This document shows positions 1-64,000 of a stretch of 64,000 nucleotides of DNA, one piece after another. The notes beneath the pieces were generated by a model. That model made no database searches. It saw only the letters and a program-made list of their open reading frames with translations, and was not told the DNA's origin. Made by a program: the position numbers and the translations under genes. Numbering within the stretch: the stretch's first letter is position 1; each line of letters starts with the position of its first letter. Source of the DNA: an uncultured Winogradskyella sp. (GTDB lineage Bacteria; Bacteroidota; Bacteroidia; Flavobacteriales; Flavobacteriaceae); contig NZ_CANMIW010000006.1 of NCBI RefSeq assembly GCF_947498005.1, forward strand, positions 186,001 to 250,000, given 5' to 3'.

Positions 1-1977
1 CATATGCTCCAAATACGAAATAAATTTAGGATGTGCTTTAAATGCTGAATACGCCTTATAACTGCGTTCTGACAAGTCAGTCATTACATCTCTATTTTCT
101 GGCTCCATACTTAAATCCGTATCAGTTAACCTGTTCCCTATTCCAGAACTAATTAATTGCTCTAAATTATATTGAGACGACTCTAAAGTTCCAAAATTAG
201 AACTAATTGTCTGGCCTTGAATAGTTAACTGCACCTCCTTATCTTCGATAGTTGGACCTAACGACGCATAAAAATTATGTGTTTTTCCACCACCTCTAGC
301 TGGTGGTCCACCACGACCATCAAAAAAGACAACCTTTATTCCATGTTTTCTAGAAACTCTAGTTAAGTTTTCTTTTGCTTTATATATTGCCCAGTTTGCC
401 ATTAAATAACCACCATCTTTGGTACCATCACTAAAACCTAACATAATTGTTTGATTGTTGCCTCTCGATTTTAAGTGTGCAGCATAATCTGGATTTGTGT
501 ATAACTCCTCCATTACCTTAGGTGCGTTTTCTAAGTCTGTAATTGTTTCAAATAATGGTCCAATATCTACAGTTAGTTTATCATGAAACGCAACTAACTT
601 AAGCATCGCAAACAACTGCATTACATGCAAAGTTGTTTGATTATTACTTATTATATAACGATTAGCCGCTTGCTCACCATTAGTATCTTGTATCGTCTTT
701 ATAACCTGCATTGTCTTTAAAGCCTTCAAAGATTCTTCATCCTCTATCAATGACAAATCAACTGAACCTTTAACCGTGGACAATATCTTAATCTGTTCTT
801 GCTCAGGTAAATCATGATAGTCTTTCGGAAAAATATCGCTTCCATTTTCTATCAATGCATTAACCATATCATTAAAGAACTTAGCGTGTTTTCTACTATC
901 TTGTCTTATATCTAAATTAGCAAAGTGAAATCCAAATAAGTGTGTTTTATTAATAAGACTATTGATTTCATCAAAATAAAGAGATTGATGCTTATCTACA
1001 ATGGTTTGTCTTACAGCTTTTAATTCTGAAACAAAAAACTCTAAGGTTAAATCTGATTTTTCATTAGTTATAATGTTATACAACTCACGCTCTAAATGCG
1101 CCATTCTATCTTCAACTCCTTCAAAAGTTAACTTCCGTTTTAGCTGTCTTACATTTCTGTAATAGTTTTTAATAATAGATAGTCTTAATCTACCGGCAAC
1201 TTTTAATGTTATTTCAGGTGTAACGAATGGATTCCCATCTCTATCACCTCCTGGCCAAAAACCAATATTTATAATATCATTCTCTACATGTTCTCCGTCA
1301 AAAATATTTTGTTGTATATAATCATATATACTTCCAAACGATTTATAAAATACGTTTTCTAAATACCAAATTAAACTTACCGCTTCATCAAACGGAGAAG
1401 GCTTTGCATGTTTATAAAATGGTGTTTTACCCAATTGAGCTAACAAATCATTAATTTTAAGCAAATCATTATCTCGAATAGCTTCAGTTAAATCTGTAAT
1501 AATACCTAAAACGGATCCTGGATAAAATTGAGTTGGATGGGCAGTTAAAACAATTCTAACTTTAAATTCTTCTAAATACTGACGAAGCAACTCCATTTTA
1601 TTACCTGCACTAACAGTCTCTTTTAAACTTCTTAGAGTTCCTATTCCATCCATGTTATTTACAACAGGAAATGCAGCATCCTCAATGGCATCAAACAATA
1701 CAACTTGTCTTTCTATGTATTGAATAAATCTAAAAAGCAAATTTATTTGACTCTCAGACGAACGTCTTCCTTGGTACTTTTTAAAAAAAGTATCAACTAT
1801 AGTTGTAGGATCATCTTGATTCGCAAAACCTTTTTTACAAGTCTCATGAAACAAAGGCAAAAGCGCTCCTGTTTTTGTTATAGTGTCAAAAGGAAGTGTC
1901 ATAAATATACTATTGTATATCTGATATTTTGACAGTACATTCTGATTAAAGCGTGTTAACTTTGGTTGTTTTGACAT
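1..1977 (-). CDS. ppc: Phosphoenolpyruvate carboxylase (3' end outside window)
   Basis: Carboxylates PEP to oxaloacetate with bicarbonate in the cytoplasm, refilling the TCA cycle. Read by translating the minus strand from the ATG at 1977; the frame stays open for 659 codons to base 1, so the C-terminal part is missing (family proteins are about 850-950 residues). The first catalytic motif LTAHPTQ is present with His at about residue 147, followed by WPGGDRDGNPFVT and later FDGRGGPPARGGG, the glycine-rich phosphate-binding loop. The start lies only 6 nt after the leuB stop on the same strand, so it is probably cotranscribed with the leucine genes. Identification is secure from motifs. Confidence 0.93.
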   Translation of the reverse strand, partial: MSKQPKLTRFNQNVLSKYQIYNSIFMTLPFDTITKTGALLPLFHETCKKGFANQDDPTTIVDTFFKKYQGRRSSESQINLLFRFIQYIERQVVLFDAIEDAAFPVVNNMDGIGTLRSLKETVSAGNKMELLRQYLEEFKVRIVLTAHPTQFYPGSVLGIITDLTEAIRDNDLLKINDLLAQLGKTPFYKHAKPSPFDEAVSLIWYLENVFYKSFGSIYDYIQQNIFDGEHVENDIINIGFWPGGDRDGNPFVTPEITLKVAGRLRLSIIKNYYRNVRQLKRKLTFEGVEDRMAHLERELYNIITNEKSDLTLEFFVSELKAVRQTIVDKHQSLYFDEINSLINKTHLFGFHFANLDIRQDSRKHAKFFNDMVNALIENGSDIFPKDYHDLPEQEQIKILSTVKGSVDLSLIEDEESLKALKTMQVIKTIQDTNGEQAANRYIISNNQTTLHVMQLFAMLKLVAFHDKLTVDIGPLFETITDLENAPKVMEELYTNPDYAAHLKSRGNNQTIMLGFSDGTKDGGYLMANWAIYKAKENLTRVSRKHGIKVVFFDGRGGPPARGGGKTHNFYASLGPTIEDKEVQLTIQGQTISSNFGTLESSQYNLEQLISSGIGNRLTDTDLSMEPENRDVMTDLSERSYKAYSAFKAHPKFISYLEHM

Positions 1978-1983
1978 GTATAT

Positions 1984-3102
1984 TTATATTATTGTGGATT
2001 GCCCTAAGTGAATATTTTTGAAGTTTAAATTGGTGTCTTTTGGATTAAAAATAAAGTCCTCAATAAAATCTCCAACATTGGTTGTTGTAACGGTATCAAT
2101 CACAGCGTTTATATCTGGAGTTGTAATATTTAATTTTAAAGATTTCTCTACAGCCAACTTAATTAACTCAGCTTCATTATGCAATCCAAAATGGCTCAGT
2201 AACATTGCTGCAGATAATATAGAAGCAATTGGGTTTGCTATACCTTTATTAGTGGCTTGAGGATAAGAACCATGAATAGGCTCAAACATTGCATATTTGT
2301 CTCCAACTGACGCCGAAGCTAACAAACCAATAGAACCACCAATTACACTTGCCTCATCACTGATGATGTCGCCAAACATATTTTCAGTTAAAATCACATC
2401 AAACTGTTTTGGGTTTAAAATCATTTGCATTGCCGCATTATCTACAAACAAAAAGTCTAATGCAACATCTGGGTAATCCTCTGCAACTTCTTTTACAACC
2501 TTTCTCCAAAGTCTTGAAGATTCTAGCACATTAGCTTTATCCACTAAAGTAACTTTATTCTCTCTATGCTGTGCAGCCGCAAAAGCCAAGTGAGCAATTC
2601 GTTCAATTTCTTCTCGAGTATACGCACATAAATCTGAAGCATAATTACCATCTTCAGACAATGCCTTTTCACCGAAATAAATACCACTAGTTAATTCTCT
2701 ATAAATACAAATATCGGTACCATCAATAATATTCTTTTTTAATGGCGACTTATCTAATAAGGTCTTATACGCTTTAACTGGTCTTATGTTAGCATACAAT
2801 CCCATTTCTTTTCTAAGTTTAAGCAATCCTTGCTCTGGCCTAACAGGAGCAGAAGGATCATTATCGTACTTCGGATCTCCTATGGCGCCAAACAAAATGG
2901 CATCACTCTTTTTACATAATTCTAACGTATCATCTGGTAATGCAGCACCATGCTTATCAATAGCAATTGCTCCTACATCTGCAGTTGTAAATTTAAAATT
3001 ATGATTAAATTCTGAAGCAATAGCTGTCAATGCTTTAATTGCCTGCTTTGTAACTTCTGGCCCAATACCATCTCCTGGTAAAACTGCTATATTTAATTTC
3101 AT
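1984..3102 (-). CDS. leuB: 3-isopropylmalate dehydrogenase
   Basis: Oxidatively decarboxylates 3-isopropylmalate to 2-ketoisocaproate with NAD+, the third step of leucine synthesis. The 372-residue protein has the usual length for LeuB. It opens with the nucleotide-binding segment AVLPGDGIGPEV, has the RPEQGLLKLRKEMGLYANIRP substrate region, the ELTSGIYFG loop and the metal/NAD region HGSYPQATNKGIANP. It is the last leu gene of a minus-strand operon, 61 nt after leuD. The spacer contains the 12-bp palindrome CCGAAATTTCGG at 3120-3131, which could be an intercistronic RNA hairpin. Confidence 0.95.
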   Translation of the reverse strand: MKLNIAVLPGDGIGPEVTKQAIKALTAIASEFNHNFKFTTADVGAIAIDKHGAALPDDTLELCKKSDAILFGAIGDPKYDNDPSAPVRPEQGLLKLRKEMGLYANIRPVKAYKTLLDKSPLKKNIIDGTDICIYRELTSGIYFGEKALSEDGNYASDLCAYTREEIERIAHLAFAAAQHRENKVTLVDKANVLESSRLWRKVVKEVAEDYPDVALDFLFVDNAAMQMILNPKQFDVILTENMFGDIISDEASVIGGSIGLLASASVGDKYAMFEPIHGSYPQATNKGIANPIASILSAAMLLSHFGLHNEAELIKLAVEKSLKLNITTPDINAVIDTVTTTNVGDFIEDFIFNPKDTNLNFKNIHLGQSTII

Positions 3103-3163
3103 TAAATCTTCTTTTATATCCGAAATTTCGGGAAACTTATTCTGATTTTTTTACTGTTCTAAT

Positions 3164-3751
3164 TTAGACACTTTGTTTTTCAAAAGCTTCAATTTCTGTT
3201 TTTTTACTTAATAAATAATCAATATCATCATAACCATTGATTAAGCATGTTTTTTTATAGGCATCTATTTCAAAATCTTCAGATAAATCGGATTCATTGA
3301 CTGATATAGTTTGATTTTCTAGATTAACCGTTAAAACCGTCTGTGGGTTGGACTCAATTTGTTGCAATAAGTCACTCAAAAAGGCTTTAGAAACTTGTAT
3401 TGGTAAGAGCCCATTATTTAAAGCATTACCTTTAAAAATATCTGCAAAGAAACTAGATACTACAACTTTAAACCCATAATCTGTAATAGCCCAAGCAGCA
3501 TGTTCCCTACTCGATCCGCATCCAAAATTATCTCCAGCCACCAAAATACTGCCAGAATATTTGGAATCATTTAATACAAAACCGGTATTTACAGTTCCAT
3601 CTTTATGGTATCTCCAATCTCTAAATACATTATCACCAAACCCTTTTCTATCGGTTGCTTTTAAAAAACGCGCAGGTATTATCTGATCTGTATCTACATT
3701 CTCAATATTTAATGGAATGGCTTTAGACTGCAATGTTATAAATTTTTCCAT
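3164..3751 (-). CDS. leuD: 3-isopropylmalate dehydratase small subunit
   Basis: Small subunit of isopropylmalate isomerase; it forms the swivelling domain that binds substrate while LeuC carries the iron-sulfur cluster. The 195-residue protein has [20 protein letters not shown] near the N-terminus and the conserved [17 protein letters not shown] motif at about 73-89, with full family length. The ATG overlaps the leuC stop by one base (TAATG), which indicates translational coupling and fits a fixed LeuC:LeuD ratio. Confidence 0.95.
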
Positions 3752-5136
3752 TAATTTAATTGTTTTGAAATGTCAATAATCTTACCCTCTACAGCAGTTG
3801 CTGCTGCAACTAGCGGACTAGCTAAAATGGTTCTTGAACCTTGCCCTTGTCGTCCTTCAAAATTTCTATTAGACGTTGAGACACAATATTCTCCTTGAGG
3901 AATTTTATCATCATTCATTGCCAAACATGCTGAACATCCTGGTTGACGTAACTCAAAACCTGCTTCTTCAAATACTGTTTTTAACCCTTCTTCTATTATC
4001 TGAGCTTCAACTTGCTTACTACCTGGAACTAACCAAGCCGTAACATTATCCGCTTTTTTCTTACCTTTTATATAATTTGCTGCAACTCTAAAATCTTCTA
4101 TTCTAGAATTAGTACAACTCCCTATAAATACATAGTTTATAGGCTTATTGATTAGACTTTCACCAGCTTCAAAATCCATGTAAGCCAATGACTTTTTAAA
4201 TGACGGGTTTTCATCGACAGGAATATTTTCAGAAATTTTAATTCCCATTCCTGGATTTGTTCCATAAGTAATCATTGGTTCTATATCTTCAGCATTAAAA
4301 CTGTATTCCAAATCAAACTTAGCACCATCATCTGTTGGCAAAGTTTTCCAATAAGCAACTTTCTTTTCAAAATCTTCTCCTTCTGGAGCGAATTTTCGTC
4401 CTTTCACGTAATCAAAAGTAGTTTGATCTGGTGCTATCATTCCACCACGCGCTCCCATTTCAATACTCATATTACAGACAGTCATACGACCTTCCATACT
4501 CATCTCTTCAAAAACATTTCCTGCATATTCACAAAAATAACCTGTACCAGAATTTGTTCCTAATTTTGAAATAATAAAAAGAATGACATCTTTTGGTAAG
4601 ACGCCATTCTTTAATTTGCCATTTACCGATACTCTTAAACTCTTAGGCTTTTTAAGTAGCAAACACTGACTCGCAAAGACTTGCGCGACCTGGCTTGTTC
4701 CTATACCAAAAGCAATAGTACCAAAGGCACCATGTGTTGAAGTGTGACTATCTCCACAGACCATGGTCATGCCTGGTTGTGTCACGCCCAACTCTGGAGC
4801 CATTACATGGACAATTCCATTATATTGATGTCCTAACTCATATAATGTAATATCGTTTTTTTTACAATTTATAGACAACTGTTCTAGCTGTTGTCTAGAT
4901 AAATCATCTTTTATGGGTTGATCTTGATTTAATGTTGGTGTATTATGATCTGCCGTAGCTACAATTTGATTTGGTCTATATACAGGAATTCCACGATCTT
5001 CTAATTCATTAAAAGCTTGCGGACTTGTAACCTCATGTATTAAGTGTTTATCAATATATAGAATTTGTGGACCGTTTTCTATAGAATCTACGACGTGTGC
5101 ATCCCAAACTTTATCGAATAATGTTTTTTTTGACAT
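3751..5136 (-). CDS. leuC: 3-isopropylmalate dehydratase large subunit
   Basis: Aconitase-family large subunit that isomerises 2-isopropylmalate to 3-isopropylmalate with a [4Fe-4S] cluster. Of its 461 residues, the [20 protein letters not shown] segment and the cluster-binding cysteines in [13 protein letters not shown] and [10 protein letters not shown] are visible, as is the C-terminal [10 protein letters not shown] motif. Its start directly abuts the leuA stop and its stop overlaps the leuD start by one base, so leuA-C-D are read as one coupled unit. Confidence 0.96.
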
Positions 5137-6312
5137 TTAAGCTGAAATTATTTGTTGATAAACTTTACTTTTCTCAATGATTTGATGAATATCATTATCA
5201 TTAATTTCTTTCTTTTTATCGGCAAAACTCAAAAAATCTGCGTACACTTCGTCTAACTGAAGTTTTGTTAATTCGTATCCTACATTTTTAGCTCTATATG
5301 CCAAAGCTGCTCTTCCACTTCTTGCTGTTAAAACAATTGCAGACTCTGTTACCCCAACATCTTTTGGGTCTATAATTTCGTAAGTTTCACGGTTTTTTAT
5401 AACACCATCTTGGTGAATACCTGAGCTATGCGCAAATGCATTTGATCCTACAATCGCTTTATTTGGCTGCGTATATATTCCCATACTATCACTAACCAAT
5501 TGGCTCATTCCATAAAGCATTGAGGTATTAATATTGGTATCTAAATTAAGGTAAGGATGTTGTTTTAACACCATAACAACTTCTTCTAAAGCTGTATTAC
5601 CAGCACGTTCTCCTATTCCATTGATTGTACACTCAATCTGTCTCGCGCCATTAATAACCCCTTCTATAGAATTAGCCGTTGCTAAACCTAAGTCGTTATG
5701 ACAATGACAAGATAATATGGCTTTTTCAATTCCTTTTACATTTTCTTTAAGGTATTTAATTTTTGCACCATATTCACTAGGCAAACAGTAACCTGTTGTG
5801 TCTGGAATATTTAGAACTGTTGCGCCAGCCTTTATTGCAGCTTCGCATACTCTAGCCAAATACTCATTATCTGTTCTACCTGCATCTTCAGCATAGAACT
5901 CAACATCCTCTACAAATGACTTTGCATATTTTACAGCCGCAAATGCACGCTCTAAAATATCTTCTTGTGTTGTCTTAAATTTATGAACTATATGAGAATC
6001 TGAAGTTCCAATACCTGTATGAATTCTAGGTTTAGCTGCGTATTTCAAAGCCTCTGCAGCAACCTTAATATCATTTTGAACAGATCTAGTTAAACCACAG
6101 ACGGTCGCATTTTTTACGATTTTAGAAATCTCCTCTACAGATCTAAAATCTCCTGGACTCGAGACGGGAAAACCGGCTTCGATAATATCAACACCAAGCT
6201 CGTCTAATTGCTCTGCTATGACTAGTTTCTGCTCTGTGTTTAATTTACAACCAGGCACTTGCTCACCATCGCGTAGTGTTGTATCAAAGATTTGTATATT
6301 GTTATTTGACAT
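5137..6312 (-). CDS. leuA: 2-isopropylmalate synthase, short form
   Basis: Condenses acetyl-CoA with 2-ketoisovalerate, the committed step of leucine synthesis. The TIM-barrel catalytic region is intact: [13 protein letters not shown] at 9-21, the metal-binding HCHNDLGLA near 203-211 and [14 protein letters not shown] near 230-245. At 391 residues it ends where long LeuA proteins (about 520) continue into the C-terminal leucine-binding regulatory domain, so classical allosteric feedback by leucine is not expected from this polypeptide. This short form is, from memory, common in flavobacteria. First gene of the operon; the spacer to the divergent gene at 6458 is 145 bp. Confidence 0.93.
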
Positions 6313-6402
6313 ATATCAAAATATATTTATAGTATTGTCTTACGAATTTATGTTTTGAATTTCATTAATTTGTATTATGATAAATTGATTTTACGATGTT
6401 CA

Positions 6403-6420
6403 AAAGCACTTAAGTACTTT
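6403..6420. promoter_or_regulatory. Near-perfect palindrome between leuA and the divergent gene
   Basis: AAAGCACTTAAGTACTTT is an 18-bp palindrome with a single mismatched pair, in the 145-bp spacer that must hold the leuA promoter (minus) and the promoter of the gene at 6458 (plus). AAAGCA recurs just after it at 6421-6426. A dimeric regulator could bind here, but no regulator gene is adjacent and the role is inferred from position and symmetry alone. Confidence 0.3.
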
Positions 6421-6457
6421 AAAGCATTGAAAAACAGAACAATAAGCCTTTATTCTA

Positions 6458-8008
6458 TTGATAACTAAAGACCAAAAAGATAATTTATTTTCACTTGTAA
6501 AATCCTTGACAAAGTCTGAGAAACGACAGTTTAAACTTTACGTAGGACGACTTGGTGTAAATTCTGATTCTAAATTCTTAAAACTATTTAACCTTTTAGA
6601 TAAAGCTAAGACGTATAACGAAGCTTCAATCTTAAAAAGTGGCATTGTAAAAAAATCACAGTTAGCCAACGTAAAAGCGCATTTGTATAAGCAAATTTTA
6701 ATTAGTTTAAAATTAAATCCATCACATCAAAACGTACGTTTACAAATTAGAGAGCAATTAGATTTTGCCTCAATATTATATCATAAGGGATTATATAAGC
6801 AGAGTCTAAAAATTTTGGATAAGGCCAAAGAATTAGCGATAGTAAATGAAGAAAAAAATTCAGCGTTTGAAATTGTAGAACTCGAAAAAATCATTGAAGC
6901 ACAATACATTACTCGTAGTATAAATACGCGTGCAGATGAATTAGCGGTACAAGCCAAAGAACTAAGTTCTCAAAATGTAATTGCCAGTAAATTATCTAAC
7001 TTATCACTCCAACTTTATAGTATTATTTTAAAAACAGGCTATGTTAAAAATGAAGAGGAAAGCCAAATGGTTACTCAATATTTTAACGATAGGCTTCCAA
7101 ATATTAAGGGTAAAAAAATTGGGTTTAGAGAAAAATTATGGCTCTATAAAGCCTATTTATGGTATAGTTTTTTATTACAAGATTTTTTAAATTGTTATAA
7201 ATATGCCTCTAAATGGGTTGATTTATTTCATCAAAATCCTAGTATGATAAATCACAATCCTGTTTTTTACTTAAAAGGCAACAATTATCTACTAGAATCT
7301 CTATTTTTTATCGGTAACAAACCAAAATTTATAAAAAAATTAGATCAATTTAAAAGCGTAGTTGATGATACAAAATTTAATAAAGATGAGAATGTTTCTA
7401 CATTAATATTTTTATATACTAATTTTCACACTATCAACCAACATTTCATAGATGGTAGCTTTGAAGAAGGTCTTAATTTAATTCCTGAAATTGAAAATGA
7501 TCTTATAACTTATAAAGACAGAACAGATCCGCATCACAAAATGATTTTCTATTACAAGTTTGCGAGTATGCACTTTGGAGCTGGCAACAATAAAACGTGT
7601 ATTAAATACTTAGACAAAATTATTTCGAACAAAACACTGTCCATGCGCGAGGATTTGCTTTGTTTTTCAAGAGTATTAAATTTAGTCGCTCATTATGAAG
7701 CTGGTTTAGACTATCATTTAGAAACCTTATTGAGAAGCACCTATAAATTCTTAATAAAAATGAATGAACTACATGAAGTACAAAAAGAAATGATAAAGTT
7801 TATTAGAGGCCTACAAGATATTTACCCTCATGATCTTAAAAATGCTTTTAAAGAATTACACAAAACCCTCAAAACCTTTGAAGACCATCCCTTTGAACGC
7901 AGAGCATTCTTGTATTTAGACATTATTTCGTGGTTAGAAAGTAAAATTAATAACAAGCCTGTAAGTGAAATAATAAACGCTAAATATTTATCAAAATACC
8001 CATCATAA
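6458..8008 (+). CDS. Conserved hypothetical protein, alpha-helical repeat type
   Basis: I do not recognise a named family. The 516-residue protein starts at TTG (no in-frame ATG lies near the N-terminus) and has no signal peptide or membrane segment, so it is probably cytoplasmic. It is rich in Lys, Leu, Asn and Phe and appears all-helical. Stretches such as LYHKGLYKQSLKILDKAKELA at about 108-128 resemble TPR-like helix pairs. The N-terminal part, about 1-70, is strongly basic. It is divergent from leuA and followed by the methionine riboswitch transcript, so it is probably monocistronic. A weak promoter box TTAATTTG lies at 6365-6372. Confidence 0.75.
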   Translation: MITKDQKDNLFSLVKSLTKSEKRQFKLYVGRLGVNSDSKFLKLFNLLDKAKTYNEASILKSGIVKKSQLANVKAHLYKQILISLKLNPSHQNVRLQIREQLDFASILYHKGLYKQSLKILDKAKELAIVNEEKNSAFEIVELEKIIEAQYITRSINTRADELAVQAKELSSQNVIASKLSNLSLQLYSIILKTGYVKNEEESQMVTQYFNDRLPNIKGKKIGFREKLWLYKAYLWYSFLLQDFLNCYKYASKWVDLFHQNPSMINHNPVFYLKGNNYLLESLFFIGNKPKFIKKLDQFKSVVDDTKFNKDENVSTLIFLYTNFHTINQHFIDGSFEEGLNLIPEIENDLITYKDRTDPHHKMIFYYKFASMHFGAGNNKTCIKYLDKIISNKTLSMREDLLCFSRVLNLVAHYEAGLDYHLETLLRSTYKFLIKMNELHEVQKEMIKFIRGLQDIYPHDLKNAFKELHKTLKTFEDHPFERRAFLYLDIISWLESKINNKPVSEIINAKYLSKYPS

Positions 8009-8050
8009 TTACCTGAATCTCATAAAAAAAATATAAAAAGTGCAAATAAA

Positions 8051-8083
8051 TTTGGAATTCTAAGTTTTGTATTGCAATATTTG
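8051..8083 (+). promoter_or_regulatory. Probable flavobacterial promoter for the methionine transcript
   Basis: A TTTG at 8051-8054 is followed after 21 nt by AATATTTG at 8076-8083, one base off the Bacteroidota -7 consensus TAnnTTTG. Transcription would begin about 25 nt before the SAM riboswitch. Position and spacing fit; no experimental support is available. Confidence 0.45.
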
Positions 8084-8113
8084 TGCTCACAAAGTTCAAA
8101 CACTTACTGAAAT

Positions 8114-8233
8114 GTTATCAAGAAAGGTGGAGGGAAAGACCCATTGAAGCCTTAGCAACCCATAGACTTACTATGAAGGTGCTAAATTCTACTTGAAAGT
8201 GCAAGTCATTTTTTGCAAATTCGGATAGATAAC
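8114..8233 (+). promoter_or_regulatory. SAM-I (S-box) riboswitch
   Basis: The conserved core is easily read: ATCAAGAAAGGTGGAGGGA, then GACCC, TGAAGCC, TAGCAACC and later AAGGTGCTAAATTCT, which match the S-box consensus in order. The closing P1 helix is exact: GTTATC at 8114-8119 pairs with GATAAC at 8228-8233. The element binds S-adenosylmethionine and in this family normally lowers expression of downstream methionine genes when SAM is plentiful. The two genes downstream, metY and metX, make homocysteine from homoserine, which fits this control. An expression-platform hairpin follows 6 nt after P1. Confidence 0.93.
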
Positions 8234-8239
8234 TAAAGC

Positions 8240-8270
8240 CTAATTACTCATTTGTAATTAGCATTTTCTT
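8240..8270 (+). terminator. Riboswitch expression-platform terminator
   Basis: CTAATTAC at 8240-8247 pairs with GTAATTAG at 8254-8261 around a 6-nt loop and is followed by the T-rich CATTTTCTTTATA. It lies just past the P1 helix of the SAM riboswitch, where the OFF-state terminator is expected. The stem is A/T-rich and so weak. Further leader hairpins, ACGCA/TGCGT at 8292-8307 and ACCAAA/TTTGGT at 8309-8342, lie before metY and could also take part. The antiterminator pairing was not resolved by eye. Confidence 0.55.
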
Positions 8271-8379
8271 TATAACATTTTTCTAGTATTGACGCAGCAA
8301 ATTGCGTTACCAAATCATGGAATAATTATTTCTTTTTTTGGTTTGACTTAATTATTTATTATCTCAAAAAACAAGAAAA

Positions 8380-9672
8380 ATGAGCACACAAAAATTTGCA
8401 ACACAAGCGTTGCACGCAGGTCACGACACTAAACAAACTGGAGGAACTAGAGCTGTTCCTATTTATCAATCTACAGCATATGTCTTCGATGACTCAGATG
8501 ATGCTGCCGGACGATTCAATTTATCTGTACCAGGATTTATTTACACAAGGTTAAATAACCCAACAAACGATATTTTAGAACAACGATTAGCGGCTTTAGA
8601 AGGTGGAATTGCAGCTGTAGCAACAGCATCTGGTACTGCAGCAATTTCAACAACACTTTTAACGTTATTAAAAGCTGGAGATCATATTGTTGCATCTAGC
8701 AGTTTATACGGAGGAACTTATAATTTACTTAGTGTAACATTACCAAGACACGGAATTACAACGACATTTGTAGATCCATCAGACCCTGAAAATTTTGCTA
8801 AAGCAGTACAAGAAAATACAAGAACAATTTTTGTAGAATCTTTAGGAAACCCTAAACTAGATGTATTAGATATAGAAGCTATTTCTAAAGCAGCAAAAGC
8901 ACATAAAGTACCATTAATTGTAGATAATACAGTAGCTACACCATACTTACTAAACCCAATTGAGCATGGCGCTAATATTGTTATTCATTCACTAACTAAA
9001 TATATCAACGGAAACGGTACATCATTAGGAGGTGTGGTTATTGATGCTGGTACTTTTGATTGGACTAACGGAAAATTCCCAGAATTCACCGAGCCTTCTG
9101 CTGGTTATCATGGATTAGTTTATAGTGAGGTTATTGGAGCAGCTGCATTTATTGCCAAAATTAGAATTGAAGGCTTACGTGATTATGGCGGAGCATTAAG
9201 CCCATTTAATGCATTTCAAATAATTCAAGGTTTAGAAACTTTAGAATTACGTATAAAAAAGCATAGCGAAAATGCGTTAGAGTTAGCAAAATGGCTACAA
9301 GAACAACCAGAAGTCACATGGGTAAATTATCCAGGATTGGAATCTAGCAAATACAATACACTTGCCAAAAAATACTTACCAAATGGACAGAGTGGAATCG
9401 TAACATTTGGTGCAGATGGTGGCTATGATGCTGCAAAGACAATAGCAGATACCACTAAGTTGTTTTCATTATTAGCGAATATTGGTGATACAAAATCATT
9501 AATTATTCATCCAGCGAGTACAACGCACCAGCAATTAAGTGATGACGCTCAAGAAACCACTGGTATAACAAAAGATTTAATTCGTTTGTCTGTAGGTATA
9601 GAAAATATTGAAGACTTAAAAGCTGATTTAAAAGAGGCCTTTTCTGCAGTAAAAAAGAAACAAGCTATCTAA
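8380..9672 (+). CDS. metY: O-acetylhomoserine sulfhydrylase (PLP enzyme)
   Basis: Makes homocysteine from O-acetylhomoserine and sulfide, the direct-sulfhydrylation route to methionine. The 430-residue protein belongs to the Cys/Met metabolism PLP family: QSTAYVF, YTRLNNPTND, SGTAAI and the PLP-lysine motif HSLTKYINGNG with Lys at 207. The length of about 430, with the insertion typical of O-acetylhomoserine enzymes, favours MetY over the shorter cystathionine enzymes. It lies downstream of the SAM riboswitch and shares a transcript with metX, which makes its substrate. Confidence 0.93.
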   Translation: MSTQKFATQALHAGHDTKQTGGTRAVPIYQSTAYVFDDSDDAAGRFNLSVPGFIYTRLNNPTNDILEQRLAALEGGIAAVATASGTAAISTTLLTLLKAGDHIVASSSLYGGTYNLLSVTLPRHGITTTFVDPSDPENFAKAVQENTRTIFVESLGNPKLDVLDIEAISKAAKAHKVPLIVDNTVATPYLLNPIEHGANIVIHSLTKYINGNGTSLGGVVIDAGTFDWTNGKFPEFTEPSAGYHGLVYSEVIGAAAFIAKIRIEGLRDYGGALSPFNAFQIIQGLETLELRIKKHSENALELAKWLQEQPEVTWVNYPGLESSKYNTLAKKYLPNGQSGIVTFGADGGYDAAKTIADTTKLFSLLANIGDTKSLIIHPASTTHQQLSDDAQETTGITKDLIRLSVGIENIEDLKADLKEAFSAVKKKQAI

Positions 9673-9695
9673 AAAATTTAGCCTAAAACTATATG

Positions 9696-9727
9696 AAACA
9701 GATGTCTTAATTTTAAGGCATCTGTTT
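9696..9727 (+). other. Strong intercistronic hairpin between metY and metX
   Basis: AAACAGATGTCTTA at 9696-9709 pairs over 14 bp with TAAGGCATCTGTTT at 9714-9727 (one G-T wobble), leaving a 4-nt loop ATTT. No good T-run follows, so it is not a canonical intrinsic terminator. It may stabilise the upstream metY message or partly limit read-through into metX. The structure is seen in the sequence; the function is inferred. Confidence 0.55.
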
Positions 9728-9764
9728 AACTATTAAAAAGATTTCTTCAGACGTAAGAAACAGT

Positions 9765-10772
9765 ATGAAAGAATTACAATACATATCAATCCCTAATTTT
9801 GTCACCAATTCTGGTAAGATTCATTCTATTAATTTATCATACCAAACTTTTGGTATGGCATTACATTCTGCGCCAATTATACTAGTAAATCATGCACTCA
9901 CTGGGAACTCTAATGTCATTGGAGAAGATGGTTGGTGGAACGATTTAATTGGAGAGAACAAATGTATTAGCACTAATTCTTATACTATTATAGCATTTAA
10001 TATTCCTGGAAATGGATATGATAATAAATCTGAAAATCTAATTGAAAATTACAAAGATTTTACTGCTAAGGATATCGCCAAACTTTTCTCTTTAGCCTTA
10101 GAAAAATTAAAAATAGAACAACTGTTTGCCGTAATAGGCGGATCAGTTGGTGGTGGATTGGCATGGGAACTAGCTATTATTAAACCCAAATTAATTCAAC
10201 ATTTAATACCTATAGCTACAGATTGGAAATCTACAGATTGGATCATTGCAAACTGCCATATACAAGATGCAATTTTAAACAACTCCAATCAACCTTTGGC
10301 AGATGCCAGAATGCATGCAATGACCTTATATCGCACACCAGATTCGTTAACTCAAAAATTTGGACGAACTAAGAAATCAGATACTTTATTCAATATAGAA
10401 TCTTGGCTTAATTATCATGGTGATAATCTAAACAAACGTTTTAATTTATCTGCTTACAAAACGATGAACCAAGTATTAAAGACGATTGATATCTCTAGTG
10501 GAAATGAGAACTTCGTTGAAGTGGCATCTACGATTTCATCAGACATTCACATTATTACAATAAATTCTGATTTATTCTTTAAAGCTGAAGAAAACTGGAA
10601 CACCTATGTGAACTTAAAAAGTAAAAAAGAGAATGTTTACATTCATGAAATAAAATCTATTCATGGGCATGATGCTTTTTTAATTGAATTCGATCAACTA
10701 GAGCGTTTTTTAAAACCAATATTTAAAGTTGATGCTAAGGTTTCTGACCTCAAAGAAAAAAATGTTGCATAA
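9765..10772 (+). CDS. metX: Homoserine O-acetyltransferase, short alpha/beta-hydrolase form
   Basis: Acetylates homoserine with acetyl-CoA to supply MetY. The 335-residue alpha/beta-hydrolase has NHALTGNSNV after the first strands, the nucleophile elbow GGSVGG with Ser at 127 and the C-terminal HGHDAFLIE with the catalytic His at about 302. The Asp is likely in the INSDLFF segment. The name rests on the neighbouring metY and the HALTG/GHDAFL signatures of the MetX group; a homoserine succinyltransferase of this fold cannot be excluded. Same riboswitch-controlled transcript as metY. Confidence 0.88.
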   Translation: MKELQYISIPNFVTNSGKIHSINLSYQTFGMALHSAPIILVNHALTGNSNVIGEDGWWNDLIGENKCISTNSYTIIAFNIPGNGYDNKSENLIENYKDFTAKDIAKLFSLALEKLKIEQLFAVIGGSVGGGLAWELAIIKPKLIQHLIPIATDWKSTDWIIANCHIQDAILNNSNQPLADARMHAMTLYRTPDSLTQKFGRTKKSDTLFNIESWLNYHGDNLNKRFNLSAYKTMNQVLKTIDISSGNENFVEVASTISSDIHIITINSDLFFKAEENWNTYVNLKSKKENVYIHEIKSIHGHDAFLIEFDQLERFLKPIFKVDAKVSDLKEKNVA

Positions 10773-10857
10773 ATATATTTTTCATTTTACTTCATAAGGG
10801 TTAATAACGGTTGCGTTAAGAGTAATAATTCTTAATTTACTAACTTATCTTAGCACC

Positions 10858-13800
10858 TTGAATAATCCTGAAAACACAGCATCTAATTCTCCAGTAAAAC
10901 GAAAGTATCGTTGGTTACGCAGAACGCTACGCGTATTGCTTACCATTATTATCTTTTTGGTTTTCGTAATTTTATTTATTAAAAGTTCTTTTGGTCAAAA
11001 CATTATTGTAAACAAAACAACGAACTATATTTCTAATAAAACAGGGACTAAGGTTGAGATCAAAAAGCTGTTTATCACTTTTGATGGTAATCTTCAACTC
11101 AACGGACTTTATCTTGAAGACAAAAAAGGAGATACGTTGGTCTATTCAAAATCGTTAGAAGCCAACATACCAATTTGGCAAATGATAAAAGGTGAAAGTA
11201 TTGGAGTTGATGCCTTAAATTGGGACGGATTACGTGCAAATATTGTAAGACATGACTCAATAAATGGTTATAATTTTCAATTTCTAATTGATGCATTCGC
11301 AACTACAAATACTACAAGCGTCGCTAGCGATAAGGCTTCCACTCCACTCCAACTAGTCATTGGTAATTTAGACTTTAATAATATAGATATTGTTTTTAAC
11401 GATGCTGTAGCTGGTATAGATTCTAGATTTAAGATTGGCCATTTAATTGCCAATATGAATACTACTAATGTTGAAGACATGATTTTTGATGCATCGACTA
11501 TAGAAATAAACAACTCCAATATAAAGTTTATTCAAAAGCCTGTAGCCTTAGACACTACATCTTCAAATGTGCCTCTTCCTAAATTTACTTCAGAGCATAT
11601 TGCTTTAAATAATGTCATAACCTATTACGAATCACAAGCAAACGGAATCATTGCTGATGTCAATATTTCGGAATTTTCAACCAAAGCACCAAATTTAAAT
11701 TTAGCAGACAATAATTTTAAACTAGACTTAATTTCGCTGAAAAATTCAGAAATTAAAATAACCACTGAAGCACCAATTAAAAATACAGGAGAAGTAGACA
11801 AAACAACAAATAACTCAATTTTTATTTGGCCTCAGATTGAGTTGGACATTTCGGCAATAGATTTTGAAAAAAATAAAATCAGTTACAGTGCTGGCAATGC
11901 TAAAACAAAAGAAAATGTTCTTAATCCTAATGCTATATCGCTTACCCAATTAACGCTTCAAGCTAAAAACATCTTACTAAAAGATAAAAGTGCCAGCCTA
12001 AACTTAGAACAATTTAAGTTTTATGAAGCTTCAGGTTTAAATCTAAAACAATTGGCCGTTAGACTTAAAGCAAACGACCAAAGCTTAGAATTAAATGATT
12101 TAAACTTTCAATTAAATAACAATATAGTCAATGGATTTGCTTCATTAAGTTACGAGTCAGTGTCACAGTTAATAGACTCGCCAAATAAGACGAAAGTTAA
12201 TCTTAATTTGCCAAGTTACCAAGTGTCATTATCAGACATATTTAAATTTCAACCAACGTTAAAGGACAATGCATATTTAAGTACGTTAAGCCAAAAAGAA
12301 ATCAAAGGTCAACTAAAAGCGTCCGGCACTTTGGCCTCTATAGATTTAAATAAGGCTGAAGTTATTTGGGGAAAATCAACAAAAATAACTACTTCTGGCT
12401 CACTTCAAAACATAACAAATACGGATTCTTTATATTTTAATATTCCAAAATTTTCGTTGGTAACAACGCGAACAGATATTGCTAATTTTATAAGTGAAAA
12501 GGATTTAGGAATTAATGTTCCAAAAGCTATTGAATTAACTGGCACACTAAATGGTAGCATCACTAATATTGAAACCAAAACAGAACTCATCTCATCTCAA
12601 GGCAATATAACTATCGATGCTCGCTTAAAAAACGAAAATATTATTACATATAATGCAGACGTATCAATTGCAGATTACCACATTAATGAATTGTTAAATG
12701 ATCCGCAATTTGGCACTTTAAGTTTAAACCTAAAATCCGAAGGACGAGGAAACGATATAAATACACTCAATGCTAATCTTGAGGCTACCATTTTAGAATT
12801 TCAGCTAAACAATTATGCCATAAAAAACTTAGATCTAAACGGTAAAATTAAAAATGGAACTGGGAATATCATATCCAAATACAAAGATGAAAATCTAAAT
12901 ATTGATTTAGATGCTTTAGTGGTTTTAGACTCAGTTAAACCAGAAGCTAACGTAAATTTAAATGTCATTGGTGCAGATTTACAAGCGCTTGGCTTAATGA
13001 AACGTAATATAAAAACTGCCATGCAAATTGAAGCAGATTTTAAAGGTAATGGCGAAAATTATGAAGCTAATGCAAGCATAGACAATGGTGTGGTAGTTTA
13101 TGACAACAAAAGCTACTTACTTGGTAATGTAGACGCTTTTGCGTTTGTAGATAAGGATACAACATCCGTCACTGTAAGGAATAAAATAATAAATCTAGAC
13201 TTACAATCTAACGCTAACCCTCAAGCCTTTAGTACAGCGATAAAAAGACATATTTTCAGTTATTTTTACAGAGATGAAGTAGTGTCTGATACCATTTCAA
13301 ACTACGTAAACTTAAAACTAGAAGGAAAAATATCTGAATCGCCATTAACCAATGAAGTTTTTCTTGTAAACATCAAGGATTTGGACACTGTAAATCTAAG
13401 TGTAGATTTTAATGAAAAAGAACGAAAACTTGCAGCCAACATTACAGCTCCTCATATTAATTATAGTGGAAATACATTAGACAGTTTAGCCTTTTCAATG
13501 GACACTAATATAGATAATTTTAATTTCAATCTTGGGTTTAAAAATATATCTGCAGGACCATTAGATGTGCCCAAAACCATTATAAAAGGTAGACAATCTA
13601 ATCATGAATTACATTTAGATTTTTTAGGCTTCCATAACGGAGAAAAACTAATGAATGTGAATACTAACTTATCAGGAAGCCGAGAGCGCTTAGTATTTTC
13701 TGTTGATCCAGATAGCTTAATTCTCAATAAGCAAAAATGGACTATTCCTCAAAACAATGAAGTTGTAATAACCGATAAAAATTTAGATTTCAACGCATTC

Positions 13801-15921
13801 AAAATCACTAAAGACAACCAATCTATAGAGCTTACGGACAAACTAAACAGTATTACAAAAGAACATATTGCAATCACTTTTAAAGACTTTAATATCAATG
13901 AGGTTTTTAATTATTTAAGTCCCAATGCAGAATTAGCAACAGGAAATTTACAAGGGAATTTTATCCTAGAAAATCCTTTTACAAAAACCGGAATTATTGC
14001 TGATCTTAATATTGAAGAATTCAAAGTATTAAAAACAGACTTAGGCATTCTGAGTATTAATGGAAATTCATTAGGTGAAAACAACTATGCTTTTAACGCA
14101 GGCTTAAAAGGTGGCGATATAGATTTTGATCTTGTAGGTGATTACACCGTGAATAATACTGTGGCGAATTTAGACCTTAATTTTGATATTAATGAGTTTA
14201 AAATGAAAGCACTAAATACGCTTTCATTGGGAGAAATTAAAGATACTGATGGTAGCTTTTCGGGTAAATTTAAACTCACAGGAACAACTGAAGATCCACA
14301 ATATACTGGCTCCATAATTTTTAATAACGCTGGTTTTAACGTTGCCAAACTTAATTCTAAGTTCACTATGGCGAATGAAAAACTTAATGTTGATAATAAT
14401 GGACTATCAATGTCTAATTTCACTATTAAAGATGAAAACAATAATGCACTAGTACTTTCTGGTGAGATTGGCACTGAAAATTTAATTAATCCAACTTTTG
14501 ATTTAAATGTAGAAGCAAAAGATTTTCAAATACTAAATGCTACAAAAGATGATAATGAAGCCTTTTATGGCAAAGCTACTTTTAATGCTGACGCTAATTT
14601 AACTGGCGATTTGCAAATCCCAAAATTAGATGCAAAACTTACTGTAGGTTCTGATACTGATTTCACTTACATTATGCCATCCGCAGTTGCTAGCGTAGAG
14701 GAACGCGATGGTGTTGTTGTTTTTGTAAACCGTGAAAATCCTGATGCTATCCTTACACAAACTGAAGAGCAAACAGCCACTATAAAGGGTTTTGATATTT
14801 CTACAATGCTTAATATTGGAAAAAACGCTTCAGTAACTGTTGTTATTGATGAAGAAACAGGAGACAATTTTAAGGTGTCTGGTGAAGGCGATTTTATTTT
14901 TACAATGAATCCAAATGGTCGCATTACGCTAACCGGAAGTTATGAAATTTCAGATGGACACTATGAATTAAATCTCTATAATTTGGTAAACAAAAAATTT
15001 CTAATAGCAAACGGAAGTAAAATAACATGGTCTGGCGATCCCTTTGACGCTCAACTAAATGTACAAGCAATTTACAACATAGAAACATCTGCTTTAGGGC
15101 TGATGGCTTCTCAACTTTCAAATGCAACTTCTACTGTAAAAAACAAGTACAAACAAGTATTACCTTTTAATGTATACCTTAATATTGATGGAGAATTACT
15201 TCAACCTAAGATTGCATTTAATTTAGACATGCCGGAGGACGACCAAGGCGCTATTGGAGGACAAGTTTACGGACGAGTACAACAGATTAACCAGCAAGAA
15301 GGAGAACTTAATCGTCAAGTGTTTTCTTTATTAGTTCTTAATCGTTTCTATCCAGATTCTGGTAGTGATGGAAGTAGTGGTGGTTTTGCAACCATAGCAC
15401 GCGATAATTTAAACGATGCTGTTTCAGATCAATTAAACACCTTTTCTAATAAGTTATTAGGCAACTCAGGTGTAGAACTTGATTTTGGCCTCAATAGTTA
15501 CACCGATTACCAAGGTGATTCACCAACAGACAGAACACAGCTAGATATTGCTGCACAAAAAAAATTATTTAATGATAGATTAACTGTTAGAGTTGGTAGT
15601 GAAGTGGACATACAAGGTAGTAGCAGTACAGATGGAGCAACACCTTTAATTGGTAATGTAAGTTTAGAATATACATTAACTGAAGATGGAAGATATATTT
15701 TAAAAGGGTTTAGAAAAAGTGAGTTTGAGAACGTAATTGATGGTCAAACCATTGTAAGTGGAATTGCCTTGATATTTACTAAAGAGTTTAACCAATTTAG
15801 CGAACTTTGGCAAGCAATGCTTCAAGCTAAAAAAGAACGAAAAGAACAACGCGAAGCTGACGAAAAACTTGAATTAAAACAAGAAGAAACAGATCGAAGT
15901 ATCGAAAACAAAAAGAATTAG
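10858..15921 (+). CDS. tamB: TamB-type translocation and assembly protein (DUF490)
   Basis: Very large periplasm-spanning protein of the AsmA/TamB group, anchored in the inner membrane and thought to form a hydrophobic groove for lipid or outer-membrane protein traffic with TamA/TamL. Of 1687 residues, about 26-43 form one membrane helix after a basic N-terminus (KRKYRWLRRTLR). The rest is repetitive beta-rich sequence, and the DUF490/TamB domain fills the last 450 residues or so (GDFIFTMNPNGRITLTG, then the region to about 1650). A charged coiled tail ends the protein. The start is TTG at 10858; no ATG is available before the membrane helix. A TATCTTAG box at 10846-10853 is only 4 nt upstream. 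tamL follows after 2 nt. Confidence 0.9.
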   Translation: MNNPENTASNSPVKRKYRWLRRTLRVLLTIIIFLVFVILFIKSSFGQNIIVNKTTNYISNKTGTKVEIKKLFITFDGNLQLNGLYLEDKKGDTLVYSKSLEANIPIWQMIKGESIGVDALNWDGLRANIVRHDSINGYNFQFLIDAFATTNTTSVASDKASTPLQLVIGNLDFNNIDIVFNDAVAGIDSRFKIGHLIANMNTTNVEDMIFDASTIEINNSNIKFIQKPVALDTTSSNVPLPKFTSEHIALNNVITYYESQANGIIADVNISEFSTKAPNLNLADNNFKLDLISLKNSEIKITTEAPIKNTGEVDKTTNNSIFIWPQIELDISAIDFEKNKISYSAGNAKTKENVLNPNAISLTQLTLQAKNILLKDKSASLNLEQFKFYEASGLNLKQLAVRLKANDQSLELNDLNFQLNNNIVNGFASLSYESVSQLIDSPNKTKVNLNLPSYQVSLSDIFKFQPTLKDNAYLSTLSQKEIKGQLKASGTLASIDLNKAEVIWGKSTKITTSGSLQNITNTDSLYFNIPKFSLVTTRTDIANFISEKDLGINVPKAIELTGTLNGSITNIETKTELISSQGNITIDARLKNENIITYNADVSIADYHINELLNDPQFGTLSLNLKSEGRGNDINTLNANLEATILEFQLNNYAIKNLDLNGKIKNGTGNIISKYKDENLNIDLDALVVLDSVKPEANVNLNVIGADLQALGLMKRNIKTAMQIEADFKGNGENYEANASIDNGVVVYDNKSYLLGNVDAFAFVDKDTTSVTVRNKIINLDLQSNANPQAFSTAIKRHIFSYFYRDEVVSDTISNYVNLKLEGKISESPLTNEVFLVNIKDLDTVNLSVDFNEKERKLAANITAPHINYSGNTLDSLAFSMDTNIDNFNFNLGFKNISAGPLDVPKTIIKGRQSNHELHLDFLGFHNGEKLMNVNTNLSGSRERLVFSVDPDSLILNKQKWTIPQNNEVVITDKNLDFNAFKITKDNQSIELTDKLNSITKEHIAITFKDFNINEVFNYLSPNAELATGNLQGNFILENPFTKTGIIADLNIEEFKVLKTDLGILSINGNSLGENNYAFNAGLKGGDIDFDLVGDYTVNNTVANLDLNFDINEFKMKALNTLSLGEIKDTDGSFSGKFKLTGTTEDPQYTGSIIFNNAGFNVAKLNSKFTMANEKLNVDNNGLSMSNFTIKDENNNALVLSGEIGTENLINPTFDLNVEAKDFQILNATKDDNEAFYGKATFNADANLTGDLQIPKLDAKLTVGSDTDFTYIMPSAVASVEERDGVVVFVNRENPDAILTQTEEQTATIKGFDISTMLNIGKNASVTVVIDEETGDNFKVSGEGDFIFTMNPNGRITLTGSYEISDGHYELNLYNLVNKKFLIANGSKITWSGDPFDAQLNVQAIYNIETSALGLMASQLSNATSTVKNKYKQVLPFNVYLNIDGELLQPKIAFNLDMPEDDQGAIGGQVYGRVQQINQQEGELNRQVFSLLVLNRFYPDSGSDGSSGGFATIARDNLNDAVSDQLNTFSNKLLGNSGVELDFGLNSYTDYQGDSPTDRTQLDIAAQKKLFNDRLTVRVGSEVDIQGSSSTDGATPLIGNVSLEYTLTEDGRYILKGFRKSEFENVIDGQTIVSGIALIFTKEFNQFSELWQAMLQAKKERKEQREADEKLELKQEETDRSIENKKN

Positions 15922-15923
15922 AC

Positions 15924-18209
15924 TTGAATAGATTTTTAAAACATATTATTCTAACAATCCTGGTTATAACAACACTATTCTCGTGTAGTATAAAAAAATA
16001 TATACCCGAAGGTGAAAGATTATACTCTGGTGCAAACGTTGAAATAAAATCAGATTCTTCTGTTGTCATTTCTAAAAACTTAAAACCAGAACTTGCAACT
16101 GTTGTTAGACCTCAACCCAACTCAAAGTTTTTGGGCATGTATCTGGGTTTGTATTATCATTATAAAGCACAAAATAAAAATCCAGGATTCATAAATAGAT
16201 GGCTAAATAAAAAAATAGGCGAAGAACCGGTATATCAATCTGATGTTAAACCCTTTGAAGTTGAAGAAATATTACGAAATAGGCTAGAAAACAAAGGTTA
16301 TTTCTACAGTTCATCATCTTCTTCTTTTGAAGAAGATGAATTAGAAGCGTCTGTGACCTACAAGATTAATATTAAAAAAGCGTATCGATTAGCAAGTTTT
16401 AAAATTGATTCAATGCCAACACCTTTGTACAGCGATGTACAAAACATAGTGAGTAATTCTCCTTTTAAAAAAGACACACGTTTTGATTTAACATACATGA
16501 AATTAGAACGACAGCGCTTAGATTCAGAATTAAAGAAAAGAGGGTATTACAATATGAATTCTGATTTTTTCATTTTTGAAGCAGACACCAATCAGTATGA
16601 CAATAAGCGCTATAATTTATTTTTAAAACTCAAAGCTGAAGTTCCTAAAAAATCAAAAATACCTTACAAAATAAATAGAATTAACATCTATCCAAATTAC
16701 GACTTACAAGATTCTACACATTCTAAAATGGAGCGATTTAATGATAAAAACTACTATCAAGATTCGCTATTTATAAAACCAAAATATTTAGACAAATACA
16801 TTACACTAAAAGAAGGCGAATATTATAATCCCAAAACCTCAAAGAATACAGCCAGACGCTTATCTACGTTAGGAAGTTACAAATACGTGAATATTCAATA
16901 TAAAGAAATTGATTCTTTACAAACCGATAGTTTAGGCATGCTAGAAGCTAATATTTTTCTATCACCTTTAACCAAACGCGCTATAAGAGCAGAACTACAA
17001 GCCGTTACAAAATCTAATAATTTTACAGGCCCTAATCTCGCTCTAACATACAGTAATAGAAATTTATTTAAAGGCGGAGAAGTTTTAAACATTAGTGGTA
17101 ATGTTGGTTACGAAGTACAATTTGCTAGTGGAGACAATTCAAATTTAAGTAGTGTAGAGTTAGGATTAAAAGCCGAAGTCATATTTCCTAGAGTACTTTT
17201 TCCTTGGAAATTCAACGAAAACTTCTTTGAATATTCTATACCAATTACAAAAACGAGTTTAGGTGTAAATTACCTAAGTAGGAGCCAATTATACACCTTA
17301 ATTTCTGGAAGTGCTCTTTTTGGTTACTCATGGAATGCTAATCGTTATATAACTTATCAGTTTAATCCTATTTCAGTGAATTATACAGAACTCACAAAAA
17401 CCTCAGCGGAATTTGAAGCCATTTTAGATGAAAACCCATTTCTACAACAAAGCTTCGATCAGCAGTTTATTCCTGGCATGACCTTTTCTTTTACTTACAA
17501 TGGGATGGTAGATTCAAATAAAACTAACCAATTTTTTGCCAATGCCACATTAGATATCGCAGGTAACTCCGTAAGTCTTTTTGATAAGGAAACTGAGCAA
17601 AATGAGCCTAATACATTTCTTGGCTTACAGTACGCACAATATGCAAAAACCGATATTGAAATAAGATACCATTACAATTTTGGTAAAAACAAATCACATA
17701 CACTCGCTACCAGATTATTTGCTGGTTATGGTTTGCCTTACGGAAACTCTGAGATCATTCCATATGTAAAACAATATTTTTCTGGTGGACCTTATAGTGT
17801 TAGAGCCTTCAGAATTCGATCTCTAGGACCAGGAACATATAACTCAGAAAATGACGAAAACAGTGACAATACCTATTTTGATCAAACAGGAAACATACGA
17901 TTAGAGGCAAATGCAGAATATCGTTTTCCATTGTTTTCATTTTTTAAAGGTGCTATTTTTGCAGATGCAGGTAATGTTTGGAACTCAAAAGCAAATCCTA
18001 CATTTGATGGTGAAGACAAGTTTACCTCCAATTTTATAAATGAATTGGGAATGGGAGCAGGTTTTGGTTTACACATCGATGTGCAAGGTTTTGTAATTAG
18101 GTTTGATTTAGCTGCACCATTTCATGATCCGACAGAGAACGAAGGAAATCGTTTAGATTTTAAAATAGACGAACCTATTCTTAATTTTGCCATTGGCTAT
18201 TCGTTTTAA
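15924..18209 (+). CDS. tamL: TamL, lipoprotein BamA/TamA-family outer-membrane protein
   Basis: Outer-membrane partner of TamB. The 761-residue protein has a lipoprotein signal ending at TLFSC (Cys about 21), a feature of the Bacteroidota TamL variant; classical TamA is not lipidated. POTRA-like regions occupy about 30-340, then an Omp85 barrel with the SGGPYSVRAFRIRSLGPG loop near 615-632 and a C-terminal strand ending in aromatic Phe (ILNFAIGYSF). The start is TTG, 2 nt after the tamB stop, directly preceding the signal peptide; the two genes are surely cotranscribed. Confidence 0.92.
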   Translation: MNRFLKHIILTILVITTLFSCSIKKYIPEGERLYSGANVEIKSDSSVVISKNLKPELATVVRPQPNSKFLGMYLGLYYHYKAQNKNPGFINRWLNKKIGEEPVYQSDVKPFEVEEILRNRLENKGYFYSSSSSSFEEDELEASVTYKINIKKAYRLASFKIDSMPTPLYSDVQNIVSNSPFKKDTRFDLTYMKLERQRLDSELKKRGYYNMNSDFFIFEADTNQYDNKRYNLFLKLKAEVPKKSKIPYKINRINIYPNYDLQDSTHSKMERFNDKNYYQDSLFIKPKYLDKYITLKEGEYYNPKTSKNTARRLSTLGSYKYVNIQYKEIDSLQTDSLGMLEANIFLSPLTKRAIRAELQAVTKSNNFTGPNLALTYSNRNLFKGGEVLNISGNVGYEVQFASGDNSNLSSVELGLKAEVIFPRVLFPWKFNENFFEYSIPITKTSLGVNYLSRSQLYTLISGSALFGYSWNANRYITYQFNPISVNYTELTKTSAEFEAILDENPFLQQSFDQQFIPGMTFSFTYNGMVDSNKTNQFFANATLDIAGNSVSLFDKETEQNEPNTFLGLQYAQYAKTDIEIRYHYNFGKNKSHTLATRLFAGYGLPYGNSEIIPYVKQYFSGGPYSVRAFRIRSLGPGTYNSENDENSDNTYFDQTGNIRLEANAEYRFPLFSFFKGAIFADAGNVWNSKANPTFDGEDKFTSNFINELGMGAGFGLHIDVQGFVIRFDLAAPFHDPTENEGNRLDFKIDEPILNFAIGYSF

Positions 18210-18226
18210 GACAAAGTGAAGTTAAT

Positions 18227-18257
18227 CTTGGTTCTTGGTTCTTGGTTCTTGGTTCTT
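18227..18257. repeat. 7-bp tandem repeat (CTTGGTT, 4.4 copies)
   Basis: Four exact copies of CTTGGTT followed by CTT, lying in the spacer between tamL and the guanine deaminase gene. Copy number of such a short perfect repeat can vary by slippage. It is outside any gene; the next start is 87 nt away, so an effect on expression is possible but unproven. Confidence 0.85.
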
Positions 18258-18343
18258 AAAATTATTCAGTCGCCATTCTATTCTCAAAAATTTAATACCT
18301 TTAGTAAAACATAAATTTTCAAAAATTAGACCCACAATATTAT

Positions 18344-18817
18344 ATGACAGATAAAAAACAATTCATGCATGAAGCTGTAAGGGCTGCCTTAAAAGGAATG
18401 AACAACAATGAAGGAGGACCATTTGGTTGCGTCGTAGTAAAAGACGGAAAAATTGTAGGACGAGGTAACAACAAAGTAACCTCAACCAACGATCCAACAG
18501 CACATGCCGAAGTTACAGCCATTAGAGATGCTTGTAAAAATTTAGATTCGTTTCAATTAAACGGTTGCGAAATTTACACCTCTTGTGAACCTTGTCCAAT
18601 GTGTTTAGGTGCTATTTATTGGGCGAGACCAGACAAAGTATATTACGGAAGCAACCAAGTCGATGCTGCAAATATTGGCTTTGATGACGAGTTTATTTAT
18701 AAAGAAATTCCATTACCCTACGAGAAAAGAAGCATTCCTTTTGAGCAACTAGCCAGAGACATTGCTTTAGAACCGTTTCAAGAATGGAGTAAGAAAGCGG
18801 ATAAGACTGAGTATTAG
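18344..18817 (+). CDS. guaD: Guanine deaminase (GuaD-type nucleoside deaminase)
   Basis: Converts guanine to xanthine using a zinc ion. The 157-residue cytidine-deaminase-fold protein has the zinc motifs HAEVTAI (His54, Glu56) and CEPCPMC (Cys84, Cys87). It closely follows the layout of Bacillus subtilis GuaD, including GGPFG, TSNDPTAHAE-like and GFDDEFIYKEI, and a C-terminal WSKKADKTEY tail like the GuaD tail that completes the partner's active site. Xanthine dehydrogenase genes follow in the same direction, so guanine to xanthine to urate is a coherent path. A tRNA adenosine deaminase is less likely given the tail. Confidence 0.88.
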   Translation: MTDKKQFMHEAVRAALKGMNNNEGGPFGCVVVKDGKIVGRGNNKVTSTNDPTAHAEVTAIRDACKNLDSFQLNGCEIYTSCEPCPMCLGAIYWARPDKVYYGSNQVDAANIGFDDEFIYKEIPLPYEKRSIPFEQLARDIALEPFQEWSKKADKTEY

Positions 18818-18828
18818 TTTTAAATAAT

Positions 18829-19230
18829 TTGAAAAATATTTATCTTTTAACAATTGCGGTCATTTTTACAACTGCTTCTTGTAAATCTAACCCAAAATAT
18901 TCAGAGTATGATGAGTCTGATTTTTATGAGGTGCAAGGAGTCATAACTTCTGCAGTCCAAAATGACAATTCATTTGATAATTCAATAGTTAAGAATATTA
19001 GTTATTCTTATTTTTTAGATCGTGAAAATCCTAAAAAGGGAATTGAAAAGAATTTGGAAATATTTGAAGCAAAAAAAGGATATCCTTTAATAGTACTTGT
19101 CCATAAAGATAACGAAGACATAAGCTTTTATGGCAGAGTTGGCATTCTTGATAGTATTAATGAAAATGAAAGGGCATTTTTAAGAAAACATATTAACCAT
19201 GAAATCAAAAAATTGAATTTAAGAAAATGA
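18829..19230 (+). CDS. Small hypothetical lipoprotein
   Basis: I do not recognise the family. The 133-residue product starts at TTG and has a short signal ending in TTASC (Cys about 18), so it should be lipidated and periplasmic. The mature part is charged and has no evident domain. Its last 4 nt overlap the next gene (ATGA), so the two are coupled. It sits between guaD and xdhA although nothing links it to purines. Confidence 0.6.
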   Translation: MKNIYLLTIAVIFTTASCKSNPKYSEYDESDFYEVQGVITSAVQNDNSFDNSIVKNISYSYFLDRENPKKGIEKNLEIFEAKKGYPLIVLVHKDNEDISFYGRVGILDSINENERAFLRKHINHEIKKLNLRK

Positions 19231-19490
19231 AAGCCATCATCATTAATAACAAAATCAACTTCTTTTTAATGATTTTTTCAATTCTTCTCTTGTTGAAATT
19301 TTGGATTGGCATATTTTCTCATGATGAATTTAAAGGTCATCATCTTTTCATAAAACATAGACCTATTTGGAAAACATATTTTTATTCGCCTCGTGGCATG
19401 AGTGATTTAAAATTATCAGAAATGTCAAAAGAAAAAAAGCATGAACAGACATTATTTAATGAGTTCATAATACGTAATCAAAATTTATAA
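19227..19490 (+). CDS. Small hypothetical membrane protein
   Basis: 87 residues with one hydrophobic segment at about 10-30 (NFFLMIFSILLLLKFWIGIF) and a basic, soluble C-terminal half. No family recognised. Its ATG overlaps the stop of the upstream lipoprotein gene by 4 nt and it ends 6 nt before xdhA. It is probably an accessory partner of the lipoprotein. Confidence 0.5.
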   Translation: MKAIIINNKINFFLMIFSILLLLKFWIGIFSHDEFKGHHLFIKHRPIWKTYFYSPRGMSDLKLSEMSKEKKHEQTLFNEFIIRNQNL

Positions 19491-19496
19491 TTAAAA

Positions 19497-20906
19497 TTGA
19501 TAACCTTCATCCTAAACAATAAAACAATAACCACTTCAGAGAATTCTGGAATGACCTTATTAGATTTCGTACGTTACCAACAACGTCTCACAGGCACCAA
19601 AATTGGTTGCCGCGAAGGCGATTGTGGTGCTTGCACATTACTAGTTGGCACATTAGAAAACCATACTATAGAATACAAAAGCATAACCTCTTGTATTTCG
19701 CCATTAGGAAATGCACATGGTAAACACGTTGTAACAGTTGAAGGCACAAATCTAACAGATAAATTAACCACTGCACAAGAAGCGATGAAATCAAATTATG
19801 CCACACAATGCGGCTTTTGCACACCTGGTTTTGTAGTAGCGCTCACTGGTTTTGCATTGTCAAATTCAGAAAACAATTACTCTAATGCTTTAGATGCTAT
19901 TAGTGGAAACATTTGTAGATGTACAGGTTACAAGTCTATCAAAAAAGCAGCACATCAAGTTGTTGAAAAATTAGAACATAAAGGAAAGCAATCGATTGAT
20001 TGGTTAATTAAAAACGAATTTATTCCTGAGTATTTTAAAACTATTCCAAAACGTTTAAAAGATTTAGAAGCACAAGATTTAAACCAATCAAAAGGAAAAT
20101 TTGTTTCTGGCGGAACGGATTTATATGTACAACAAGCAGACCTTTTAATTGATAATAAGGTTCATCTAATTGCCGAAAAAGACTATCTAAAAGGCATCGC
20201 GATTGAAAACGGAGTTTGTACCATTGGAACAAACTCAACCGTTTCCGATTTATGGAATCATACCGAATTGAACCACTATTTTCCAAATTTAAAAAAGCAT
20301 CTTAAACTAGTCTCTTCAGAGCAAATTAGAAACATGGCTTCCTTTGGTGGTAACTTGGTTAATGCTTCGCCAATTGGAGATATGACTATTTTCTTTTTAG
20401 CCTTAAATAGTACTATTACTATTTCAGATGAGAATAATAAAGAACGTAAAATTTCGCTAAAAGATTTTTATCAAGCTTACAAAACTTACGACTTACAGGA
20501 AGGCGAACTTATTAAAAATATCAGTTTCAAATTACCAACAAAAACAACATTCTTTAATTTTGAAAAAGTTTGTAAACGAACCCATTTAGATATTGCAAGT
20601 GTTAATTCTTCAATTCATATTACTATAGAAAAAGATGTCATTTTAGAAGCACATATTGCTATTGGAGGAGTTGCTGCAATTCCTAAATACTTGCACAAAG
20701 CATCGGCTTTTTTAACAGGAAAATCATTAACATCAGCAACTATTTTAGAAACTAACGCCATGCTTCAAAATGAAATTAGTCCAATTAGTGATGTTCGAGG
20801 TACAAGTGATTATAAACGCTTATTAGCAAGACAATTATTCTTTGCGCATTTCACGACCTTATTTTCAGAGCAATTCACATTAAACGATTTTATTCAACAT
20901 GCATAA
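19497..20906 (+). CDS. xdhA: Xanthine dehydrogenase small subunit (2Fe-2S and FAD)
   Basis: Electron-transfer subunit of a molybdenum xanthine dehydrogenase. The N-terminal ferredoxin domain has CREGDCGAC (Cys38, 43, 46) and Cys66. The second 2Fe-2S domain has CGFC (105, 108) and CRC (140, 142). The FAD-binding domain starts near 195 with KGKFVSGGTDLYVQQ and includes IRNMASFGGNLVNASPIGD. At 469 residues it matches bacterial XdhA. The start is TTG just before MITFILN. It overlaps xdhB by 8 nt. Confidence 0.93.
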   Translation: MITFILNNKTITTSENSGMTLLDFVRYQQRLTGTKIGCREGDCGACTLLVGTLENHTIEYKSITSCISPLGNAHGKHVVTVEGTNLTDKLTTAQEAMKSNYATQCGFCTPGFVVALTGFALSNSENNYSNALDAISGNICRCTGYKSIKKAAHQVVEKLEHKGKQSIDWLIKNEFIPEYFKTIPKRLKDLEAQDLNQSKGKFVSGGTDLYVQQADLLIDNKVHLIAEKDYLKGIAIENGVCTIGTNSTVSDLWNHTELNHYFPNLKKHLKLVSSEQIRNMASFGGNLVNASPIGDMTIFFLALNSTITISDENNKERKISLKDFYQAYKTYDLQEGELIKNISFKLPTKTTFFNFEKVCKRTHLDIASVNSSIHITIEKDVILEAHIAIGGVAAIPKYLHKASAFLTGKSLTSATILETNAMLQNEISPISDVRGTSDYKRLLARQLFFAHFTTLFSEQFTLNDFIQHA

Positions 20907-23223
20907 AAACACAGATAATAAAATCCTAGATTCAAAATTAGATGCTGTTTCAAAGTCTCTAAAAAAGAGTATTAAAAACCTCGATTCTTATACACATGTT
21001 CGTGGAGAATCTTTGTACGTAGACGATGTAAATATTAGGCAAGGTACTTTTCACGCTGTGGTTTTTGATTCGCCAAAAGCACACGGAAAAATTAAAAGCA
21101 TCGATTATTCTCAAGCCGAAGCCTTACAAGGTGTAGAACGAATTTTTACATATAAAGATGTTCCTGGCAAAAACGAAATTGGCGGAATTATTCCTGATGA
21201 ACCGTTATTCGCAGAACACGAAGTCCATTTTTGGGGCATGCCAATTGCACTAATCGTAGCAGAATCTGAATTTATTGCGAGAAAAGCTAGAGATTTAATA
21301 ACAATAGATATTGAAGAACTTCCTGTAATTACAACGGCAAAAGAAGCGAAAGCAAAAGGCAGTTTTATCAATGCACCACGTTCTTTTAGTCTAGGAGATA
21401 CTGATAAAGCATTTGCAGATTGCGATTATATTTTTGAAGGCGAAACGTTCTCAAACGGGCAAGAACATTTATATATTGAAGCGCAAGGTGCGTATGCAGA
21501 ACCTTTAGAAAATGGCAATATAAAAATCACGTCTTCTACACAAGGTCCTACTGCTGTGCAAAAAACAGTGGCTCAAGTTTTGGGTGTTGCCATGCATAAA
21601 ATTGAAGTTGATGTCACACGACTTGGTGGTGGATTTGGTGGTAAAGAAGACCAAGCAACACCTTGGGCTGTAATGGCTGCATTAGCAACCTATCATTTAA
21701 ACCAATCGGTAAAATTGATACTGAATCGTCACGATGACTTACGTATGACGGGAAAACGTCATCCATACGAAAGCACTTATAAAATTGGCTTAACCAAAGA
21801 CTTAAAAATCTTAGCGTATCAATCTGAATTTTTACAAAATTCTGGTGCTGCAGCAGATTTATCGCCAGCCATTGCAGAACGAACTTTGTTTCACGCTACC
21901 AACAGTTATTACGCACCAAACGTAACTACAAAAGTATTAAGTTGTAAAACCAACTTACCACCAAATACAGCTTTTAGAGGTTTTGGCGGACCACAAGGTA
22001 TGTTTGTTATTGAATCTGCTATTGCAAAAGCAGCTCATAAAATTGGTGTGAGTCCGAGAGAGATTCAAGAAGCTAACTTACTAGATGAAAACGACACCTT
22101 TTCTTATGGTCAAATTGCTAAAAAAGTAGAAGCAAAAAACACATGGCATTCAGCAAAACAATTATTTGATATTGAAACTTTAGAACAAGAGGTTTCAGAT
22201 TTCAATAAAAAAAATACTGCATTCAAAAAAGGACTATCGTTTATGCCAATTACATTTGGTATTTCCTTTACCAATACACCAATGAATCACGCACGTGCTT
22301 TGGTTCATATTTATTTAGATGGAAGTATTGGTATTAGCACAGCTGCTGTAGAAATGGGACAAGGTGTAAATACCAAGATGATGCAAATTGCAGCTGATGT
22401 TTTCTCTGTTTCAATAGAACATATTAAAATTGAAACCACTAATACAACTAGAGTTGCAAACACCTCGCCTTCTGCTGCGAGTTCTACTGCGGATTTAAAC
22501 GGAAAAGCAACTTTAATGGCATGTAATGCTTTACTAGATCGACTAAAAAATGTGGCAGCCACACATTTAAAAGTGCGACCAGAAGCCATTGTGTTAAAAG
22601 ATGAATTCGTTTATATAAATAACGACAAAACAGAAGTTGAATGGAAACATCTGATAAGTATGGCGATGCTAGAGCGTGTCGCATTAACCGAAAATGCACA
22701 TTACGCCACACCAGAAATTCACTTTGACAAAACCAAAGAAAAAGGACATCCATTCGCTTATCATGTATACGGAACAGCGATTACAACAACAACTATAGAT
22801 TGTACGCGTGGAACTTATGAATTTGACGCTGTGAAAATCGTTCACGATTATGGAAAAAGTATGAGTGAAGGTATTGATTTAGGTCAGGTTGAAGGTGCAC
22901 TAATCCAAGGCATTGGTTGGATGACCATGGAAGAAATTGCCTATAATGAAGATGGACGTTTATTATCAAATGCTTTGTCTACTTACAAAGTTCCTGATAT
23001 TTTTTCCGTACCAAAAACAGTTGAAGTAATTCCTGTTGAAACGGAAGGAAACGACATGGCTATTTTAAAATCGAAAGCCGTTGGCGAACCACCTTTAATG
23101 TATGGCATTGGTGCTTATTTTGCGCTTCAGAATGCCATTACAGCTTTTAATCCAAAATACGATTTAGAGTTTCATGCGCCAATGACACCTGAGAAGGTTT
23201 TGATGGCATTATATAAAAAATAA
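20899..23223 (+). CDS. xdhB: Xanthine dehydrogenase molybdopterin subunit
   Basis: Catalytic subunit that hydroxylates hypoxanthine and xanthine at the molybdenum cofactor. The 774-residue protein has DDV and ADE entry motifs, GGGFGGKED in the cofactor domain, AFRGFGGPQGMFVIE and, near the C-terminus, KSKAVGEPPLMYGIG with the catalytic Glu. The length fits bacterial two-subunit enzymes. The stop TAA at 23221 is followed in the same frame by another open stretch with no canonical start until 23329. Confidence 0.94.
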   Translation: MHKNTDNKILDSKLDAVSKSLKKSIKNLDSYTHVRGESLYVDDVNIRQGTFHAVVFDSPKAHGKIKSIDYSQAEALQGVERIFTYKDVPGKNEIGGIIPDEPLFAEHEVHFWGMPIALIVAESEFIARKARDLITIDIEELPVITTAKEAKAKGSFINAPRSFSLGDTDKAFADCDYIFEGETFSNGQEHLYIEAQGAYAEPLENGNIKITSSTQGPTAVQKTVAQVLGVAMHKIEVDVTRLGGGFGGKEDQATPWAVMAALATYHLNQSVKLILNRHDDLRMTGKRHPYESTYKIGLTKDLKILAYQSEFLQNSGAAADLSPAIAERTLFHATNSYYAPNVTTKVLSCKTNLPPNTAFRGFGGPQGMFVIESAIAKAAHKIGVSPREIQEANLLDENDTFSYGQIAKKVEAKNTWHSAKQLFDIETLEQEVSDFNKKNTAFKKGLSFMPITFGISFTNTPMNHARALVHIYLDGSIGISTAAVEMGQGVNTKMMQIAADVFSVSIEHIKIETTNTTRVANTSPSAASSTADLNGKATLMACNALLDRLKNVAATHLKVRPEAIVLKDEFVYINNDKTEVEWKHLISMAMLERVALTENAHYATPEIHFDKTKEKGHPFAYHVYGTAITTTTIDCTRGTYEFDAVKIVHDYGKSMSEGIDLGQVEGALIQGIGWMTMEEIAYNEDGRLLSNALSTYKVPDIFSVPKTVEVIPVETEGNDMAILKSKAVGEPPLMYGIGAYFALQNAITAFNPKYDLEFHAPMTPEKVLMALYKK

Positions 23224-23718
23224 ATTCTTATCGCACTACACTACAAAAAATCGAACATTACAAAAGGCGCACTAATCTACAGTGCTGGCGACACTATCGC
23301 TGCACTTCTGTTAGATGAATTTTCTTGGATGCGCTTATTAGGAATGGTATTGGTTGGTGCTAGTTTTTACGCTTTTGAAATCCCAAATTATTTTGATTGG
23401 ATTGTAAAAAAGACACATTTCTTAAAAGGAATAAAAGCAACTTTAACCAAAACGGGTTTAGCTATTGCCTATTTCAATCCGCTTTGGATTGCAAGGCATT
23501 TACTCTTTATTAAATTATTTTCAGGTCAGTTTGAAGCTATTGGCTTCAACCTCTTAGATATTGCCTTTTGGTCTTTTCTAGTCAATATTCCAATTTCATT
23601 TATAGCTAATTATTTAATTCAAAATCGCTTTAAACTAAAGTGGAGGTTTTTAGGAAGCGCCATATTTTCAGCACTAATGGCAATATATTATGCTTTAAGC
23701 GAAACCATTTTCAGCTAG
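23224..23718 (+). CDS. Small membrane protein of unknown function, start codon unclear
   Basis: The reading frame continues in phase right after the xdhB stop and runs 164 codons to 23718. The first ATG is at 23329, but the 35 codons before it (KSNITKGALIYSAGDTIAAL and on) look like genuine coding sequence leading into MRLLGMVLVGASFYAFEIPNY. No ATG, GTG or TTG is available in that part, only ATT (23224) and ATC. About four membrane segments are visible. Possible readings: rare ATT initiation, initiation at 23329 with a short N-terminus, or a gene that has lost its start. No function is assigned. Confidence 0.5.
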   Translation: MLIALHYKKSNITKGALIYSAGDTIAALLLDEFSWMRLLGMVLVGASFYAFEIPNYFDWIVKKTHFLKGIKATLTKTGLAIAYFNPLWIARHLLFIKLFSGQFEAIGFNLLDIAFWSFLVNIPISFIANYLIQNRFKLKWRFLGSAIFSALMAIYYALSETIFS

Positions 23719-23724
23719 AACACT

Positions 23725-24504
23725 TTATTCGTTTTTAGTGTAATAATGCACTTGTATTAGTTGAGCAACGACACTAATAGCAATTTCCTTTGGTGTATTT
23801 CCGCCAATATCTAAACCAATTGGACAAACTACATTACTCATACCTTCTTCAATATTTAGATCGTTAATAAGCATATTATTAAAGCGCACTTTTTTCGTTT
23901 TGCTACCAATTAAACCCAAAAATTTTGTTTCGTTTTGTAAAGCCATAGCTATAATATCAAAGTCTATTGCATGGTTATGAGTTAACACTAAAACATAACA
24001 ATTATTGCCCCATTTTACAACATCCTTAAAGGTTTTAAAATCAGTTTCAGAGGTTTGATGCGTCTTAATAGTTTTATCTAAATCGAGACTAGACAACCAA
24101 CTATCTCGAGAATCTAATAAATTAACTTGAAAAGGTGTATCCACTAATAATTTTGCAATTTCAACACCTATATGGCCTGCTCCAAACAAAAATAATTCTG
24201 GCGATTGATTCATGGGTTCTATTATAAATTCTACTTTTCCTCCGCAACATTGTTCAAACTCTGGACCTAAAGTATATGTTGATTCAATAATTCTATTTTC
24301 ATTCAAGGCAACAATAGCTTCTTCTATGGCCAAAAATTCTAATTTCCCACCACCAATTGTTCCATAAGTTTTTTTATCACTGGTCATTATCAATCGAGAA
24401 CCAACAGTACATGGTGTAGAACCTAAACATTTTGTAACGGTCACTAACGCAACAGGAATTTGCTTTTGTTTAAATTCGGCTAAAAGAGTAATCCAATTTT
24501 GCAT
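23725..24504 (-). CDS. xdhC: XdhC-family molybdenum cofactor chaperone
   Basis: XdhC proteins bind the molybdenum cofactor, help its sulfuration and insert it into XdhB. The 259-residue protein has the N-terminal XdhC/CoxI domain (STPCTVGSRLIM, YGTIGGGKLE, CCGGKVE near 87-93) and a C-terminal Rossmann domain (FLFGAGHIGVEIAKLL, IGSKTKKVRF, GLDIGGNTPKEIAISV). It converges on the plus-strand xdhAB block, ending 6 nt from the preceding gene. Confidence 0.92.
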   Translation of the reverse strand: MQNWITLLAEFKQKQIPVALVTVTKCLGSTPCTVGSRLIMTSDKKTYGTIGGGKLEFLAIEEAIVALNENRIIESTYTLGPEFEQCCGGKVEFIIEPMNQSPELFLFGAGHIGVEIAKLLVDTPFQVNLLDSRDSWLSSLDLDKTIKTHQTSETDFKTFKDVVKWGNNCYVLVLTHNHAIDFDIIAMALQNETKFLGLIGSKTKKVRFNNMLINDLNIEEGMSNVVCPIGLDIGGNTPKEIAISVVAQLIQVHYYTKNE

Positions 24505-24631
24505 CTACAAGGTTAAAAGAAAATTAAAAGTAATACTTTTTGAGTTTGACATATATGAAATTGAACACAATTGCATCCTTTAAACGTAGATCCTCATACC
24601 ATTTTATTTTTTTTGACCTAAATTTGGTTTT

Positions 24632-25528
24632 ATGAAACACCTCTTCATCGTCATCTTTATTTTTTCCTATGTCTTTAGCTCTGCGCAAAACGTACAAACC
24701 TACACGTATGCTGTCAAAGGTTTAGACACACTTAAAATGGACGTTTATAAGCCAGAAAACATAAAAGAAACAGACAGTTTACCTGTTGTAGTTTGGATGC
24801 ATGGTGGTGGATTTTCTGGTGGAAGTCGCGCTGGTACAGACGAAACAAACATTGCTAATTTTGCCACTTCAAAAAACTACATTGGTATTTCCATTTCTTA
24901 TCGTCTATTAAGAAAAGGTATCAAAACGGGATTTGGCTGTAAATGCTCTAAAGAAGACAAACTCTTTACCTTTAATCAAGGTGTCCTCGATTTTTTAGAT
25001 GCCACCCAATTTATATATGATAATAGTGACACTCTACAAGTAGATACTAGTAAAATAATTGCAGCAGGAAGCAGCGCAGGTGCAGAAATTATTCTACATA
25101 CTGTTTTTATGAAACGATTTTTCTTGTCTAACGATACGGCTTATGATTCCATTAAATATGCTGCAGCTATTTCTTTTTCTGGTGCCATTTTAAATAGTGA
25201 AGATATTATAACTACTAATGCTATACCTACTGTACTTTTCCATGGCACAAACGATACCACAGTACCTTTTAGTACAGCACCACATCACAATTGCCAACCC
25301 AATAAAGTGGGTTATATGATGCTAGATGGACCTAACACTATTGTAAAAAAACTTGAAGAATTAGAAACGCCATATTATTTCAATATTGTAAAAGGAGGTG
25401 CTCATGAAGTCGCTTCGGTTAACAGTAATGATTTAGATGATATTTTCTACTTTTTAGATAAAACTGTAAGAAAAAATGATGTTCTTCAAATCACTGAATA
25501 TTCCTTACCAAAACTAACAAAATACTAA
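24632..25528 (+). CDS. Secreted alpha/beta-hydrolase (esterase-like)
   Basis: 298 residues with an N-terminal signal peptide cleaved near SSAQN (about 18-20). The oxyanion motif HGGG is at 57-60, the nucleophile elbow GSSAG has Ser at 148, and a C-terminal GGAHEV supplies the likely catalytic His. This places it with HSL/carboxylesterase-type hydrolases exported to the periplasm or surface. The substrate is unknown. It may be the first gene of the cluster downstream, although 86 nt separate it from the next start. Confidence 0.8.
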   Translation: MKHLFIVIFIFSYVFSSAQNVQTYTYAVKGLDTLKMDVYKPENIKETDSLPVVVWMHGGGFSGGSRAGTDETNIANFATSKNYIGISISYRLLRKGIKTGFGCKCSKEDKLFTFNQGVLDFLDATQFIYDNSDTLQVDTSKIIAAGSSAGAEIILHTVFMKRFFLSNDTAYDSIKYAAAISFSGAILNSEDIITTNAIPTVLFHGTNDTTVPFSTAPHHNCQPNKVGYMMLDGPNTIVKKLEELETPYYFNIVKGGAHEVASVNSNDLDDIFYFLDKTVRKNDVLQITEYSLPKLTKY

Positions 25529-25614
25529 TCGATAAAATTAATTTCAAATTTTGTTATGTCTTTGAAATCATTTCGACAAAACAATTTTTGATTCAAATCT
25601 TAAAAAAACACTAT

Positions 25615-25950
25615 ATGTCTAAACCATATTACGACGCTGCAGATTTACGCAAATTTGGAAAAATTACAGAATGGAGTGAAGAACTTGGCAACAAATTCTT
25701 TGACTATTACGGAAAAGTTTTTGAAGAAGGCGCGCTTACTGCTCGTGAAAAATCATTGATTGCTTTAGCTGTAGCGCATACAGAACAATGTCCTTATTGC
25801 ATTGATGCGTACACTAAAGATTCACTTCAAAGAGGTGTAACCAAAGAAGAAATGATGGAAGCCATACATGTTGGTGCTGCTATCAAAAGTGGTGCAACCT
25901 TAGTACATGGTGTACAAATGATGAATAAAGTAAATAAATTAGATGGTTAA
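25615..25950 (+). CDS. Carboxymuconolactone-decarboxylase/AhpD-like protein (ArsS-associated peroxidase type)
   Basis: 112 residues from the ATG at 25615, chosen over an upstream TTG at 25588 because MSKPYYDAADLRKFGKI is a natural N-terminus. The AhpD-fold core has REKSLIALAVAHTEQCPYCID with the redox pair Cys59/Cys62. Proteins of this exact type usually neighbour ArsS and are annotated as arsenosugar biosynthesis-associated peroxidase-like proteins, originally selenodomain proteins; here both positions are cysteine. It likely handles thiol or peroxide chemistry for the arsenical intermediates; this is inferred from the neighbourhood. Confidence 0.85.
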   Translation: MSKPYYDAADLRKFGKITEWSEELGNKFFDYYGKVFEEGALTAREKSLIALAVAHTEQCPYCIDAYTKDSLQRGVTKEEMMEAIHVGAAIKSGATLVHGVQMMNKVNKLDG

Positions 25951-26005
25951 CCTTAAAACCGAAAACTAATTTGTTACGTAAGAATTTTATAAGATAATTT
26001 AATTA

Positions 26006-27061
26006 ATGGCAACAAAGTCCCTAAAAAAACTAGGAAGCGATTTAGCACAAAGCAACAAGCAATTAGAAATTCTCTCTAATGGTATTTTTCAGAATGGAGA
26101 ATTACCAACGTTTAAAGCTAAGATTTCTGAAACGAGTCAATTTCCTTTAAAAGCAAAAAAACTTGAAATTCTGCAAATCAATGTAGGTTACATGTGCAAC
26201 CAAGTTTGCGACCATTGTCACGTTGATGCTGGTCCGGACCGTAAAGAAATTATGACCAGAGATACTATGAGACAATGTCTTGAGGTGATTAAAAACACTG
26301 GCGCACACACATTAGATTTAACAGGAGGCGCACCAGAAATGAATCCCGATTTTAGATGGTTTGTAGAAGAAGCTGCCAAAGCCGGAATTAAAGATTTTAT
26401 AGTGCGTTCTAACCTTACCATCATTAGAGCCAATAAAAAATATTACGATTTACCTGAGTTTTTTAAAAAACACAACGTACACGTGGTAAGTTCTATGCCA
26501 CACTGGACACGTGGAAAAACGGACAAACAAAGAGGCGATGGTGTTTTTGATAAGTCAATAAAAGCCTTGCAAGAATTAAATGCCGTTGGTTACGGCATGC
26601 CAGGAAGTGATTTACGTCTCGATTTAGTGTACAATCCATCTGGCGCATTTTTACCAGGAGACCAAGCTTCTATGGAAAAGGATTTTAAAAAGGCATTAAT
26701 GGAAGATTTTGGTATTGAATTTCACAATTTATTTGCCATTACCAATTTACCAATCGCTCGATTTTTAGATTTCCTTATTGCTTCAGAAAATTATGAAGAC
26801 TATATGTATTCGCTGGTAGAAGCTTATAATCCTGCTGCCGTAGAAAATGTAATGTGTACCAACACCATTTCTATCAGTTGGGATGGATATTTATTTGATT
26901 GTGATTTTAACCAAATGTTAGAATTACCAGTAAATAGTAAGTCTAAGCATATTTCAGATTTTAATGAAGAATTATTAGAAGGACGAAATATCGTAATTTC
27001 ACAACATTGTTACGGTTGTACTGCTGGTGCAGGAAGCAGCTGTCAAGGTGTTGTCGCTTAA
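26006..27061 (+). CDS. arsS: Radical SAM protein ArsS, arsenosugar biosynthesis
   Basis: In Synechocystis, ArsS transfers the 5'-deoxyadenosyl group of SAM to dimethylated arsenic, giving a dimethylarsinoyl-deoxyadenosine precursor of arsenosugars. This 351-residue protein has the radical SAM motif CNQVCDHCH (Cys64, 68, 71), DLTGGAPEMN, and the C-terminal Cys-rich domain CYGCTAGAGSSC (Cys335, 338, 346) that marks the rSAM/selenodomain group. The internal CTNTISISWDGYLFDCDF also fits. Neighbours are the peroxidase-like gene upstream and a TIGR04282-like gene downstream. The arsenic substrate is inferred from family and context. Confidence 0.88.
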   Translation: MATKSLKKLGSDLAQSNKQLEILSNGIFQNGELPTFKAKISETSQFPLKAKKLEILQINVGYMCNQVCDHCHVDAGPDRKEIMTRDTMRQCLEVIKNTGAHTLDLTGGAPEMNPDFRWFVEEAAKAGIKDFIVRSNLTIIRANKKYYDLPEFFKKHNVHVVSSMPHWTRGKTDKQRGDGVFDKSIKALQELNAVGYGMPGSDLRLDLVYNPSGAFLPGDQASMEKDFKKALMEDFGIEFHNLFAITNLPIARFLDFLIASENYEDYMYSLVEAYNPAAVENVMCTNTISISWDGYLFDCDFNQMLELPVNSKSKHISDFNEELLEGRNIVISQHCYGCTAGAGSSCQGVVA

Positions 27062-27065
27062 CCCA

Positions 27066-27134
27066 ATTCCGGCGAAAGCAGGAATCTAGAAAATAAAAGA
27101 ATCTAAAATATAAGATTCCTGCTGTCGTAGGAAT
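27066..27134. repeat. Pair of inverted REP-like palindromes
   Basis: Two copies of a 20-bp imperfect palindrome in opposite orientation: 27066-27085 (reverse strand reads ATTCCTGCTTTCGCCGGAAT) and 27115-27134 (ATTCCTGCTGTCGTAGGAAT). A third, better copy is at 37660-37679. They lie between arsS and the next gene and may form a long stem when transcribed. They resemble dispersed extragenic palindromes. Confidence 0.7.
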
Positions 27135-27139
27135 AAAAG

Positions 27140-27820
27140 ATGACCAACCAAACCGCCATATTAATCTTTGCAAATTCTGCAGAAAAAGAATTGATGTCTA
27201 CATCAAGTTCTTCTGCTGATTTTTTTGAATTGCTTGATACGGAAACGGTAAAAACGGTTAAAAAAACAGGTTTACCTTATTTTCATTATTCTGAAAAGGA
27301 ACAAACAGGACAGACTTTTGGCGAGCGTTTTACAAATGCTATTGCTACAATTTACAATAAAGGATTCAACCAAGTTATTACACTTGGCAATGATATACCT
27401 CATCTTACCGCTAATCACATTTTAAAAGCCAAAGACCAACTAAATCATTCCGATGTCGTTTTAGGACCTTCTACGGATGGTGGTTTTTATTTAATGGGTT
27501 TCAAGAAAACGCATTTTAATACAACCAAAATTCAAAATCTTCCTTGGCAAACTAAACAGCTTCGTCATTGTTTAAATTCTGAATTACAGCAGCAACATAT
27601 AAAAATGGCTTATCTTGAAACCTTATCTGATATCGATGACGCTTCTGATTTTGAACTCATTTTAGAAAGTTTCAAACCGTTAGATTTTAAGATAAAAAAG
27701 TTACTCTTAAAACTTCGGAAAACCATACAAATATACTCTAGCTTTACTATTGGTTTTCATGGTAAAACGGTTTTCAAAAAACACTATAATAAAGGTTCGC
27801 CTATTTTACTTCATATCTAA
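27140..27820 (+). CDS. DUF2064/TIGR04282-like transferase, divergent paralogue
   Basis: 226 residues with the GT-A-like nucleotidyl/glycosyl transferase fold of the rSAM/selenodomain-associated transferase group. The middle motifs are kept: TFGERF, GNDIPHL, DVVLGPSTDGGFYLMGFKK. The N-terminal loop that in the sister gene at 35285 reads RNPELGKCKTRLA is missing; here the first strand is followed by a serine run. It may therefore be a non-canonical or regulatory paralogue. It follows arsS at 78 nt, with the palindromes between. Confidence 0.78.
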   Translation: MTNQTAILIFANSAEKELMSTSSSSADFFELLDTETVKTVKKTGLPYFHYSEKEQTGQTFGERFTNAIATIYNKGFNQVITLGNDIPHLTANHILKAKDQLNHSDVVLGPSTDGGFYLMGFKKTHFNTTKIQNLPWQTKQLRHCLNSELQQQHIKMAYLETLSDIDDASDFELILESFKPLDFKIKKLLLKLRKTIQIYSSFTIGFHGKTVFKKHYNKGSPILLHI

Positions 27821-27823
27821 AAC

Positions 27824-27858
27824 GGGAATTTAAATTGTTCTAATTCCCACGATTTTTT
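27824..27858 (+). terminator. Hairpin plus T-run ahead of susC
   Basis: GGGAATT at 27824-27830 pairs with AATTCCC at 27842-27848, then six T at 27853-27858. It starts 4 nt after the stop of the preceding gene, so it can act as an intrinsic terminator or partial attenuator that separates expression of the transport genes from arsS. Confidence 0.5.
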
Positions 27859-27908
27859 CATTCAAACCAAAACATCTCAAAAAAATCGCCACACGTTGTG
27901 GTCTTAAT

Positions 27909-30900
27909 ATGAAGCACATTTACACAGGCTTACTGCTATGCTTATGCTTTTTCAGTAATGCTCAAATTACAATTACCGGAACCGTCACAGATGCGGTTTC
28001 TGCAGCACCTTTACCGTTTGTAAACATTACATCAAACACAGGTTTAGGCACTACAACAAATAACGATGGAACATACAGTATTGTCGTGTCGTCTAACTCA
28101 GATACACTTACATTTTCGTTTTTAGGTTTTAAATCTCAAACTATTGTGGTTGGCGACCAAACCCAAATTAATATCGCATTACAAGAAGATTCTGCGGCTT
28201 TAGATGAAGTTGTTATTACAGCTTTAGGTTTAGAACGCGATACCAAAGAATTAGGTTATGCTGTACAAGCGATTTCCTCAAAAAGTTTAAACGAGGTAAA
28301 AACCATCAATTTTTTAGACAACCTACAAGGAAAATTAGCTGGTGTAACCGTTACACAAGGTGCGACAGGTGTTGGGTCGTCTTCTAAAATTACCATTAGA
28401 GGCGAAGCATCTTTTTCTAATAACAATCCTTTATTTGTAGTAGATGGTGTTCCCATTAATAACGAAACGGTTTTTAATTTTACGAATGAAGCTGCTGCTG
28501 GATTTCAAGAAATTGATTTTGGAAATGGTGGCATGGAAGTAAATCCGGATGATATTGAGTCTGTTACCGTTTTAAAAGGACCAAGTGCTGCTGCTTTATA
28601 TGGTACAAGAGCCTCAAATGGTGTTATTGTTATAGACACCAAAAATGGCAGTAACAAAAGAGGCTTAGGTATTAGTATTAACACATCATTGTTTGTGGAT
28701 TCGGCCTTTAGATTACCTGAATTTCAGAATTCTTATGGTCAGGGAAATTCTGGCCAGTTTGGATATGTTGATGGACTTGGTGGTGGTATCAACGATAATA
28801 TTACCTATTCTTGGGGACCACGTTTAGATACTGGCTTGCTCATTCCACAATTTGATAGCCCTGTGCAATTAGCAAACGGCACTTCAGTAAGAGGTGGAGA
28901 TATTGCGCTTTATAACGGCTTAGAAATTACAGCAACGCCTTTCGTTTCTAATCCAGATAACCTAAAAGATTTCTATCAAACTGGTACCACAACCATTAAT
29001 AATATTTCAGTGTCTAATGGATTTGATACCGGAAACTACCGATTATCATTTACTGATTTAAGAAGTGAATCTATAATTCCTGGTGTTAATTTAGATAGAC
29101 AAACCATTGCTGCTAAATTAAATTTTAATCCAAGTAAAAAGACTGAAATCAATGCTTCTATTAGTTATATAAATTCTAGTAGCGACAACAGACCTTCTAA
29201 TGGTTACGGAAGTGAAAATGCAAATTATTCACTTGTGGCTTGGGGACCACGCTCTTTAAATATTGAAAATTTAAAGGATTATTGGCAACCTGGTTTAGAA
29301 GGCACGCAACAATATTCTTTTAATTATACCTTTTTTGATAATCCGTATTTTATATTAAACGAAAACACCAATGCATTTAATCGGGACCGAATTTTTGGTA
29401 ATATTTCTATTACACAACAACTCAATAAAAACTTAAACATTTCCTTAAGAACAGGAATGGATTACAGTACAGAAAAGCGTCAATTAAGACGTGCTTATAG
29501 TAGCAATCGTTTTAGTAACGGTGCTTATGCTGAGCACGATGTAATGTTTAGAGAAGTGAATACTGATTTTTTAATCAACTATAACAATCAATTTAACGAC
29601 TTTTCTGTGGATGTGTTTTTAGGTGGAAATAGACTCAACCAAACCGCAACAACAAATCAATCGCAGACTGTAAGTTTGGCGCAACCTGGAATTTATAATC
29701 TCAATAATGCAGCTTCACCAATTGAAACGTTTCAGTTTGAAAGTAAAAAACGAATCAATTCATTTTACGGCATTTCAAAATTCGGTTACAAGGACTTTCT
29801 GTTTTTAGACATTACTGGCAGAAACGATTGGTCTAGTGCTTTAGCAACACCTTTTTCGGTAGATGGAACATCGTTCTTCTACCCTTCTGTATCTTCAAGT
29901 TTTATTCTATCTAATGTTACAGAATTACCAAGTATATTTTCTTTTGCAAAGTTAAGAGCAAGTATTGCACAAGTAGGAAATGACACCAGCGCTTACCAAA
30001 CATCTGGTGCTTTTATATCCCAAACGCCTTACAATAGCCAACCGACGTTTAGCAACCAAGATTTTATTCCAAATTCTAATTTAAAACCAGAACGTACCAC
30101 CTCTTATGAATTTGGTACCGATTTACGTTTTTTAGATAATAAATTACGTTTAGATATCACCTACTACAATGCCAACACCGAAGACCAAATCATTTCTTTA
30201 CCTGTAGCTATTTCTTCTGGTTACAGTCAGCAAGTGGTTAATGGCGGCAAAGTGAATACACAAGGTGTAGAAATCATTTTAGGCATTACACCAATACAAA
30301 CGGATAATTTTAATTGGAATACCACTTTCAATTTTGCCACAAACCGTTCCGTTATTAAAGATTTACCACAATCTGATGGACGATTAACACTCGCATACAG
30401 TAGAATTTACGATAGTTCTAACCAAACCGTTTGGTTTCAAGTTGAAGAAGGCGGACGCGTTGGCGATTTCTATGGAACTGGCTATAAGAAAAACGAAAAC
30501 GGTCAGTTTTTAATTGATGATAACGGCAATTACATTGCTGATGACAATTTGAAAAAACTAGGAAATTACAATCCAGATTTCACATTAGGTTGGCGCAATA
30601 ATTTCAACTACAAAAATTGGAACCTAAGCTTTTTATTCGATTGGCGACAAGGTGGAGAAATCGTTTCTAGAACACGCGCTTTAGGAAATGTTGGTGGACA
30701 ATTAGCCGAAACCAGTTACAGACCAGACGATGGTATTATAGCGCAAGGTGTAAATGTTAATACTGGTGCCGCAAATACGGTTGCCATTACTGCAGAAAGT
30801 TATTACAGACAGTTTTACGATAGAAACCATGAAGAAAACAATGTTTACGATGCGTCATTTTTAAAACTGCGTCAATGTGCCATTGGTTACACCTTTAATT

Positions 30901-31103
30901 TTAAAGATGGCTTTTTAGGCTTAAAAGAAGGTGCAGATTTAAACCTGTCTTTGGTAGGAAATAATTTATTCGCCATTACTGAAAATCCACATTTTGACCC
31001 AGAACAATTAGCCGTACAAGGCAACGGATTTGTAAGTGGTGTTGAAGATATGAGTTATGCCACAACACGAAGCATTGGTTTTAAAGCCGGATTTAATTTC
31101 TAA
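27909..31103 (+). CDS. SusC/RagA-family TonB-dependent outer-membrane receptor
   Basis: Outer-membrane importer powered by TonB. 1064 residues: signal peptide to FFSNAQ (about 19), CarboxypepD_reg-like domain at about 22-100 (TGTVTDAVSAAPLPFVN), plug domain from about 110 (DNLQGKLAGVTVTQ, GSSSKITIRGEASF, NPLFVVDGVPINNE, VLKGPSAAALYGTRASNGVIVI) and a large barrel ending in IGFKAGFNF. It pairs with the SusD-like gene 9 nt downstream. The ligand is not readable from sequence; the setting next to arsS and a sodium symporter suggests a small organic solute. A CCACA/TGTGG hairpin lies just before the ATG (27889-27901). Confidence 0.93.
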   Translation: MKHIYTGLLLCLCFFSNAQITITGTVTDAVSAAPLPFVNITSNTGLGTTTNNDGTYSIVVSSNSDTLTFSFLGFKSQTIVVGDQTQINIALQEDSAALDEVVITALGLERDTKELGYAVQAISSKSLNEVKTINFLDNLQGKLAGVTVTQGATGVGSSSKITIRGEASFSNNNPLFVVDGVPINNETVFNFTNEAAAGFQEIDFGNGGMEVNPDDIESVTVLKGPSAAALYGTRASNGVIVIDTKNGSNKRGLGISINTSLFVDSAFRLPEFQNSYGQGNSGQFGYVDGLGGGINDNITYSWGPRLDTGLLIPQFDSPVQLANGTSVRGGDIALYNGLEITATPFVSNPDNLKDFYQTGTTTINNISVSNGFDTGNYRLSFTDLRSESIIPGVNLDRQTIAAKLNFNPSKKTEINASISYINSSSDNRPSNGYGSENANYSLVAWGPRSLNIENLKDYWQPGLEGTQQYSFNYTFFDNPYFILNENTNAFNRDRIFGNISITQQLNKNLNISLRTGMDYSTEKRQLRRAYSSNRFSNGAYAEHDVMFREVNTDFLINYNNQFNDFSVDVFLGGNRLNQTATTNQSQTVSLAQPGIYNLNNAASPIETFQFESKKRINSFYGISKFGYKDFLFLDITGRNDWSSALATPFSVDGTSFFYPSVSSSFILSNVTELPSIFSFAKLRASIAQVGNDTSAYQTSGAFISQTPYNSQPTFSNQDFIPNSNLKPERTTSYEFGTDLRFLDNKLRLDITYYNANTEDQIISLPVAISSGYSQQVVNGGKVNTQGVEIILGITPIQTDNFNWNTTFNFATNRSVIKDLPQSDGRLTLAYSRIYDSSNQTVWFQVEEGGRVGDFYGTGYKKNENGQFLIDDNGNYIADDNLKKLGNYNPDFTLGWRNNFNYKNWNLSFLFDWRQGGEIVSRTRALGNVGGQLAETSYRPDDGIIAQGVNVNTGAANTVAITAESYYRQFYDRNHEENNVYDASFLKLRQCAIGYTFNFKDGFLGLKEGADLNLSLVGNNLFAITENPHFDPEQLAVQGNGFVSGVEDMSYATTRSIGFKAGFNF

Positions 31104-31112
31104 AATAGTACG

Positions 31113-32555
31113 ATGAAAAAATTTATATATACCATTTCAATTTTAAGCTTAATTTTTACAACAAGCTGTACCAAAGATTTTGAAGATATCAATACCAATC
31201 CTAACTCGCCAAGTTCAGTACAACCGAGTTTATTGCTGCGACAAGTTATTTACGATTTTGGCGAAAACATGAGCTACGAAGGTTTTGTGGCTGGAGATTT
31301 ATTAGCACAACACAGAACCGCTTTAGATTTTAATTTATTTGATAGACATGCTTTAAAATCACCACAATTAGGTGGTAATCCTTGGCCTATATTTTACACC
31401 AATTTAAGAGATAATGAAATCACTTTAAACCAATCGCAAACTGTGGAGACTTTTGCAGTTTATGAAGGTCCTGCGTTAATTTTAAAAGCTTATATGACAG
31501 CTGGCTTAACCGATTTATTTGGAGACGTTCCTTATTTTGAAGCCTTTAATGGTGTTGAAGGTTCCGTTACACCAACCTATGATTTACAAGAAGATATTTA
31601 CCTCAACGATAACGGTATTTTAGATAATTTAGATAAAGGCATTGCAGCCATCGAAGCCTATTCCGATGCTATTCCACTAGAAGGCGATATTTTATTTAAT
31701 GGCGATTTAGACGCTTGGATAAAATTTGCAAATGCCTTAAAAATTAAACATTTGCTTCGTATTTCAGATAAAGTAGATGTTTCAAGTAATTTACAAACCT
31801 TGTATGATGAAGGAAATTACATCACTTCAAACAGTGAGAATGCTATTTTCAACTTTACCAATACAGACCCAAACAGTTTTAGATTAGCACAATTACGCAT
31901 TGGAGATTTCAACAATTTCGTGTTATCTGAAACTATGGAAGACATCTTATTAAATTTAAACGATACGAGAATTTCAAGTTTATTTCGTCCGTTTTCTAAT
32001 TCAACTACAAATGAATATAACGGATTATTAAATGGCATTGATGCGTCTTCTACCTCTATTGCCTTAGCCGATTATTCGTTAGCAAGCACAGCTTTTAGAG
32101 AAGACACATCCACTTTAGATGCTAATTTTATTACCGCTTGGGAAGTACAATTTGCTTTAGCAGAAGCGGCTGCCAGAAACATAATTTCGGCAGATGCACA
32201 AACCTTATACAATAATGGTGTTATTTTAGCATTTGAGTATTGGAACACGGAATTACCAGCGGATTATTTAACTGGTCCTGCAGCTTACAATGCTTTTGGG
32301 TCAAATCCAATAGAGCAAATTTTGACTCAAAAATGGATTGCGAATGTTATTAATGGCTATGAAGGTTGGATAGAATACAGAAGAACAGGTTTCCCAGAAT
32401 TACAAACTATTTCTGCGAGTTTAAATAATGATATCATTCCGGTAAGAATGCCTTATCCTGCGGAAGAAGAAGCTTTAAATTTTGAAAATTATAGTGTTGC
32501 TGCATCTGCAACCGACAACAATAGTATTAATGTTCCAGTGTGGTGGAATGAATAA
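31113..32555 (+). CDS. SusD/RagB-like surface lipoprotein
   Basis: Ligand-binding lid lipoprotein for the SusC partner. 480 residues with a lipobox TTSC (Cys about 19), then CTKDFEDINTNPNSPSSV, the typical start of SusD-like proteins of the SusD-like_2 type, and helical repeats rich in aromatic residues. The C-terminal region has KWIANVINGYEGWIEYRRTGFP, a hallmark of the group. It follows susC by 9 nt and precedes the symporter by 6 nt, so the three form one transport unit. Confidence 0.92.
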   Translation: MKKFIYTISILSLIFTTSCTKDFEDINTNPNSPSSVQPSLLLRQVIYDFGENMSYEGFVAGDLLAQHRTALDFNLFDRHALKSPQLGGNPWPIFYTNLRDNEITLNQSQTVETFAVYEGPALILKAYMTAGLTDLFGDVPYFEAFNGVEGSVTPTYDLQEDIYLNDNGILDNLDKGIAAIEAYSDAIPLEGDILFNGDLDAWIKFANALKIKHLLRISDKVDVSSNLQTLYDEGNYITSNSENAIFNFTNTDPNSFRLAQLRIGDFNNFVLSETMEDILLNLNDTRISSLFRPFSNSTTNEYNGLLNGIDASSTSIALADYSLASTAFREDTSTLDANFITAWEVQFALAEAAARNIISADAQTLYNNGVILAFEYWNTELPADYLTGPAAYNAFGSNPIEQILTQKWIANVINGYEGWIEYRRTGFPELQTISASLNNDIIPVRMPYPAEEEALNFENYSVAASATDNNSINVPVWWNE

Positions 32556-32561
32556 AAACGT

Positions 32562-33902
32562 ATGGATATAATTGACTGGCAATGGCTTTTAATAGTTGCA
32601 TCGAGTGTTTTGCTCTTTGTGCTTTCGCCATTAGCTAAAACTACTGACCAATTTTTTAAGGCGGTTCATAACCGAAAAGCGCCAAATGCTTTGGTGCTTA
32701 CTGGTAGCCTTATTATTTCTTGGATTTTTGCTAAGAGTATTACCAATGCAGCAAATTTAGGCTTAAGCTTTGGTATTGTTGGTGGTGTGGCTTATGCTGG
32801 TTACTATTTATCTTTTGCTGTGGCAGGTTTATTAATTTATAAGATTAGAACCGTTGGTGGTTTTAAGAGTATTCATGAATTCCTGACGAGCAAATTTGGC
32901 AAAGGCGCCATGGCCTTATTTTCAATTTTAATTGCCATTCGTTTGTTTAATGAAGTTTGGAGTAACACCATGGTTATTGGTAGTTATTTTGGAGACATTG
33001 GCAGTTCAGCCTACTACAAAGCCATTATTGTTTTTACAGTACTAACCTTAGCCTATGCGATTAAAGGCGGATTGAGTAGTTCTATTTTTACAGATGTCAT
33101 TCAAATGGTATTGTTTAGCATTTTATTGTTAGTCATTCTTTGGAAAATCTTCTCAGTAGAATCCTTTAGCGTTGGCGATGTTACGTCTTCAGGTACATGG
33201 AGTTTTGAGTTGGGTTTAAATCTGTTTTTCGCAGCCATTATTCAATCGTTTAGTTATCCCTTTCACGACCCAGTTTTAACGGATAGAGCTTTTATAAGTT
33301 CGCCAAAAGTCACGCGTAAAAGCTTTTTGTGGGCAAGTGTACTAGGTGCTATTTGCATTATTTTATTTAGTATTATTGGTGTTTATGCACAAACGCAAGG
33401 CTTTACTGGTCAGGCAGCAGTGCAAGTTGGTAAAGCCTTTGGTGTCGTTATATTATTAGTTATTAATTTTATAATGATAACTTCTGCAGCTTCTACCCTA
33501 GACTCAACATTTTCGTCATTTTCCAAATTATTAGCAATTGATTTAGGCATGGTAAATGACCTCACTTTTGGGCGAGCGTCCATGGCTGCTATTGCCATTT
33601 TAGGAACTTTGCCTATTTTTCTTGAAGCTGAAATATTATCCGCAACCACCATCTCTGGAACCATGGTTATTGGCTTAACACCTATTTTTCTATTCTGGAA
33701 AATGAAAGTCCCAAAAATCAGTTTTTATCTGAGCGTTATTACAGGATTGGTATTTGGTTTCTTATTGGTATTTAACGTATTTCCTGAAGCCTTAATTTTT
33801 ACAGAAGGGAAATATGCCGACTTGCTATGGGTAAATATTTGGGGCATTTTAAGTTGTAATATTTTATATTTCATACCGAAATGGTTGAAATCAAATCAAT
33901 AA
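32562..33902 (+). CDS. Sodium:solute symporter family transporter
   Basis: Inner-membrane secondary transporter with about 12-13 hydrophobic helices over 446 residues. SSS-type features include the early NAANLGLSFGIVGGVAYAGYY segment, the AIKGGLSSSIFTDVIQ motif near 175 and a helix with SAASTLDSTFSSFSKLLAIDL near 310-330. It starts 6 nt after the SusD-like gene. It most likely takes into the cytoplasm what the SusC/D pair brings into the periplasm. Substrate not assignable. Confidence 0.87.
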   Translation: MDIIDWQWLLIVASSVLLFVLSPLAKTTDQFFKAVHNRKAPNALVLTGSLIISWIFAKSITNAANLGLSFGIVGGVAYAGYYLSFAVAGLLIYKIRTVGGFKSIHEFLTSKFGKGAMALFSILIAIRLFNEVWSNTMVIGSYFGDIGSSAYYKAIIVFTVLTLAYAIKGGLSSSIFTDVIQMVLFSILLLVILWKIFSVESFSVGDVTSSGTWSFELGLNLFFAAIIQSFSYPFHDPVLTDRAFISSPKVTRKSFLWASVLGAICIILFSIIGVYAQTQGFTGQAAVQVGKAFGVVILLVINFIMITSAASTLDSTFSSFSKLLAIDLGMVNDLTFGRASMAAIAILGTLPIFLEAEILSATTISGTMVIGLTPIFLFWKMKVPKISFYLSVITGLVFGFLLVFNVFPEALIFTEGKYADLLWVNIWGILSCNILYFIPKWLKSNQ

Positions 33903-33927
33903 GACTTCCACTTTAGTAGGAAATAAT

Positions 33928-34755
33928 ATGGATAAAAAAATAAATGATATTGGTAAACGCTCTGGCAAAATGCTACTTTTTGGTGGTGTTTACAGTAATC
34001 TTCAAGCACTTGAAGCTCTTATTGCTGTAGCAGAAGCGGAAGGTATTCCACCAGAAAACTGTATTTGTACAGGCGATATTATTGGGTATTGCGCTCAGCC
34101 AGAAGAAACCATTCAAACATTTAAAAATTGGAACGCAAAAAGCATTGTCGGCAATGTAGAAATACAACTGCGCGATGATGAAGATGATTGTGGTTGCGAT
34201 TTTAGAGCAGGCTCACGATGTGATAATTTTTCGCAACAATGGTATCCTTATGCCAAGAGTAAATTATCAAAGGATTCTTTAAATTATCTTGAGACGCTTC
34301 CAGACCATATTAAATTCACAATTGGGAATCAAAACGCGACGGTTGTTCATGGGTCGTATTTTAATGTTTCAGAATTTATATTTAAATCAACAGATTGGTC
34401 AATAAAAGCTGAAAATTTTGAAGCTGCAAAAAGCGATATGATAATTGCTGGTCATTGTGGTTTACCGTTTCAACAAAAAAACAATACTAAACATTGGATA
34501 AATCCTGGTGTTATTGGAATGCCTGCTAATGATGGAAATCCTAACGTTTGGTATGCTATTTTAGACGATTCAGAACCATCGACTACCGTAAATTTCCGTA
34601 AATTAGATTATGATTATAAACACACAAATCAACTGATGTTAAACGGATTATTACCAGAATCTTATGCAAAAACCATAGTTACTGGTATTTGGGATAACAT
34701 GGAAATATTACCAGAAACAGAAAAACAATTACAAGGAAAACCAATATTACTGTAA
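33928..34755 (+). CDS. Metallophosphoesterase-fold protein with altered metal motifs
   Basis: 275 residues with the calcineurin-like layout LFGGVYSN, TGDIIGY (Asp50), GNVE (Asn76), VVHGS (His141), AGHCG (His176). The first motif, normally DxH, reads Gly20-Val-Tyr22, and the last GHxH reads GHCG, so three usual metal ligands are gone. It has unusual cysteines: 45, 47, 55, 88, 90, 98 and 177, with CGCDFRAGSRC at 88-98. I recall proteobacterial homologues with the same GG-x-Y-S-N opening, so this is probably a real subfamily and not a decayed gene. In this cluster it could be a phosphatase with a different metal site or a thiol/arsenical-binding protein. Confidence 0.82.
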   Translation: MDKKINDIGKRSGKMLLFGGVYSNLQALEALIAVAEAEGIPPENCICTGDIIGYCAQPEETIQTFKNWNAKSIVGNVEIQLRDDEDDCGCDFRAGSRCDNFSQQWYPYAKSKLSKDSLNYLETLPDHIKFTIGNQNATVVHGSYFNVSEFIFKSTDWSIKAENFEAAKSDMIIAGHCGLPFQQKNNTKHWINPGVIGMPANDGNPNVWYAILDDSEPSTTVNFRKLDYDYKHTNQLMLNGLLPESYAKTIVTGIWDNMEILPETEKQLQGKPILL

Positions 34756-34785
34756 GGTTGGACAAACAAATTATACTAAACCTTT

Positions 34786-35295
34786 ATGAAGAATTTTATT
34801 TTACTCTCATTTCTGCTTCTAGGCATTGCAGGACATAGCCAAAGTAGTATAAAAAAGCTGCTAAAAAAACATAACGAAGAAAGTGTTCCTTATATATCAG
34901 TTGACGAATTGGCAATGCCAAAAACCGATGTTATTTTGTTAGATGCTAGAGAAGTTTCAGAATTTAATGTGAGCCATTTAGAAGATGCTGTTTGTGTTGG
35001 CTATGACGAATTTAATTTAGAAACAACTACGGCATTATTCCCAGATAAATCGGCAACCATTGTAGTATATTGTTCATTGGGTATTCGCTCAGAAGACGTT
35101 GCAGAACAGCTTAAAAATGCTGGTTACACCAATGTTTTTAATTTATTTGGTGGTATTTTTGAATGGAAAAATAACGACTTCACAATTTACAATACAGAAG
35201 GCGAAACAGATGATGTTCACGCATTTTCTAAAGAATGGAGTAAATGGCTTTTAAAAGGGAATAAAATATACGATAAGCTTGAAAATGATGAATAA
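34786..35295 (+). CDS. Exported rhodanese-domain protein
   Basis: 169 residues: signal peptide to about GHSQ (18), then one rhodanese domain with DAREVSEFNVSHLEDAV and the active-site loop CSLGIRS (Cys96). Rhodaneses carry sulfur as persulfide or reduce oxyanions such as arsenate. The signal places it in the periplasm. Its 3' end overlaps the following transferase gene. Its presence beside arsS suggests thiol chemistry on an arsenical, which is an inference. Confidence 0.87.
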   Translation: MKNFILLSFLLLGIAGHSQSSIKKLLKKHNEESVPYISVDELAMPKTDVILLDAREVSEFNVSHLEDAVCVGYDEFNLETTTALFPDKSATIVVYCSLGIRSEDVAEQLKNAGYTNVFNLFGGIFEWKNNDFTIYNTEGETDDVHAFSKEWSKWLLKGNKIYDKLENDE

Positions 35296-35911
35296 GAATG
35301 CCCTAATAATCTTTACTCGCAATCCCGAATTGGGAAAATGTAAAACACGTTTAGCAAAAACAATTGGTGATCAAAATGCGCTAGATATTTACAAATACCT
35401 ATTGCAGCACACAGCGAATATATCTCAAAAGGTAAATGCAGATATTTTTGTGTTTTATTCAGAAAACATAAGTACAAATGACTTGTGGCACAATGAGCAT
35501 TTTATAAAAAAATTGCAATCTGGTAGTGACCTTGGTAAGCGTATGGAAAATGCCTTTATGGATGTATTTAATAGCGCCTACGAAAAAGCAGTGATAATTG
35601 GCAGTGACTTGCTAGATTTAAACGAATTCATAATTGATGAATCTTTTAAAAATTTAGAAAATCAAGATTTTGTAATAGGACCAGCAGAAGATGGAGGCTA
35701 CTATCTTTTGGGAATGAAACATGCTTACCCTGAAGTGTTTAACATACAAAATTGGGGAGGAGAGACTGTTTACGAGCAAACAATTAACAAACTCTATGAT
35801 AAAAGTGTGTATGTTTTAAAAACTCTTAACGACATAGATAATGTCGAAGATTTAAAACCATATAAAGTTTTCGAAAAATATTTAACAAACCACCAAATGT
35901 GTAAATTATGA
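35285..35911 (+). CDS. TIGR04282-type arsenosugar biosynthesis glycosyltransferase (DUF2064)
   Basis: About 208 residues from the ATG at 35285; an ATG at 35288 and a TTG at 35279 are also in frame. It has the complete nucleotide-binding loop FTRNPELGKCKTRLAKTIG, DLGKRMENAF, IGSDLLDL and FVIGPAEDGGYYLLGMK, the signature of the rSAM/selenodomain-associated transferase 1 family. It likely transfers or activates a sugar unit in the cytoplasm. It overlaps the rhodanese gene by 11 nt and the next gene by 4 nt (ATGA). Confidence 0.87.
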   Translation: MMNKNALIIFTRNPELGKCKTRLAKTIGDQNALDIYKYLLQHTANISQKVNADIFVFYSENISTNDLWHNEHFIKKLQSGSDLGKRMENAFMDVFNSAYEKAVIIGSDLLDLNEFIIDESFKNLENQDFVIGPAEDGGYYLLGMKHAYPEVFNIQNWGGETVYEQTINKLYDKSVYVLKTLNDIDNVEDLKPYKVFEKYLTNHQMCKL

Positions 35912-36636
35912 AAACAAAATTACTTTTTATTTGCTTTATTTTTTCTGCAATTTCTACTGTTTATTCCCAATGCTCAGTGATGGCTACGGATTTTGAAAAC
36001 AATAGCAGTATTCCAATGTACAATGTAATGGGAGATGTTACAGTTGTGCTAAACACAAATAATACCGTTACGCTTAACTTAGGAGACAATTTTACTACAG
36101 CTGCAGGACCAGACATTAGAGCCTATTTTGTTGCCTCAAATGGAGCTACAGATGCAACCTTAAGAAATTCGTTAATTTCTAATCTTGAAAACTTTGAGTT
36201 TGGCTTAGTTGGTTCTAACTCTGTCAATCAAAACGGTTCAAAAATGTTTACCGTAAACATTCCAACTAATGCCAATATATCTAATTACGACCGCGTATTT
36301 TTTTACTGCCAACAATTTGATCAATTTTGGGATTTTGGTAAAATAATTCCATTTACAAATACAACCTGTTCTGCATTAAATGTAGTAGAAAACACCTTAT
36401 CACAACAAATAAGTTTATCACCAAATCCTGCAAATGACATTTTAGAAATTTCTAATAATGCACAAACCAATATTAATTTCTCTGTGTACAATACATTAGG
36501 AGACCGTATTTTAGAATATAAAAATCTCACGAAACAAACACAAACCATTGATATTTCTTCATTAAAAACTGGGTTATATTTAATACGTTTTTCAGTTAAT
36601 GGTAATACCTTTACAAAAAAGCTAATTAAACATTAA
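35908..36636 (+). CDS. DM13-domain protein with T9SS sorting tail
   Basis: 242 residues with a signal peptide ending near VYSQ (about 21). Residues 40-155 match the DM13 pattern: GDVTVVL, a LNLGDNFTTAAGPDIRAYF segment, and DRVFFYCQQFDQFWDFGKI. DM13 domains are thought to act in redox or as cytochrome-like modules outside the cell. The last 75 residues or so (SLSPNPANDILEIS to GNTFTKKLIKH) form a type A sorting domain for export through the type IX secretion system, so the mature protein should reach the surface. It is coupled by a 4-nt overlap to the transferase upstream and ends 4 nt before the phosphorylase gene. Confidence 0.83.
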   Translation: MKTKLLFICFIFSAISTVYSQCSVMATDFENNSSIPMYNVMGDVTVVLNTNNTVTLNLGDNFTTAAGPDIRAYFVASNGATDATLRNSLISNLENFEFGLVGSNSVNQNGSKMFTVNIPTNANISNYDRVFFYCQQFDQFWDFGKIIPFTNTTCSALNVVENTLSQQISLSPNPANDILEISNNAQTNINFSVYNTLGDRILEYKNLTKQTQTIDISSLKTGLYLIRFSVNGNTFTKKLIKH

Positions 36637-36640
36637 CTCA

Positions 36641-37453
36641 ATGATTAAATTTATAACAGAAAGCACTGAATATTTACAAAGCAAAGGTTTTGAAAATCCC
36701 GAAATAGGCATCATTCTTGGTACTGGTTTAGGACAATTAATTAATGAAATTGAAATCATTGCAGAAGCTAGTTATAATCACATTCCTAATTTTCCAACAG
36801 CAACTGTAGAGTTTCATAAAGGCAAACTTATTTATGGAATTCTAGAAGGTAAAAAAGTCGTTGTGATGCAAGGCCGTTTTCATGTTTATGAAGGTTACAC
36901 CTTGCAAGATGTGACGTTTCCGGTAAGAATTATGGAAAAATTAGGTATTAAAACCTTATTGGTTTCTAATGCTGCAGGTGCAGTAAATTTAGATTTCAAA
37001 AAAGGCGAATTAATGCTTATTGACGACCACTTGAATTTACAAGGTGGTTCGCCATTAGCGTTTAAAGGCGTTTCAGAATTAGGCGAACGTTTTACAGATA
37101 TGAGTGCACCTTATGACGCTGAAATCAACTCAAAATTTGAAAGTATTGCTAAAACACAAAACATTACCTTACACAAAGGTGTTTATGCTAGTGTTGTTGG
37201 TCCTCAATTAGAAACTAGAGCAGAATACAGAATGCTAAAAACCATTGGCGCAGATGCTGTTGGTATGAGCACTGTACCAGAAATTATTGTCGCTAATCAT
37301 TTGAATTTAAAAGCGGCTGCTGTTTCGGTTTTAACTGATGAGTGCGACCCAGACAATCTTAAACCTGTTGATATTGCTGAAATTATCGCCATGGCAGGAA
37401 AAGCAGAACCAAACATGATTACGTTGTTTAAAGAATTGATAAAGACACTTTAA
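36641..37453 (+). CDS. Purine nucleoside phosphorylase, trimeric PNP-I type
   Basis: Cleaves the N-glycosidic bond of purine nucleosides with phosphate, giving base and pentose-1-phosphate. 270 residues: GTGLG (27-31), EFHKGKL (58-64), MQGRFHVYEGY (76-86), SNAAGAV, VGPQLETRAEYRML (Glu191) and VGMSTVPEI (Met209). At the base-recognition position where 6-oxopurine PNPs carry Asn after Thr, this protein reads Thr232-Asp233, as in methylthioadenosine phosphorylases, which accept adenine. It may cleave adenine from 5'-deoxyadenosine-type products of ArsS, or serve ordinary purine salvage together with guaD-xdh. Confidence 0.9.
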   Translation: MIKFITESTEYLQSKGFENPEIGIILGTGLGQLINEIEIIAEASYNHIPNFPTATVEFHKGKLIYGILEGKKVVVMQGRFHVYEGYTLQDVTFPVRIMEKLGIKTLLVSNAAGAVNLDFKKGELMLIDDHLNLQGGSPLAFKGVSELGERFTDMSAPYDAEINSKFESIAKTQNITLHKGVYASVVGPQLETRAEYRMLKTIGADAVGMSTVPEIIVANHLNLKAAAVSVLTDECDPDNLKPVDIAEIIAMAGKAEPNMITLFKELIKTL

Positions 37454-37512
37454 TAGTTGGCAGTCCTCAGTTTGCAGTCTTCAGTCTCACTGATACGCAA
37501 CTAAACGCTGAA

Positions 37513-37588
37513 AACCTTGTAGGTGTAAAGTATAAACTAAATTATTATCGCGAAATATCCTGCAAGGTCATTTTTTCGACCTTGTAGG
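37513..37588. repeat. ACCTTGTAGGT-type palindromic repeats
   Basis: A single half, AACCTTGTAGG at 37513-37523, is followed by a full hairpin: CCTGCAAGGTC (37559-37569) pairs with GACCTTGTAGG (37578-37588, one wobble) around a T-rich loop. They lie in the 262-bp spacer between the PNP and hydroxylase genes. The spacer also starts with a CAGTC(C/T)TCAGT-like simple repeat at 37461-37488. Likely dispersed extragenic repeats; the hairpin may end or stabilise transcripts. Confidence 0.65.
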
Positions 37589-37603
37589 TATAAACCATAA
37601 TCA

Positions 37604-37636
37604 AGACCTAGCAGGTTTTAAAAACCTAGCAGGTCT
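37604..37636. repeat. AGACCTAGCAGGT double palindrome
   Basis: Two direct copies of ACCTAGCAGGT (each itself ACCT/AGGT around AGC) separated by TTTTAAAA-type sequence. Together they fold into one stem with a symmetric AGC/AGC internal loop. Belongs to the same extragenic cluster as the neighbouring palindromes. Confidence 0.65.
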
Positions 37637-37659
37637 AAAATGTATAAAAAGAAAAAGAG

Positions 37660-37679
37660 ATTCCTGCCTTCGCAGGAAT
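37660..37679. repeat. REP-like palindrome ATTCCTGC-CTTC-GCAGGAAT
   Basis: Perfect 8-bp stem with a 4-nt loop, 37 nt before the hydroxylase start. It matches the two degraded copies at 27066-27134, so at least three members of this element lie within 10.6 kb, all in the spacers of the arsS cluster. Confidence 0.75.
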
Positions 37680-37715
37680 GACAAAAGAAGATGCCCATTT
37701 TCATGGAAACAAAAG

Positions 37716-38618
37716 ATGGAAAAATATCTAGACATATTCACAAAATCCTATTCCGATTACTGGAATTATTTAAAATATGAACTCATTGACATCAATCATT
37801 GGGACAATTTTTTCTATGGTTTAATTATAATTTCAATAGTCGTTTGGCTTTTAGAAATTATATTTCCTTGGCGAAAAAACCAAGCCTTAATCCGGAAAGA
37901 TTTTTGGTTGGATACGTTCTATATGTTCTTCAATTTTTTTCTTCTGAATTTAATTGTCTTCATTGCTTTGTCAAATACAGTTTCAGAATTATTTAATGAT
38001 ATTTTAGGCTTAGTTGGTTTATCGGTTTCTAGTTTTCAATTGTTTGATGTTGATGAGCTACCAAAGTGGTTAGGCTTATTTATCTTTTTTATAGTATCCG
38101 ATTTTGTACAATGGAACACACATCGACTTTTACATCGTTTTGAATGGCTTTGGAATTTCCATAAAGTACATCACTCTGTAAAGGAAATGGGCTTCGCTGC
38201 ACACTTGCGTTACCATTGGATGGAACCAGTGATGTACAAGTCTATTTTATACATTCCTATTGCTATTATTGGCGGTTTTGATGCGCAAGATGTGGCTATT
38301 GTCTATTTCTTTAGTATTGCTGTTGGCCATTTAAATCATGCTAATTTGGGTTGGGATTATGGATTTTTAAAATACATTTTTAATAATCCTAAAATGCACA
38401 TTTGGCATCATGTAAAAGAATTGCCAAAAGACGTAAGGTATGGTGTTAACTTCGGACTAACATTAAGTCTTTGGGATTACATTTTTAAAACCGATTACAT
38501 ACCTCACGATGGTAGAGATATTGAACTGGGTTTTGAAGGCGATGAAGAATTTCCTAAGGATTTTATTAGTCAGGAATTGTATCCTGCATTCTCTAAAAAA
38601 AGAGAATCTGATGTTTAA
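37716..38618 (+). CDS. Sterol desaturase / fatty acid hydroxylase family membrane enzyme
   Basis: Di-iron membrane oxygenase of 300 residues. Four to five hydrophobic segments lie at about 32-50, 68-88, 118-133, 175-187 and 193-207. The histidine clusters of the superfamily are complete: HRLLH (136-140), HKVHH (149-153), HLNH (205-208) and HIWHH (228-232). It inserts oxygen into a lipid-like substrate. Placed between PNP and DUF547/glycosyltransferase genes, it could hydroxylate a lipid or ether precursor of the cluster product. Confidence 0.88.
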   Translation: MEKYLDIFTKSYSDYWNYLKYELIDINHWDNFFYGLIIISIVVWLLEIIFPWRKNQALIRKDFWLDTFYMFFNFFLLNLIVFIALSNTVSELFNDILGLVGLSVSSFQLFDVDELPKWLGLFIFFIVSDFVQWNTHRLLHRFEWLWNFHKVHHSVKEMGFAAHLRYHWMEPVMYKSILYIPIAIIGGFDAQDVAIVYFFSIAVGHLNHANLGWDYGFLKYIFNNPKMHIWHHVKELPKDVRYGVNFGLTLSLWDYIFKTDYIPHDGRDIELGFEGDEEFPKDFISQELYPAFSKKRESDV

Positions 38619-38629
38619 AACTTCTACCA

Positions 38630-39502
38630 ATGAAATATCTTTTTATTTTAATTGTACCACTATTTATAATGTCTTGCGCTGCAAAAAAGCAGACTATTAA
38701 CACAGAAAACAACACTTCTGAAGTGGTTTCTGCAGAAACAAACATAACCGAGTCTACTACAATCATTGAAGAACCTAATTCTCAAAATGAAACGGTTGTT
38801 GAGTCAGAAGAAGAATTAATTCCGTTGCCACCAAAACCACCGAAACCATTATCTAATTTTAAATCCATAATGCATAGCAGATGGAATACTATATTGCAAA
38901 AGCACGTTTCAGAATCTGGTAATGTTGATTATAAAGGCATAAAAAACGAATCAGAATTTGATGTCTACATAGATTATCTAAGTGAAACATTACCAGATGA
39001 CACTTGGACTAGAGATGAAAAATTAGCCTATTGGATTAACGCTTACAACGCCTTAACTGTAGATTTAATTCTTAGAAATTATCCTGTAAAAAGCATAAAA
39101 GACATTAAAGACCCTTGGGACCAAAGGCTTTGGCAATTTGGCAACAAATGGCAAAACCTTAATGATATTGAACATAAGATTTTAAGAGAAATGAACGAAC
39201 CTCGTATTCATTTCGCCATTGTTTGTGCATCTATTTCGTGTCCTAAATTACAGAACGAAGCCTTTACAGCTTCAGATTTAGAAACGCAATTAACAAATGC
39301 GACTAAAGAATTTTTGAAGGATTCTACTAAAAATGAACTTTCAGAAAGTAATATTAAATTGTCTAAAATTTTTAAATGGTTTAAAAAGGATTTTGAACAA
39401 GATGGCGATTTAATCGAATTCTTAAATCAATATTCTGATGTTACAATTTCAAGTTCAGCTAAAAAAAGTTTTAAAGATTATAACTGGAATTTGAATGATT
39501 AA
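38630..39502 (+). CDS. DUF547 lipoprotein
   Basis: 290 residues with a lipobox MSCA (Cys about 16), a Thr/Asn/Glu-rich linker with PPKPPKP near 62-68, then the DUF547 domain: YWINAYNALTVDLIL, LNDIEHKILREMNEPRIHFAIVCASISCP and a terminal YNWNLND. The biochemical role of DUF547 is unknown; a conserved Cys and His pattern suggests an enzyme. A second DUF547 protein is at 46651. It starts 11 nt after the hydroxylase stop and is 47 nt ahead of the glycosyltransferase. Confidence 0.86.
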   Translation: MKYLFILIVPLFIMSCAAKKQTINTENNTSEVVSAETNITESTTIIEEPNSQNETVVESEEELIPLPPKPPKPLSNFKSIMHSRWNTILQKHVSESGNVDYKGIKNESEFDVYIDYLSETLPDDTWTRDEKLAYWINAYNALTVDLILRNYPVKSIKDIKDPWDQRLWQFGNKWQNLNDIEHKILREMNEPRIHFAIVCASISCPKLQNEAFTASDLETQLTNATKEFLKDSTKNELSESNIKLSKIFKWFKKDFEQDGDLIEFLNQYSDVTISSSAKKSFKDYNWNLND

Positions 39503-39549
39503 AAAACGAAATAAAAAAACTGACTTCAATACTTTTACGTAAATAGTAT

Positions 39550-40251
39550 ATGATAAGTATAATAATTCCTGTTTTAAATGAAGCTGATAATATTGGTAAT
39601 TTATTAAACCATATTAATCACAATACATCTGCTTCAAATATTTCCGAAATTATTATTGTTGATGGCGGAAGTACGGATGGGACTAAAGAGGTTATTTCAA
39701 ATTTTAATACTTCAAAAGGGATTCAAACTATTTTAATTAATTCTGCAAAAGGTAGAGCAAAACAAATGAATCTTGGTGCAAAACATGCCAAAGGCAGCAT
39801 TTTATATTTTCTTCATGCAGATTCTTTTCCACCAAAAGATTTTGACCAACTTATAATAAATGAAGTTAACAACGACAATAATGCAGGCTGTTTTAGAATG
39901 CAGTTTGATAGTAAACATTGGTGGTTACGTTTAGCCAGTTGGCTCACTCAATTTACTTGGCGTGCTTGTAGAGGAGGCGACCAAAGCCAGTATATAACAC
40001 GTACACTTTTTGATGATATTGGTGGTTATGATGAAAATTACATCATTTACGAAGACAATATTTTAATTAACGAACTTTACGCAAGGCACCAATTTGTTGT
40101 GATTAATAAAAAGCTAAAAACCTCAGCTCGCATGTATAACAAACATGGCATTTGGAAAGTGCAATATCATTTTTGGACGATTTATGTAAAGAAATGGTTT
40201 GGTGCTCCTGCTGATGAGATGCTCTTTTATTACAAAAAACACTTAGGTTAA
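39550..40251 (+). CDS. TIGR04283-type arsenosugar biosynthesis glycosyltransferase (GT2)
   Basis: 233-residue family 2 glycosyltransferase: IIPVLNEADNI at 4-14, IIIVDGGSTDGT, KGRAKQMNLGA, LHADS as the DxD equivalent, then CRGGDQSQYITRTLF and the YDENYIIYEDN acceptor region. These match the rSAM/selenodomain-associated transferase 2 family, which often occurs with TIGR04282 and ArsS. The stop at 40249-40251 directly abuts the stop of the convergent gene. Confidence 0.88.
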   Translation: MISIIIPVLNEADNIGNLLNHINHNTSASNISEIIIVDGGSTDGTKEVISNFNTSKGIQTILINSAKGRAKQMNLGAKHAKGSILYFLHADSFPPKDFDQLIINEVNNDNNAGCFRMQFDSKHWWLRLASWLTQFTWRACRGGDQSQYITRTLFDDIGGYDENYIIYEDNILINELYARHQFVVINKKLKTSARMYNKHGIWKVQYHFWTIYVKKWFGAPADEMLFYYKKHLG

Positions 40252-40983
40252 TTATCCTTTATTCCTTCCTAATTCATTTGGATATAAATCTTTTACAACA
40301 TCACTCTGAAAGATTTCTTTGGAGTCGATATCTATAGCAGACAATTTACCTGTAAATGCAGCACCTGTATCAACATTCCAAACATTGACAGCATTCATTG
40401 GTTCTGTTTTTTTAAAATTAAGCGTTGGTGTGTGACCAATATAAATTTCGGAGTAATGTTTTAGTCGTTTTGGATATAAGGTGGAGTCTTTATTAATTCT
40501 AGTATCCATAGTTAGTGCCATTTCCCACAAGGTTCTATCAAAATAAAACCCTCTAACATCAAATTCTTTTTCTACACCATGCACAGATCTAAAACCGGCA
40601 TGCACAAAAAGACGTTGTTCACTATCAAGATGATATACTGGCATGGCTTCAAAAAAATCTAGGTGTTCATTTTTTTGTGCTTTAGAAAATCCGTTATAAC
40701 TTTTTAGCGTGCCTTTTCCGCCATGATTATACCAAATATCATCTATAAATTCTGAAGCTAACCATTGCTCACACCAAGCATCATGATTTCCCTTTATAAA
40801 CACACAAGTATTAACCTCTGAAAGTTCTATTAAATATTGAATGACTTGTGCAGATTCGCTCCATCCATCTACATAATCACCAAGAAATATTAAATTATCT
40901 TCATTGGTAACTTCGGCACGTTTTAAAAGTTGAATTAAGGCTTTTAAGCCTCCATGAATATCTCCTATGACTAATGTTCGCAT
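40252..40983 (-). CDS. Serine/threonine-phosphatase-like metallophosphoesterase
   Basis: 243 residues from the ATG at 40983, which puts MRTLVIGDIHGG at the N-terminus; a TTG 18 nt upstream is the alternative. All canonical motifs are present: GDIHGG, GDYVDGW, KGNHDAW, HAGF and IGHTPT. It resembles bacterial PrpA/PrpE-like or diadenosine-tetraphosphatase-like cytoplasmic phosphatases. Tail-to-tail with the glycosyltransferase, with no intervening base. Confidence 0.88.
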   Translation of the reverse strand: MRTLVIGDIHGGLKALIQLLKRAEVTNEDNLIFLGDYVDGWSESAQVIQYLIELSEVNTCVFIKGNHDAWCEQWLASEFIDDIWYNHGGKGTLKSYNGFSKAQKNEHLDFFEAMPVYHLDSEQRLFVHAGFRSVHGVEKEFDVRGFYFDRTLWEMALTMDTRINKDSTLYPKRLKHYSEIYIGHTPTLNFKKTEPMNAVNVWNVDTGAAFTGKLSAIDIDSKEIFQSDVVKDLYPNELGRNKG

Positions 40984-41141
40984 TTGGGCTTCGTTTTTCA
41001 AAATTAAAACTAAGAATAATCTCTTAATTTTTCTTAAAGATGTTAAACTTAAAACAAATCTTACTTAACAAAATTATAAATTGAGTTTCAGAATTATTTC
41101 ATTCCTCTACTTTGGCTGAACACCAATCAGTTATCAAAATA

Positions 41142-42674
41142 ATGAAAATCAATCAAATCATTATTGCGTTTGTAGTGTTTACTATTTCGCAATCTTACGG
41201 ACAGCAAACTTTTTCTTCAAAATTATTAGATTCTAAAACGGAGCAACCCATTCCTTTTGCAACTATTCAGTTTAATTCTAAATCTGGAGTCATTAGTAAT
41301 GACAATGGCGAATTTAGTATTACTATTAAACGTCTTATTAAAGCTAGTGACTCTTTAGTCATTAGCTGTTTGGGTTATGAAGAAAAACGAATTCCTCTTA
41401 TTAACTATGACAATTCCATTATCTTCCTACAATCCCAATCTGTAGATTTATCTGAAGTTTTAGTCACTAATAAAACCTACACCATCGGCGAGATTCTAGA
41501 CAAAATTAAAGACGGTCTTTCTACTAACTACGATTATGACTATGCCAAGCGTAAACTCTTTTATAGAACATCATATTACACAAAAATAGACAAGCATAAT
41601 GTGCAATTAGAAAAATCAACTATACCAGAATTTAATCAACAACTGATTGACAGCCTAATTGATATTATGCCTAAAACTATTGCAGATCACACTGAAATTT
41701 TAGGCGAACTTTACGGTAAAATAGAGCCTAAAGAATATCAGAAAATGGAAATTCTTAAAGCATGCCAACTTTATGATGAATCAGCCGACATAAACCTTAA
41801 CAACTATGAAGAGCGTTTTAATGCTATTTTCAGAAAATATGTGAAACGTGATTCTTACTTTAAGATAAAATCGGGATGGTTTGGTGCCAAAGAACAAATT
41901 GATTCGTCATTATTTGGCGATAAAAACGAGAAAGAAAAAGTTGTTACAGACACTATGGCTGAAGCCCAAAAGAAAAAGGATTCTTTACAAAAACTCGGGT
42001 TTTTGAACTGGAAAAAAATGATGGTTCATAATTTTGAAAACAACAATTTTATAGATGAAAACAATGATCTCAACTTTATTCATAAATCTAATCGTTATGA
42101 GTTTGAAATTTCAGATTATAGGTATATGGATGACATGTTTGTTTATGAAATAAATTTTAAACCCAAACGAAGCGAAGATTATTTTGGTACCATGTACGTT
42201 AATACAGAAGATTTTGCTGTGGTGCGCGTAGATTATAAAAACATTAAGCCTTTAAGTAAGTTTTCTATACTTGGCATTTCCATGAATAAGTACTTAAAAG
42301 AGGGCACTATTATTTTTCAGAAAAACGAAAACGAAAAGTACACACTAAAATATAGAGATGAAACTTTTGGAGAAAAAACAGGCATTAAACGACCTATAAA
42401 AATTGTAGAAAAAAACAAAAATGTAAAAGGCAGACGTAAGCAAAACGAGTTAAAAGCAGATATTCACTTTATAATTAGAAACATTGAAAAAACAGAACTC
42501 GTAGTTTTTGAAACCGATATTTTAACAGAAGTCGATTATAAAAATTTTAAAGAAAAGACACTTGTTTCACCCACCAAACTCAGTCAATATAATCCCGATT
42601 TTTGGAAAGGTTATAATATCATTGAACCCAACGAAGCCATTAAAGCATTCAAAGCAATTGATGCAAAAGACTAA
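41142..42674 (+). CDS. CarboxypepD_reg-like domain protein, probably cell-envelope
   Basis: 510 residues from the ATG at 41142, chosen over a TTG at 41112 because it gives a clean signal peptide to SQSYGQ (about 20). Residues 22-105 form a CarboxypepD_reg-like beta domain (SKLLDSKTEQPIPFATI, SNDNGEFSI, SCLGYEEKRIP). The remainder is mixed beta sequence without a TonB plug or barrel that I can recognise; an FAVVRVDYKNI region near 370 recalls outer-membrane lipoprotein-like folds. Its last 4 bases overlap the convergent gene. Confidence 0.78.
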   Translation: MKINQIIIAFVVFTISQSYGQQTFSSKLLDSKTEQPIPFATIQFNSKSGVISNDNGEFSITIKRLIKASDSLVISCLGYEEKRIPLINYDNSIIFLQSQSVDLSEVLVTNKTYTIGEILDKIKDGLSTNYDYDYAKRKLFYRTSYYTKIDKHNVQLEKSTIPEFNQQLIDSLIDIMPKTIADHTEILGELYGKIEPKEYQKMEILKACQLYDESADINLNNYEERFNAIFRKYVKRDSYFKIKSGWFGAKEQIDSSLFGDKNEKEKVVTDTMAEAQKKKDSLQKLGFLNWKKMMVHNFENNNFIDENNDLNFIHKSNRYEFEISDYRYMDDMFVYEINFKPKRSEDYFGTMYVNTEDFAVVRVDYKNIKPLSKFSILGISMNKYLKEGTIIFQKNENEKYTLKYRDETFGEKTGIKRPIKIVEKNKNVKGRRKQNELKADIHFIIRNIEKTELVVFETDILTEVDYKNFKEKTLVSPTKLSQYNPDFWKGYNIIEPNEAIKAFKAIDAKD

Positions 42675-43930
42675 AAATACTGACCAATACCAAAAACTAA
42701 ACCTTGTGTAGCATCTGGTGTTATACCAATACCATAATCTATTCTAAATATAGCATTGAAGATTTTCTTATGAATAAAACGTAACCCTAAACCAGGATAA
42801 ACTCGGATATTTTGAGAATCAGCAAAATTAGCAAAATCGCCACCAGGATTTCGCCATGTACCTGCATCTACAAAAGCATTACCTTGCAGAGAAAACCATT
42901 TTTTTTCAAAAAGTGTATGTCTATATTCTGAATTTAAAACTATTGCTGCTGTACCTCTATCAATGGTATTACCAACTCCTCTTAAATTGACATTATTATC
43001 AACGGAAAATGGCGCAAAAGGCGTCTTATTATTGGTTGCCATACCTAATCTTAATCTATTAGCCCAATTGCCTTTTTTACCGAATCGTTTATAATATAGA
43101 AAATCATTCCAACCAATTAAAAACTCAGGCAATGAATTATCTCTGGTAGTTACATATTGAAAATTTAGAATACTCCTAAAACCCTCTACATATTGATAAT
43201 CGTAATTAAGGTTATTGTATTCATAGATTAACTTATAAAGTAACTTATGCACTCGTAAAGATTGTGGAACATCAGGACTTGTAGCTCCAAACTTATACTT
43301 GTAATCTTCTATAAAATAATTGACTCCAAATTCAAAACGATTAGAAAAATTTAATTGAAACAAGCCTAAAACCTCAAAAGACTCATTATTATACTTGTAA
43401 TCTGCCATTCTTCCATCAAAGAAAATAGGCTCTTGCGTTGTTAAATCTTGATAATTTAATGCCAAGCCAAATGATCTGTTAAACAAATAAGGCGCTCTAA
43501 AGTTTACCGCATAAGAACTGTAAATATCTTTTTGATAAAAGCCTCCAAACGTTATATTTTGCCCTAAGAAATTGAATTCATACAAGCCTAATCGATATGC
43601 AAATTCATCATCATTTGTTGTATAAATATTAGCTGATGGAATTATAGTAAAGTTTTCTTCTATGTTATAGAAAACGTTATATTCATTTGGTGTTTCTGCA
43701 GGAAACACCTGATAATAAGCATGTGCTATTGACGGTAATCTTTTGAGCAGTTTAATATCTTCTTCAATAACTGCTGTGTCTAGTACAACACCAGGTTTTA
43801 AATTAGAAATCTTTTTTACAAATGAAGATCTTAACTTTTTATTTCCTTGAATCTTAAGATCGGCCACTTTGTTTTGCGAAAAAACAGAAGTACATATACT
43901 TAAGAAAAGGAAAATAACAATACGATTCAT
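42671..43930 (-). CDS. POTRA plus Omp85-like beta-barrel protein
   Basis: 419 residues: signal peptide to VFSQ (about 19), one POTRA-like domain at 20-100 (VADLKIQGNKKLRSSFVKKI, LKRLPSIAHAYYQV), then a compact barrel with DNNVNLRGVGN near 310 (a reduced form of the Omp85 RGF/Y loop) and a C-terminal strand ending in Phe. It is smaller than BamA and may assemble or export the surface components made by its operon neighbours. It overlaps the upstream lipoprotein gene by 4 nt. Confidence 0.82.
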   Translation of the reverse strand: MNRIVIFLFLSICTSVFSQNKVADLKIQGNKKLRSSFVKKISNLKPGVVLDTAVIEEDIKLLKRLPSIAHAYYQVFPAETPNEYNVFYNIEENFTIIPSANIYTTNDDEFAYRLGLYEFNFLGQNITFGGFYQKDIYSSYAVNFRAPYLFNRSFGLALNYQDLTTQEPIFFDGRMADYKYNNESFEVLGLFQLNFSNRFEFGVNYFIEDYKYKFGATSPDVPQSLRVHKLLYKLIYEYNNLNYDYQYVEGFRSILNFQYVTTRDNSLPEFLIGWNDFLYYKRFGKKGNWANRLRLGMATNNKTPFAPFSVDNNVNLRGVGNTIDRGTAAIVLNSEYRHTLFEKKWFSLQGNAFVDAGTWRNPGGDFANFADSQNIRVYPGLGLRFIHKKIFNAIFRIDYGIGITPDATQGLVFGIGQYF

Positions 43931-44667
43931 TCTATAGTAAATTGAGAAACAAAAATTTCATTTATCCAATTATCTTCACTCACATCCATAATGGTCATTT
44001 TGTAATCTTCACCCTGAACTAAATTTGGAGGTGTCCCGTTTGTAATATTTAAAACGACGTTAGATGTATCGTAATATTGAAATTGAGTTTCAAAGGTATA
44101 AGTTCCTGATATTAAATCATTATCGATAGTAGACAAAACCTCAAAAAAGATGGCGTTATTTTCTTCAGAATTTACACTCCAAGTAAAAAGTGGCATTTGA
44201 GGTATATCTTGGTTAATTATAATTTGTGTGGAATATAAAGAGGGCTGTGTTTCATTTTTTATTCTAATTGGATTCGATAATTTTATCTCACCATCAATTT
44301 CAAAAGAAACAATAAACCATCGTTCTGAATTAAAATCTCCTGTAAATTTTCGTAAATAACCATTAAAAACAGGTGTATCCTCTAAAAAAACGCGATTGTA
44401 GTTTAAAACATCATTGGGATCTACTGTAAGACTAGTCGTTTCATATAGTCTAAAGTTAGAAGCGCCATTTTCTGGGTAAAAGAAAATATCAACTGTTTCT
44501 ATATTATTTTCAGTATTTCCAGCACAGGCAATAACAGCTCCATTTTCAATTATACGTCCCTCAATATAAATACTTAAACTATTTAAATCTTCAATTAGCA
44601 TTGAGGAATCATCATTACCACAAGACGCTATCAAAAAAATTAATACGAGATACTTTAATGGTTTCAT
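43927..44667 (-). CDS. Hypothetical lipoprotein
   Basis: 246 residues with lipobox IASC (Cys about 16) followed by GNDDSS, a typical Bacteroidota lipoprotein export region. The rest is beta-rich and resembles the DUF4249-type surface lipoproteins in style, but I cannot assign it to a family with confidence. It is coupled by 4-nt overlaps to genes on both sides of a minus-strand operon. Confidence 0.72.
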   Translation of the reverse strand: MKPLKYLVLIFLIASCGNDDSSMLIEDLNSLSIYIEGRIIENGAVIACAGNTENNIETVDIFFYPENGASNFRLYETTSLTVDPNDVLNYNRVFLEDTPVFNGYLRKFTGDFNSERWFIVSFEIDGEIKLSNPIRIKNETQPSLYSTQIIINQDIPQMPLFTWSVNSEENNAIFFEVLSTIDNDLISGTYTFETQFQYYDTSNVVLNITNGTPPNLVQGEDYKMTIMDVSEDNWINEIFVSQFTIE

Positions 44668-45674
44668 TTGTCTGTTTTATAATAAGCTTTTATTACAGCT
44701 TCTGCCGGTTTATTTTGTGGTGTAAATCTCGAATTATCTTCACCTCCAACTTCATCATGTCTATGGAACCATTTCCAAATAAAGCCACCAGCAAACCAAG
44801 GTTCCTTCCAAAAAGTTTCGTACAATGCTTTAGTTGTATTTACTTGTGCTTCTAAATTAACCTCATCCATATCTCTATCTGATGCCCAAGGTTCTCTACC
44901 TGAAAAATCGACACTTCTATAGCCATATTCTGTAAACAATATAGGTTTATCGTGGTCTTTAGAAACTTTTTCAATAATAGGTTTATGTGTTTTCCAGCCT
45001 TCCAAACAATCTTCCAACGTTGGCGTTTTCTCATTACTTACAGGGAAATAGGCATCTACTCCAATAAAATCTAGTTTATCCCAAAATGGCGTGCGCTTAA
45101 ACTCGTCCCAATTGGCAGCGTATGTTAGTTTACCTGTATAAATAGTCTTAATTTCTTCAATTAAATTAAACCAATATTTAGGTCTATGCTTCACAAATAA
45201 TTCTAATTCTGTTCCTATACAAAGAATTTCTGCATTAACCTCTTTTGCTAGTTTTGCATATAGCAAAATAAAATTCTTGTAAGTATCTTCTAAAGTTTTC
45301 CAATTTTCTTCAGAAGACATTTTAATAAGACCTGTAAATTCACCGCGTCGTACCCAAATTTGCGGTTTAATCATTACTTTAATGTCTTTTTTTCTTAACT
45401 CCTCTATATATTGTTTCGTTCCGGGTTTGGTTTCGCCATACCATTGCCTATTTGTATTATGCTGAATTTCTGGATGATCTAAATCACTAATAAAACCAAA
45501 TGGCATCACTGCAGCAAAATTAGCATTTACCTCAACTATAGGATTGACATGAGTTTCATCTATAACATCTCTAGATGCTACAAAACTTACACCATTAATT
45601 TTATCTTCTTGACCTCTACAAGCTGATAAAACGACTACTAAAATTAAAGAAAAAAGACATTTAAAGTTATTCAT
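44664..45674 (-). CDS. Glycoside hydrolase lipoprotein, GH113-like
   Basis: 336 residues with lipobox LSAC (Cys19) and a TIM-barrel fold close to GH113 beta-mannanases. Visible are VMIKPQIWVRRGEF, CIGTELE with the likely acid/base Glu156, LDFIGVDAYFPVS and ILFTEYGYRS with the likely nucleophile Glu249, then GGFIWKWF. It is exported and probably faces the periplasm or surface. It overlaps the next lipoprotein gene by 4 nt. The substrate (mannan or a self-made glycan) is inferred. Confidence 0.8.
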   Translation of the reverse strand: MNNFKCLFSLILVVVLSACRGQEDKINGVSFVASRDVIDETHVNPIVEVNANFAAVMPFGFISDLDHPEIQHNTNRQWYGETKPGTKQYIEELRKKDIKVMIKPQIWVRRGEFTGLIKMSSEENWKTLEDTYKNFILLYAKLAKEVNAEILCIGTELELFVKHRPKYWFNLIEEIKTIYTGKLTYAANWDEFKRTPFWDKLDFIGVDAYFPVSNEKTPTLEDCLEGWKTHKPIIEKVSKDHDKPILFTEYGYRSVDFSGREPWASDRDMDEVNLEAQVNTTKALYETFWKEPWFAGGFIWKWFHRHDEVGGEDNSRFTPQNKPAEAVIKAYYKTDK

Positions 45675-45707
45675 ATAAATATTTAAAAAGTCTAATTTAT
45701 ATAAATC

Positions 45708-46619
45708 TTACAATAAAGCTCTTAAACCAATACTGAAAGTTTCACCTAAACCTTGAAAATTATTTCCGCGTACAAATTTTCCGTAAGATGCTTCAATATT
45801 TAGCGCATTTGTCAACTGGTATTTTCCGCCAAATCCTAATTGCGTGTAATTTTGTTCGAAATTATTACCTAGGTCAATTAAAAAAGCTTGTTGAGCATTT
45901 ACAAATAAAGTAGATTTACTGGATGGAAAGTAGCTTAAAAAAGCACTTAAAGGTAAAAACAAGCTATTATTTGCAAAACGTTCACTAGAATTTTCTGTTA
46001 ACACATCTGCATCACTTTGATTTTCTCCAAAATTAAAACCAAAATCTGCTTCTGTAAATATTTGCCAATTTCCTCCTCCAAAAGTTTTGTCATAGAAAAA
46101 CTTAGTTTCCCAAAATGTACTCCTTTTATCTAAATAAGCAGGCACAGCTTCATCTTTAAAAACAGGTAGATATAGTGAACTCGTAAAAGAGAAATTAGGA
46201 ACACTCGCAAAAGGTTGTACCCTAATAGAAGGGGCAATTGTTGTTAAACCACTTCGAGAATCAACACCATTGTTTTCAAAATCAAAGACACTAAGCGCGT
46301 TTTGACCACCATAATTATTTGCTCTTATCTGAAAAACAAGTCCAACGTTTATTCTAGAATTATTACTTACTCCGGTATAAATCTCTGTAGTATTTGTAAA
46401 AAAGTTTTGCCTTTCAATATCAAAAGATTCGCCAGTACCTGCACCTGTCTGCTTTGTTTGTGTATACAAACTATTAAAAAACTTAATATCCCATTGCCCT
46501 TTGCTCAAAAGTTTTGATGGTGTAAATTCTTGTACGTTACTTTTCTTTTGTACCTCTTCTTGTGAAAATCCTAGAAATGTAACCATCATTGCTAGGATTG
46601 CTAAACTAATTTTTTTCAT
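45708..46619 (-). CDS. Outer-membrane beta-barrel protein
   Basis: 303 residues: signal peptide to FLGFSQ (about 20), then alternating hydrophobic strands with aromatic girdles and a C-terminal strand (FSIGLRALL). No TonB plug or OmpA domain. Function unknown. It is 33 nt upstream of the glycosidase gene on the same strand and 31 nt downstream of the DUF547 gene. Confidence 0.75.
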   Translation of the reverse strand: MKKISLAILAMMVTFLGFSQEEVQKKSNVQEFTPSKLLSKGQWDIKFFNSLYTQTKQTGAGTGESFDIERQNFFTNTTEIYTGVSNNSRINVGLVFQIRANNYGGQNALSVFDFENNGVDSRSGLTTIAPSIRVQPFASVPNFSFTSSLYLPVFKDEAVPAYLDKRSTFWETKFFYDKTFGGGNWQIFTEADFGFNFGENQSDADVLTENSSERFANNSLFLPLSAFLSYFPSSKSTLFVNAQQAFLIDLGNNFEQNYTQLGFGGKYQLTNALNIEASYGKFVRGNNFQGLGETFSIGLRALL

Positions 46620-46650
46620 TGCTTTTTTTTTAAAGTTGATTAATATTTAA

Positions 46651-47361
46651 TTATTGTTTGTTCAAATTCCAGTTATATGTGAAATAACTTAACTTAAAGT
46701 TATCAGGAATTTTTTCTGTTCTATATTTATTTATAAACTCAATTTCGGTAATGCCATCCATAGTAAAATCCTCTTTATACCATTTCATAATTTCAGAAGC
46801 TTCCACCTTTTTTTTCTTTGTATTAACCTTTAGAAAACTACCATTCAGTGCTTCTTTTGTTTGCTTCTCTAATTGTGCATTTAACGTATTTGGCATATAT
46901 GCTTCACTAATTAAAGGCGGACAACCCAACGCACCACAAACTAAGACAAAATGAAAACGAGCATCCTTAAAGTTACCTCTTAACAATTTATGTTCAATAT
47001 CATTTAATGTAATATCCATGCCACCTAAACTATAGGTCGTTTTATCAAAAAAACCAGCATTGTCTAAAGGAGACTTAGTTGGGTAGTTATCTATAATTCC
47101 TTTTATAACCGAAATATTATAGGCATTTATCCAAAAAGCTTGAAAGTTTTTTACATCCGTTTTTTCGACTGATATACCTTCAGCAATTTTTAGAATGTCG
47201 TTTAAAGACGATTGGTCTTTATGGATTTTATTATATCCTACCTTTCCGTTTTTAACATGTGTTTCAAAGAACGCATCCGTCTTAGAAAAAAACGTTTCTA
47301 AATCTTGCGCATTCATACTCGAAGTAATTATAAGGGCAAATAAAAAGCTAAAAATTTTCAT
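46651..47361 (-). CDS. Exported DUF547 protein
   Basis: 236 residues with a signal peptide ending near SSMNAQ (about 19), here without a lipobox. The DUF547 core is complete: AFWINAYNISVIKGIIDNYP, LNDIEHKLLRGNF, RFHFVLVCGALGCPPL and the terminal YNWNLNK. It parallels the lipoprotein at 38630, motif by motif. It is the first gene of the minus-strand operon, divergent from the flavin oxidoreductase gene with 192 bp between. Confidence 0.87.
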   Translation of the reverse strand: MKIFSFLFALIITSSMNAQDLETFFSKTDAFFETHVKNGKVGYNKIHKDQSSLNDILKIAEGISVEKTDVKNFQAFWINAYNISVIKGIIDNYPTKSPLDNAGFFDKTTYSLGGMDITLNDIEHKLLRGNFKDARFHFVLVCGALGCPPLISEAYMPNTLNAQLEKQTKEALNGSFLKVNTKKKKVEASEIMKWYKEDFTMDGITEIEFINKYRTEKIPDNFKLSYFTYNWNLNKQ

Positions 47362-47386
47362 AATTCTAAAGTTTAAAGACTTTTAG

Positions 47387-47526
47387 GTCGCAACAAATTA
47401 ATAGGACTTACAACAATTTTGAAAAAAACTAACGTCTTACTGAAATACATATCCTTACAAAACACAATTAATTTAAAAAGGATATAAATAAGATTCAAAA
47501 ATTAAGTTATTACCTTTAGTTGCGAC
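47387..47526. promoter_or_regulatory. Divergent promoter region with mirrored GTTGCGAC
   Basis: GTTGCGAC occurs at 47519-47526 on the plus strand and, as an exact inverted copy, at 47387-47394, each about 25-30 nt before the start of the gene it faces. Upstream of each lies a near-consensus -7 box: TACCTTTA (47511-47518) for the plus gene and TTAATTTG (read on the minus strand over 47392-47399) for the minus gene. The likeliest meaning is two back-to-back promoters with similar initially transcribed sequence; a shared operator is possible. Confidence 0.4.
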
Positions 47527-47553
47527 AGACTGCATAACTAACTAACAAATTTC

Positions 47554-48858
47554 ATGGAACACATCGTTATTATAGGCAACGGAATTTCTGGTGTTACACT
47601 AGCCAGACATATAAGAAAGCTATCTAATAAAAAGATTACAATTATCTCTGCTGAAACAGATTATTTCTTTTCACGTACAGCATTAATGTATGTGTATATG
47701 GGACACATGAAGTTTGAACACACACAACCTTACGAAAACTGGTTTTGGAAAAAGAACAGAATTGAACTTAAAAAAGGTTACGTAAAAAATGTTGAAACAA
47801 AATCTAAAACACTTCATTTTGCCGAAGGAGACACGATGCAATATGATAAATTGATTATTGCAACAGGAAGTAAACCCAACAAATTTGGTTGGCCAGGACA
47901 AGATTTAAATGGTGTTATGGGCATGTACCACAAACAAGATTTAGATAATCTTGAAAAACATGCACCTAATAAAGAGGTCTGTAAACGTGCTGTAATTGTT
48001 GGAGGTGGTTTAATAGGAATTGAATTAGCGGAAATGTTGAATTCTAGAAGTATTCCAGTTACCTTTTTAGTAAGAGAAGATAGTTTTTGGAATGGTGTTT
48101 TACCAAAAGGTGAAAGTGAGATGATTAATAGACATATAAAAAATCATCATATAGATTTGAGGCTCTCAACTAATTTAAAAGAAATAAAATCTGACGAAAA
48201 CGGAAACGTTAAATCTGTCATTATTGAAGAAACAGGAGAAGAAATCCCTTGTAACGTGGTAGGATTAACTGCTGGAGTGACGCCTAACATCGATTTCTTA
48301 AAAGGTTCAGAAATTGAATTAGGACGAGGTGTAAAAGTGAATCGTTTTTTAGAAACTAACATTTCAGATGTATATGCAATTGGTGATTGCGCTGAACAAC
48401 ATGAAGCTATTGGCAACCGTAGACCTATTGAAGCCGTTTGGTACACAGGCAGAATGATGGGAGAAACCTTAGCACAAACCATTTGTGGTAATAAAATTGA
48501 ATACAAACCAGGTCATTGGTTTAACTCTGCTAAATTTTTAGATATTGAATATCAAACCTACGGTTGGGTTTTTGGTGTAAGAGGTCGTCCTGAACACGAA
48601 AAACATTTTCACTGGAAACACAATGATGACACTAAATGCATCACAGTAGCTTACCACAAAAACACTAAAGAATTTTTAGGCATCAACACTTTTGGCATAC
48701 GAATGCGACATGAAACGTTTGATACCTGGTTAACGGAAAAACGCAATGTAGATTACGTAATAAATCATTTATCTGAAGCCAATTTTGATCCTGAGTTTTA
48801 TTCAAAATTTGAAAATGAAATACTAACAGCCTACAATAAACAACTACAAACCGCTTAA
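47554..48858 (+). CDS. FAD-dependent pyridine-nucleotide-disulfide-type oxidoreductase
   Basis: 434 residues: FAD dinucleotide motif IIGNGISGVTLARHI at 5-19, LIIATGSKPNKFGWPG near 104-119, NAD(P) motif VGGGLIGIELAEML near 150, and VYAIGDCAE near 270. It lacks a redox-active CxxC pair, so it is closer to ferredoxin- or rubredoxin-reductase types than to thiol reductases. An extra 120-residue C-terminal region is present. It is followed after 2 nt by a membrane polyferredoxin, the likely electron partner. Confidence 0.86.
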   Translation: MEHIVIIGNGISGVTLARHIRKLSNKKITIISAETDYFFSRTALMYVYMGHMKFEHTQPYENWFWKKNRIELKKGYVKNVETKSKTLHFAEGDTMQYDKLIIATGSKPNKFGWPGQDLNGVMGMYHKQDLDNLEKHAPNKEVCKRAVIVGGGLIGIELAEMLNSRSIPVTFLVREDSFWNGVLPKGESEMINRHIKNHHIDLRLSTNLKEIKSDENGNVKSVIIEETGEEIPCNVVGLTAGVTPNIDFLKGSEIELGRGVKVNRFLETNISDVYAIGDCAEQHEAIGNRRPIEAVWYTGRMMGETLAQTICGNKIEYKPGHWFNSAKFLDIEYQTYGWVFGVRGRPEHEKHFHWKHNDDTKCITVAYHKNTKEFLGINTFGIRMRHETFDTWLTEKRNVDYVINHLSEANFDPEFYSKFENEILTAYNKQLQTA

Positions 48859-48860
48859 TT

Positions 48861-50450
48861 ATGAGTAATAAATTAAATCATAGTATGTCTCTGGCAAAAC
48901 CAGATGCTGTAGACATTACAAACAAACAAAAAATAGCGTTAGCTGTTGGCGTTATAGGTTTATTCATTTTAGTTTTAGCTTTATTCAACACCAACTTTCC
49001 TAACAAAGCCGTTTTCCTATCGCTTTCATTAGGTTTAATTACAGTTGGTACAATTATATATGCTAGAGAAGCCTACCTAACTAAATTAGAAGGCATAAAA
49101 AATGATGGCGTTTGGTTTAAATCCATTTCTTCTCGTGGTGTTTGGGGTTGGATTGTTGGTGTAATACTAACTACATTTTATATTGTGCTTTATTTCTTTC
49201 CAAAGTATTTAGGTCTAGGCTCAGATGGCGAAGCCAATGCAGGTTTAATCGGTTTATTTGACCCGTTAAGTCAATTACTAAGTGGAAGAAATGCAAGTCA
49301 ATGGTTTGTTTATGGCACATTATATACGGTTGCAATTTTAGCTTTTGGATACAAGTTTATTCTTAAATACAGACATAATCGCTACCAACAAATACGTACA
49401 GTTTCTGTTATGTTCTTTCAGTTAGGTTTTGCCTTTTTGATTCCAGAATTCATGTACGTTATGAATAACGACTTACCTTACTACGACCTTAAAAGTATTT
49501 GGCCACTTAACTATTATATTTTTGACGAATGGTCTGTTAATGGCTTCCTATCTAACGGAAATATTGGATTGGCATTAATTCTGTTTGGTATCATATCCAT
49601 ATTTGTAATCACACCAATTCTTACATACAAATACGGAAAGCGTTGGTATTGTTCTTGGGTTTGTGGCTGTGGTGGTTTAGCGGAAACTGCAGGAGATTCA
49701 TTCAGACAATTATCATCTAAAAAAATGTCGGCTTGGAAATTAGAACGATGGTTAATACATACCGTTTTAGTTTTTTCTGTAGTGATGACAACAGCCATGA
49801 TTTACACTTATTTAGGTTACGATAAAAATGATTTTTGGCTAACTCGAGATGTATTTATTAGCTTAGTTATTGGCTTTTTAACTTTAGTTTTTGCTGCAGT
49901 TATGTTTTTTAGAAGACAAGAACTTGGTAAAGATGCTAAATTTGGTGCTATTGGCTTTTTCTCAGTAATTGCATTATTACTTATTATGCACTTTACAGGT
50001 ACTACAGAACATATTTTTTACATTAAAGCTGGCGCTTTAAGGTCTGCTTATGGTATATATATTGGTTCTATTTTCTCTGGTGTTATTGGTACTGGCTTCT
50101 ACCCTATTTTAGGAAATAGATCTTGGTGTCGTTTTGGTTGTCCAATGGCCGCGATTCTAGGGTTTCAACAACGTTTGTTTTCTAAATTTAGAATTACAAC
50201 AAACGGCGGACAATGTATTTCTTGTGGTAACTGTTCTAACAGTTGCGAGATGGGAATAGACGTACGTGCTTATGCACAGAAAGGCGAAAACATCGTACGT
50301 TCTAGTTGTGTTGGTTGTGGTATTTGTTCTGCAGTTTGCCCAAGAGGTGTTCTTAAACTAGAGAATGATAGCATGAAAGGAAGAATTAATCCAACGGAAA
50401 TTTTATTAGGAAATGATGTTGATTTAATGGATTTAGTAAATCAGAAATAA
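48861..50450 (+). CDS. NapH/NosR-like membrane polyferredoxin
   Basis: 529 residues with about 9-10 membrane segments and two [4Fe-4S] sites near the C-terminus: CISCGNCSNSC from 452 and CVGCGICSAVCP from 483. Two further cysteine motifs, WYCSWVCGCGG and WCRFGCPMAA, lie on the membrane face as in NapH, NosR and CcoG relatives. It should move electrons between the cytoplasmic flavoprotein encoded upstream and a membrane or periplasmic acceptor. Its stop overlaps the next start by one base. Confidence 0.86.
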   Translation: MSNKLNHSMSLAKPDAVDITNKQKIALAVGVIGLFILVLALFNTNFPNKAVFLSLSLGLITVGTIIYAREAYLTKLEGIKNDGVWFKSISSRGVWGWIVGVILTTFYIVLYFFPKYLGLGSDGEANAGLIGLFDPLSQLLSGRNASQWFVYGTLYTVAILAFGYKFILKYRHNRYQQIRTVSVMFFQLGFAFLIPEFMYVMNNDLPYYDLKSIWPLNYYIFDEWSVNGFLSNGNIGLALILFGIISIFVITPILTYKYGKRWYCSWVCGCGGLAETAGDSFRQLSSKKMSAWKLERWLIHTVLVFSVVMTTAMIYTYLGYDKNDFWLTRDVFISLVIGFLTLVFAAVMFFRRQELGKDAKFGAIGFFSVIALLLIMHFTGTTEHIFYIKAGALRSAYGIYIGSIFSGVIGTGFYPILGNRSWCRFGCPMAAILGFQQRLFSKFRITTNGGQCISCGNCSNSCEMGIDVRAYAQKGENIVRSSCVGCGICSAVCPRGVLKLENDSMKGRINPTEILLGNDVDLMDLVNQK

Positions 50451-51277
50451 TGCGAGTCTTTCTATTTTTATTGTTGTTTTCATCCTTGGCTTTTGGCCAA
50501 AAAAACTACACGAAAAACATTTATGACAATGGAGAAACCAGTTCTAAAGGTTGGCTTCAAAACAATCTAAAAGTTGAATATTGGTACTTTTATCACACCA
50601 ATGGTCAATTAGAAAAACGTGGTGCTTTTATTAATGGAAAAGAAAATGGGTTTTGGAGCTTTTACGATAAAACCGGAAACATTGAAGCCTATGGATATTT
50701 TAAAAATGGACTTAAAATAAATCATTGGAAAATGTTTTATAACAATAGACTATTAGAAGAAGGTCATTACAATAACGGCAAACGTTCTAAATACTGGAAA
50801 TTCTATTTCTCTAATGGTAGATTAAAAGAAAAGGGACATTACAAAGACAACCTAAAATCAGCTTACTGGAAAACCTATTACAACAACGGCAAACTAGCTA
50901 ATGAAGGTCAATATTTAAATGGAAAACAAACAGGATATTGGCGCTTTTTCTATAATAATGGCCAAATTAGAAAAGTTGGCGATTATAAGTTAGGAAAACT
51001 CAATAGCTATTGGCAATTTTACAGCGAAAATGGTTTTAAGACTTCTGAGGGTCATTTTGTAAATGGTAAAAAAGACAGTTGGTGGTTATTTTATGATGAG
51101 AATGAAAAAATTAACCACAAGTGCCAATTAACTAACAATAAAAAAAATGGATATTGCCTTATGTATAAAAATGAAGAATTAATATCTGCTTCAAAATATT
51201 CTAAAGGAAAAAAGCTGAAAGAATGGACAGATTTAAAATCATTTAAAAGAGACAATAAACTATCAGATTTAAACTAA
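50450..51277 (+). CDS. Secreted MORN-like (YwqK-type) repeat protein
   Basis: 275 residues: signal peptide to LAFGQ (about 17), then roughly nine to ten repeats of about 23 residues with the pattern YYNNG-L-EGHY-NGK---YWKFY. Such repeats are often labelled YwqK antitoxin, but no toxin gene is near. The protein should be periplasmic or surface bound. Tied into the operon by TAATG overlaps of one base on both sides. Confidence 0.85.
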   Translation: MRVFLFLLLFSSLAFGQKNYTKNIYDNGETSSKGWLQNNLKVEYWYFYHTNGQLEKRGAFINGKENGFWSFYDKTGNIEAYGYFKNGLKINHWKMFYNNRLLEEGHYNNGKRSKYWKFYFSNGRLKEKGHYKDNLKSAYWKTYYNNGKLANEGQYLNGKQTGYWRFFYNNGQIRKVGDYKLGKLNSYWQFYSENGFKTSEGHFVNGKKDSWWLFYDENEKINHKCQLTNNKKNGYCLMYKNEELISASKYSKGKKLKEWTDLKSFKRDNKLSDLN

Positions 51278-51966
51278 TGCCCAATATAAAAGTTATTATC
51301 CCTGCGTATAATGAAGAAAAATCCATTCCTCATGTTATAAAAGCTATTCCAAAACTAGTTAATGAGATTATTGTTGTTAGTAACAATTCTACTGATAACA
51401 CAGAGCTAAATGCAAAAAACGCAGGAGCAACCGTTTTAGTTGAAAACCAAAAAGGATACGGTTTTGCCTGCTTAAAAGGCATGAACTATATTTCTCAACA
51501 AAAAAACAAACCAGATATTATTGTTTTTTTAGATGGTGATTATAGTGATTACCCAGAAGAACTGACTAAAATAGTGCAACCTATAATTGAAGAAAATATT
51601 GATTTCGTTATTGGATCTAGAGTTGAAGAATTACGCGAAGCAGGTTCTATGACCAAACCACAAATTTTTGGTAATTGGCTAGCAACTAGCTTAATGAAAT
51701 TATTCTTTAAATCAACTTTTACAGATTTGGGCCCTTTTAGAGCTATTAAATACAGTAAATTATTGGATTTAAAAATGGAAGATAAAACTTATGGTTGGAC
51801 GGTAGAAATGCAACTTAAGGTATTAAAACAAAAAATGAGCTATAAAGAAATTCCTGTTAATTATAGAAACAGAATAGGCCTCTCAAAAGTTTCAGGTACG
51901 ATAAAAGGTGCTATCTTTGCTGGCGTAAAAATCTTAACTTGGATTTTTAAATATAGTTTTAAGTGA
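51277..51966 (+). CDS. Family 2 glycosyltransferase, polyprenyl-phosphate type
   Basis: 229 residues: VIIPAYNEEKSIPHVI at 6-21, IIVVSNNSTDNT, FLDGDYSDYPEE containing the DxD, VIGSRVEE, and a C-terminal hydrophobic end (GVKILTWIFKYSFK). This is the layout of dolichyl/polyprenyl-phosphate sugar synthases without large membrane domains. It would make a lipid-linked sugar donor for the GT-C enzyme two genes downstream. It overlaps the next gene by 4 nt. Confidence 0.86.
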   Translation: MPNIKVIIPAYNEEKSIPHVIKAIPKLVNEIIVVSNNSTDNTELNAKNAGATVLVENQKGYGFACLKGMNYISQQKNKPDIIVFLDGDYSDYPEELTKIVQPIIEENIDFVIGSRVEELREAGSMTKPQIFGNWLATSLMKLFFKSTFTDLGPFRAIKYSKLLDLKMEDKTYGWTVEMQLKVLKQKMSYKEIPVNYRNRIGLSKVSGTIKGAIFAGVKILTWIFKYSFK

Positions 51967-53456
51967 TCTACCTTCAATACACCATAATTGTAATATATAC
52001 TATTGCCATAGTACTGATTTTCATGTATGCTTTGGCACAGTTAAATCTTCTATACAACTATCTTTCTTCAAAAAAGAGAAGAGATGATAGCGAAACTTTT
52101 GACTTTTCGAATACTGAAGAAATCCCAATTGTTACCATACAACTTCCTGTTTTTAATGAGATGTATGTTATGGAGCGTTTATTAGACAATATTGCACTTA
52201 TAGAATATCCTAAAGATAAGTTAGAAATTCAGGTCTTAGATGATTCTACAGACGAAACTGTTGCGACCACAAAAGCACATATAGAGGAACTTGTAAAAAC
52301 AGGTTTAGATATAAAACATATTACCAGAACAGACCGAAGTGGTTTTAAAGCTGGTGCTCTCAAAGAAGGTTTAGTTATAGCAAAAGGGGAATTTATTGCC
52401 ATTTTTGATGCTGATTTTTTACCACAGCCCAATTGGTTAAAACGCACTGTGCCTTATTTTAAAAACGAAAAAATTGGTGTTGTGCAAACACGTTGGGGAC
52501 ACATTAATAGAAATTATTCCATACTTACAAAAATTCAAGCTTTTGCTTTAGATGCACATTTTACATTAGAGCAAGTTGGTAGAAACAGTAAAGGGCACTT
52601 TATTAATTTTAATGGTACGGCTGGTGTATGGCGTAAAGCATGTATTTTAGATGCTGGTAATTGGGAAGGTGATACACTTACCGAAGATTTAGATTTAAGC
52701 TACAGAGCGCAATTAAAAAATTGGGAATTTAAATATTTAGAAGATGTTGAAACTCCTGCAGAATTGCCTATTGTAATAAGTGCTGCACGTTCTCAACAAT
52801 TCCGCTGGAACAAAGGTGGTGCAGAAAACTTTAGAAAAATGCTTTGGCGCGTTGTAAAATCTGACAATATTTCTGCCAAAACAAAAATTCATGGGTTACT
52901 TCACTTATTAAATAGCTCTATGTTTCTAAGCATATTTACAGTGGCTATTTTAAGTATACCAATGTTGTACATTAAAAATGAATACGCTCACCTTAGAAAT
53001 TACTTCTATGTGATGAGTTTCTTTGTAATGAGTACCATCATTTTCTTTGTTTGCTATTGGTTTATGTACAAAAACATCTATGGTAGTGGGTTTAAAAAAT
53101 TCTTTAGTTATATAGGTATGTTCTTTACATTCTTTTCAATAGCTATGGGCTTTTCACTTCACAACTCTATTGCCGTTATCGAAGGCCATATTGGTAAGAA
53201 AAGTGAATTTGTACGTACACCGAAATTCAATATTAAGAAGTTTAAAGACAACTGGAAAAACAATAAATACTTACGCAAAAAAGTATCGCCTCACGTAATA
53301 ATTGAGGGATTCTTAATGCTTTATTTCGCCTTTGGAATGTATAGTGCTTTTATTGTTGGTGACCAAGGTGGTGATTTTGGATTGTTTCCTTTTCACTTAA
53401 TGCTATTTATTGGTTTTGCTTATGTGTTTTTTAAATCACTGACCTCTAAAGTGTGA
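51963..53456 (+). CDS. Cellulose-synthase-like processive GT2 glycosyltransferase
   Basis: 497 residues: one N-terminal membrane helix at about 5-27, then IVTIQLPVFNE, VLDDSTDET, IFDADFLPQP (DxD), LTEDLDLSYR (TED) and SQQFRWNKG (QxxRW), the complete motif set of inverting processive glycosyltransferases such as glucomannan or cellulose synthases. At least four C-terminal membrane helices follow. The start is GTG, overlapping the upstream stop by 4 nt. The product is probably a beta-linked surface polysaccharide or glycolipid. Confidence 0.88.
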   Translation: MIYLQYTIIVIYTIAIVLIFMYALAQLNLLYNYLSSKKRRDDSETFDFSNTEEIPIVTIQLPVFNEMYVMERLLDNIALIEYPKDKLEIQVLDDSTDETVATTKAHIEELVKTGLDIKHITRTDRSGFKAGALKEGLVIAKGEFIAIFDADFLPQPNWLKRTVPYFKNEKIGVVQTRWGHINRNYSILTKIQAFALDAHFTLEQVGRNSKGHFINFNGTAGVWRKACILDAGNWEGDTLTEDLDLSYRAQLKNWEFKYLEDVETPAELPIVISAARSQQFRWNKGGAENFRKMLWRVVKSDNISAKTKIHGLLHLLNSSMFLSIFTVAILSIPMLYIKNEYAHLRNYFYVMSFFVMSTIIFFVCYWFMYKNIYGSGFKKFFSYIGMFFTFFSIAMGFSLHNSIAVIEGHIGKKSEFVRTPKFNIKKFKDNWKNNKYLRKKVSPHVIIEGFLMLYFAFGMYSAFIVGDQGGDFGLFPFHLMLFIGFAYVFFKSLTSKV

Positions 53457-54844
53457 TTGCGCTCTGGAAATATCACAAAATTCCTCTCCTATTTTCTGTT
53501 ATAAGTAGTTTATTTTATTTGGCTTTCGCCTATGATTTGGTGCGTTCAAATTCCACAAAATTAATATTACTCTACGTTGCACTTTTTCTATTTGCTTATA
53601 AAATTATAAAGACCACTGGGTTTAATTTTAAGCTTTTAGTAATGTTCTCTATTGTATTTAGATTATTGTTTCTATTTGCTACTCCGAATTTATCACAAGA
53701 TTTTTATCGATTTATTTGGGATGGACGGATGGCTTTAGAAGGGTTTAATCCTTACTTATATACACCAGATTACATCATAAATCAAGCTGGAACAAAAATT
53801 AAATCAGCACAAGAGCTATATAATGGTATGGGAAGTTTAAGTGCGAAGCATTTTACAAATTATCCGCCAATTAATCAACTCTGTTTTGTAATAGCAAACC
53901 TATTTCCTGGACAAAGTATTTTGACCTCAGTTATCGGTTTAAGACTTATAATTATTTCAGCTGACATTGGCACCTTATATTTTGGAAAAAAGCTTTTAGG
54001 ACGTTTAAAATTGCCATCTTCTAATATCTTTTGGTACATTTTAAATCCATTCATTATCATAGAACTAACAGGTAATCTTCATTTTGAAGGTGTCATGATT
54101 TTCTTCCTTGTTTGGTCATTTTACTTATTACACTCTGGCAAATGGAAATGGGCAGCTGTCGTCTTAGCTTGTTCTATTTCAGTAAAATTAATTCCATTGA
54201 TGTTGTTGCCTTTATTTTTTAATCATTTTAAAAGCTCCCAAGCCCAAAACAAACCAACAACATTTTTAGACACCATTAAACATCTAAATTTCCCACGATT
54301 AGTTGCTTTTTACACCATCGTTATCAGTACTATAATTCTGCTTTTTATTCCATTTTTTTCAATGGAATTTGTAAATAATTATTCGAAAACTGTTGGGTTA
54401 TGGTTTGGGAATTTTGAGTTTAATGCTAGTATTTACTATCTCGCCAGAGCAATAGGATATGCTATTACTGGTTATAATGAAATTGCCATAATTGGTAAGA
54501 TTTTACCCATTATTTCATTACTAATTATTTTAGGCTTTTCATTCTTTAAAGACAATAGTAATTTACAAAAACTGATAACCTCAATGTTATTAGTATTCAC
54601 GTTGTATTTATTTTTAAGTACAACTGTTCATCCTTGGTATATTGCAACTTTGGTAATTTTAAGTGTGTTTACCAATTATAAATTTCCATTAGTTTGGTCT
54701 GTAGTGGTTATTTTGAGTTATTTGGCTTACACAAGCCCTACATTCTCTGAAAACTTATGGGTTATTAGTATTGAATATATCATAGTTTTCACATTATTTA
54801 TTTGGGAAGTGACTACAAAAAAAAGACTACTAGTTAACCAGTAG
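53453..54844 (+). CDS. GT-C-type membrane mannosyltransferase-like protein
   Basis: 463 residues with about 11 membrane segments. Early acidic motif DFYRFIWDGRMALEGFNPY near 80-98 and YPPINQ near 138, typical of GT-C/GT87-like polyprenyl-phosphate-sugar transferases. The start is GTG with a 4-nt overlap. Last gene of the operon; its stop lies inside a bidirectional terminator hairpin. The donor is likely made by the polyprenyl-phosphate sugar synthase two genes upstream. Confidence 0.8.
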   Translation: MIALWKYHKIPLLFSVISSLFYLAFAYDLVRSNSTKLILLYVALFLFAYKIIKTTGFNFKLLVMFSIVFRLLFLFATPNLSQDFYRFIWDGRMALEGFNPYLYTPDYIINQAGTKIKSAQELYNGMGSLSAKHFTNYPPINQLCFVIANLFPGQSILTSVIGLRLIIISADIGTLYFGKKLLGRLKLPSSNIFWYILNPFIIIELTGNLHFEGVMIFFLVWSFYLLHSGKWKWAAVVLACSISVKLIPLMLLPLFFNHFKSSQAQNKPTTFLDTIKHLNFPRLVAFYTIVISTIILLFIPFFSMEFVNNYSKTVGLWFGNFEFNASIYYLARAIGYAITGYNEIAIIGKILPIISLLIILGFSFFKDNSNLQKLITSMLLVFTLYLFLSTTVHPWYIATLVILSVFTNYKFPLVWSVVVILSYLAYTSPTFSENLWVISIEYIIVFTLFIWEVTTKKRLLVNQ

Positions 54845-54850
54845 CCTTTT
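54817..54850. terminator. Bidirectional intrinsic terminator
   Basis: CTACT (54827-54831) pairs with AGTAG (54840-54844) around an 8-nt loop. An A-run lies before it (54817-54824) and CCTTTT after it, so it can terminate the plus-strand glycosyl operon and the convergent minus-strand gene. The stem is short, but position between converging genes supports it. Confidence 0.55.
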
Positions 54851-54877
54851 ATATATTTCTAATTTAATCATTAAGAT

Positions 54878-55204
54878 TTAACCAAAATCTTCATCTTCTG
54901 CTCCAGGTTCTAAATCTGGATCGACAACTGCATTTGGATCATCATCATCAAAGTCTTCATAATCATCTTCATCATAATTTTCCATAGTCTGCTCTAGCTT
55001 TGTACTTACTTTTACTAAATACTTAGTGTCTTCAGTAGTAACTTCAACAGCCTCTACAATTTCATTTTTTGCATTTTTAAACGAAATCACATTACCATCA
55101 TCATAACCATGTGGATATTTCTCCACAAGAAGGGCTAAAATTTCTGGTGTTAATTTTTTAAAATCAACTATAACTCGTTTTAGATGTGCGTCTTTCGGTT
55201 TCAT
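54878..55204 (-). CDS. Small acidic conserved hypothetical protein
   Basis: 108 residues. The N-terminal 70 form a basic-to-neutral folded domain (KRVIVDFKKLTPEILALLVEKYPHGYDD). The C-terminal 35 are an Asp/Glu-rich tail from about residue 77, DEDDYEDFDDDDPN. No catalytic motif is seen. I believe it is widespread in flavobacteria but know no function. Followed on the same strand by no gene before the terminator. Confidence 0.78.
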   Translation of the reverse strand: MKPKDAHLKRVIVDFKKLTPEILALLVEKYPHGYDDGNVISFKNAKNEIVEAVEVTTEDTKYLVKVSTKLEQTMENYDEDDYEDFDDDDPNAVVDPDLEPGAEDEDFG

Positions 55205-55315
55205 TTTCTGATAAAATTTCTAGTGCTAATTTTTTTTAAATATAATACTTATTTGCTTACTCAAATAAAATGATAAACATCTTTTTTAAGTAATTACAAA
55301 ATTTATATCCTCAAC

Positions 55316-56293
55316 TTACATGCCCAAAATATAAGCAAAAATCAACGGAGCTACAATCGTTGCATCACTCTCAATGATAAATTTTGGGGTATCAATATCT
55401 AGTTTTCCCCAAGTTATTTTTTCGTTTGGTACTGCACCAGAATATGAGCCATAACTTGTTGTACTGTCACTAATCTGACAAAAATAACTCCAGAATGGTG
55501 TATCTTTTCGCTCCATATCTTGGTATAACATTGGTACTACACAAATAGGGAAATCGCCTGCAATGCCACCTCCAATCTGAAAGAAACCAATACCATCTTT
55601 AGAATTATCTGTGTACCAATCTGCTAAAAACGTCATGTATTCTATACCAGATTTCATAGTGCTTGCTTTTAACTCGCCTTTAAGTACGTAGCTTGCAAAA
55701 ATGTTTCCCATGGTGCTATCTTCCCAACCAGGACAAACGATAGGTAAGTTTTTTTCTGCAGCAGCATACATCCAAGAATCCTTTAAATCTATTTCGTAAT
55801 GCTCCTCTAAAACACCAGATAATAATAATTTGTACATATACTCATGTGGTAAATAGCGTTCGCCTTTAGCTTCAGCATCTTTCCAAATTTTAACGATATG
55901 TTCTTGTATTCTTCTAAAAGCTTCCTCTTCTGGTATACAAGTGTCTGTTACTCGGTTTAAGCCTTTCTCTAGTAAGTCCCACTCATCTTGAGGTGTTAAA
56001 TCTCTATAGTTTGGCACACGTTTGTAATGCGAATGTGCTACCAAATTCATGATATCTTCTTCTAAATTTGCACCTGTACAAGACACAATTTGCACTTTGT
56101 CTTTACGAATCATTTCTGCAAATATCTTTCCTAATTCCGCAGTACTCATAGCACCAGCTAAAGACACTAACATCTTTGCTCCAGAATTTAATTGGTCTTC
56201 GTAACCTTTTGCTGCATCAACTAAAGCAGCCGCATTAAAATGTAAATAATACTTTTCAATGAATTTTGAAATTTCGCCTTTATTAGTAGTCAT
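55316..56293 (-). CDS. Deoxyhypusine synthase-like enzyme of polyamine metabolism
   Basis: 325 residues from the ATG at 56293, preferred over a start 75 nt upstream that would lie deep inside agmatinase. DHS-fold motifs: FNAAALVDAAKGYEDQL, LAGAMSTAELGKIFAEMI, SCTGANLEEDI, IGGGIAGDFPI and WGKLDID with the catalytic Lys at about 297, then SDATIVAPL. Bacteria lack eIF5A, so it cannot do the eukaryotic job. Its place beside arginine decarboxylase and agmatinase suggests an aminobutyl transfer to a polyamine, as in homospermidine-type synthesis. Overlaps speB by 11 nt. Confidence 0.85.
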   Translation of the reverse strand: MTTNKGEISKFIEKYYLHFNAAALVDAAKGYEDQLNSGAKMLVSLAGAMSTAELGKIFAEMIRKDKVQIVSCTGANLEEDIMNLVAHSHYKRVPNYRDLTPQDEWDLLEKGLNRVTDTCIPEEEAFRRIQEHIVKIWKDAEAKGERYLPHEYMYKLLLSGVLEEHYEIDLKDSWMYAAAEKNLPIVCPGWEDSTMGNIFASYVLKGELKASTMKSGIEYMTFLADWYTDNSKDGIGFFQIGGGIAGDFPICVVPMLYQDMERKDTPFWSYFCQISDSTTSYGSYSGAVPNEKITWGKLDIDTPKFIIESDATIVAPLIFAYILGM

Positions 56294-57224
56294 CTTCAGT
56301 TTGGAATTTTGATTTCTTCTTTCCTTGGTTATTTGCATCGTTAAAGTTACTCTCAAAAGTATCATCACTATCTTGGTTTTGAAACTTGTAGCTTAACATT
56401 TTGTAATAGAGTTTTGCTGCTAAGAAGTCGGATGATTTTTCATTTTCATTCGGACATAATTCAACCATATCAAAGCCAACTACATTCTTTTCTTCAAAGA
56501 CTTGTTTTAAGAAATCTAACGTTTCGTAATACAATATTCCTCCTGGTTCTGGTGTGCCAGTGCTCGGCATAATTGAAGGGTCTAGTGCATCTAAATCGAA
56601 TGTAATAAATACATTATCTGTCATTTGGTCTATGGCAGAATCCATCCAACTATCGTCTTCTGCCATCTCGTGCGCAAAGTAGGTTTTATCAGTATCCATA
56701 ACCGTTTTTTCAATACTATCCATGGAACGAATCCCAACTTGAATTAAATTGGTAGTTTGGCTCGCTTCATATACAGCGCATGCATGGTTACAGGTAGAAC
56801 CTTCATAGCTTTCACGTAAATCTGCGTGAGCATCGATGTGTAAAACCGTTAAATCTGTGAACATTTCATTGAATGCTCTAATGGTACCAATTGAAATAGA
56901 ATGTTCGCCACCAAAAACAGTGACAAATTTATTTTTTTTGATGTATTTTTTTGTTGCTAAATGAACCGCTTCTACCATAGATTCTGGCGACGCGTTTTCT
57001 GTTACCGCATCTGCTAAGAATACGCCTTGATGGTAAACTTCAGAATCTGTTTCAATATCATAAAGCTCCATATTTTCGGAAGCTTCTAAGAAAGCATCAG
57101 GACCTTTGTCTGCGCCTTTTTGCCACGTACTTGTACCATCATAAGGTACAGGAATTAGAACAATTTTAGCAGTTTCTAATTTTGCTAATTCTTCTGGTAT
57201 ACCTGCGTAAGTTTTTGTTTTCAT
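56283..57224 (-). CDS. speB: Agmatinase (agmatine ureohydrolase)
   Basis: Hydrolyses agmatine to putrescine and urea. 313 residues of the arginase/ureohydrolase family with the Mn-binding motifs GGEHSIS, IDAHADLRESYEG, and FDLDALDPSIMPSTGTPEPGG. It follows the arginine decarboxylase gene on the same strand, 179 nt away, and overlaps the DHS-like gene. Together these give arginine to agmatine to putrescine. Confidence 0.93.
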   Translation of the reverse strand: MKTKTYAGIPEELAKLETAKIVLIPVPYDGTSTWQKGADKGPDAFLEASENMELYDIETDSEVYHQGVFLADAVTENASPESMVEAVHLATKKYIKKNKFVTVFGGEHSISIGTIRAFNEMFTDLTVLHIDAHADLRESYEGSTCNHACAVYEASQTTNLIQVGIRSMDSIEKTVMDTDKTYFAHEMAEDDSWMDSAIDQMTDNVFITFDLDALDPSIMPSTGTPEPGGILYYETLDFLKQVFEEKNVVGFDMVELCPNENEKSSDFLAAKLYYKMLSYKFQNQDSDDTFESNFNDANNQGKKKSKFQTEDDY

Positions 57225-57230
57225 GTTTAC

Positions 57231-57248
57231 TTCCCGTGAAAACGGGAA
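57231..57248. repeat. Hairpin TTCCCGT-GAAA-ACGGGAA before speB
   Basis: Perfect 7-bp stem with a GAAA loop in the 179-bp spacer between speA and speB, only 7 nt from the speB start. It is followed on the plus strand by a T-run, but both genes are on the minus strand, so a 5'-leader structure or extragenic palindrome is more likely than a terminator. A second weaker inverted repeat, AAACA/TGTTT-like, lies near 57310-57330. Confidence 0.5.
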
Positions 57249-57403
57249 TCTTTTTAATTGTTATACTTTTCTAATACACTCCTAAGAGCTTCGCTCGGTA
57301 GCTTCAAAACAAAAAATATTTTGTTTCTCACTAATCCATAAGGGGACAATTTAACCGAGAGGCTTATTTTTTTTACTTTAAAATTTATCTTTTAAAAGTT
57401 ATT

Positions 57404-58873
57404 TCAACTTAATCTATTTTCTAACAGTGAAGCAGTCTTAATTCTTGACTCTTCTATCTCTTTTTCCTCTTTAATCTCAGTTTCATACCCCAAAATAACG
57501 AGAAGATTTTCACTCTTTTGTTGCTCTGCGAATACATGAGTACTTAGATTTCCTTCTGCATCTTTCTGAATTAAAACATGCTTTGGTGTTGGAATTAAAC
57601 AATGCTGTAAACCGCCAAAACCTCCAATAGTTTCTTGGTAAGCTCCTGTATTAAAAAAGCCAATGTATAAGGGTTTGTCTTTATTATACTTTGGTAAATA
57701 AATGGCATTAACGTGTTGTTCACTGTTGTAATAATCATCGCTATCGCAAGTTAAACCACCTAAAAGCACACGTTCGTAACTATCATTCCAACGGTTAATT
57801 GGTAACATCACGAAACGTTTGTTAATTGCCCAAGTATCTGGTAATGTTGTGATGAAAGATGAGTTAATCATGTTCCATTTTTCACGATCGTTCTGTTGCT
57901 TCTGATACAGTATTTTATAAATAGCACCTCCACTTTCGCCTACTGTGAAACTGCCAAACTCGGTAAAAATGTTAGGTACATCAACTCCTTCCTCATCACA
58001 GACCAATTTAATTTGATTTACAATTTCGTCTACCATATAAGCGTAATCAAAATCGAAAGCCAAAGAATTTTTAATAGGAAAACCTCCTCCAATATTTAAG
58101 CTATTTAAAGATGGACAAATCTTTTTTAGAGCTATATAAACCTTTAAACACTTTGTTAATTCGTTCCAGTAGTACGCATTATCTCTAATCCCTGTATTAA
58201 TAAAAAAGTGTAACATTTTTAGCTCTACTTTTTCATTATCTTGAATTTGAGATTTGTAAAAAGGCACAATATTTTTATAGCCAATTCCTAATCGTGATGT
58301 ATAGAACTCAAACTTTGGTTCTTCTTCTGAAGCAATCCTAATACCAACTTGAAATTTACATTTAATTTCTTCAGATAATAAATCAATTTCTTCATAATTA
58401 TCAATTATAGGAATACAGTTTTTGTGACCATCATTGATAAGCTCAGCAATATTAGTGATGTACTTTTCGCGTTTAAAACCGTTACTTAGCACATAGGTTT
58501 TATCAGTTATTTTACCCTCTTTTTTAAGCGCACGTACTATATCAATATCAAAAGCAGAAGAGGTTTCAATATGAATATCATTAGTCAACGCTTCATCTAA
58601 AACGTGTTTAAAATGTGAACTTTTAGTACAATAGCAATAATTGTATTTGCCTTTATAATTGTGTTTTTCAAACGCATCAGCAAACCAGGTTTTTGCACGC
58701 TGAATGTTATTAGAAATTTGAGGTAAATAGGTAAACTTTAAAGGTGCTCCATGTTCTTCAACCAATTTCATTAGGTCAATATTATGGAAGCGTAATGTTT
58801 TGTCCTCAAGGGTAAATTCGTCTTGTGGAAAGTGAAAGGATTGATCAATGAGATCAATGTATTTATTGTTCAT
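57404..58873 (-). CDS. speA: Arginine decarboxylase, PLP fold III
   Basis: Forms agmatine from arginine. 489 residues from the ATG at 58873; a longer frame to 58903 exists but MNNKYIDLIDQSFHFPQDEF is the natural N-terminus. PLP lysine in YCYCTKSSHF (Lys84), LNIGGGFPI for the phosphate site, FTEFGSFTVGESG, and GGLTCDSDDY with the active-site Cys-Asp. It is shorter than the E. coli SpeA and typical of the Bacteroidota form. First known gene of the polyamine operon. Confidence 0.9.
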   Translation of the reverse strand: MNNKYIDLIDQSFHFPQDEFTLEDKTLRFHNIDLMKLVEEHGAPLKFTYLPQISNNIQRAKTWFADAFEKHNYKGKYNYCYCTKSSHFKHVLDEALTNDIHIETSSAFDIDIVRALKKEGKITDKTYVLSNGFKREKYITNIAELINDGHKNCIPIIDNYEEIDLLSEEIKCKFQVGIRIASEEEPKFEFYTSRLGIGYKNIVPFYKSQIQDNEKVELKMLHFFINTGIRDNAYYWNELTKCLKVYIALKKICPSLNSLNIGGGFPIKNSLAFDFDYAYMVDEIVNQIKLVCDEEGVDVPNIFTEFGSFTVGESGGAIYKILYQKQQNDREKWNMINSSFITTLPDTWAINKRFVMLPINRWNDSYERVLLGGLTCDSDDYYNSEQHVNAIYLPKYNKDKPLYIGFFNTGAYQETIGGFGGLQHCLIPTPKHVLIQKDAEGNLSTHVFAEQQKSENLLVILGYETEIKEEKEIEESRIKTASLLENRLS

Positions 58874-58962
58874 GATGTTATTCTGGTAAAATTCCCAACG
58901 CATGGGACTTAAGTATGTAAAATAAAAAAAATATGTGTAAACTCTGTTAAGGCTACGTTATA

Positions 58963-59115
58963 TCATACTTGAATCTGGTTATGTGTAGTAGGTACAAAAC
59001 CATAAACATGCTGACTAGCAGCAATTGCAGTAGCGGAAGTTAGCTCTAAAATTCGGTTACTTAACCTGTAAGCTGCTCTTGAATATGACTTCTTAATTAT
59101 CAAGAACCCGAACAT
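58963..59115 (-). CDS. Candidate 50-residue ORF upstream of speA
   Basis: Minus-strand ORF from ATG at 59115 to TGA at 58963, found by reading the 335-bp spacer. The middle reads KKSYSRAAYRLSNRILELTS and the end GFVPTTHNQIQV; it has protein-like composition with no low complexity. It ends 89 nt before the speA start and lies after a TAnnTTTG promoter, so it should be on the speA transcript. It could be a small protein or a regulatory upstream ORF. No homologue is known to me. Confidence 0.4.
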   Translation of the reverse strand: MFGFLIIKKSYSRAAYRLSNRILELTSATAIAASQHVYGFVPTTHNQIQV

Positions 59116-59186
59116 ATAAACATGTTTCAATTGTTTAGCTTAAAATGGCTTTTAAAATCTTAAATAGATAATACCAATTTTCGGCA

Positions 59187-59194
59187 CAAATCTA
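59187..59194 (-). promoter_or_regulatory. Promoter box for the speA transcript
   Basis: On the minus strand this reads TAGATTTG, a full match to TAnnTTTG. A clear -33 TTG at the right distance is lacking (TTA only). It would start the transcript about 65 nt before the candidate small ORF and about 300 nt before speA. Confidence 0.4.
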
Positions 59195-59208
59195 TATTAT
59201 TTATCAAT

Positions 59209-59406
59209 ATGAATAACATTTTTTGTTTTTTTTCTAACCGTTATAAACATATGAAAACCAAAAATTTAACTAAAACTATGAGAATCAACAACGTTAAAGC
59301 CTATAACAAATTACAGAAAATGAATCTAATAGCACAGGGAATCCGTAATGCTCATAATACCCATAATTTTTTTTATGGAAACCAGATTCTTAATATCTCC
59401 GGATAA
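59209..59406 (+). CDS. Questionable small basic ORF
   Basis: 65 codons with possible inner starts at about residues 15 and 24 (MKTKNLTKTMRINN). The product is basic, with no signal peptide, membrane helix or known domain. It is divergent from the speA leader. Coding status is uncertain; it may be chance in A/T-rich spacer. Confidence 0.28.
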   Translation: MNNIFCFFSNRYKHMKTKNLTKTMRINNVKAYNKLQKMNLIAQGIRNAHNTHNFFYGNQILNISG

Positions 59407-59596
59407 AATTCTACGCATATAAAATTCCTACAAGCAATCTTTAAAAGTCCAATAGGAATTTACAATTGTTTTTTATTTCTTACCTTAGCACCTAATATCA
59501 TTGTGAACTAATCACTTTTTCAAGATATAATTCATCCCAAAGAATTTAAAAAAGAATGTTAGTGCTTCCTACGACAGAACGTTAAAAACAAAACTC

Positions 59597-59860
59597 ATGA
59601 GTAATTTAGCCAGCATTAAATCTGAAATAGAAAAATATGCTAATCAATCTAATCTAACCGAAACACAAATCGTTGAAAGGTTAGAGAAACACTACTTCAA
59701 TAAAAAGGTAAACGATAATTTAAAGCTATATAAAAAAGGCAAAAAGAAAGTGAGTGATATAACCAAAGACTTAAAAATTTCGCCAAGAAAATTCTACGCG
59801 ATTTTAGCAAAAAAGAATATCGTTCATAAAAAATATAATAAAGATTCAAAAAACGCATAA
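59597..59860 (+). CDS. Small basic protein with a helix-turn-helix-like segment
   Basis: 87 residues, Lys-rich. Residues about 50-73 (KVSDITKDLKISPRKFYAIL) look like a helix-turn-helix recognition unit, so DNA binding is possible. The N-terminal half is helical (IEKYANQSNLTETQIVERLE). A TACCTTAG box near 59484 could be its promoter. No family recognised. Confidence 0.55.
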   Translation: MSNLASIKSEIEKYANQSNLTETQIVERLEKHYFNKKVNDNLKLYKKGKKKVSDITKDLKISPRKFYAILAKKNIVHKKYNKDSKNA

Positions 59861-59995
59861 CTGCACCACCTTTACTGAATCTCAAATAGAAAAATTTTAT
59901 TCAATTCCACCGTTTTTCTATAAAAAGGAAAAAATCTCAGGCTTAATTAAACCTTTTGTTACTAATAAAGTCTAATGAGAAACTATTCTCATTTG

Positions 59996-60499
59996 ATGAA
60001 AATAAAATTTCAAAGACTATCTTTTCTAGTTTTTTTTATTTGTTTAATAACGAGTTGTAATGCACCTAAAAAAACGGAGATTTCCGAGGTTAAGGTCTAT
60101 AACTTTGATCAATTAGAACCACAACTCTATACTGAAAGTAGCAATGTAACCATTGTGAACTTTTGGGCTATGTGGTGTGCTCCTTGTGTAAAAGAATTAC
60201 CTTATTTACAACAATATGCGAATGAAAATACGGATGTAGAATTGTTATTAGTAAGTTTAGATTTCCCAAAAGACATTGACACACAACTCAAACCTTTTTT
60301 AATAGAAAATAACATTTCTGCAAATGTTGTTTTACTAGACGATCCTGACTCTAATACTTGGATTGACAAAATAGACCCTAATTGGTCTGGCTCAATTCCT
60401 TTTACCATAATCTATAATAATGAAAAGCGTTTATTTTATGAACGCGCTTTCGAAAATATTAACGACTTAGAGAATGAAATTTATCAAAACTTTAATTAA
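59996..60499 (+). CDS. TlpA-like thioredoxin-fold lipoprotein
   Basis: 167 residues from the ATG at 59996; an ATG 21 nt upstream is possible, but MKIKFQRLSF fits the signal better. Lipobox ITSC (Cys about 21). Thioredoxin fold with the redox motif NFWAMWCAPCVKELP (Cys61, Cys64) and a later cis-Pro region SGSIPFT. It acts as a periplasmic thiol reductase of the TlpA/ResA type. It is followed after 8 nt by another thioredoxin-fold lipoprotein gene, forming a redox pair. Confidence 0.86.
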   Translation: MKIKFQRLSFLVFFICLITSCNAPKKTEISEVKVYNFDQLEPQLYTESSNVTIVNFWAMWCAPCVKELPYLQQYANENTDVELLLVSLDFPKDIDTQLKPFLIENNISANVVLLDDPDSNTWIDKIDPNWSGSIPFTIIYNNEKRLFYERAFENINDLENEIYQNFN

Positions 60500-60507
60500 T
60501 AATTAGA

Positions 60508-61269
60508 ATGAAAAAAATAAGTGTATTAATAGCTGCTGTTGTCTTATCTACAACTGCATTAGTTTCTTGTAAAGACAAGGCTAGCAACTCTGAAGAAACA
60601 ATAACTGAAAACCAAAAACATGATCCAAATGGGCATCCACCTAAAGGGCATCCACCTAAAGGCAAAGGAGATCGAAAAGGACCTCCTCCAGGTGGTGGAC
60701 ATGGACCAGAGCAAACTAAAACTTTAGAAGAGATTGGTGGCTATAAAATTGGAGATGTTGCTACCGATTTCAGCCTCAAAAACGTAGATGGCGAAATGGT
60801 GTCTTTAGCTAGTATAGAAAATGCCAAAGGTTATATCGTAACCTTTACTTGTAATGAATGTCCGTTTGCTAAACTTTACGAAGACCGTTTAATAAAATTA
60901 CATAACGAATATGCACCTAAAGGCTATTCTGTTATTGCTATTAATCCTAACAGCCCTGAAAACGAAAAAGAAGGTTATGCTGCAATGCAAACACGTGCTA
61001 AAGACAAAGGGTTTACATTTGCATATTTAGTTGATGAAGGTCAGAAAATATATCCTCAATATGGTGCTGTAAGAACACCTCATGTGTTTTTATTAGATAA
61101 CGAAAGAAAAGTACAATACATTGGATCTATTGATGACAACGCTAAATCATCAGAAAATGTAAAGGTAAAATATGTTGAAGATGCAATAGCTGCATTAGAA
61201 AAAGGTGAAAAGCCAAGTCCTAATCTTACAAAAGCAATTGGCTGCCCAATTAAAGCAAGCACAATGTAA
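60508..61269 (+). CDS. Redoxin-family lipoprotein with His/Pro/Gly-rich linker
   Basis: 253 residues: lipobox LVSC (Cys21), an unusual linker at 38-68 with GHPPKGHPPKG and GPPPGGGHG, then an AhpC/TSA-redoxin domain: IGDVATDFSLKNVDG, FTCNECPFAKLYEDR (Cys115, Cys118), INPNSPENEKE, RTPHVFLLD and a C-terminal GCPIK. The His-rich linker could bind metal. A 15-bp tandem duplication at 60631-60660 encodes the repeated GHPPK. Paired with the TlpA-like gene. Confidence 0.86.
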   Translation: MKKISVLIAAVVLSTTALVSCKDKASNSEETITENQKHDPNGHPPKGHPPKGKGDRKGPPPGGGHGPEQTKTLEEIGGYKIGDVATDFSLKNVDGEMVSLASIENAKGYIVTFTCNECPFAKLYEDRLIKLHNEYAPKGYSVIAINPNSPENEKEGYAAMQTRAKDKGFTFAYLVDEGQKIYPQYGAVRTPHVFLLDNERKVQYIGSIDDNAKSSENVKVKYVEDAIAALEKGEKPSPNLTKAIGCPIKASTM

Positions 61270-61302
61270 TATAGAAAAATTATAAATTGATTGATTGATA
61301 GC

Positions 61303-61344
61303 AAAGTACTCGAGTTTTAAATGTAACGAGAGTACTTTTTTTTT
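61303..61344 (+). terminator. Intrinsic terminator after the thioredoxin pair
   Basis: AAAGTACTC (61303-61311) pairs with GAGTACTTT (61330-61338), 9 bp, and is followed by a run of T to 61344. It lies 34 nt past the stop of the redoxin gene. The rest of the 234-bp spacer to the next gene holds nothing else I can identify. Confidence 0.75.
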
Positions 61345-61503
61345 ATTAAAATTTGAAATAGAACTTGGCTAATTTTAATATTACTTTAAAAGCTTCACTG
61401 ACCAAAAACACTACTTTACTAATTCATTGGTTGCTGTTACTCAAAACTATTATTAACTTGTAAGCATAACATCTAGATTTGAAGGAAACAAAACACAGAT
61501 ATT

Positions 61504-61938
61504 ATGAAACAACATGTTAGATTACCTCAAAAAAATCATTTGACTACTTTTAGTTTTATTGGCCTTTTGCTACTTACTTATTTTATAAGTAATCCTATTT
61601 TCGGGCAAACAGAAAACGAAAACAAGGCAACATCAATTACAAAGGAACGCATTATTAAAGGCATCGTTAGCGACGAAACAGATGTACTACTTGGTGTAAA
61701 CATTGTGCAAGAAGGCACAGTCAATGGCACAACAACCAACGAAAAAGGCGAATTTACATTTCCTAAAAAATTGAATGTAGGAGATGTTTTGCTTTTTAGT
61801 TACATAGGTTATGAAACTCAAAAAGTAGTAATAAAAGAAGATACATCGTTTATTACATTAAAGTTGACTTTAGATGCTGTAACTATGATTGGTACTTTAG
61901 ATGCTGGCAAACCGTACAAATCTAAACGTAAGGATTAA
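61504..61938 (+). CDS. Small CarboxypepD_reg-like domain protein
   Basis: 144 residues: a long basic N-terminus, membrane/signal segment at about 16-36 to IFGQ, then one CarboxypepD_reg-like domain (IIKGIVSDETDVLLGVNIV, TTTNEKGEFTFPKKL, FSYIGYETQKV). This is the N-terminal module of TonB receptors standing alone, with no plug or barrel. Probably periplasmic or membrane-attached; function unknown. Confidence 0.78.
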   Translation: MKQHVRLPQKNHLTTFSFIGLLLLTYFISNPIFGQTENENKATSITKERIIKGIVSDETDVLLGVNIVQEGTVNGTTTNEKGEFTFPKKLNVGDVLLFSYIGYETQKVVIKEDTSFITLKLTLDAVTMIGTLDAGKPYKSKRKD

Positions 61939-61983
61939 TTACAAAACCCATAAACATCTTTAATTTAATTTTAGATTCATTAT

Positions 61984-62997
61984 TTGAAAACGATAATAAA
62001 AATCTTGCTCTTCATTACTGCAAATCATTCTTTTGCGCAAATCTCTGATTTTAATCACATAGATTTTAAAAAAGCAGATAGCATAGCTTTGTCTTACACT
62101 AATGAAGGGCTTTATAATTTACCAAAATTAGCTTTTCAATTGACAAACGATTTAGATACAGATGCGGAAAAATTCAGATCTATTTATTTTTGGGTTTGTC
62201 ATAATATTTCTAATAATTATAGTCTATATCTAAGAAATAAACACCAACGTCATCGTCTTAAAAATGATAGCATAAAGCTTAAAAACTGGAATGATAACTT
62301 CAAAAAAAAGCTTTTCAAAAAATTACTAAAACATAATACAACAATTTGCACAGGTTACGCTTATTTAGTGCGAGAACTCGCCAATCTTGCCAATATAAAA
62401 TGCAACATTATTCAAGGATATGGTAGAGTAAGCACAACAAATATTGAAACATTAGACTTACCTAATCATTCTTGGAATGCGGTAAAACTAAATGATAAAT
62501 GGTATTTATGCGATCCTACTTGGGCTAGTGGTATTCCTAATCCCAAGACAAATAGTTTTAGCTTTCAATATAACAATGGTTTCTTTTTAGCTGAACCAAA
62601 ACTGTTTGCAGTAAATCATTTTCCGGTTGATGAAAAATGGTCGCTTATAGAAGATAATGCAGCTACCTTTAAAGAATTTTTAGCTGCACCTATTATTTAT
62701 GGCAAAGCTTATGAAAGATTAGATAATCATATCCTTCCTAAAGAAATGCATCAAACTATTAAACGCTTTGAAAATGTAAGGTTTGAATATCAACTAAAAA
62801 AACAGATTCAACCAAAGGCTGTTGTATTTAAAATTGATAATGGCACAAGTATTGAAAAAATCGAACCTATGAATATTTCCGTTCAAAATTCAACCTTAAA
62901 AATAGAACACCAATTCACAAAAAAGGGCTTTTATGATGTTCACTTATATCTAGAAGACCATTTAATTGCAACGTATACTTTTAAAATAAAAAGCTGA
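61984..62997 (+). CDS. Exported transglutaminase-like protein
   Basis: 337 residues starting at TTG with a signal peptide to HSFAQ (about 19). Transglutaminase core with the catalytic triad in TTICTGYAYLVRELA (Cys122), LPNHSWNAV (His162) and CDPTWASG (Asp177). The C-terminal 100 residues or so look like an immunoglobulin-like beta domain. Acts as a cysteine protease or transglutaminase-like enzyme outside the cytoplasm; substrate unknown. Converges on the pseudouridine synthase gene with a 3-nt gap. Confidence 0.85.
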   Translation: MKTIIKILLFITANHSFAQISDFNHIDFKKADSIALSYTNEGLYNLPKLAFQLTNDLDTDAEKFRSIYFWVCHNISNNYSLYLRNKHQRHRLKNDSIKLKNWNDNFKKKLFKKLLKHNTTICTGYAYLVRELANLANIKCNIIQGYGRVSTTNIETLDLPNHSWNAVKLNDKWYLCDPTWASGIPNPKTNSFSFQYNNGFFLAEPKLFAVNHFPVDEKWSLIEDNAATFKEFLAAPIIYGKAYERLDNHILPKEMHQTIKRFENVRFEYQLKKQIQPKAVVFKIDNGTSIEKIEPMNISVQNSTLKIEHQFTKKGFYDVHLYLEDHLIATYTFKIKS

Positions 62998-63000
62998 ATA

Positions 63001-63843
63001 TTAAAGCATTTTTAAAGTATTCACTTCTTGCTCAGTTAAATGTTTCCAGTGACCACGAGGAATATCTTTTTTGGTTAAGTGACCAATTGCTACACAATCA
63101 ATTTTTACGAGGTCGTAATTAAAATGATCAAAAATAGTACGAAGAATAGTGTTACCAGTATTTTTGATCTTTATACCTACTTGGTTTTTAGATTCGCCTT
63201 GTATATAACTAATCTCTTCTACTGCAACGAGTTTCCCTTCAACTTTAAATCCTTCTTGTATCTTTTTTAAGTCTTCAAATTTTAAGTTCTTATCTAACTC
63301 AACTTGAAACAATCGTGCTACACCATTTTTGGAGTTGGTAAATTTTTGTACCACTTTATCATCGTTGGTAAACAGCAATAACCCTAAAGAATTTCTACCT
63401 AACCGACCTATTGGCTTTATATTTGCACTAGTTGCATTTGCAACCAAATCCATTACAGTTCTTCCTTTTCCTTCTGCTGTTGTTGTCGCAAATCCTTTTG
63501 GCTTATTTAATAACACATACACTTTTGCTTCTGGTGTAATACGTTGTCCATCAAACTTAACCTCATCAGAACGCTTAACCTTATAACCCATTTCAGTGAC
63601 AATTTTACCATTAACAGTCACTAAACCAATAGCAATATTTTCATCTGCTTCTCTACGAGAACACATACCAGAATTAGCTATGTACTTATTCAGACGGATT
63701 TCATCTGAATTAGATGCTTGCTTCGCAGGTTTCGGTTTCTTTTTAAAAGGAGCATTTCCTCTAGTAAAACTTTTGTTTTTACTATTAGCATTTCCTCTTC
63801 CTGAAGTTTTCCCTTTTCCCTTGCTATCTTGATTTCTGCTCAT
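63001..63843 (-). CDS. RluB/RsuA-family pseudouridine synthase lacking the catalytic Asp
   Basis: 280 residues: a low-complexity Gly/Lys/Asn-rich N-terminal 45, an S4 RNA-binding domain at about 48-95 (RLNKYIANSGMCSRREADENI) and the RsuA/RluB catalytic domain (LLNKPKGFATTT). The catalytic motif is normally GRLD; here the DNA reads IGRLGRNSLGLLLFTND, with Gly149 in the Asp position. The rest of the fold is well kept. It may be an inactive paralogue acting as an rRNA-binding factor, unless the base call is wrong. Confidence 0.85.
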   Translation of the reverse strand: MSRNQDSKGKGKTSGRGNANSKNKSFTRGNAPFKKKPKPAKQASNSDEIRLNKYIANSGMCSRREADENIAIGLVTVNGKIVTEMGYKVKRSDEVKFDGQRITPEAKVYVLLNKPKGFATTTAEGKGRTVMDLVANATSANIKPIGRLGRNSLGLLLFTNDDKVVQKFTNSKNGVARLFQVELDKNLKFEDLKKIQEGFKVEGKLVAVEEISYIQGESKNQVGIKIKNTGNTILRTIFDHFNYDLVKIDCVAIGHLTKKDIPRGHWKHLTEQEVNTLKML

Positions 63844-63884
63844 GTTGTAATTTTTCGCAAAGGTATAACAATAGTTGATATTAA

Positions 63885-64000
63885 CTACTTAATTTCTACA
63901 GTTGTTTGTCGTTCAGTGTTTACGGTTAGTTTAGTAATATCTGGTCGAGAATAATGACCAACCGGATCAAAATTTTGACGTTCTTCTAAAACACGATTAA
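63885..64000 (-). CDS. C-terminal end of a probable nitrilase-family carbon-nitrogen hydrolase (partial)
   Basis: The minus strand is open from 64000 to a TAG at 63885-63887, giving 38 codons that end in TERQTTVEIK. The segment FDPVGHYSRPDITKLTVNT matches the C-terminal signature of nitrilases (FD-x-x-GHYSRPD). The gene continues outside the window and sits 41 nt upstream of the pseudouridine synthase start on the same strand. Confidence 0.55.
   Translation of the reverse strand, partial: NRVLEERQNFDPVGHYSRPDITKLTVNTERQTTVEIK

Follow-up and report, generated by a model that had tools for sequence, protein, structure and literature searches.

The analysed window, that is, the whole 64,000-nucleotide stretch of an uncultured Winogradskyella sp. 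genome, carries a cluster of 14 genes on the + strand that the earlier note had described as an arsenosugar-type biosynthesis cluster joined to an import unit (Table 1). Our analysis confirmed the observation: all named genes are present on one strand, and their families were supported by profile scores. The intergenic gaps range from -11 to 88 bp, with the exception of the 262 bp between the purine nucleoside phosphorylase (PNP) and hydroxylase genes. A second run follows downstream, as it also does after the TIGR04283 gene in other genomes, and consists of an NAD(P)/FAD oxidoreductase, a NapH-like 4Fe-4S membrane protein, a MORN protein and glycosyltransferases of the GT2 (AglJ-like), GT2 (PgaC-like) and GT-C (MptB-like) types.

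Table 1. Genes of the cluster and of the downstream run, with positions in the window and the supporting matches.
Feature	Position	Strand	Match or remark
CMD/AhpD-like, "arsenosugar biosynthesis-associated peroxidase-like"	25615..25950	+	TIGR04169 192.7 bits, cut-off 120
arsS, radical SAM enzyme, DUF3641	26006..27061	+	TIGR04167 444.6 bits, cut-off 300, model 2-302 of 303
cofC1, divergent TIGR04282/DUF2064; first gene of the cassette	27140..27820	+	106.2 bits, under cut-off 134
SusC TonB-dependent importer (cassette)	27909..31103	+	TIGR04056 624.9 bits, cut-off 368; TIGR04057
SusD-like protein (cassette)	31113..32555	+	PF12771
SSS-type sodium:solute symporter (cassette)	32562..33902	+	weak SSF match
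Metallophosphoesterase homologue (cassette)	33928..34755	+	metal site half gone, four invariant cysteines
Rhodanese, signal-like stretch at N-terminus	34786..35295	+	NF045521 "rhoda_near_glyco" 202 bits, cut-off 145
cofC2, TIGR04282 nucleotidyltransferase-like	35285..35911	+	209.6 bits, cut-off 134
DM13 domain and T9SS sorting tail; irregular member	35908..36636	+	27/200 loci
Purine nucleoside phosphorylase (PNP)	36641..37453	+	NF006054 338 bits, cut-off 218
Fatty-acid-hydroxylase-like membrane protein	37716..38618	+	PF04116
DUF547 protein	38630..39502	+	PF04784
TIGR04283 GT2 glycosyltransferase	39550..40251	+	232.5 bits, cut-off 182
Downstream run	47554..54844	+	recurs downstream of the cluster in other genomes

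Residues H55, C59 and C62 of the CMD protein are invariant in all 133 aligned rows, and C64, C68 and C71 (CX3CX2C) together with C284, C299, C335, C338 and C346 of ArsS are invariant in all 141. Two TIGR04282-like genes had been proposed. The second, cofC2, clearly belongs to the family and retains the N-terminal G-x-x-K-T-R-L stretch, while cofC1 scores below the cut-off and its match covers only model positions 33-188, without that stretch. The symporter gives only a weak match to the SSF profile (24.0 vs. a cut-off of 22.8 bits) and scores 38 with TIGR00813 (cut-off 184). Its homologues carry the source annotation sodium:solute symporter, a sequence search gave no solved relative, and a structure model was set aside (mean pLDDT 56). 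The importer gene combines a TonB-linked SusC signature with an adjacent SusD-like partner. The signal-like stretch of the rhodanese was read by eye from the sequence.

The PNP, the sole member of its family found in the window genome, belongs to PRK08202 and aligns to solved PNPs (4lna, E 2e-88). Residues D233 and I/V245, at positions that we compared with N243 and H257 of human PNP, were considered as a sign of an adenine-bearing, 5'-modified substrate. This sign was rejected, since both are common in the PNPs of relatives without ArsS (D233 in 20/20, I/V245 in 13/20; 27 genomes) and are thus no evidence for the substrate. Removal of adenine by this PNP, as the earlier note proposed, is a step that we infer.

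NCBI models already tie ArsS, CMD and two "glycosyltransferases" to arsenosugars. The order CMD-arsS-rhodanese-TIGR04282-PNP-DUF547-TIGR04283 was found to recur across Flavobacteriaceae, in tens of genera, and this recurrence exceeds chance. The 80 named loci are the best matches listed and are biased to close relatives, and in the alignment-based rows a family that was not listed was not counted as absent. Conserved linkage with ArsS was the check suggested in the earlier note, and since the additional genes do occur linked to ArsS in relatives, the missing linkage that was to refute its proposal did not occur. The DM13-T9SS protein was rejected as a pathway gene: it is present in the window, but it is not a regular member of the cluster, occurring in 27 of 200 arsS loci drawn from three sets with overlapping species.

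ArsS scored above its cut-off in 148 of 199 family genomes, and TIGR04283 was detected in 130 of these 148 compared with 8 of the 51 ArsS-negative genomes (p 4e-21). The linkage is looser for part of the gene set, as ArsS-negative genomes also showed the arrangement rhodanese-TIGR04282-PNP-(DUF547)-TIGR04283, at six of their 20 PNP loci, which speaks against a pathway solely for arsenic. The extended set is conserved with ArsS, but its PNP-TIGR04283 block is not exclusive to it. One could accordingly regard the PNP-TIGR04282-TIGR04283-DUF547-rhodanese block as a general glycoconjugate pathway, with only CMD, ArsS and the methyltransferase mtA handling arsenic and the "arsenosugar" names stemming from the neighbourhood. 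Those six loci, the eight ArsS-negative genomes with TIGR04283 and the glycosyltransferases downstream of the cluster agree with such a view; we nevertheless find it doubtful, given the strong association of TIGR04283 with ArsS and the position of mtA, which lies in or next to the PNP/TIGR04283 block, sometimes where arsS is far off (e.g., G056, G102 and G135).

This mtA (NF038099), a dedicated arsenite methyltransferase, is present in 116 of the 148 ArsS-positive family genomes and confined to ArsS-positive genomes in the family sample (116/116). Its residues C48, C143 and C195 are invariant in 72/72 rows, and one member scored 583 against a cut-off of 400. The window genome (G000, 99.86% complete) gave no match to NF038099 at E 1e-60, and a search for canonical ArsM (PRK11873/NF008823) gave five weak matches in it, the best with E 6.4e-10. 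No mtA remnant was found behind the PNP gene in the window or in 19 other Winogradskyella gaps, the best of twelve weak matches having E 1.9. Canonical ArsM, too, is associated with lack of mtA, which is absent from 11 of 14 ArsM-positive vs. 21 of 134 ArsM-negative genomes carrying ArsS (p 2e-6). It is a new observation that most ArsS-positive relatives carry mtA and that the window genome has no recognised match to mtA or canonical ArsM, an absence on which the earlier note had not commented. The locus shares with the ArsM-ArsS pathway of Synechocystis the same radical SAM family above cut-off and the CX3CX2C motif, and the relatives of the window genome likewise carry a methyltransferase (NF038099). 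It differs in that the window genome is without a recognised ArsM and in that the run adds PNP, TIGR04282, TIGR04283, DUF547, a rhodanese and the import cassette.

The locus is modular, and the cassette cofC1-SusC-SusD-symporter-metallophosphoesterase is an optional block that moves as one. All 30 carriers among the 199 family genomes are ArsS-positive (Fisher p 7e-5, genomes treated as independent), as are all six carriers, G000 included, among 296 phylum genomes (121 ArsS-positive). The cassette adjoins arsS in 29 of the 30 family carriers and also in G379 and G368, which belong to other families, and in six genomes with the PNP/TIGR04283 block elsewhere it still lies beside arsS. Median identity to the window proteins across genera is 73% for SusC, 76% for SusD and 78% for the symporter (25-28 genomes); SusC/D pairs usually diverge more. 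With other SusC/SusD outer-membrane importers the cassette shares the TonB-linked barrel and plug, the SusD-like partner and the susC-susD order. In contrast to them, it is without glycan-degrading enzymes, tied to arsS, conserved across genera and combined with a symporter as well as a phosphoesterase homologue.

Another new observation is that the cassette, present only in ArsS-positive genomes of our samples, tends to replace mtA. Among 68 Winogradskyella genomes, 22 carry the cassette only, 43 mtA only, two both and one neither (Fisher p 2e-14, genomes treated as independent). In the family, a recognised ArsM is lacking in 14 of 30 cassette-positive vs. 7 of 118 cassette-negative ArsS-positive genomes (p 5e-7), and in 13 of 29 vs. 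3 of 101 when the count is limited to genomes with a completeness of 90% or more and a contamination of no more than 5% (p 1e-7; both by Fisher test, independence assumed). Outside the family but within the same class, where the mtA model alone was used, mtA is absent from 3/3 cassette-positive and present in 3/4 cassette-negative ArsS-positive genomes. Strict mutual exclusion across the family was rejected, as 15 of the 30 carriers keep mtA. These, together with the family members G279 and G477 of the phylum sample, which also have both, indicate that the cassette is no simple replacement of mtA.

Tree-aware pair tests point the same way as this tendency but have little strength, with median p values between 0.03 and 0.29. 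Within the genus the median p was 0.125; with all rows, which before exclusions comprised all 30 cassette-positive and all 32 mtA-less ArsS-positive family genomes and few others, it was 0.289 when mtA alone was scored and 0.125 when any ArsM was counted. Since this set is rich in cassette-positive or mtA-less genomes, the over-sampled class was cut down: of the five rows that had neither cassette nor ArsM, a single one was kept, drawn at random six times. This subset, chosen after the all-rows test, gave 6.3-6.5 opposite and 0.1-0.3 same changes out of about 10 pairs (median p 0.03). The ArsS tree of 60 rows was mostly unresolved and contained very long rows, and G002, G065 and G095 were for this reason left out of the all-rows and thinned tests.

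Further evidence against a plain swap is that seven cassette-negative ArsS-positive family genomes are without a recognised ArsM as well, and that one Winogradskyella genome has neither mtA nor the cassette. A methyltransferase outside both models could exist. The window genome might methylate arsenic by an enzyme that was missed, the cassette being an addition. The models detect known families only, and the five weak PRK11873 matches in G000 would fit. However, such an enzyme would be needed in 14 genomes of the family and 22 of the genus (G000 counting in both), across several lineages, and we regard this explanation as quite improbable. Given that the cassette is optional and anti-correlated with mtA, we prefer to see in it a replacement supply of substrate for ArsS rather than an extra. 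The interpretation in the earlier note is partly supported, in that the import unit does belong to the locus.

The metallophosphoesterase had been called odd, and rightly so. Enzymes of this fold bind two metals through the motifs DxH, GDxxG, GNH, H and GHTH. The cassette homologue (PF12850) does not have the full set of dinuclear metal ligands, having lost the D and H of motif I, the histidine of GNH and the final H of GHTH. The metal-site D, H and last H are absent in 83/83 copies, D50, N76, H141 and H176 are retained, and C55, C88, C90 and C98 are invariant in all 83. Its closest folds are Ap4A hydrolase-like; compared with calcineurin-like metallophosphoesterases of the SapH/3rqz type it has lost ligands and carries four invariant cysteines.

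These folds bear on the possibility that the cassette imports a nutrient other than arsenic (peptide, nucleoside or organophosphate) and came to lie next to arsS, and that lifestyle, not a takeover of function, accounts for the anti-correlation with mtA. By sequence, the closest solved relative of the window SusC is BT_2264, presumably a component of a peptide importer, while that of SusD is 5j5u, with BT_2263 lower in the list; the 15 carriers that keep mtA also suit this explanation. We consider it unlikely, as the cassette was not found without ArsS in either sample, keeps its place by arsS in genomes that have the remaining cluster genes at another locus and shows opposite changes that recur on the tree, and as the phosphoesterase ligands are missing from every copy.

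Taken together, the data suggest uptake of ready-methylated arsenic instead of methylation by the cell itself. We give about even chances to the window operon being an "import" version of arsenosugar-type biosynthesis, in which the cassette supplies ArsS with a methylated arsenical, a task that mtA would perform in the usual version. The cassette may capture an external organoarsenical, such as dimethylarsinate, an algal arsenosugar or a thiol or peptide conjugate, carry it over both membranes and hand a methylated arsenical to ArsS, with the cysteine-rich phosphoesterase homologue possibly binding or releasing it; free dimethylarsinate, however, would be a small molecule for an importer of the SusC/D type. 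ArsS would join the deoxyadenosyl group of SAM to the methylated arsenical, a transfer reportedly shown for Synechocystis ArsM/ArsS and for ArsS in vitro. PNP might then cleave off adenine to yield arsenoribose-1-phosphate, a CofC-like protein might activate this with a nucleotide, and the GT2 might transfer the arsenoribose to an acceptor. More tentatively, and with somewhat less than even confidence, we propose that dedicated TonB-dependent and sodium-driven organoarsenical uptake, with a cysteine-armed former phosphoesterase as handler, lets marine Bacteroidota drop methylation and use scavenged methylated arsenic for arsenosugars.

Close homologues of the phosphoesterase occur, among others, in Winogradskyella endarachnes, W. 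eckloniae, W. undariae and Polaribacter sargassicola, species whose names presumably point to brown algae. Seaweeds are reported to contain much arsenosugar (PMC6656958). The cassette might take up finished algal arsenosugars or arsenolipids as a source of carbon or arsenic, with ArsS acting in parallel or in salvage and methylation not being replaced. Alone, this fails to explain why every carrier found has ArsS and why mtA is the gene that goes missing, and we hold it to be very unlikely.

No paper on TonB-dependent uptake together with arsenosugars was found in the literature searched, which included few subscription papers. If the import reading is true, arsenosugar-type chemistry would be widespread in Flavobacteriaceae, to judge from the frequency of ArsS, and some lineages would rely on methylated arsenic from other organisms. 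The gene orders within Winogradskyella display both operon versions, with the cassette or with mtA, and since one genus holds both, strains with and without mtA can be compared directly.

All 14 genes that the earlier note had described as an arsenosugar-type cluster were found in place on the plus strand, with the families it had given. Intergenic gaps range from -11 to 88 bp, except for 262 bp between the PNP and hydroxylase genes, and the closest named relatives of the ArsS are from Winogradskyella (identity up to 97%). ArsS above the cut-off was found in 148 of 199 Flavobacteriaceae genomes (family sample, 198 genera), 121 of 296 in the phylum sample and 67 of 68 in the genus sample, the remaining genome having a partial match. 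In the best 80 named arsS loci among the matches listed, with flanks of up to 10 kb, CMD and the second TIGR04282-like gene (cofC2) each recur in 77, PNP in 76, rhodanese in 71, and DUF547 and TIGR04283, both often lying past the flank, in 46 and 43, respectively. The linkage of the extra genes with ArsS, by which the earlier note proposed to check its reading, is thus conserved. DM13, included in the cluster by the same note, is not a regular member (13 of these best 80 listed loci, 8/59 family loci and 6/61 genus loci, sets that share species). TIGR04283 was detected in 130/148 ArsS-positive vs 8/51 ArsS-negative genomes (p 4e-21). The locus is real, conserved and modular.

Coordinates of the gene groups in the window
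Feature	Position	Strand	Content
Upstream genes	20899-24504		xanthine dehydrogenase molybdenum subunit, XdhC
Arsenosugar-type cluster	25615-40251	+	14 genes
Import cassette	27140-34755	+	cofC1-susC-susD-symporter-metallophosphoesterase
cofC1	27140-27820	+	first TIGR04282-like gene
cofC2	35285-35911	+	second TIGR04282-like gene
Genes between the two runs	44664-47361	-	GH113-like glycoside hydrolase, second DUF547 protein
Downstream six-gene run	47554-54844	+	NAD(P)/FAD oxidoreductase, NapH-like Fe-S membrane protein, MORN protein, two GT2, one GT-C
Tandem genes	55316-58903	-	deoxyhypusine synthase-like, arginase-like, Orn/Arg decarboxylase-like

The five genes of the import cassette move as one block. 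Across these three sets of loci (named, family and genus), 69 of the 75 bearing the phosphoesterase carry all five, one carries four (cofC1 absent) and five have the symporter and phosphoesterase only, while cofC1 stands on its own in seven more loci. This cofC1 is a divergent copy scoring under the curated cut-off, and the G-x-x-K-T-R-L stretch that cofC2 keeps almost invariant close to its N-terminus (129 rows) is not conserved in it (57 rows). When searched via the phosphoesterase (matches above 360 bits, eleven more below 95 bits being left out), the cassette was present in 30/199 family genomes, all ArsS-positive, and lay near arsS in all but one (G087). At six loci (L172, L174, L176, L177, L179 and L180) it is immediately upstream of arsS, with CMD in between in two, and no rhodanese, second TIGR04282, PNP or TIGR04283 was found in the 20 kb fetched; TIGR04283 is located elsewhere in all six genomes. 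In the phylum sample 6/296 genomes, including that of the window, carry the cassette and all six have ArsS. In two of other families it also adjoins arsS, with no cofC1 match, and in the third from outside the family (G267) the two are on separate contigs.

Matches of the arsenite methyltransferase model PRK11873 in the family sample fall into two classes, namely canonical ArsM above the cut-off (19/199 genomes) and a class at 112-134 bits, here mtA, found in 116 genomes, every one ArsS-positive. On NF038099, "arsenosugar biosynthesis arsenite methyltransferase ArsM", one mtA member reached 583 bits against a cut-off of 400. Near arsS, mtA usually lies between PNP and hydroxylase/DUF547, while in some genomes it is away from arsS, next to TIGR04283. 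Its C48, C143 and C195 are invariant (72/72 rows), and in our reading they correspond to the cysteine triad that binds arsenic in known ArsM. Searches of the window's genome with both models found neither mtA nor canonical ArsM. Canonical ArsM occurs in 14 ArsS-positive family genomes, 11 of them without mtA.

The new element is that the import cassette tends to take the place of the methyltransferase. In the genus, 22 genomes carry the cassette only, 43 mtA only, two both and one neither (Fisher p 2e-14); for the 59 genomes at least 90% complete the numbers are 20, 36, 2 and 1 (p 2e-12). The two operon versions of the genus differ chiefly by these blocks (61 loci fetched, some ended by the contig). 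In the family, mtA is absent from 15/30 cassette-bearing vs 17/118 cassette-free ArsS-positive genomes, and both ArsM classes from 14/30 vs 7/118 (p 5e-7), or 13/29 vs 3/101 at >=90% completeness and <=5% contamination (p 1e-7). The 148 ArsS-positive genomes thus comprise 116 with mtA, 11 with canonical ArsM only, 14 with the cassette only and seven with none of the three; one of the 11 (G121) has an ArsM with an internal stop and also the cassette. Outside the family, mtA is missing from 3/3 cassette-bearing genomes of the phylum sample and present in 3/4 cassette-free ArsS-positive genomes of the same class, and two more cassette-bearing genomes within the family (G279, G477) retain it. In G486 (L314), the sole genus genome with ArsS and neither block, the remaining operon is there.

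The kinship of the genomes weakens these counts. On a genus tree of four joined proteins the cassette changes six times and mtA five times, and among five supported independent pairs an average of 3.6 ran in opposite directions and 0.0 in the same direction (median p 0.125). Family rows were added for 59 of the 148 ArsS-positive genomes and the window, picked to include every cassette-bearing and every mtA-less genome. The resulting 117 rows gave 5.7 opposite vs 1.9 same for mtA (11 pairs, median p 0.289). Counting any ArsM, the balance was 6.1 vs 0.9 (median p 0.125), and six draws with the over-sampled class reduced to one row brought it to 6.3-6.5 vs 0.1-0.3 (median p 0.03). The mechanism proposed behind this tendency is plausible as a hypothesis.

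ArsS and ArsM of Synechocystis are described as together performing the first steps of arsenosugar biosynthesis (PMC8552651), and two further papers attribute arsenic adenosylation to a radical SAM enzyme (PMC12159101, citing Cheng et al. 2021) and list TIGR04167 among selenoprotein families (PMC13188914). The NCBI model names for CMD, ArsS, TIGR04282, TIGR04283 and NF038099 already refer to arsenosugars, and in the literature searched no paper linking TonB-dependent transport to arsenosugars was found. The PNP is the sole member of its family found in the window's genome, and the CofC-like protein is related to 3cgx, a "putative nucleotide-diphospho-sugar transferase". With the GT2 enzyme they would fit a chain in which PNP may convert the adenosyl-arsenical to arsenoribose-1-phosphate, the CofC-like protein may turn this into a nucleotide sugar and the GT2 may form the glycoside. 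A rhodanese-TIGR04282-PNP-(DUF547)-TIGR04283 block stands alone in 6/20 PNP loci of ArsS-negative genomes (L260, L262, L264, L266, L269 and L271), and therefore at least that block can exist without ArsS.

The downstream run follows the TIGR04283 gene of the cluster in many other genomes (oxidoreductase in 70 and iron-sulphur protein in 62 of 199 arsS loci, many being too short for either) and may supply electrons and polyprenyl-linked sugars. The upstream genes possibly serve purine catabolism beside PNP; the best 80 named loci among the matches listed include 11 with xdhC upstream of arsS as well. The tandem genes probably belong to polyamine metabolism. Proteins resembling the GH113-like hydrolase were seen in 45/141 clustered stretches, on the strand opposite arsS.
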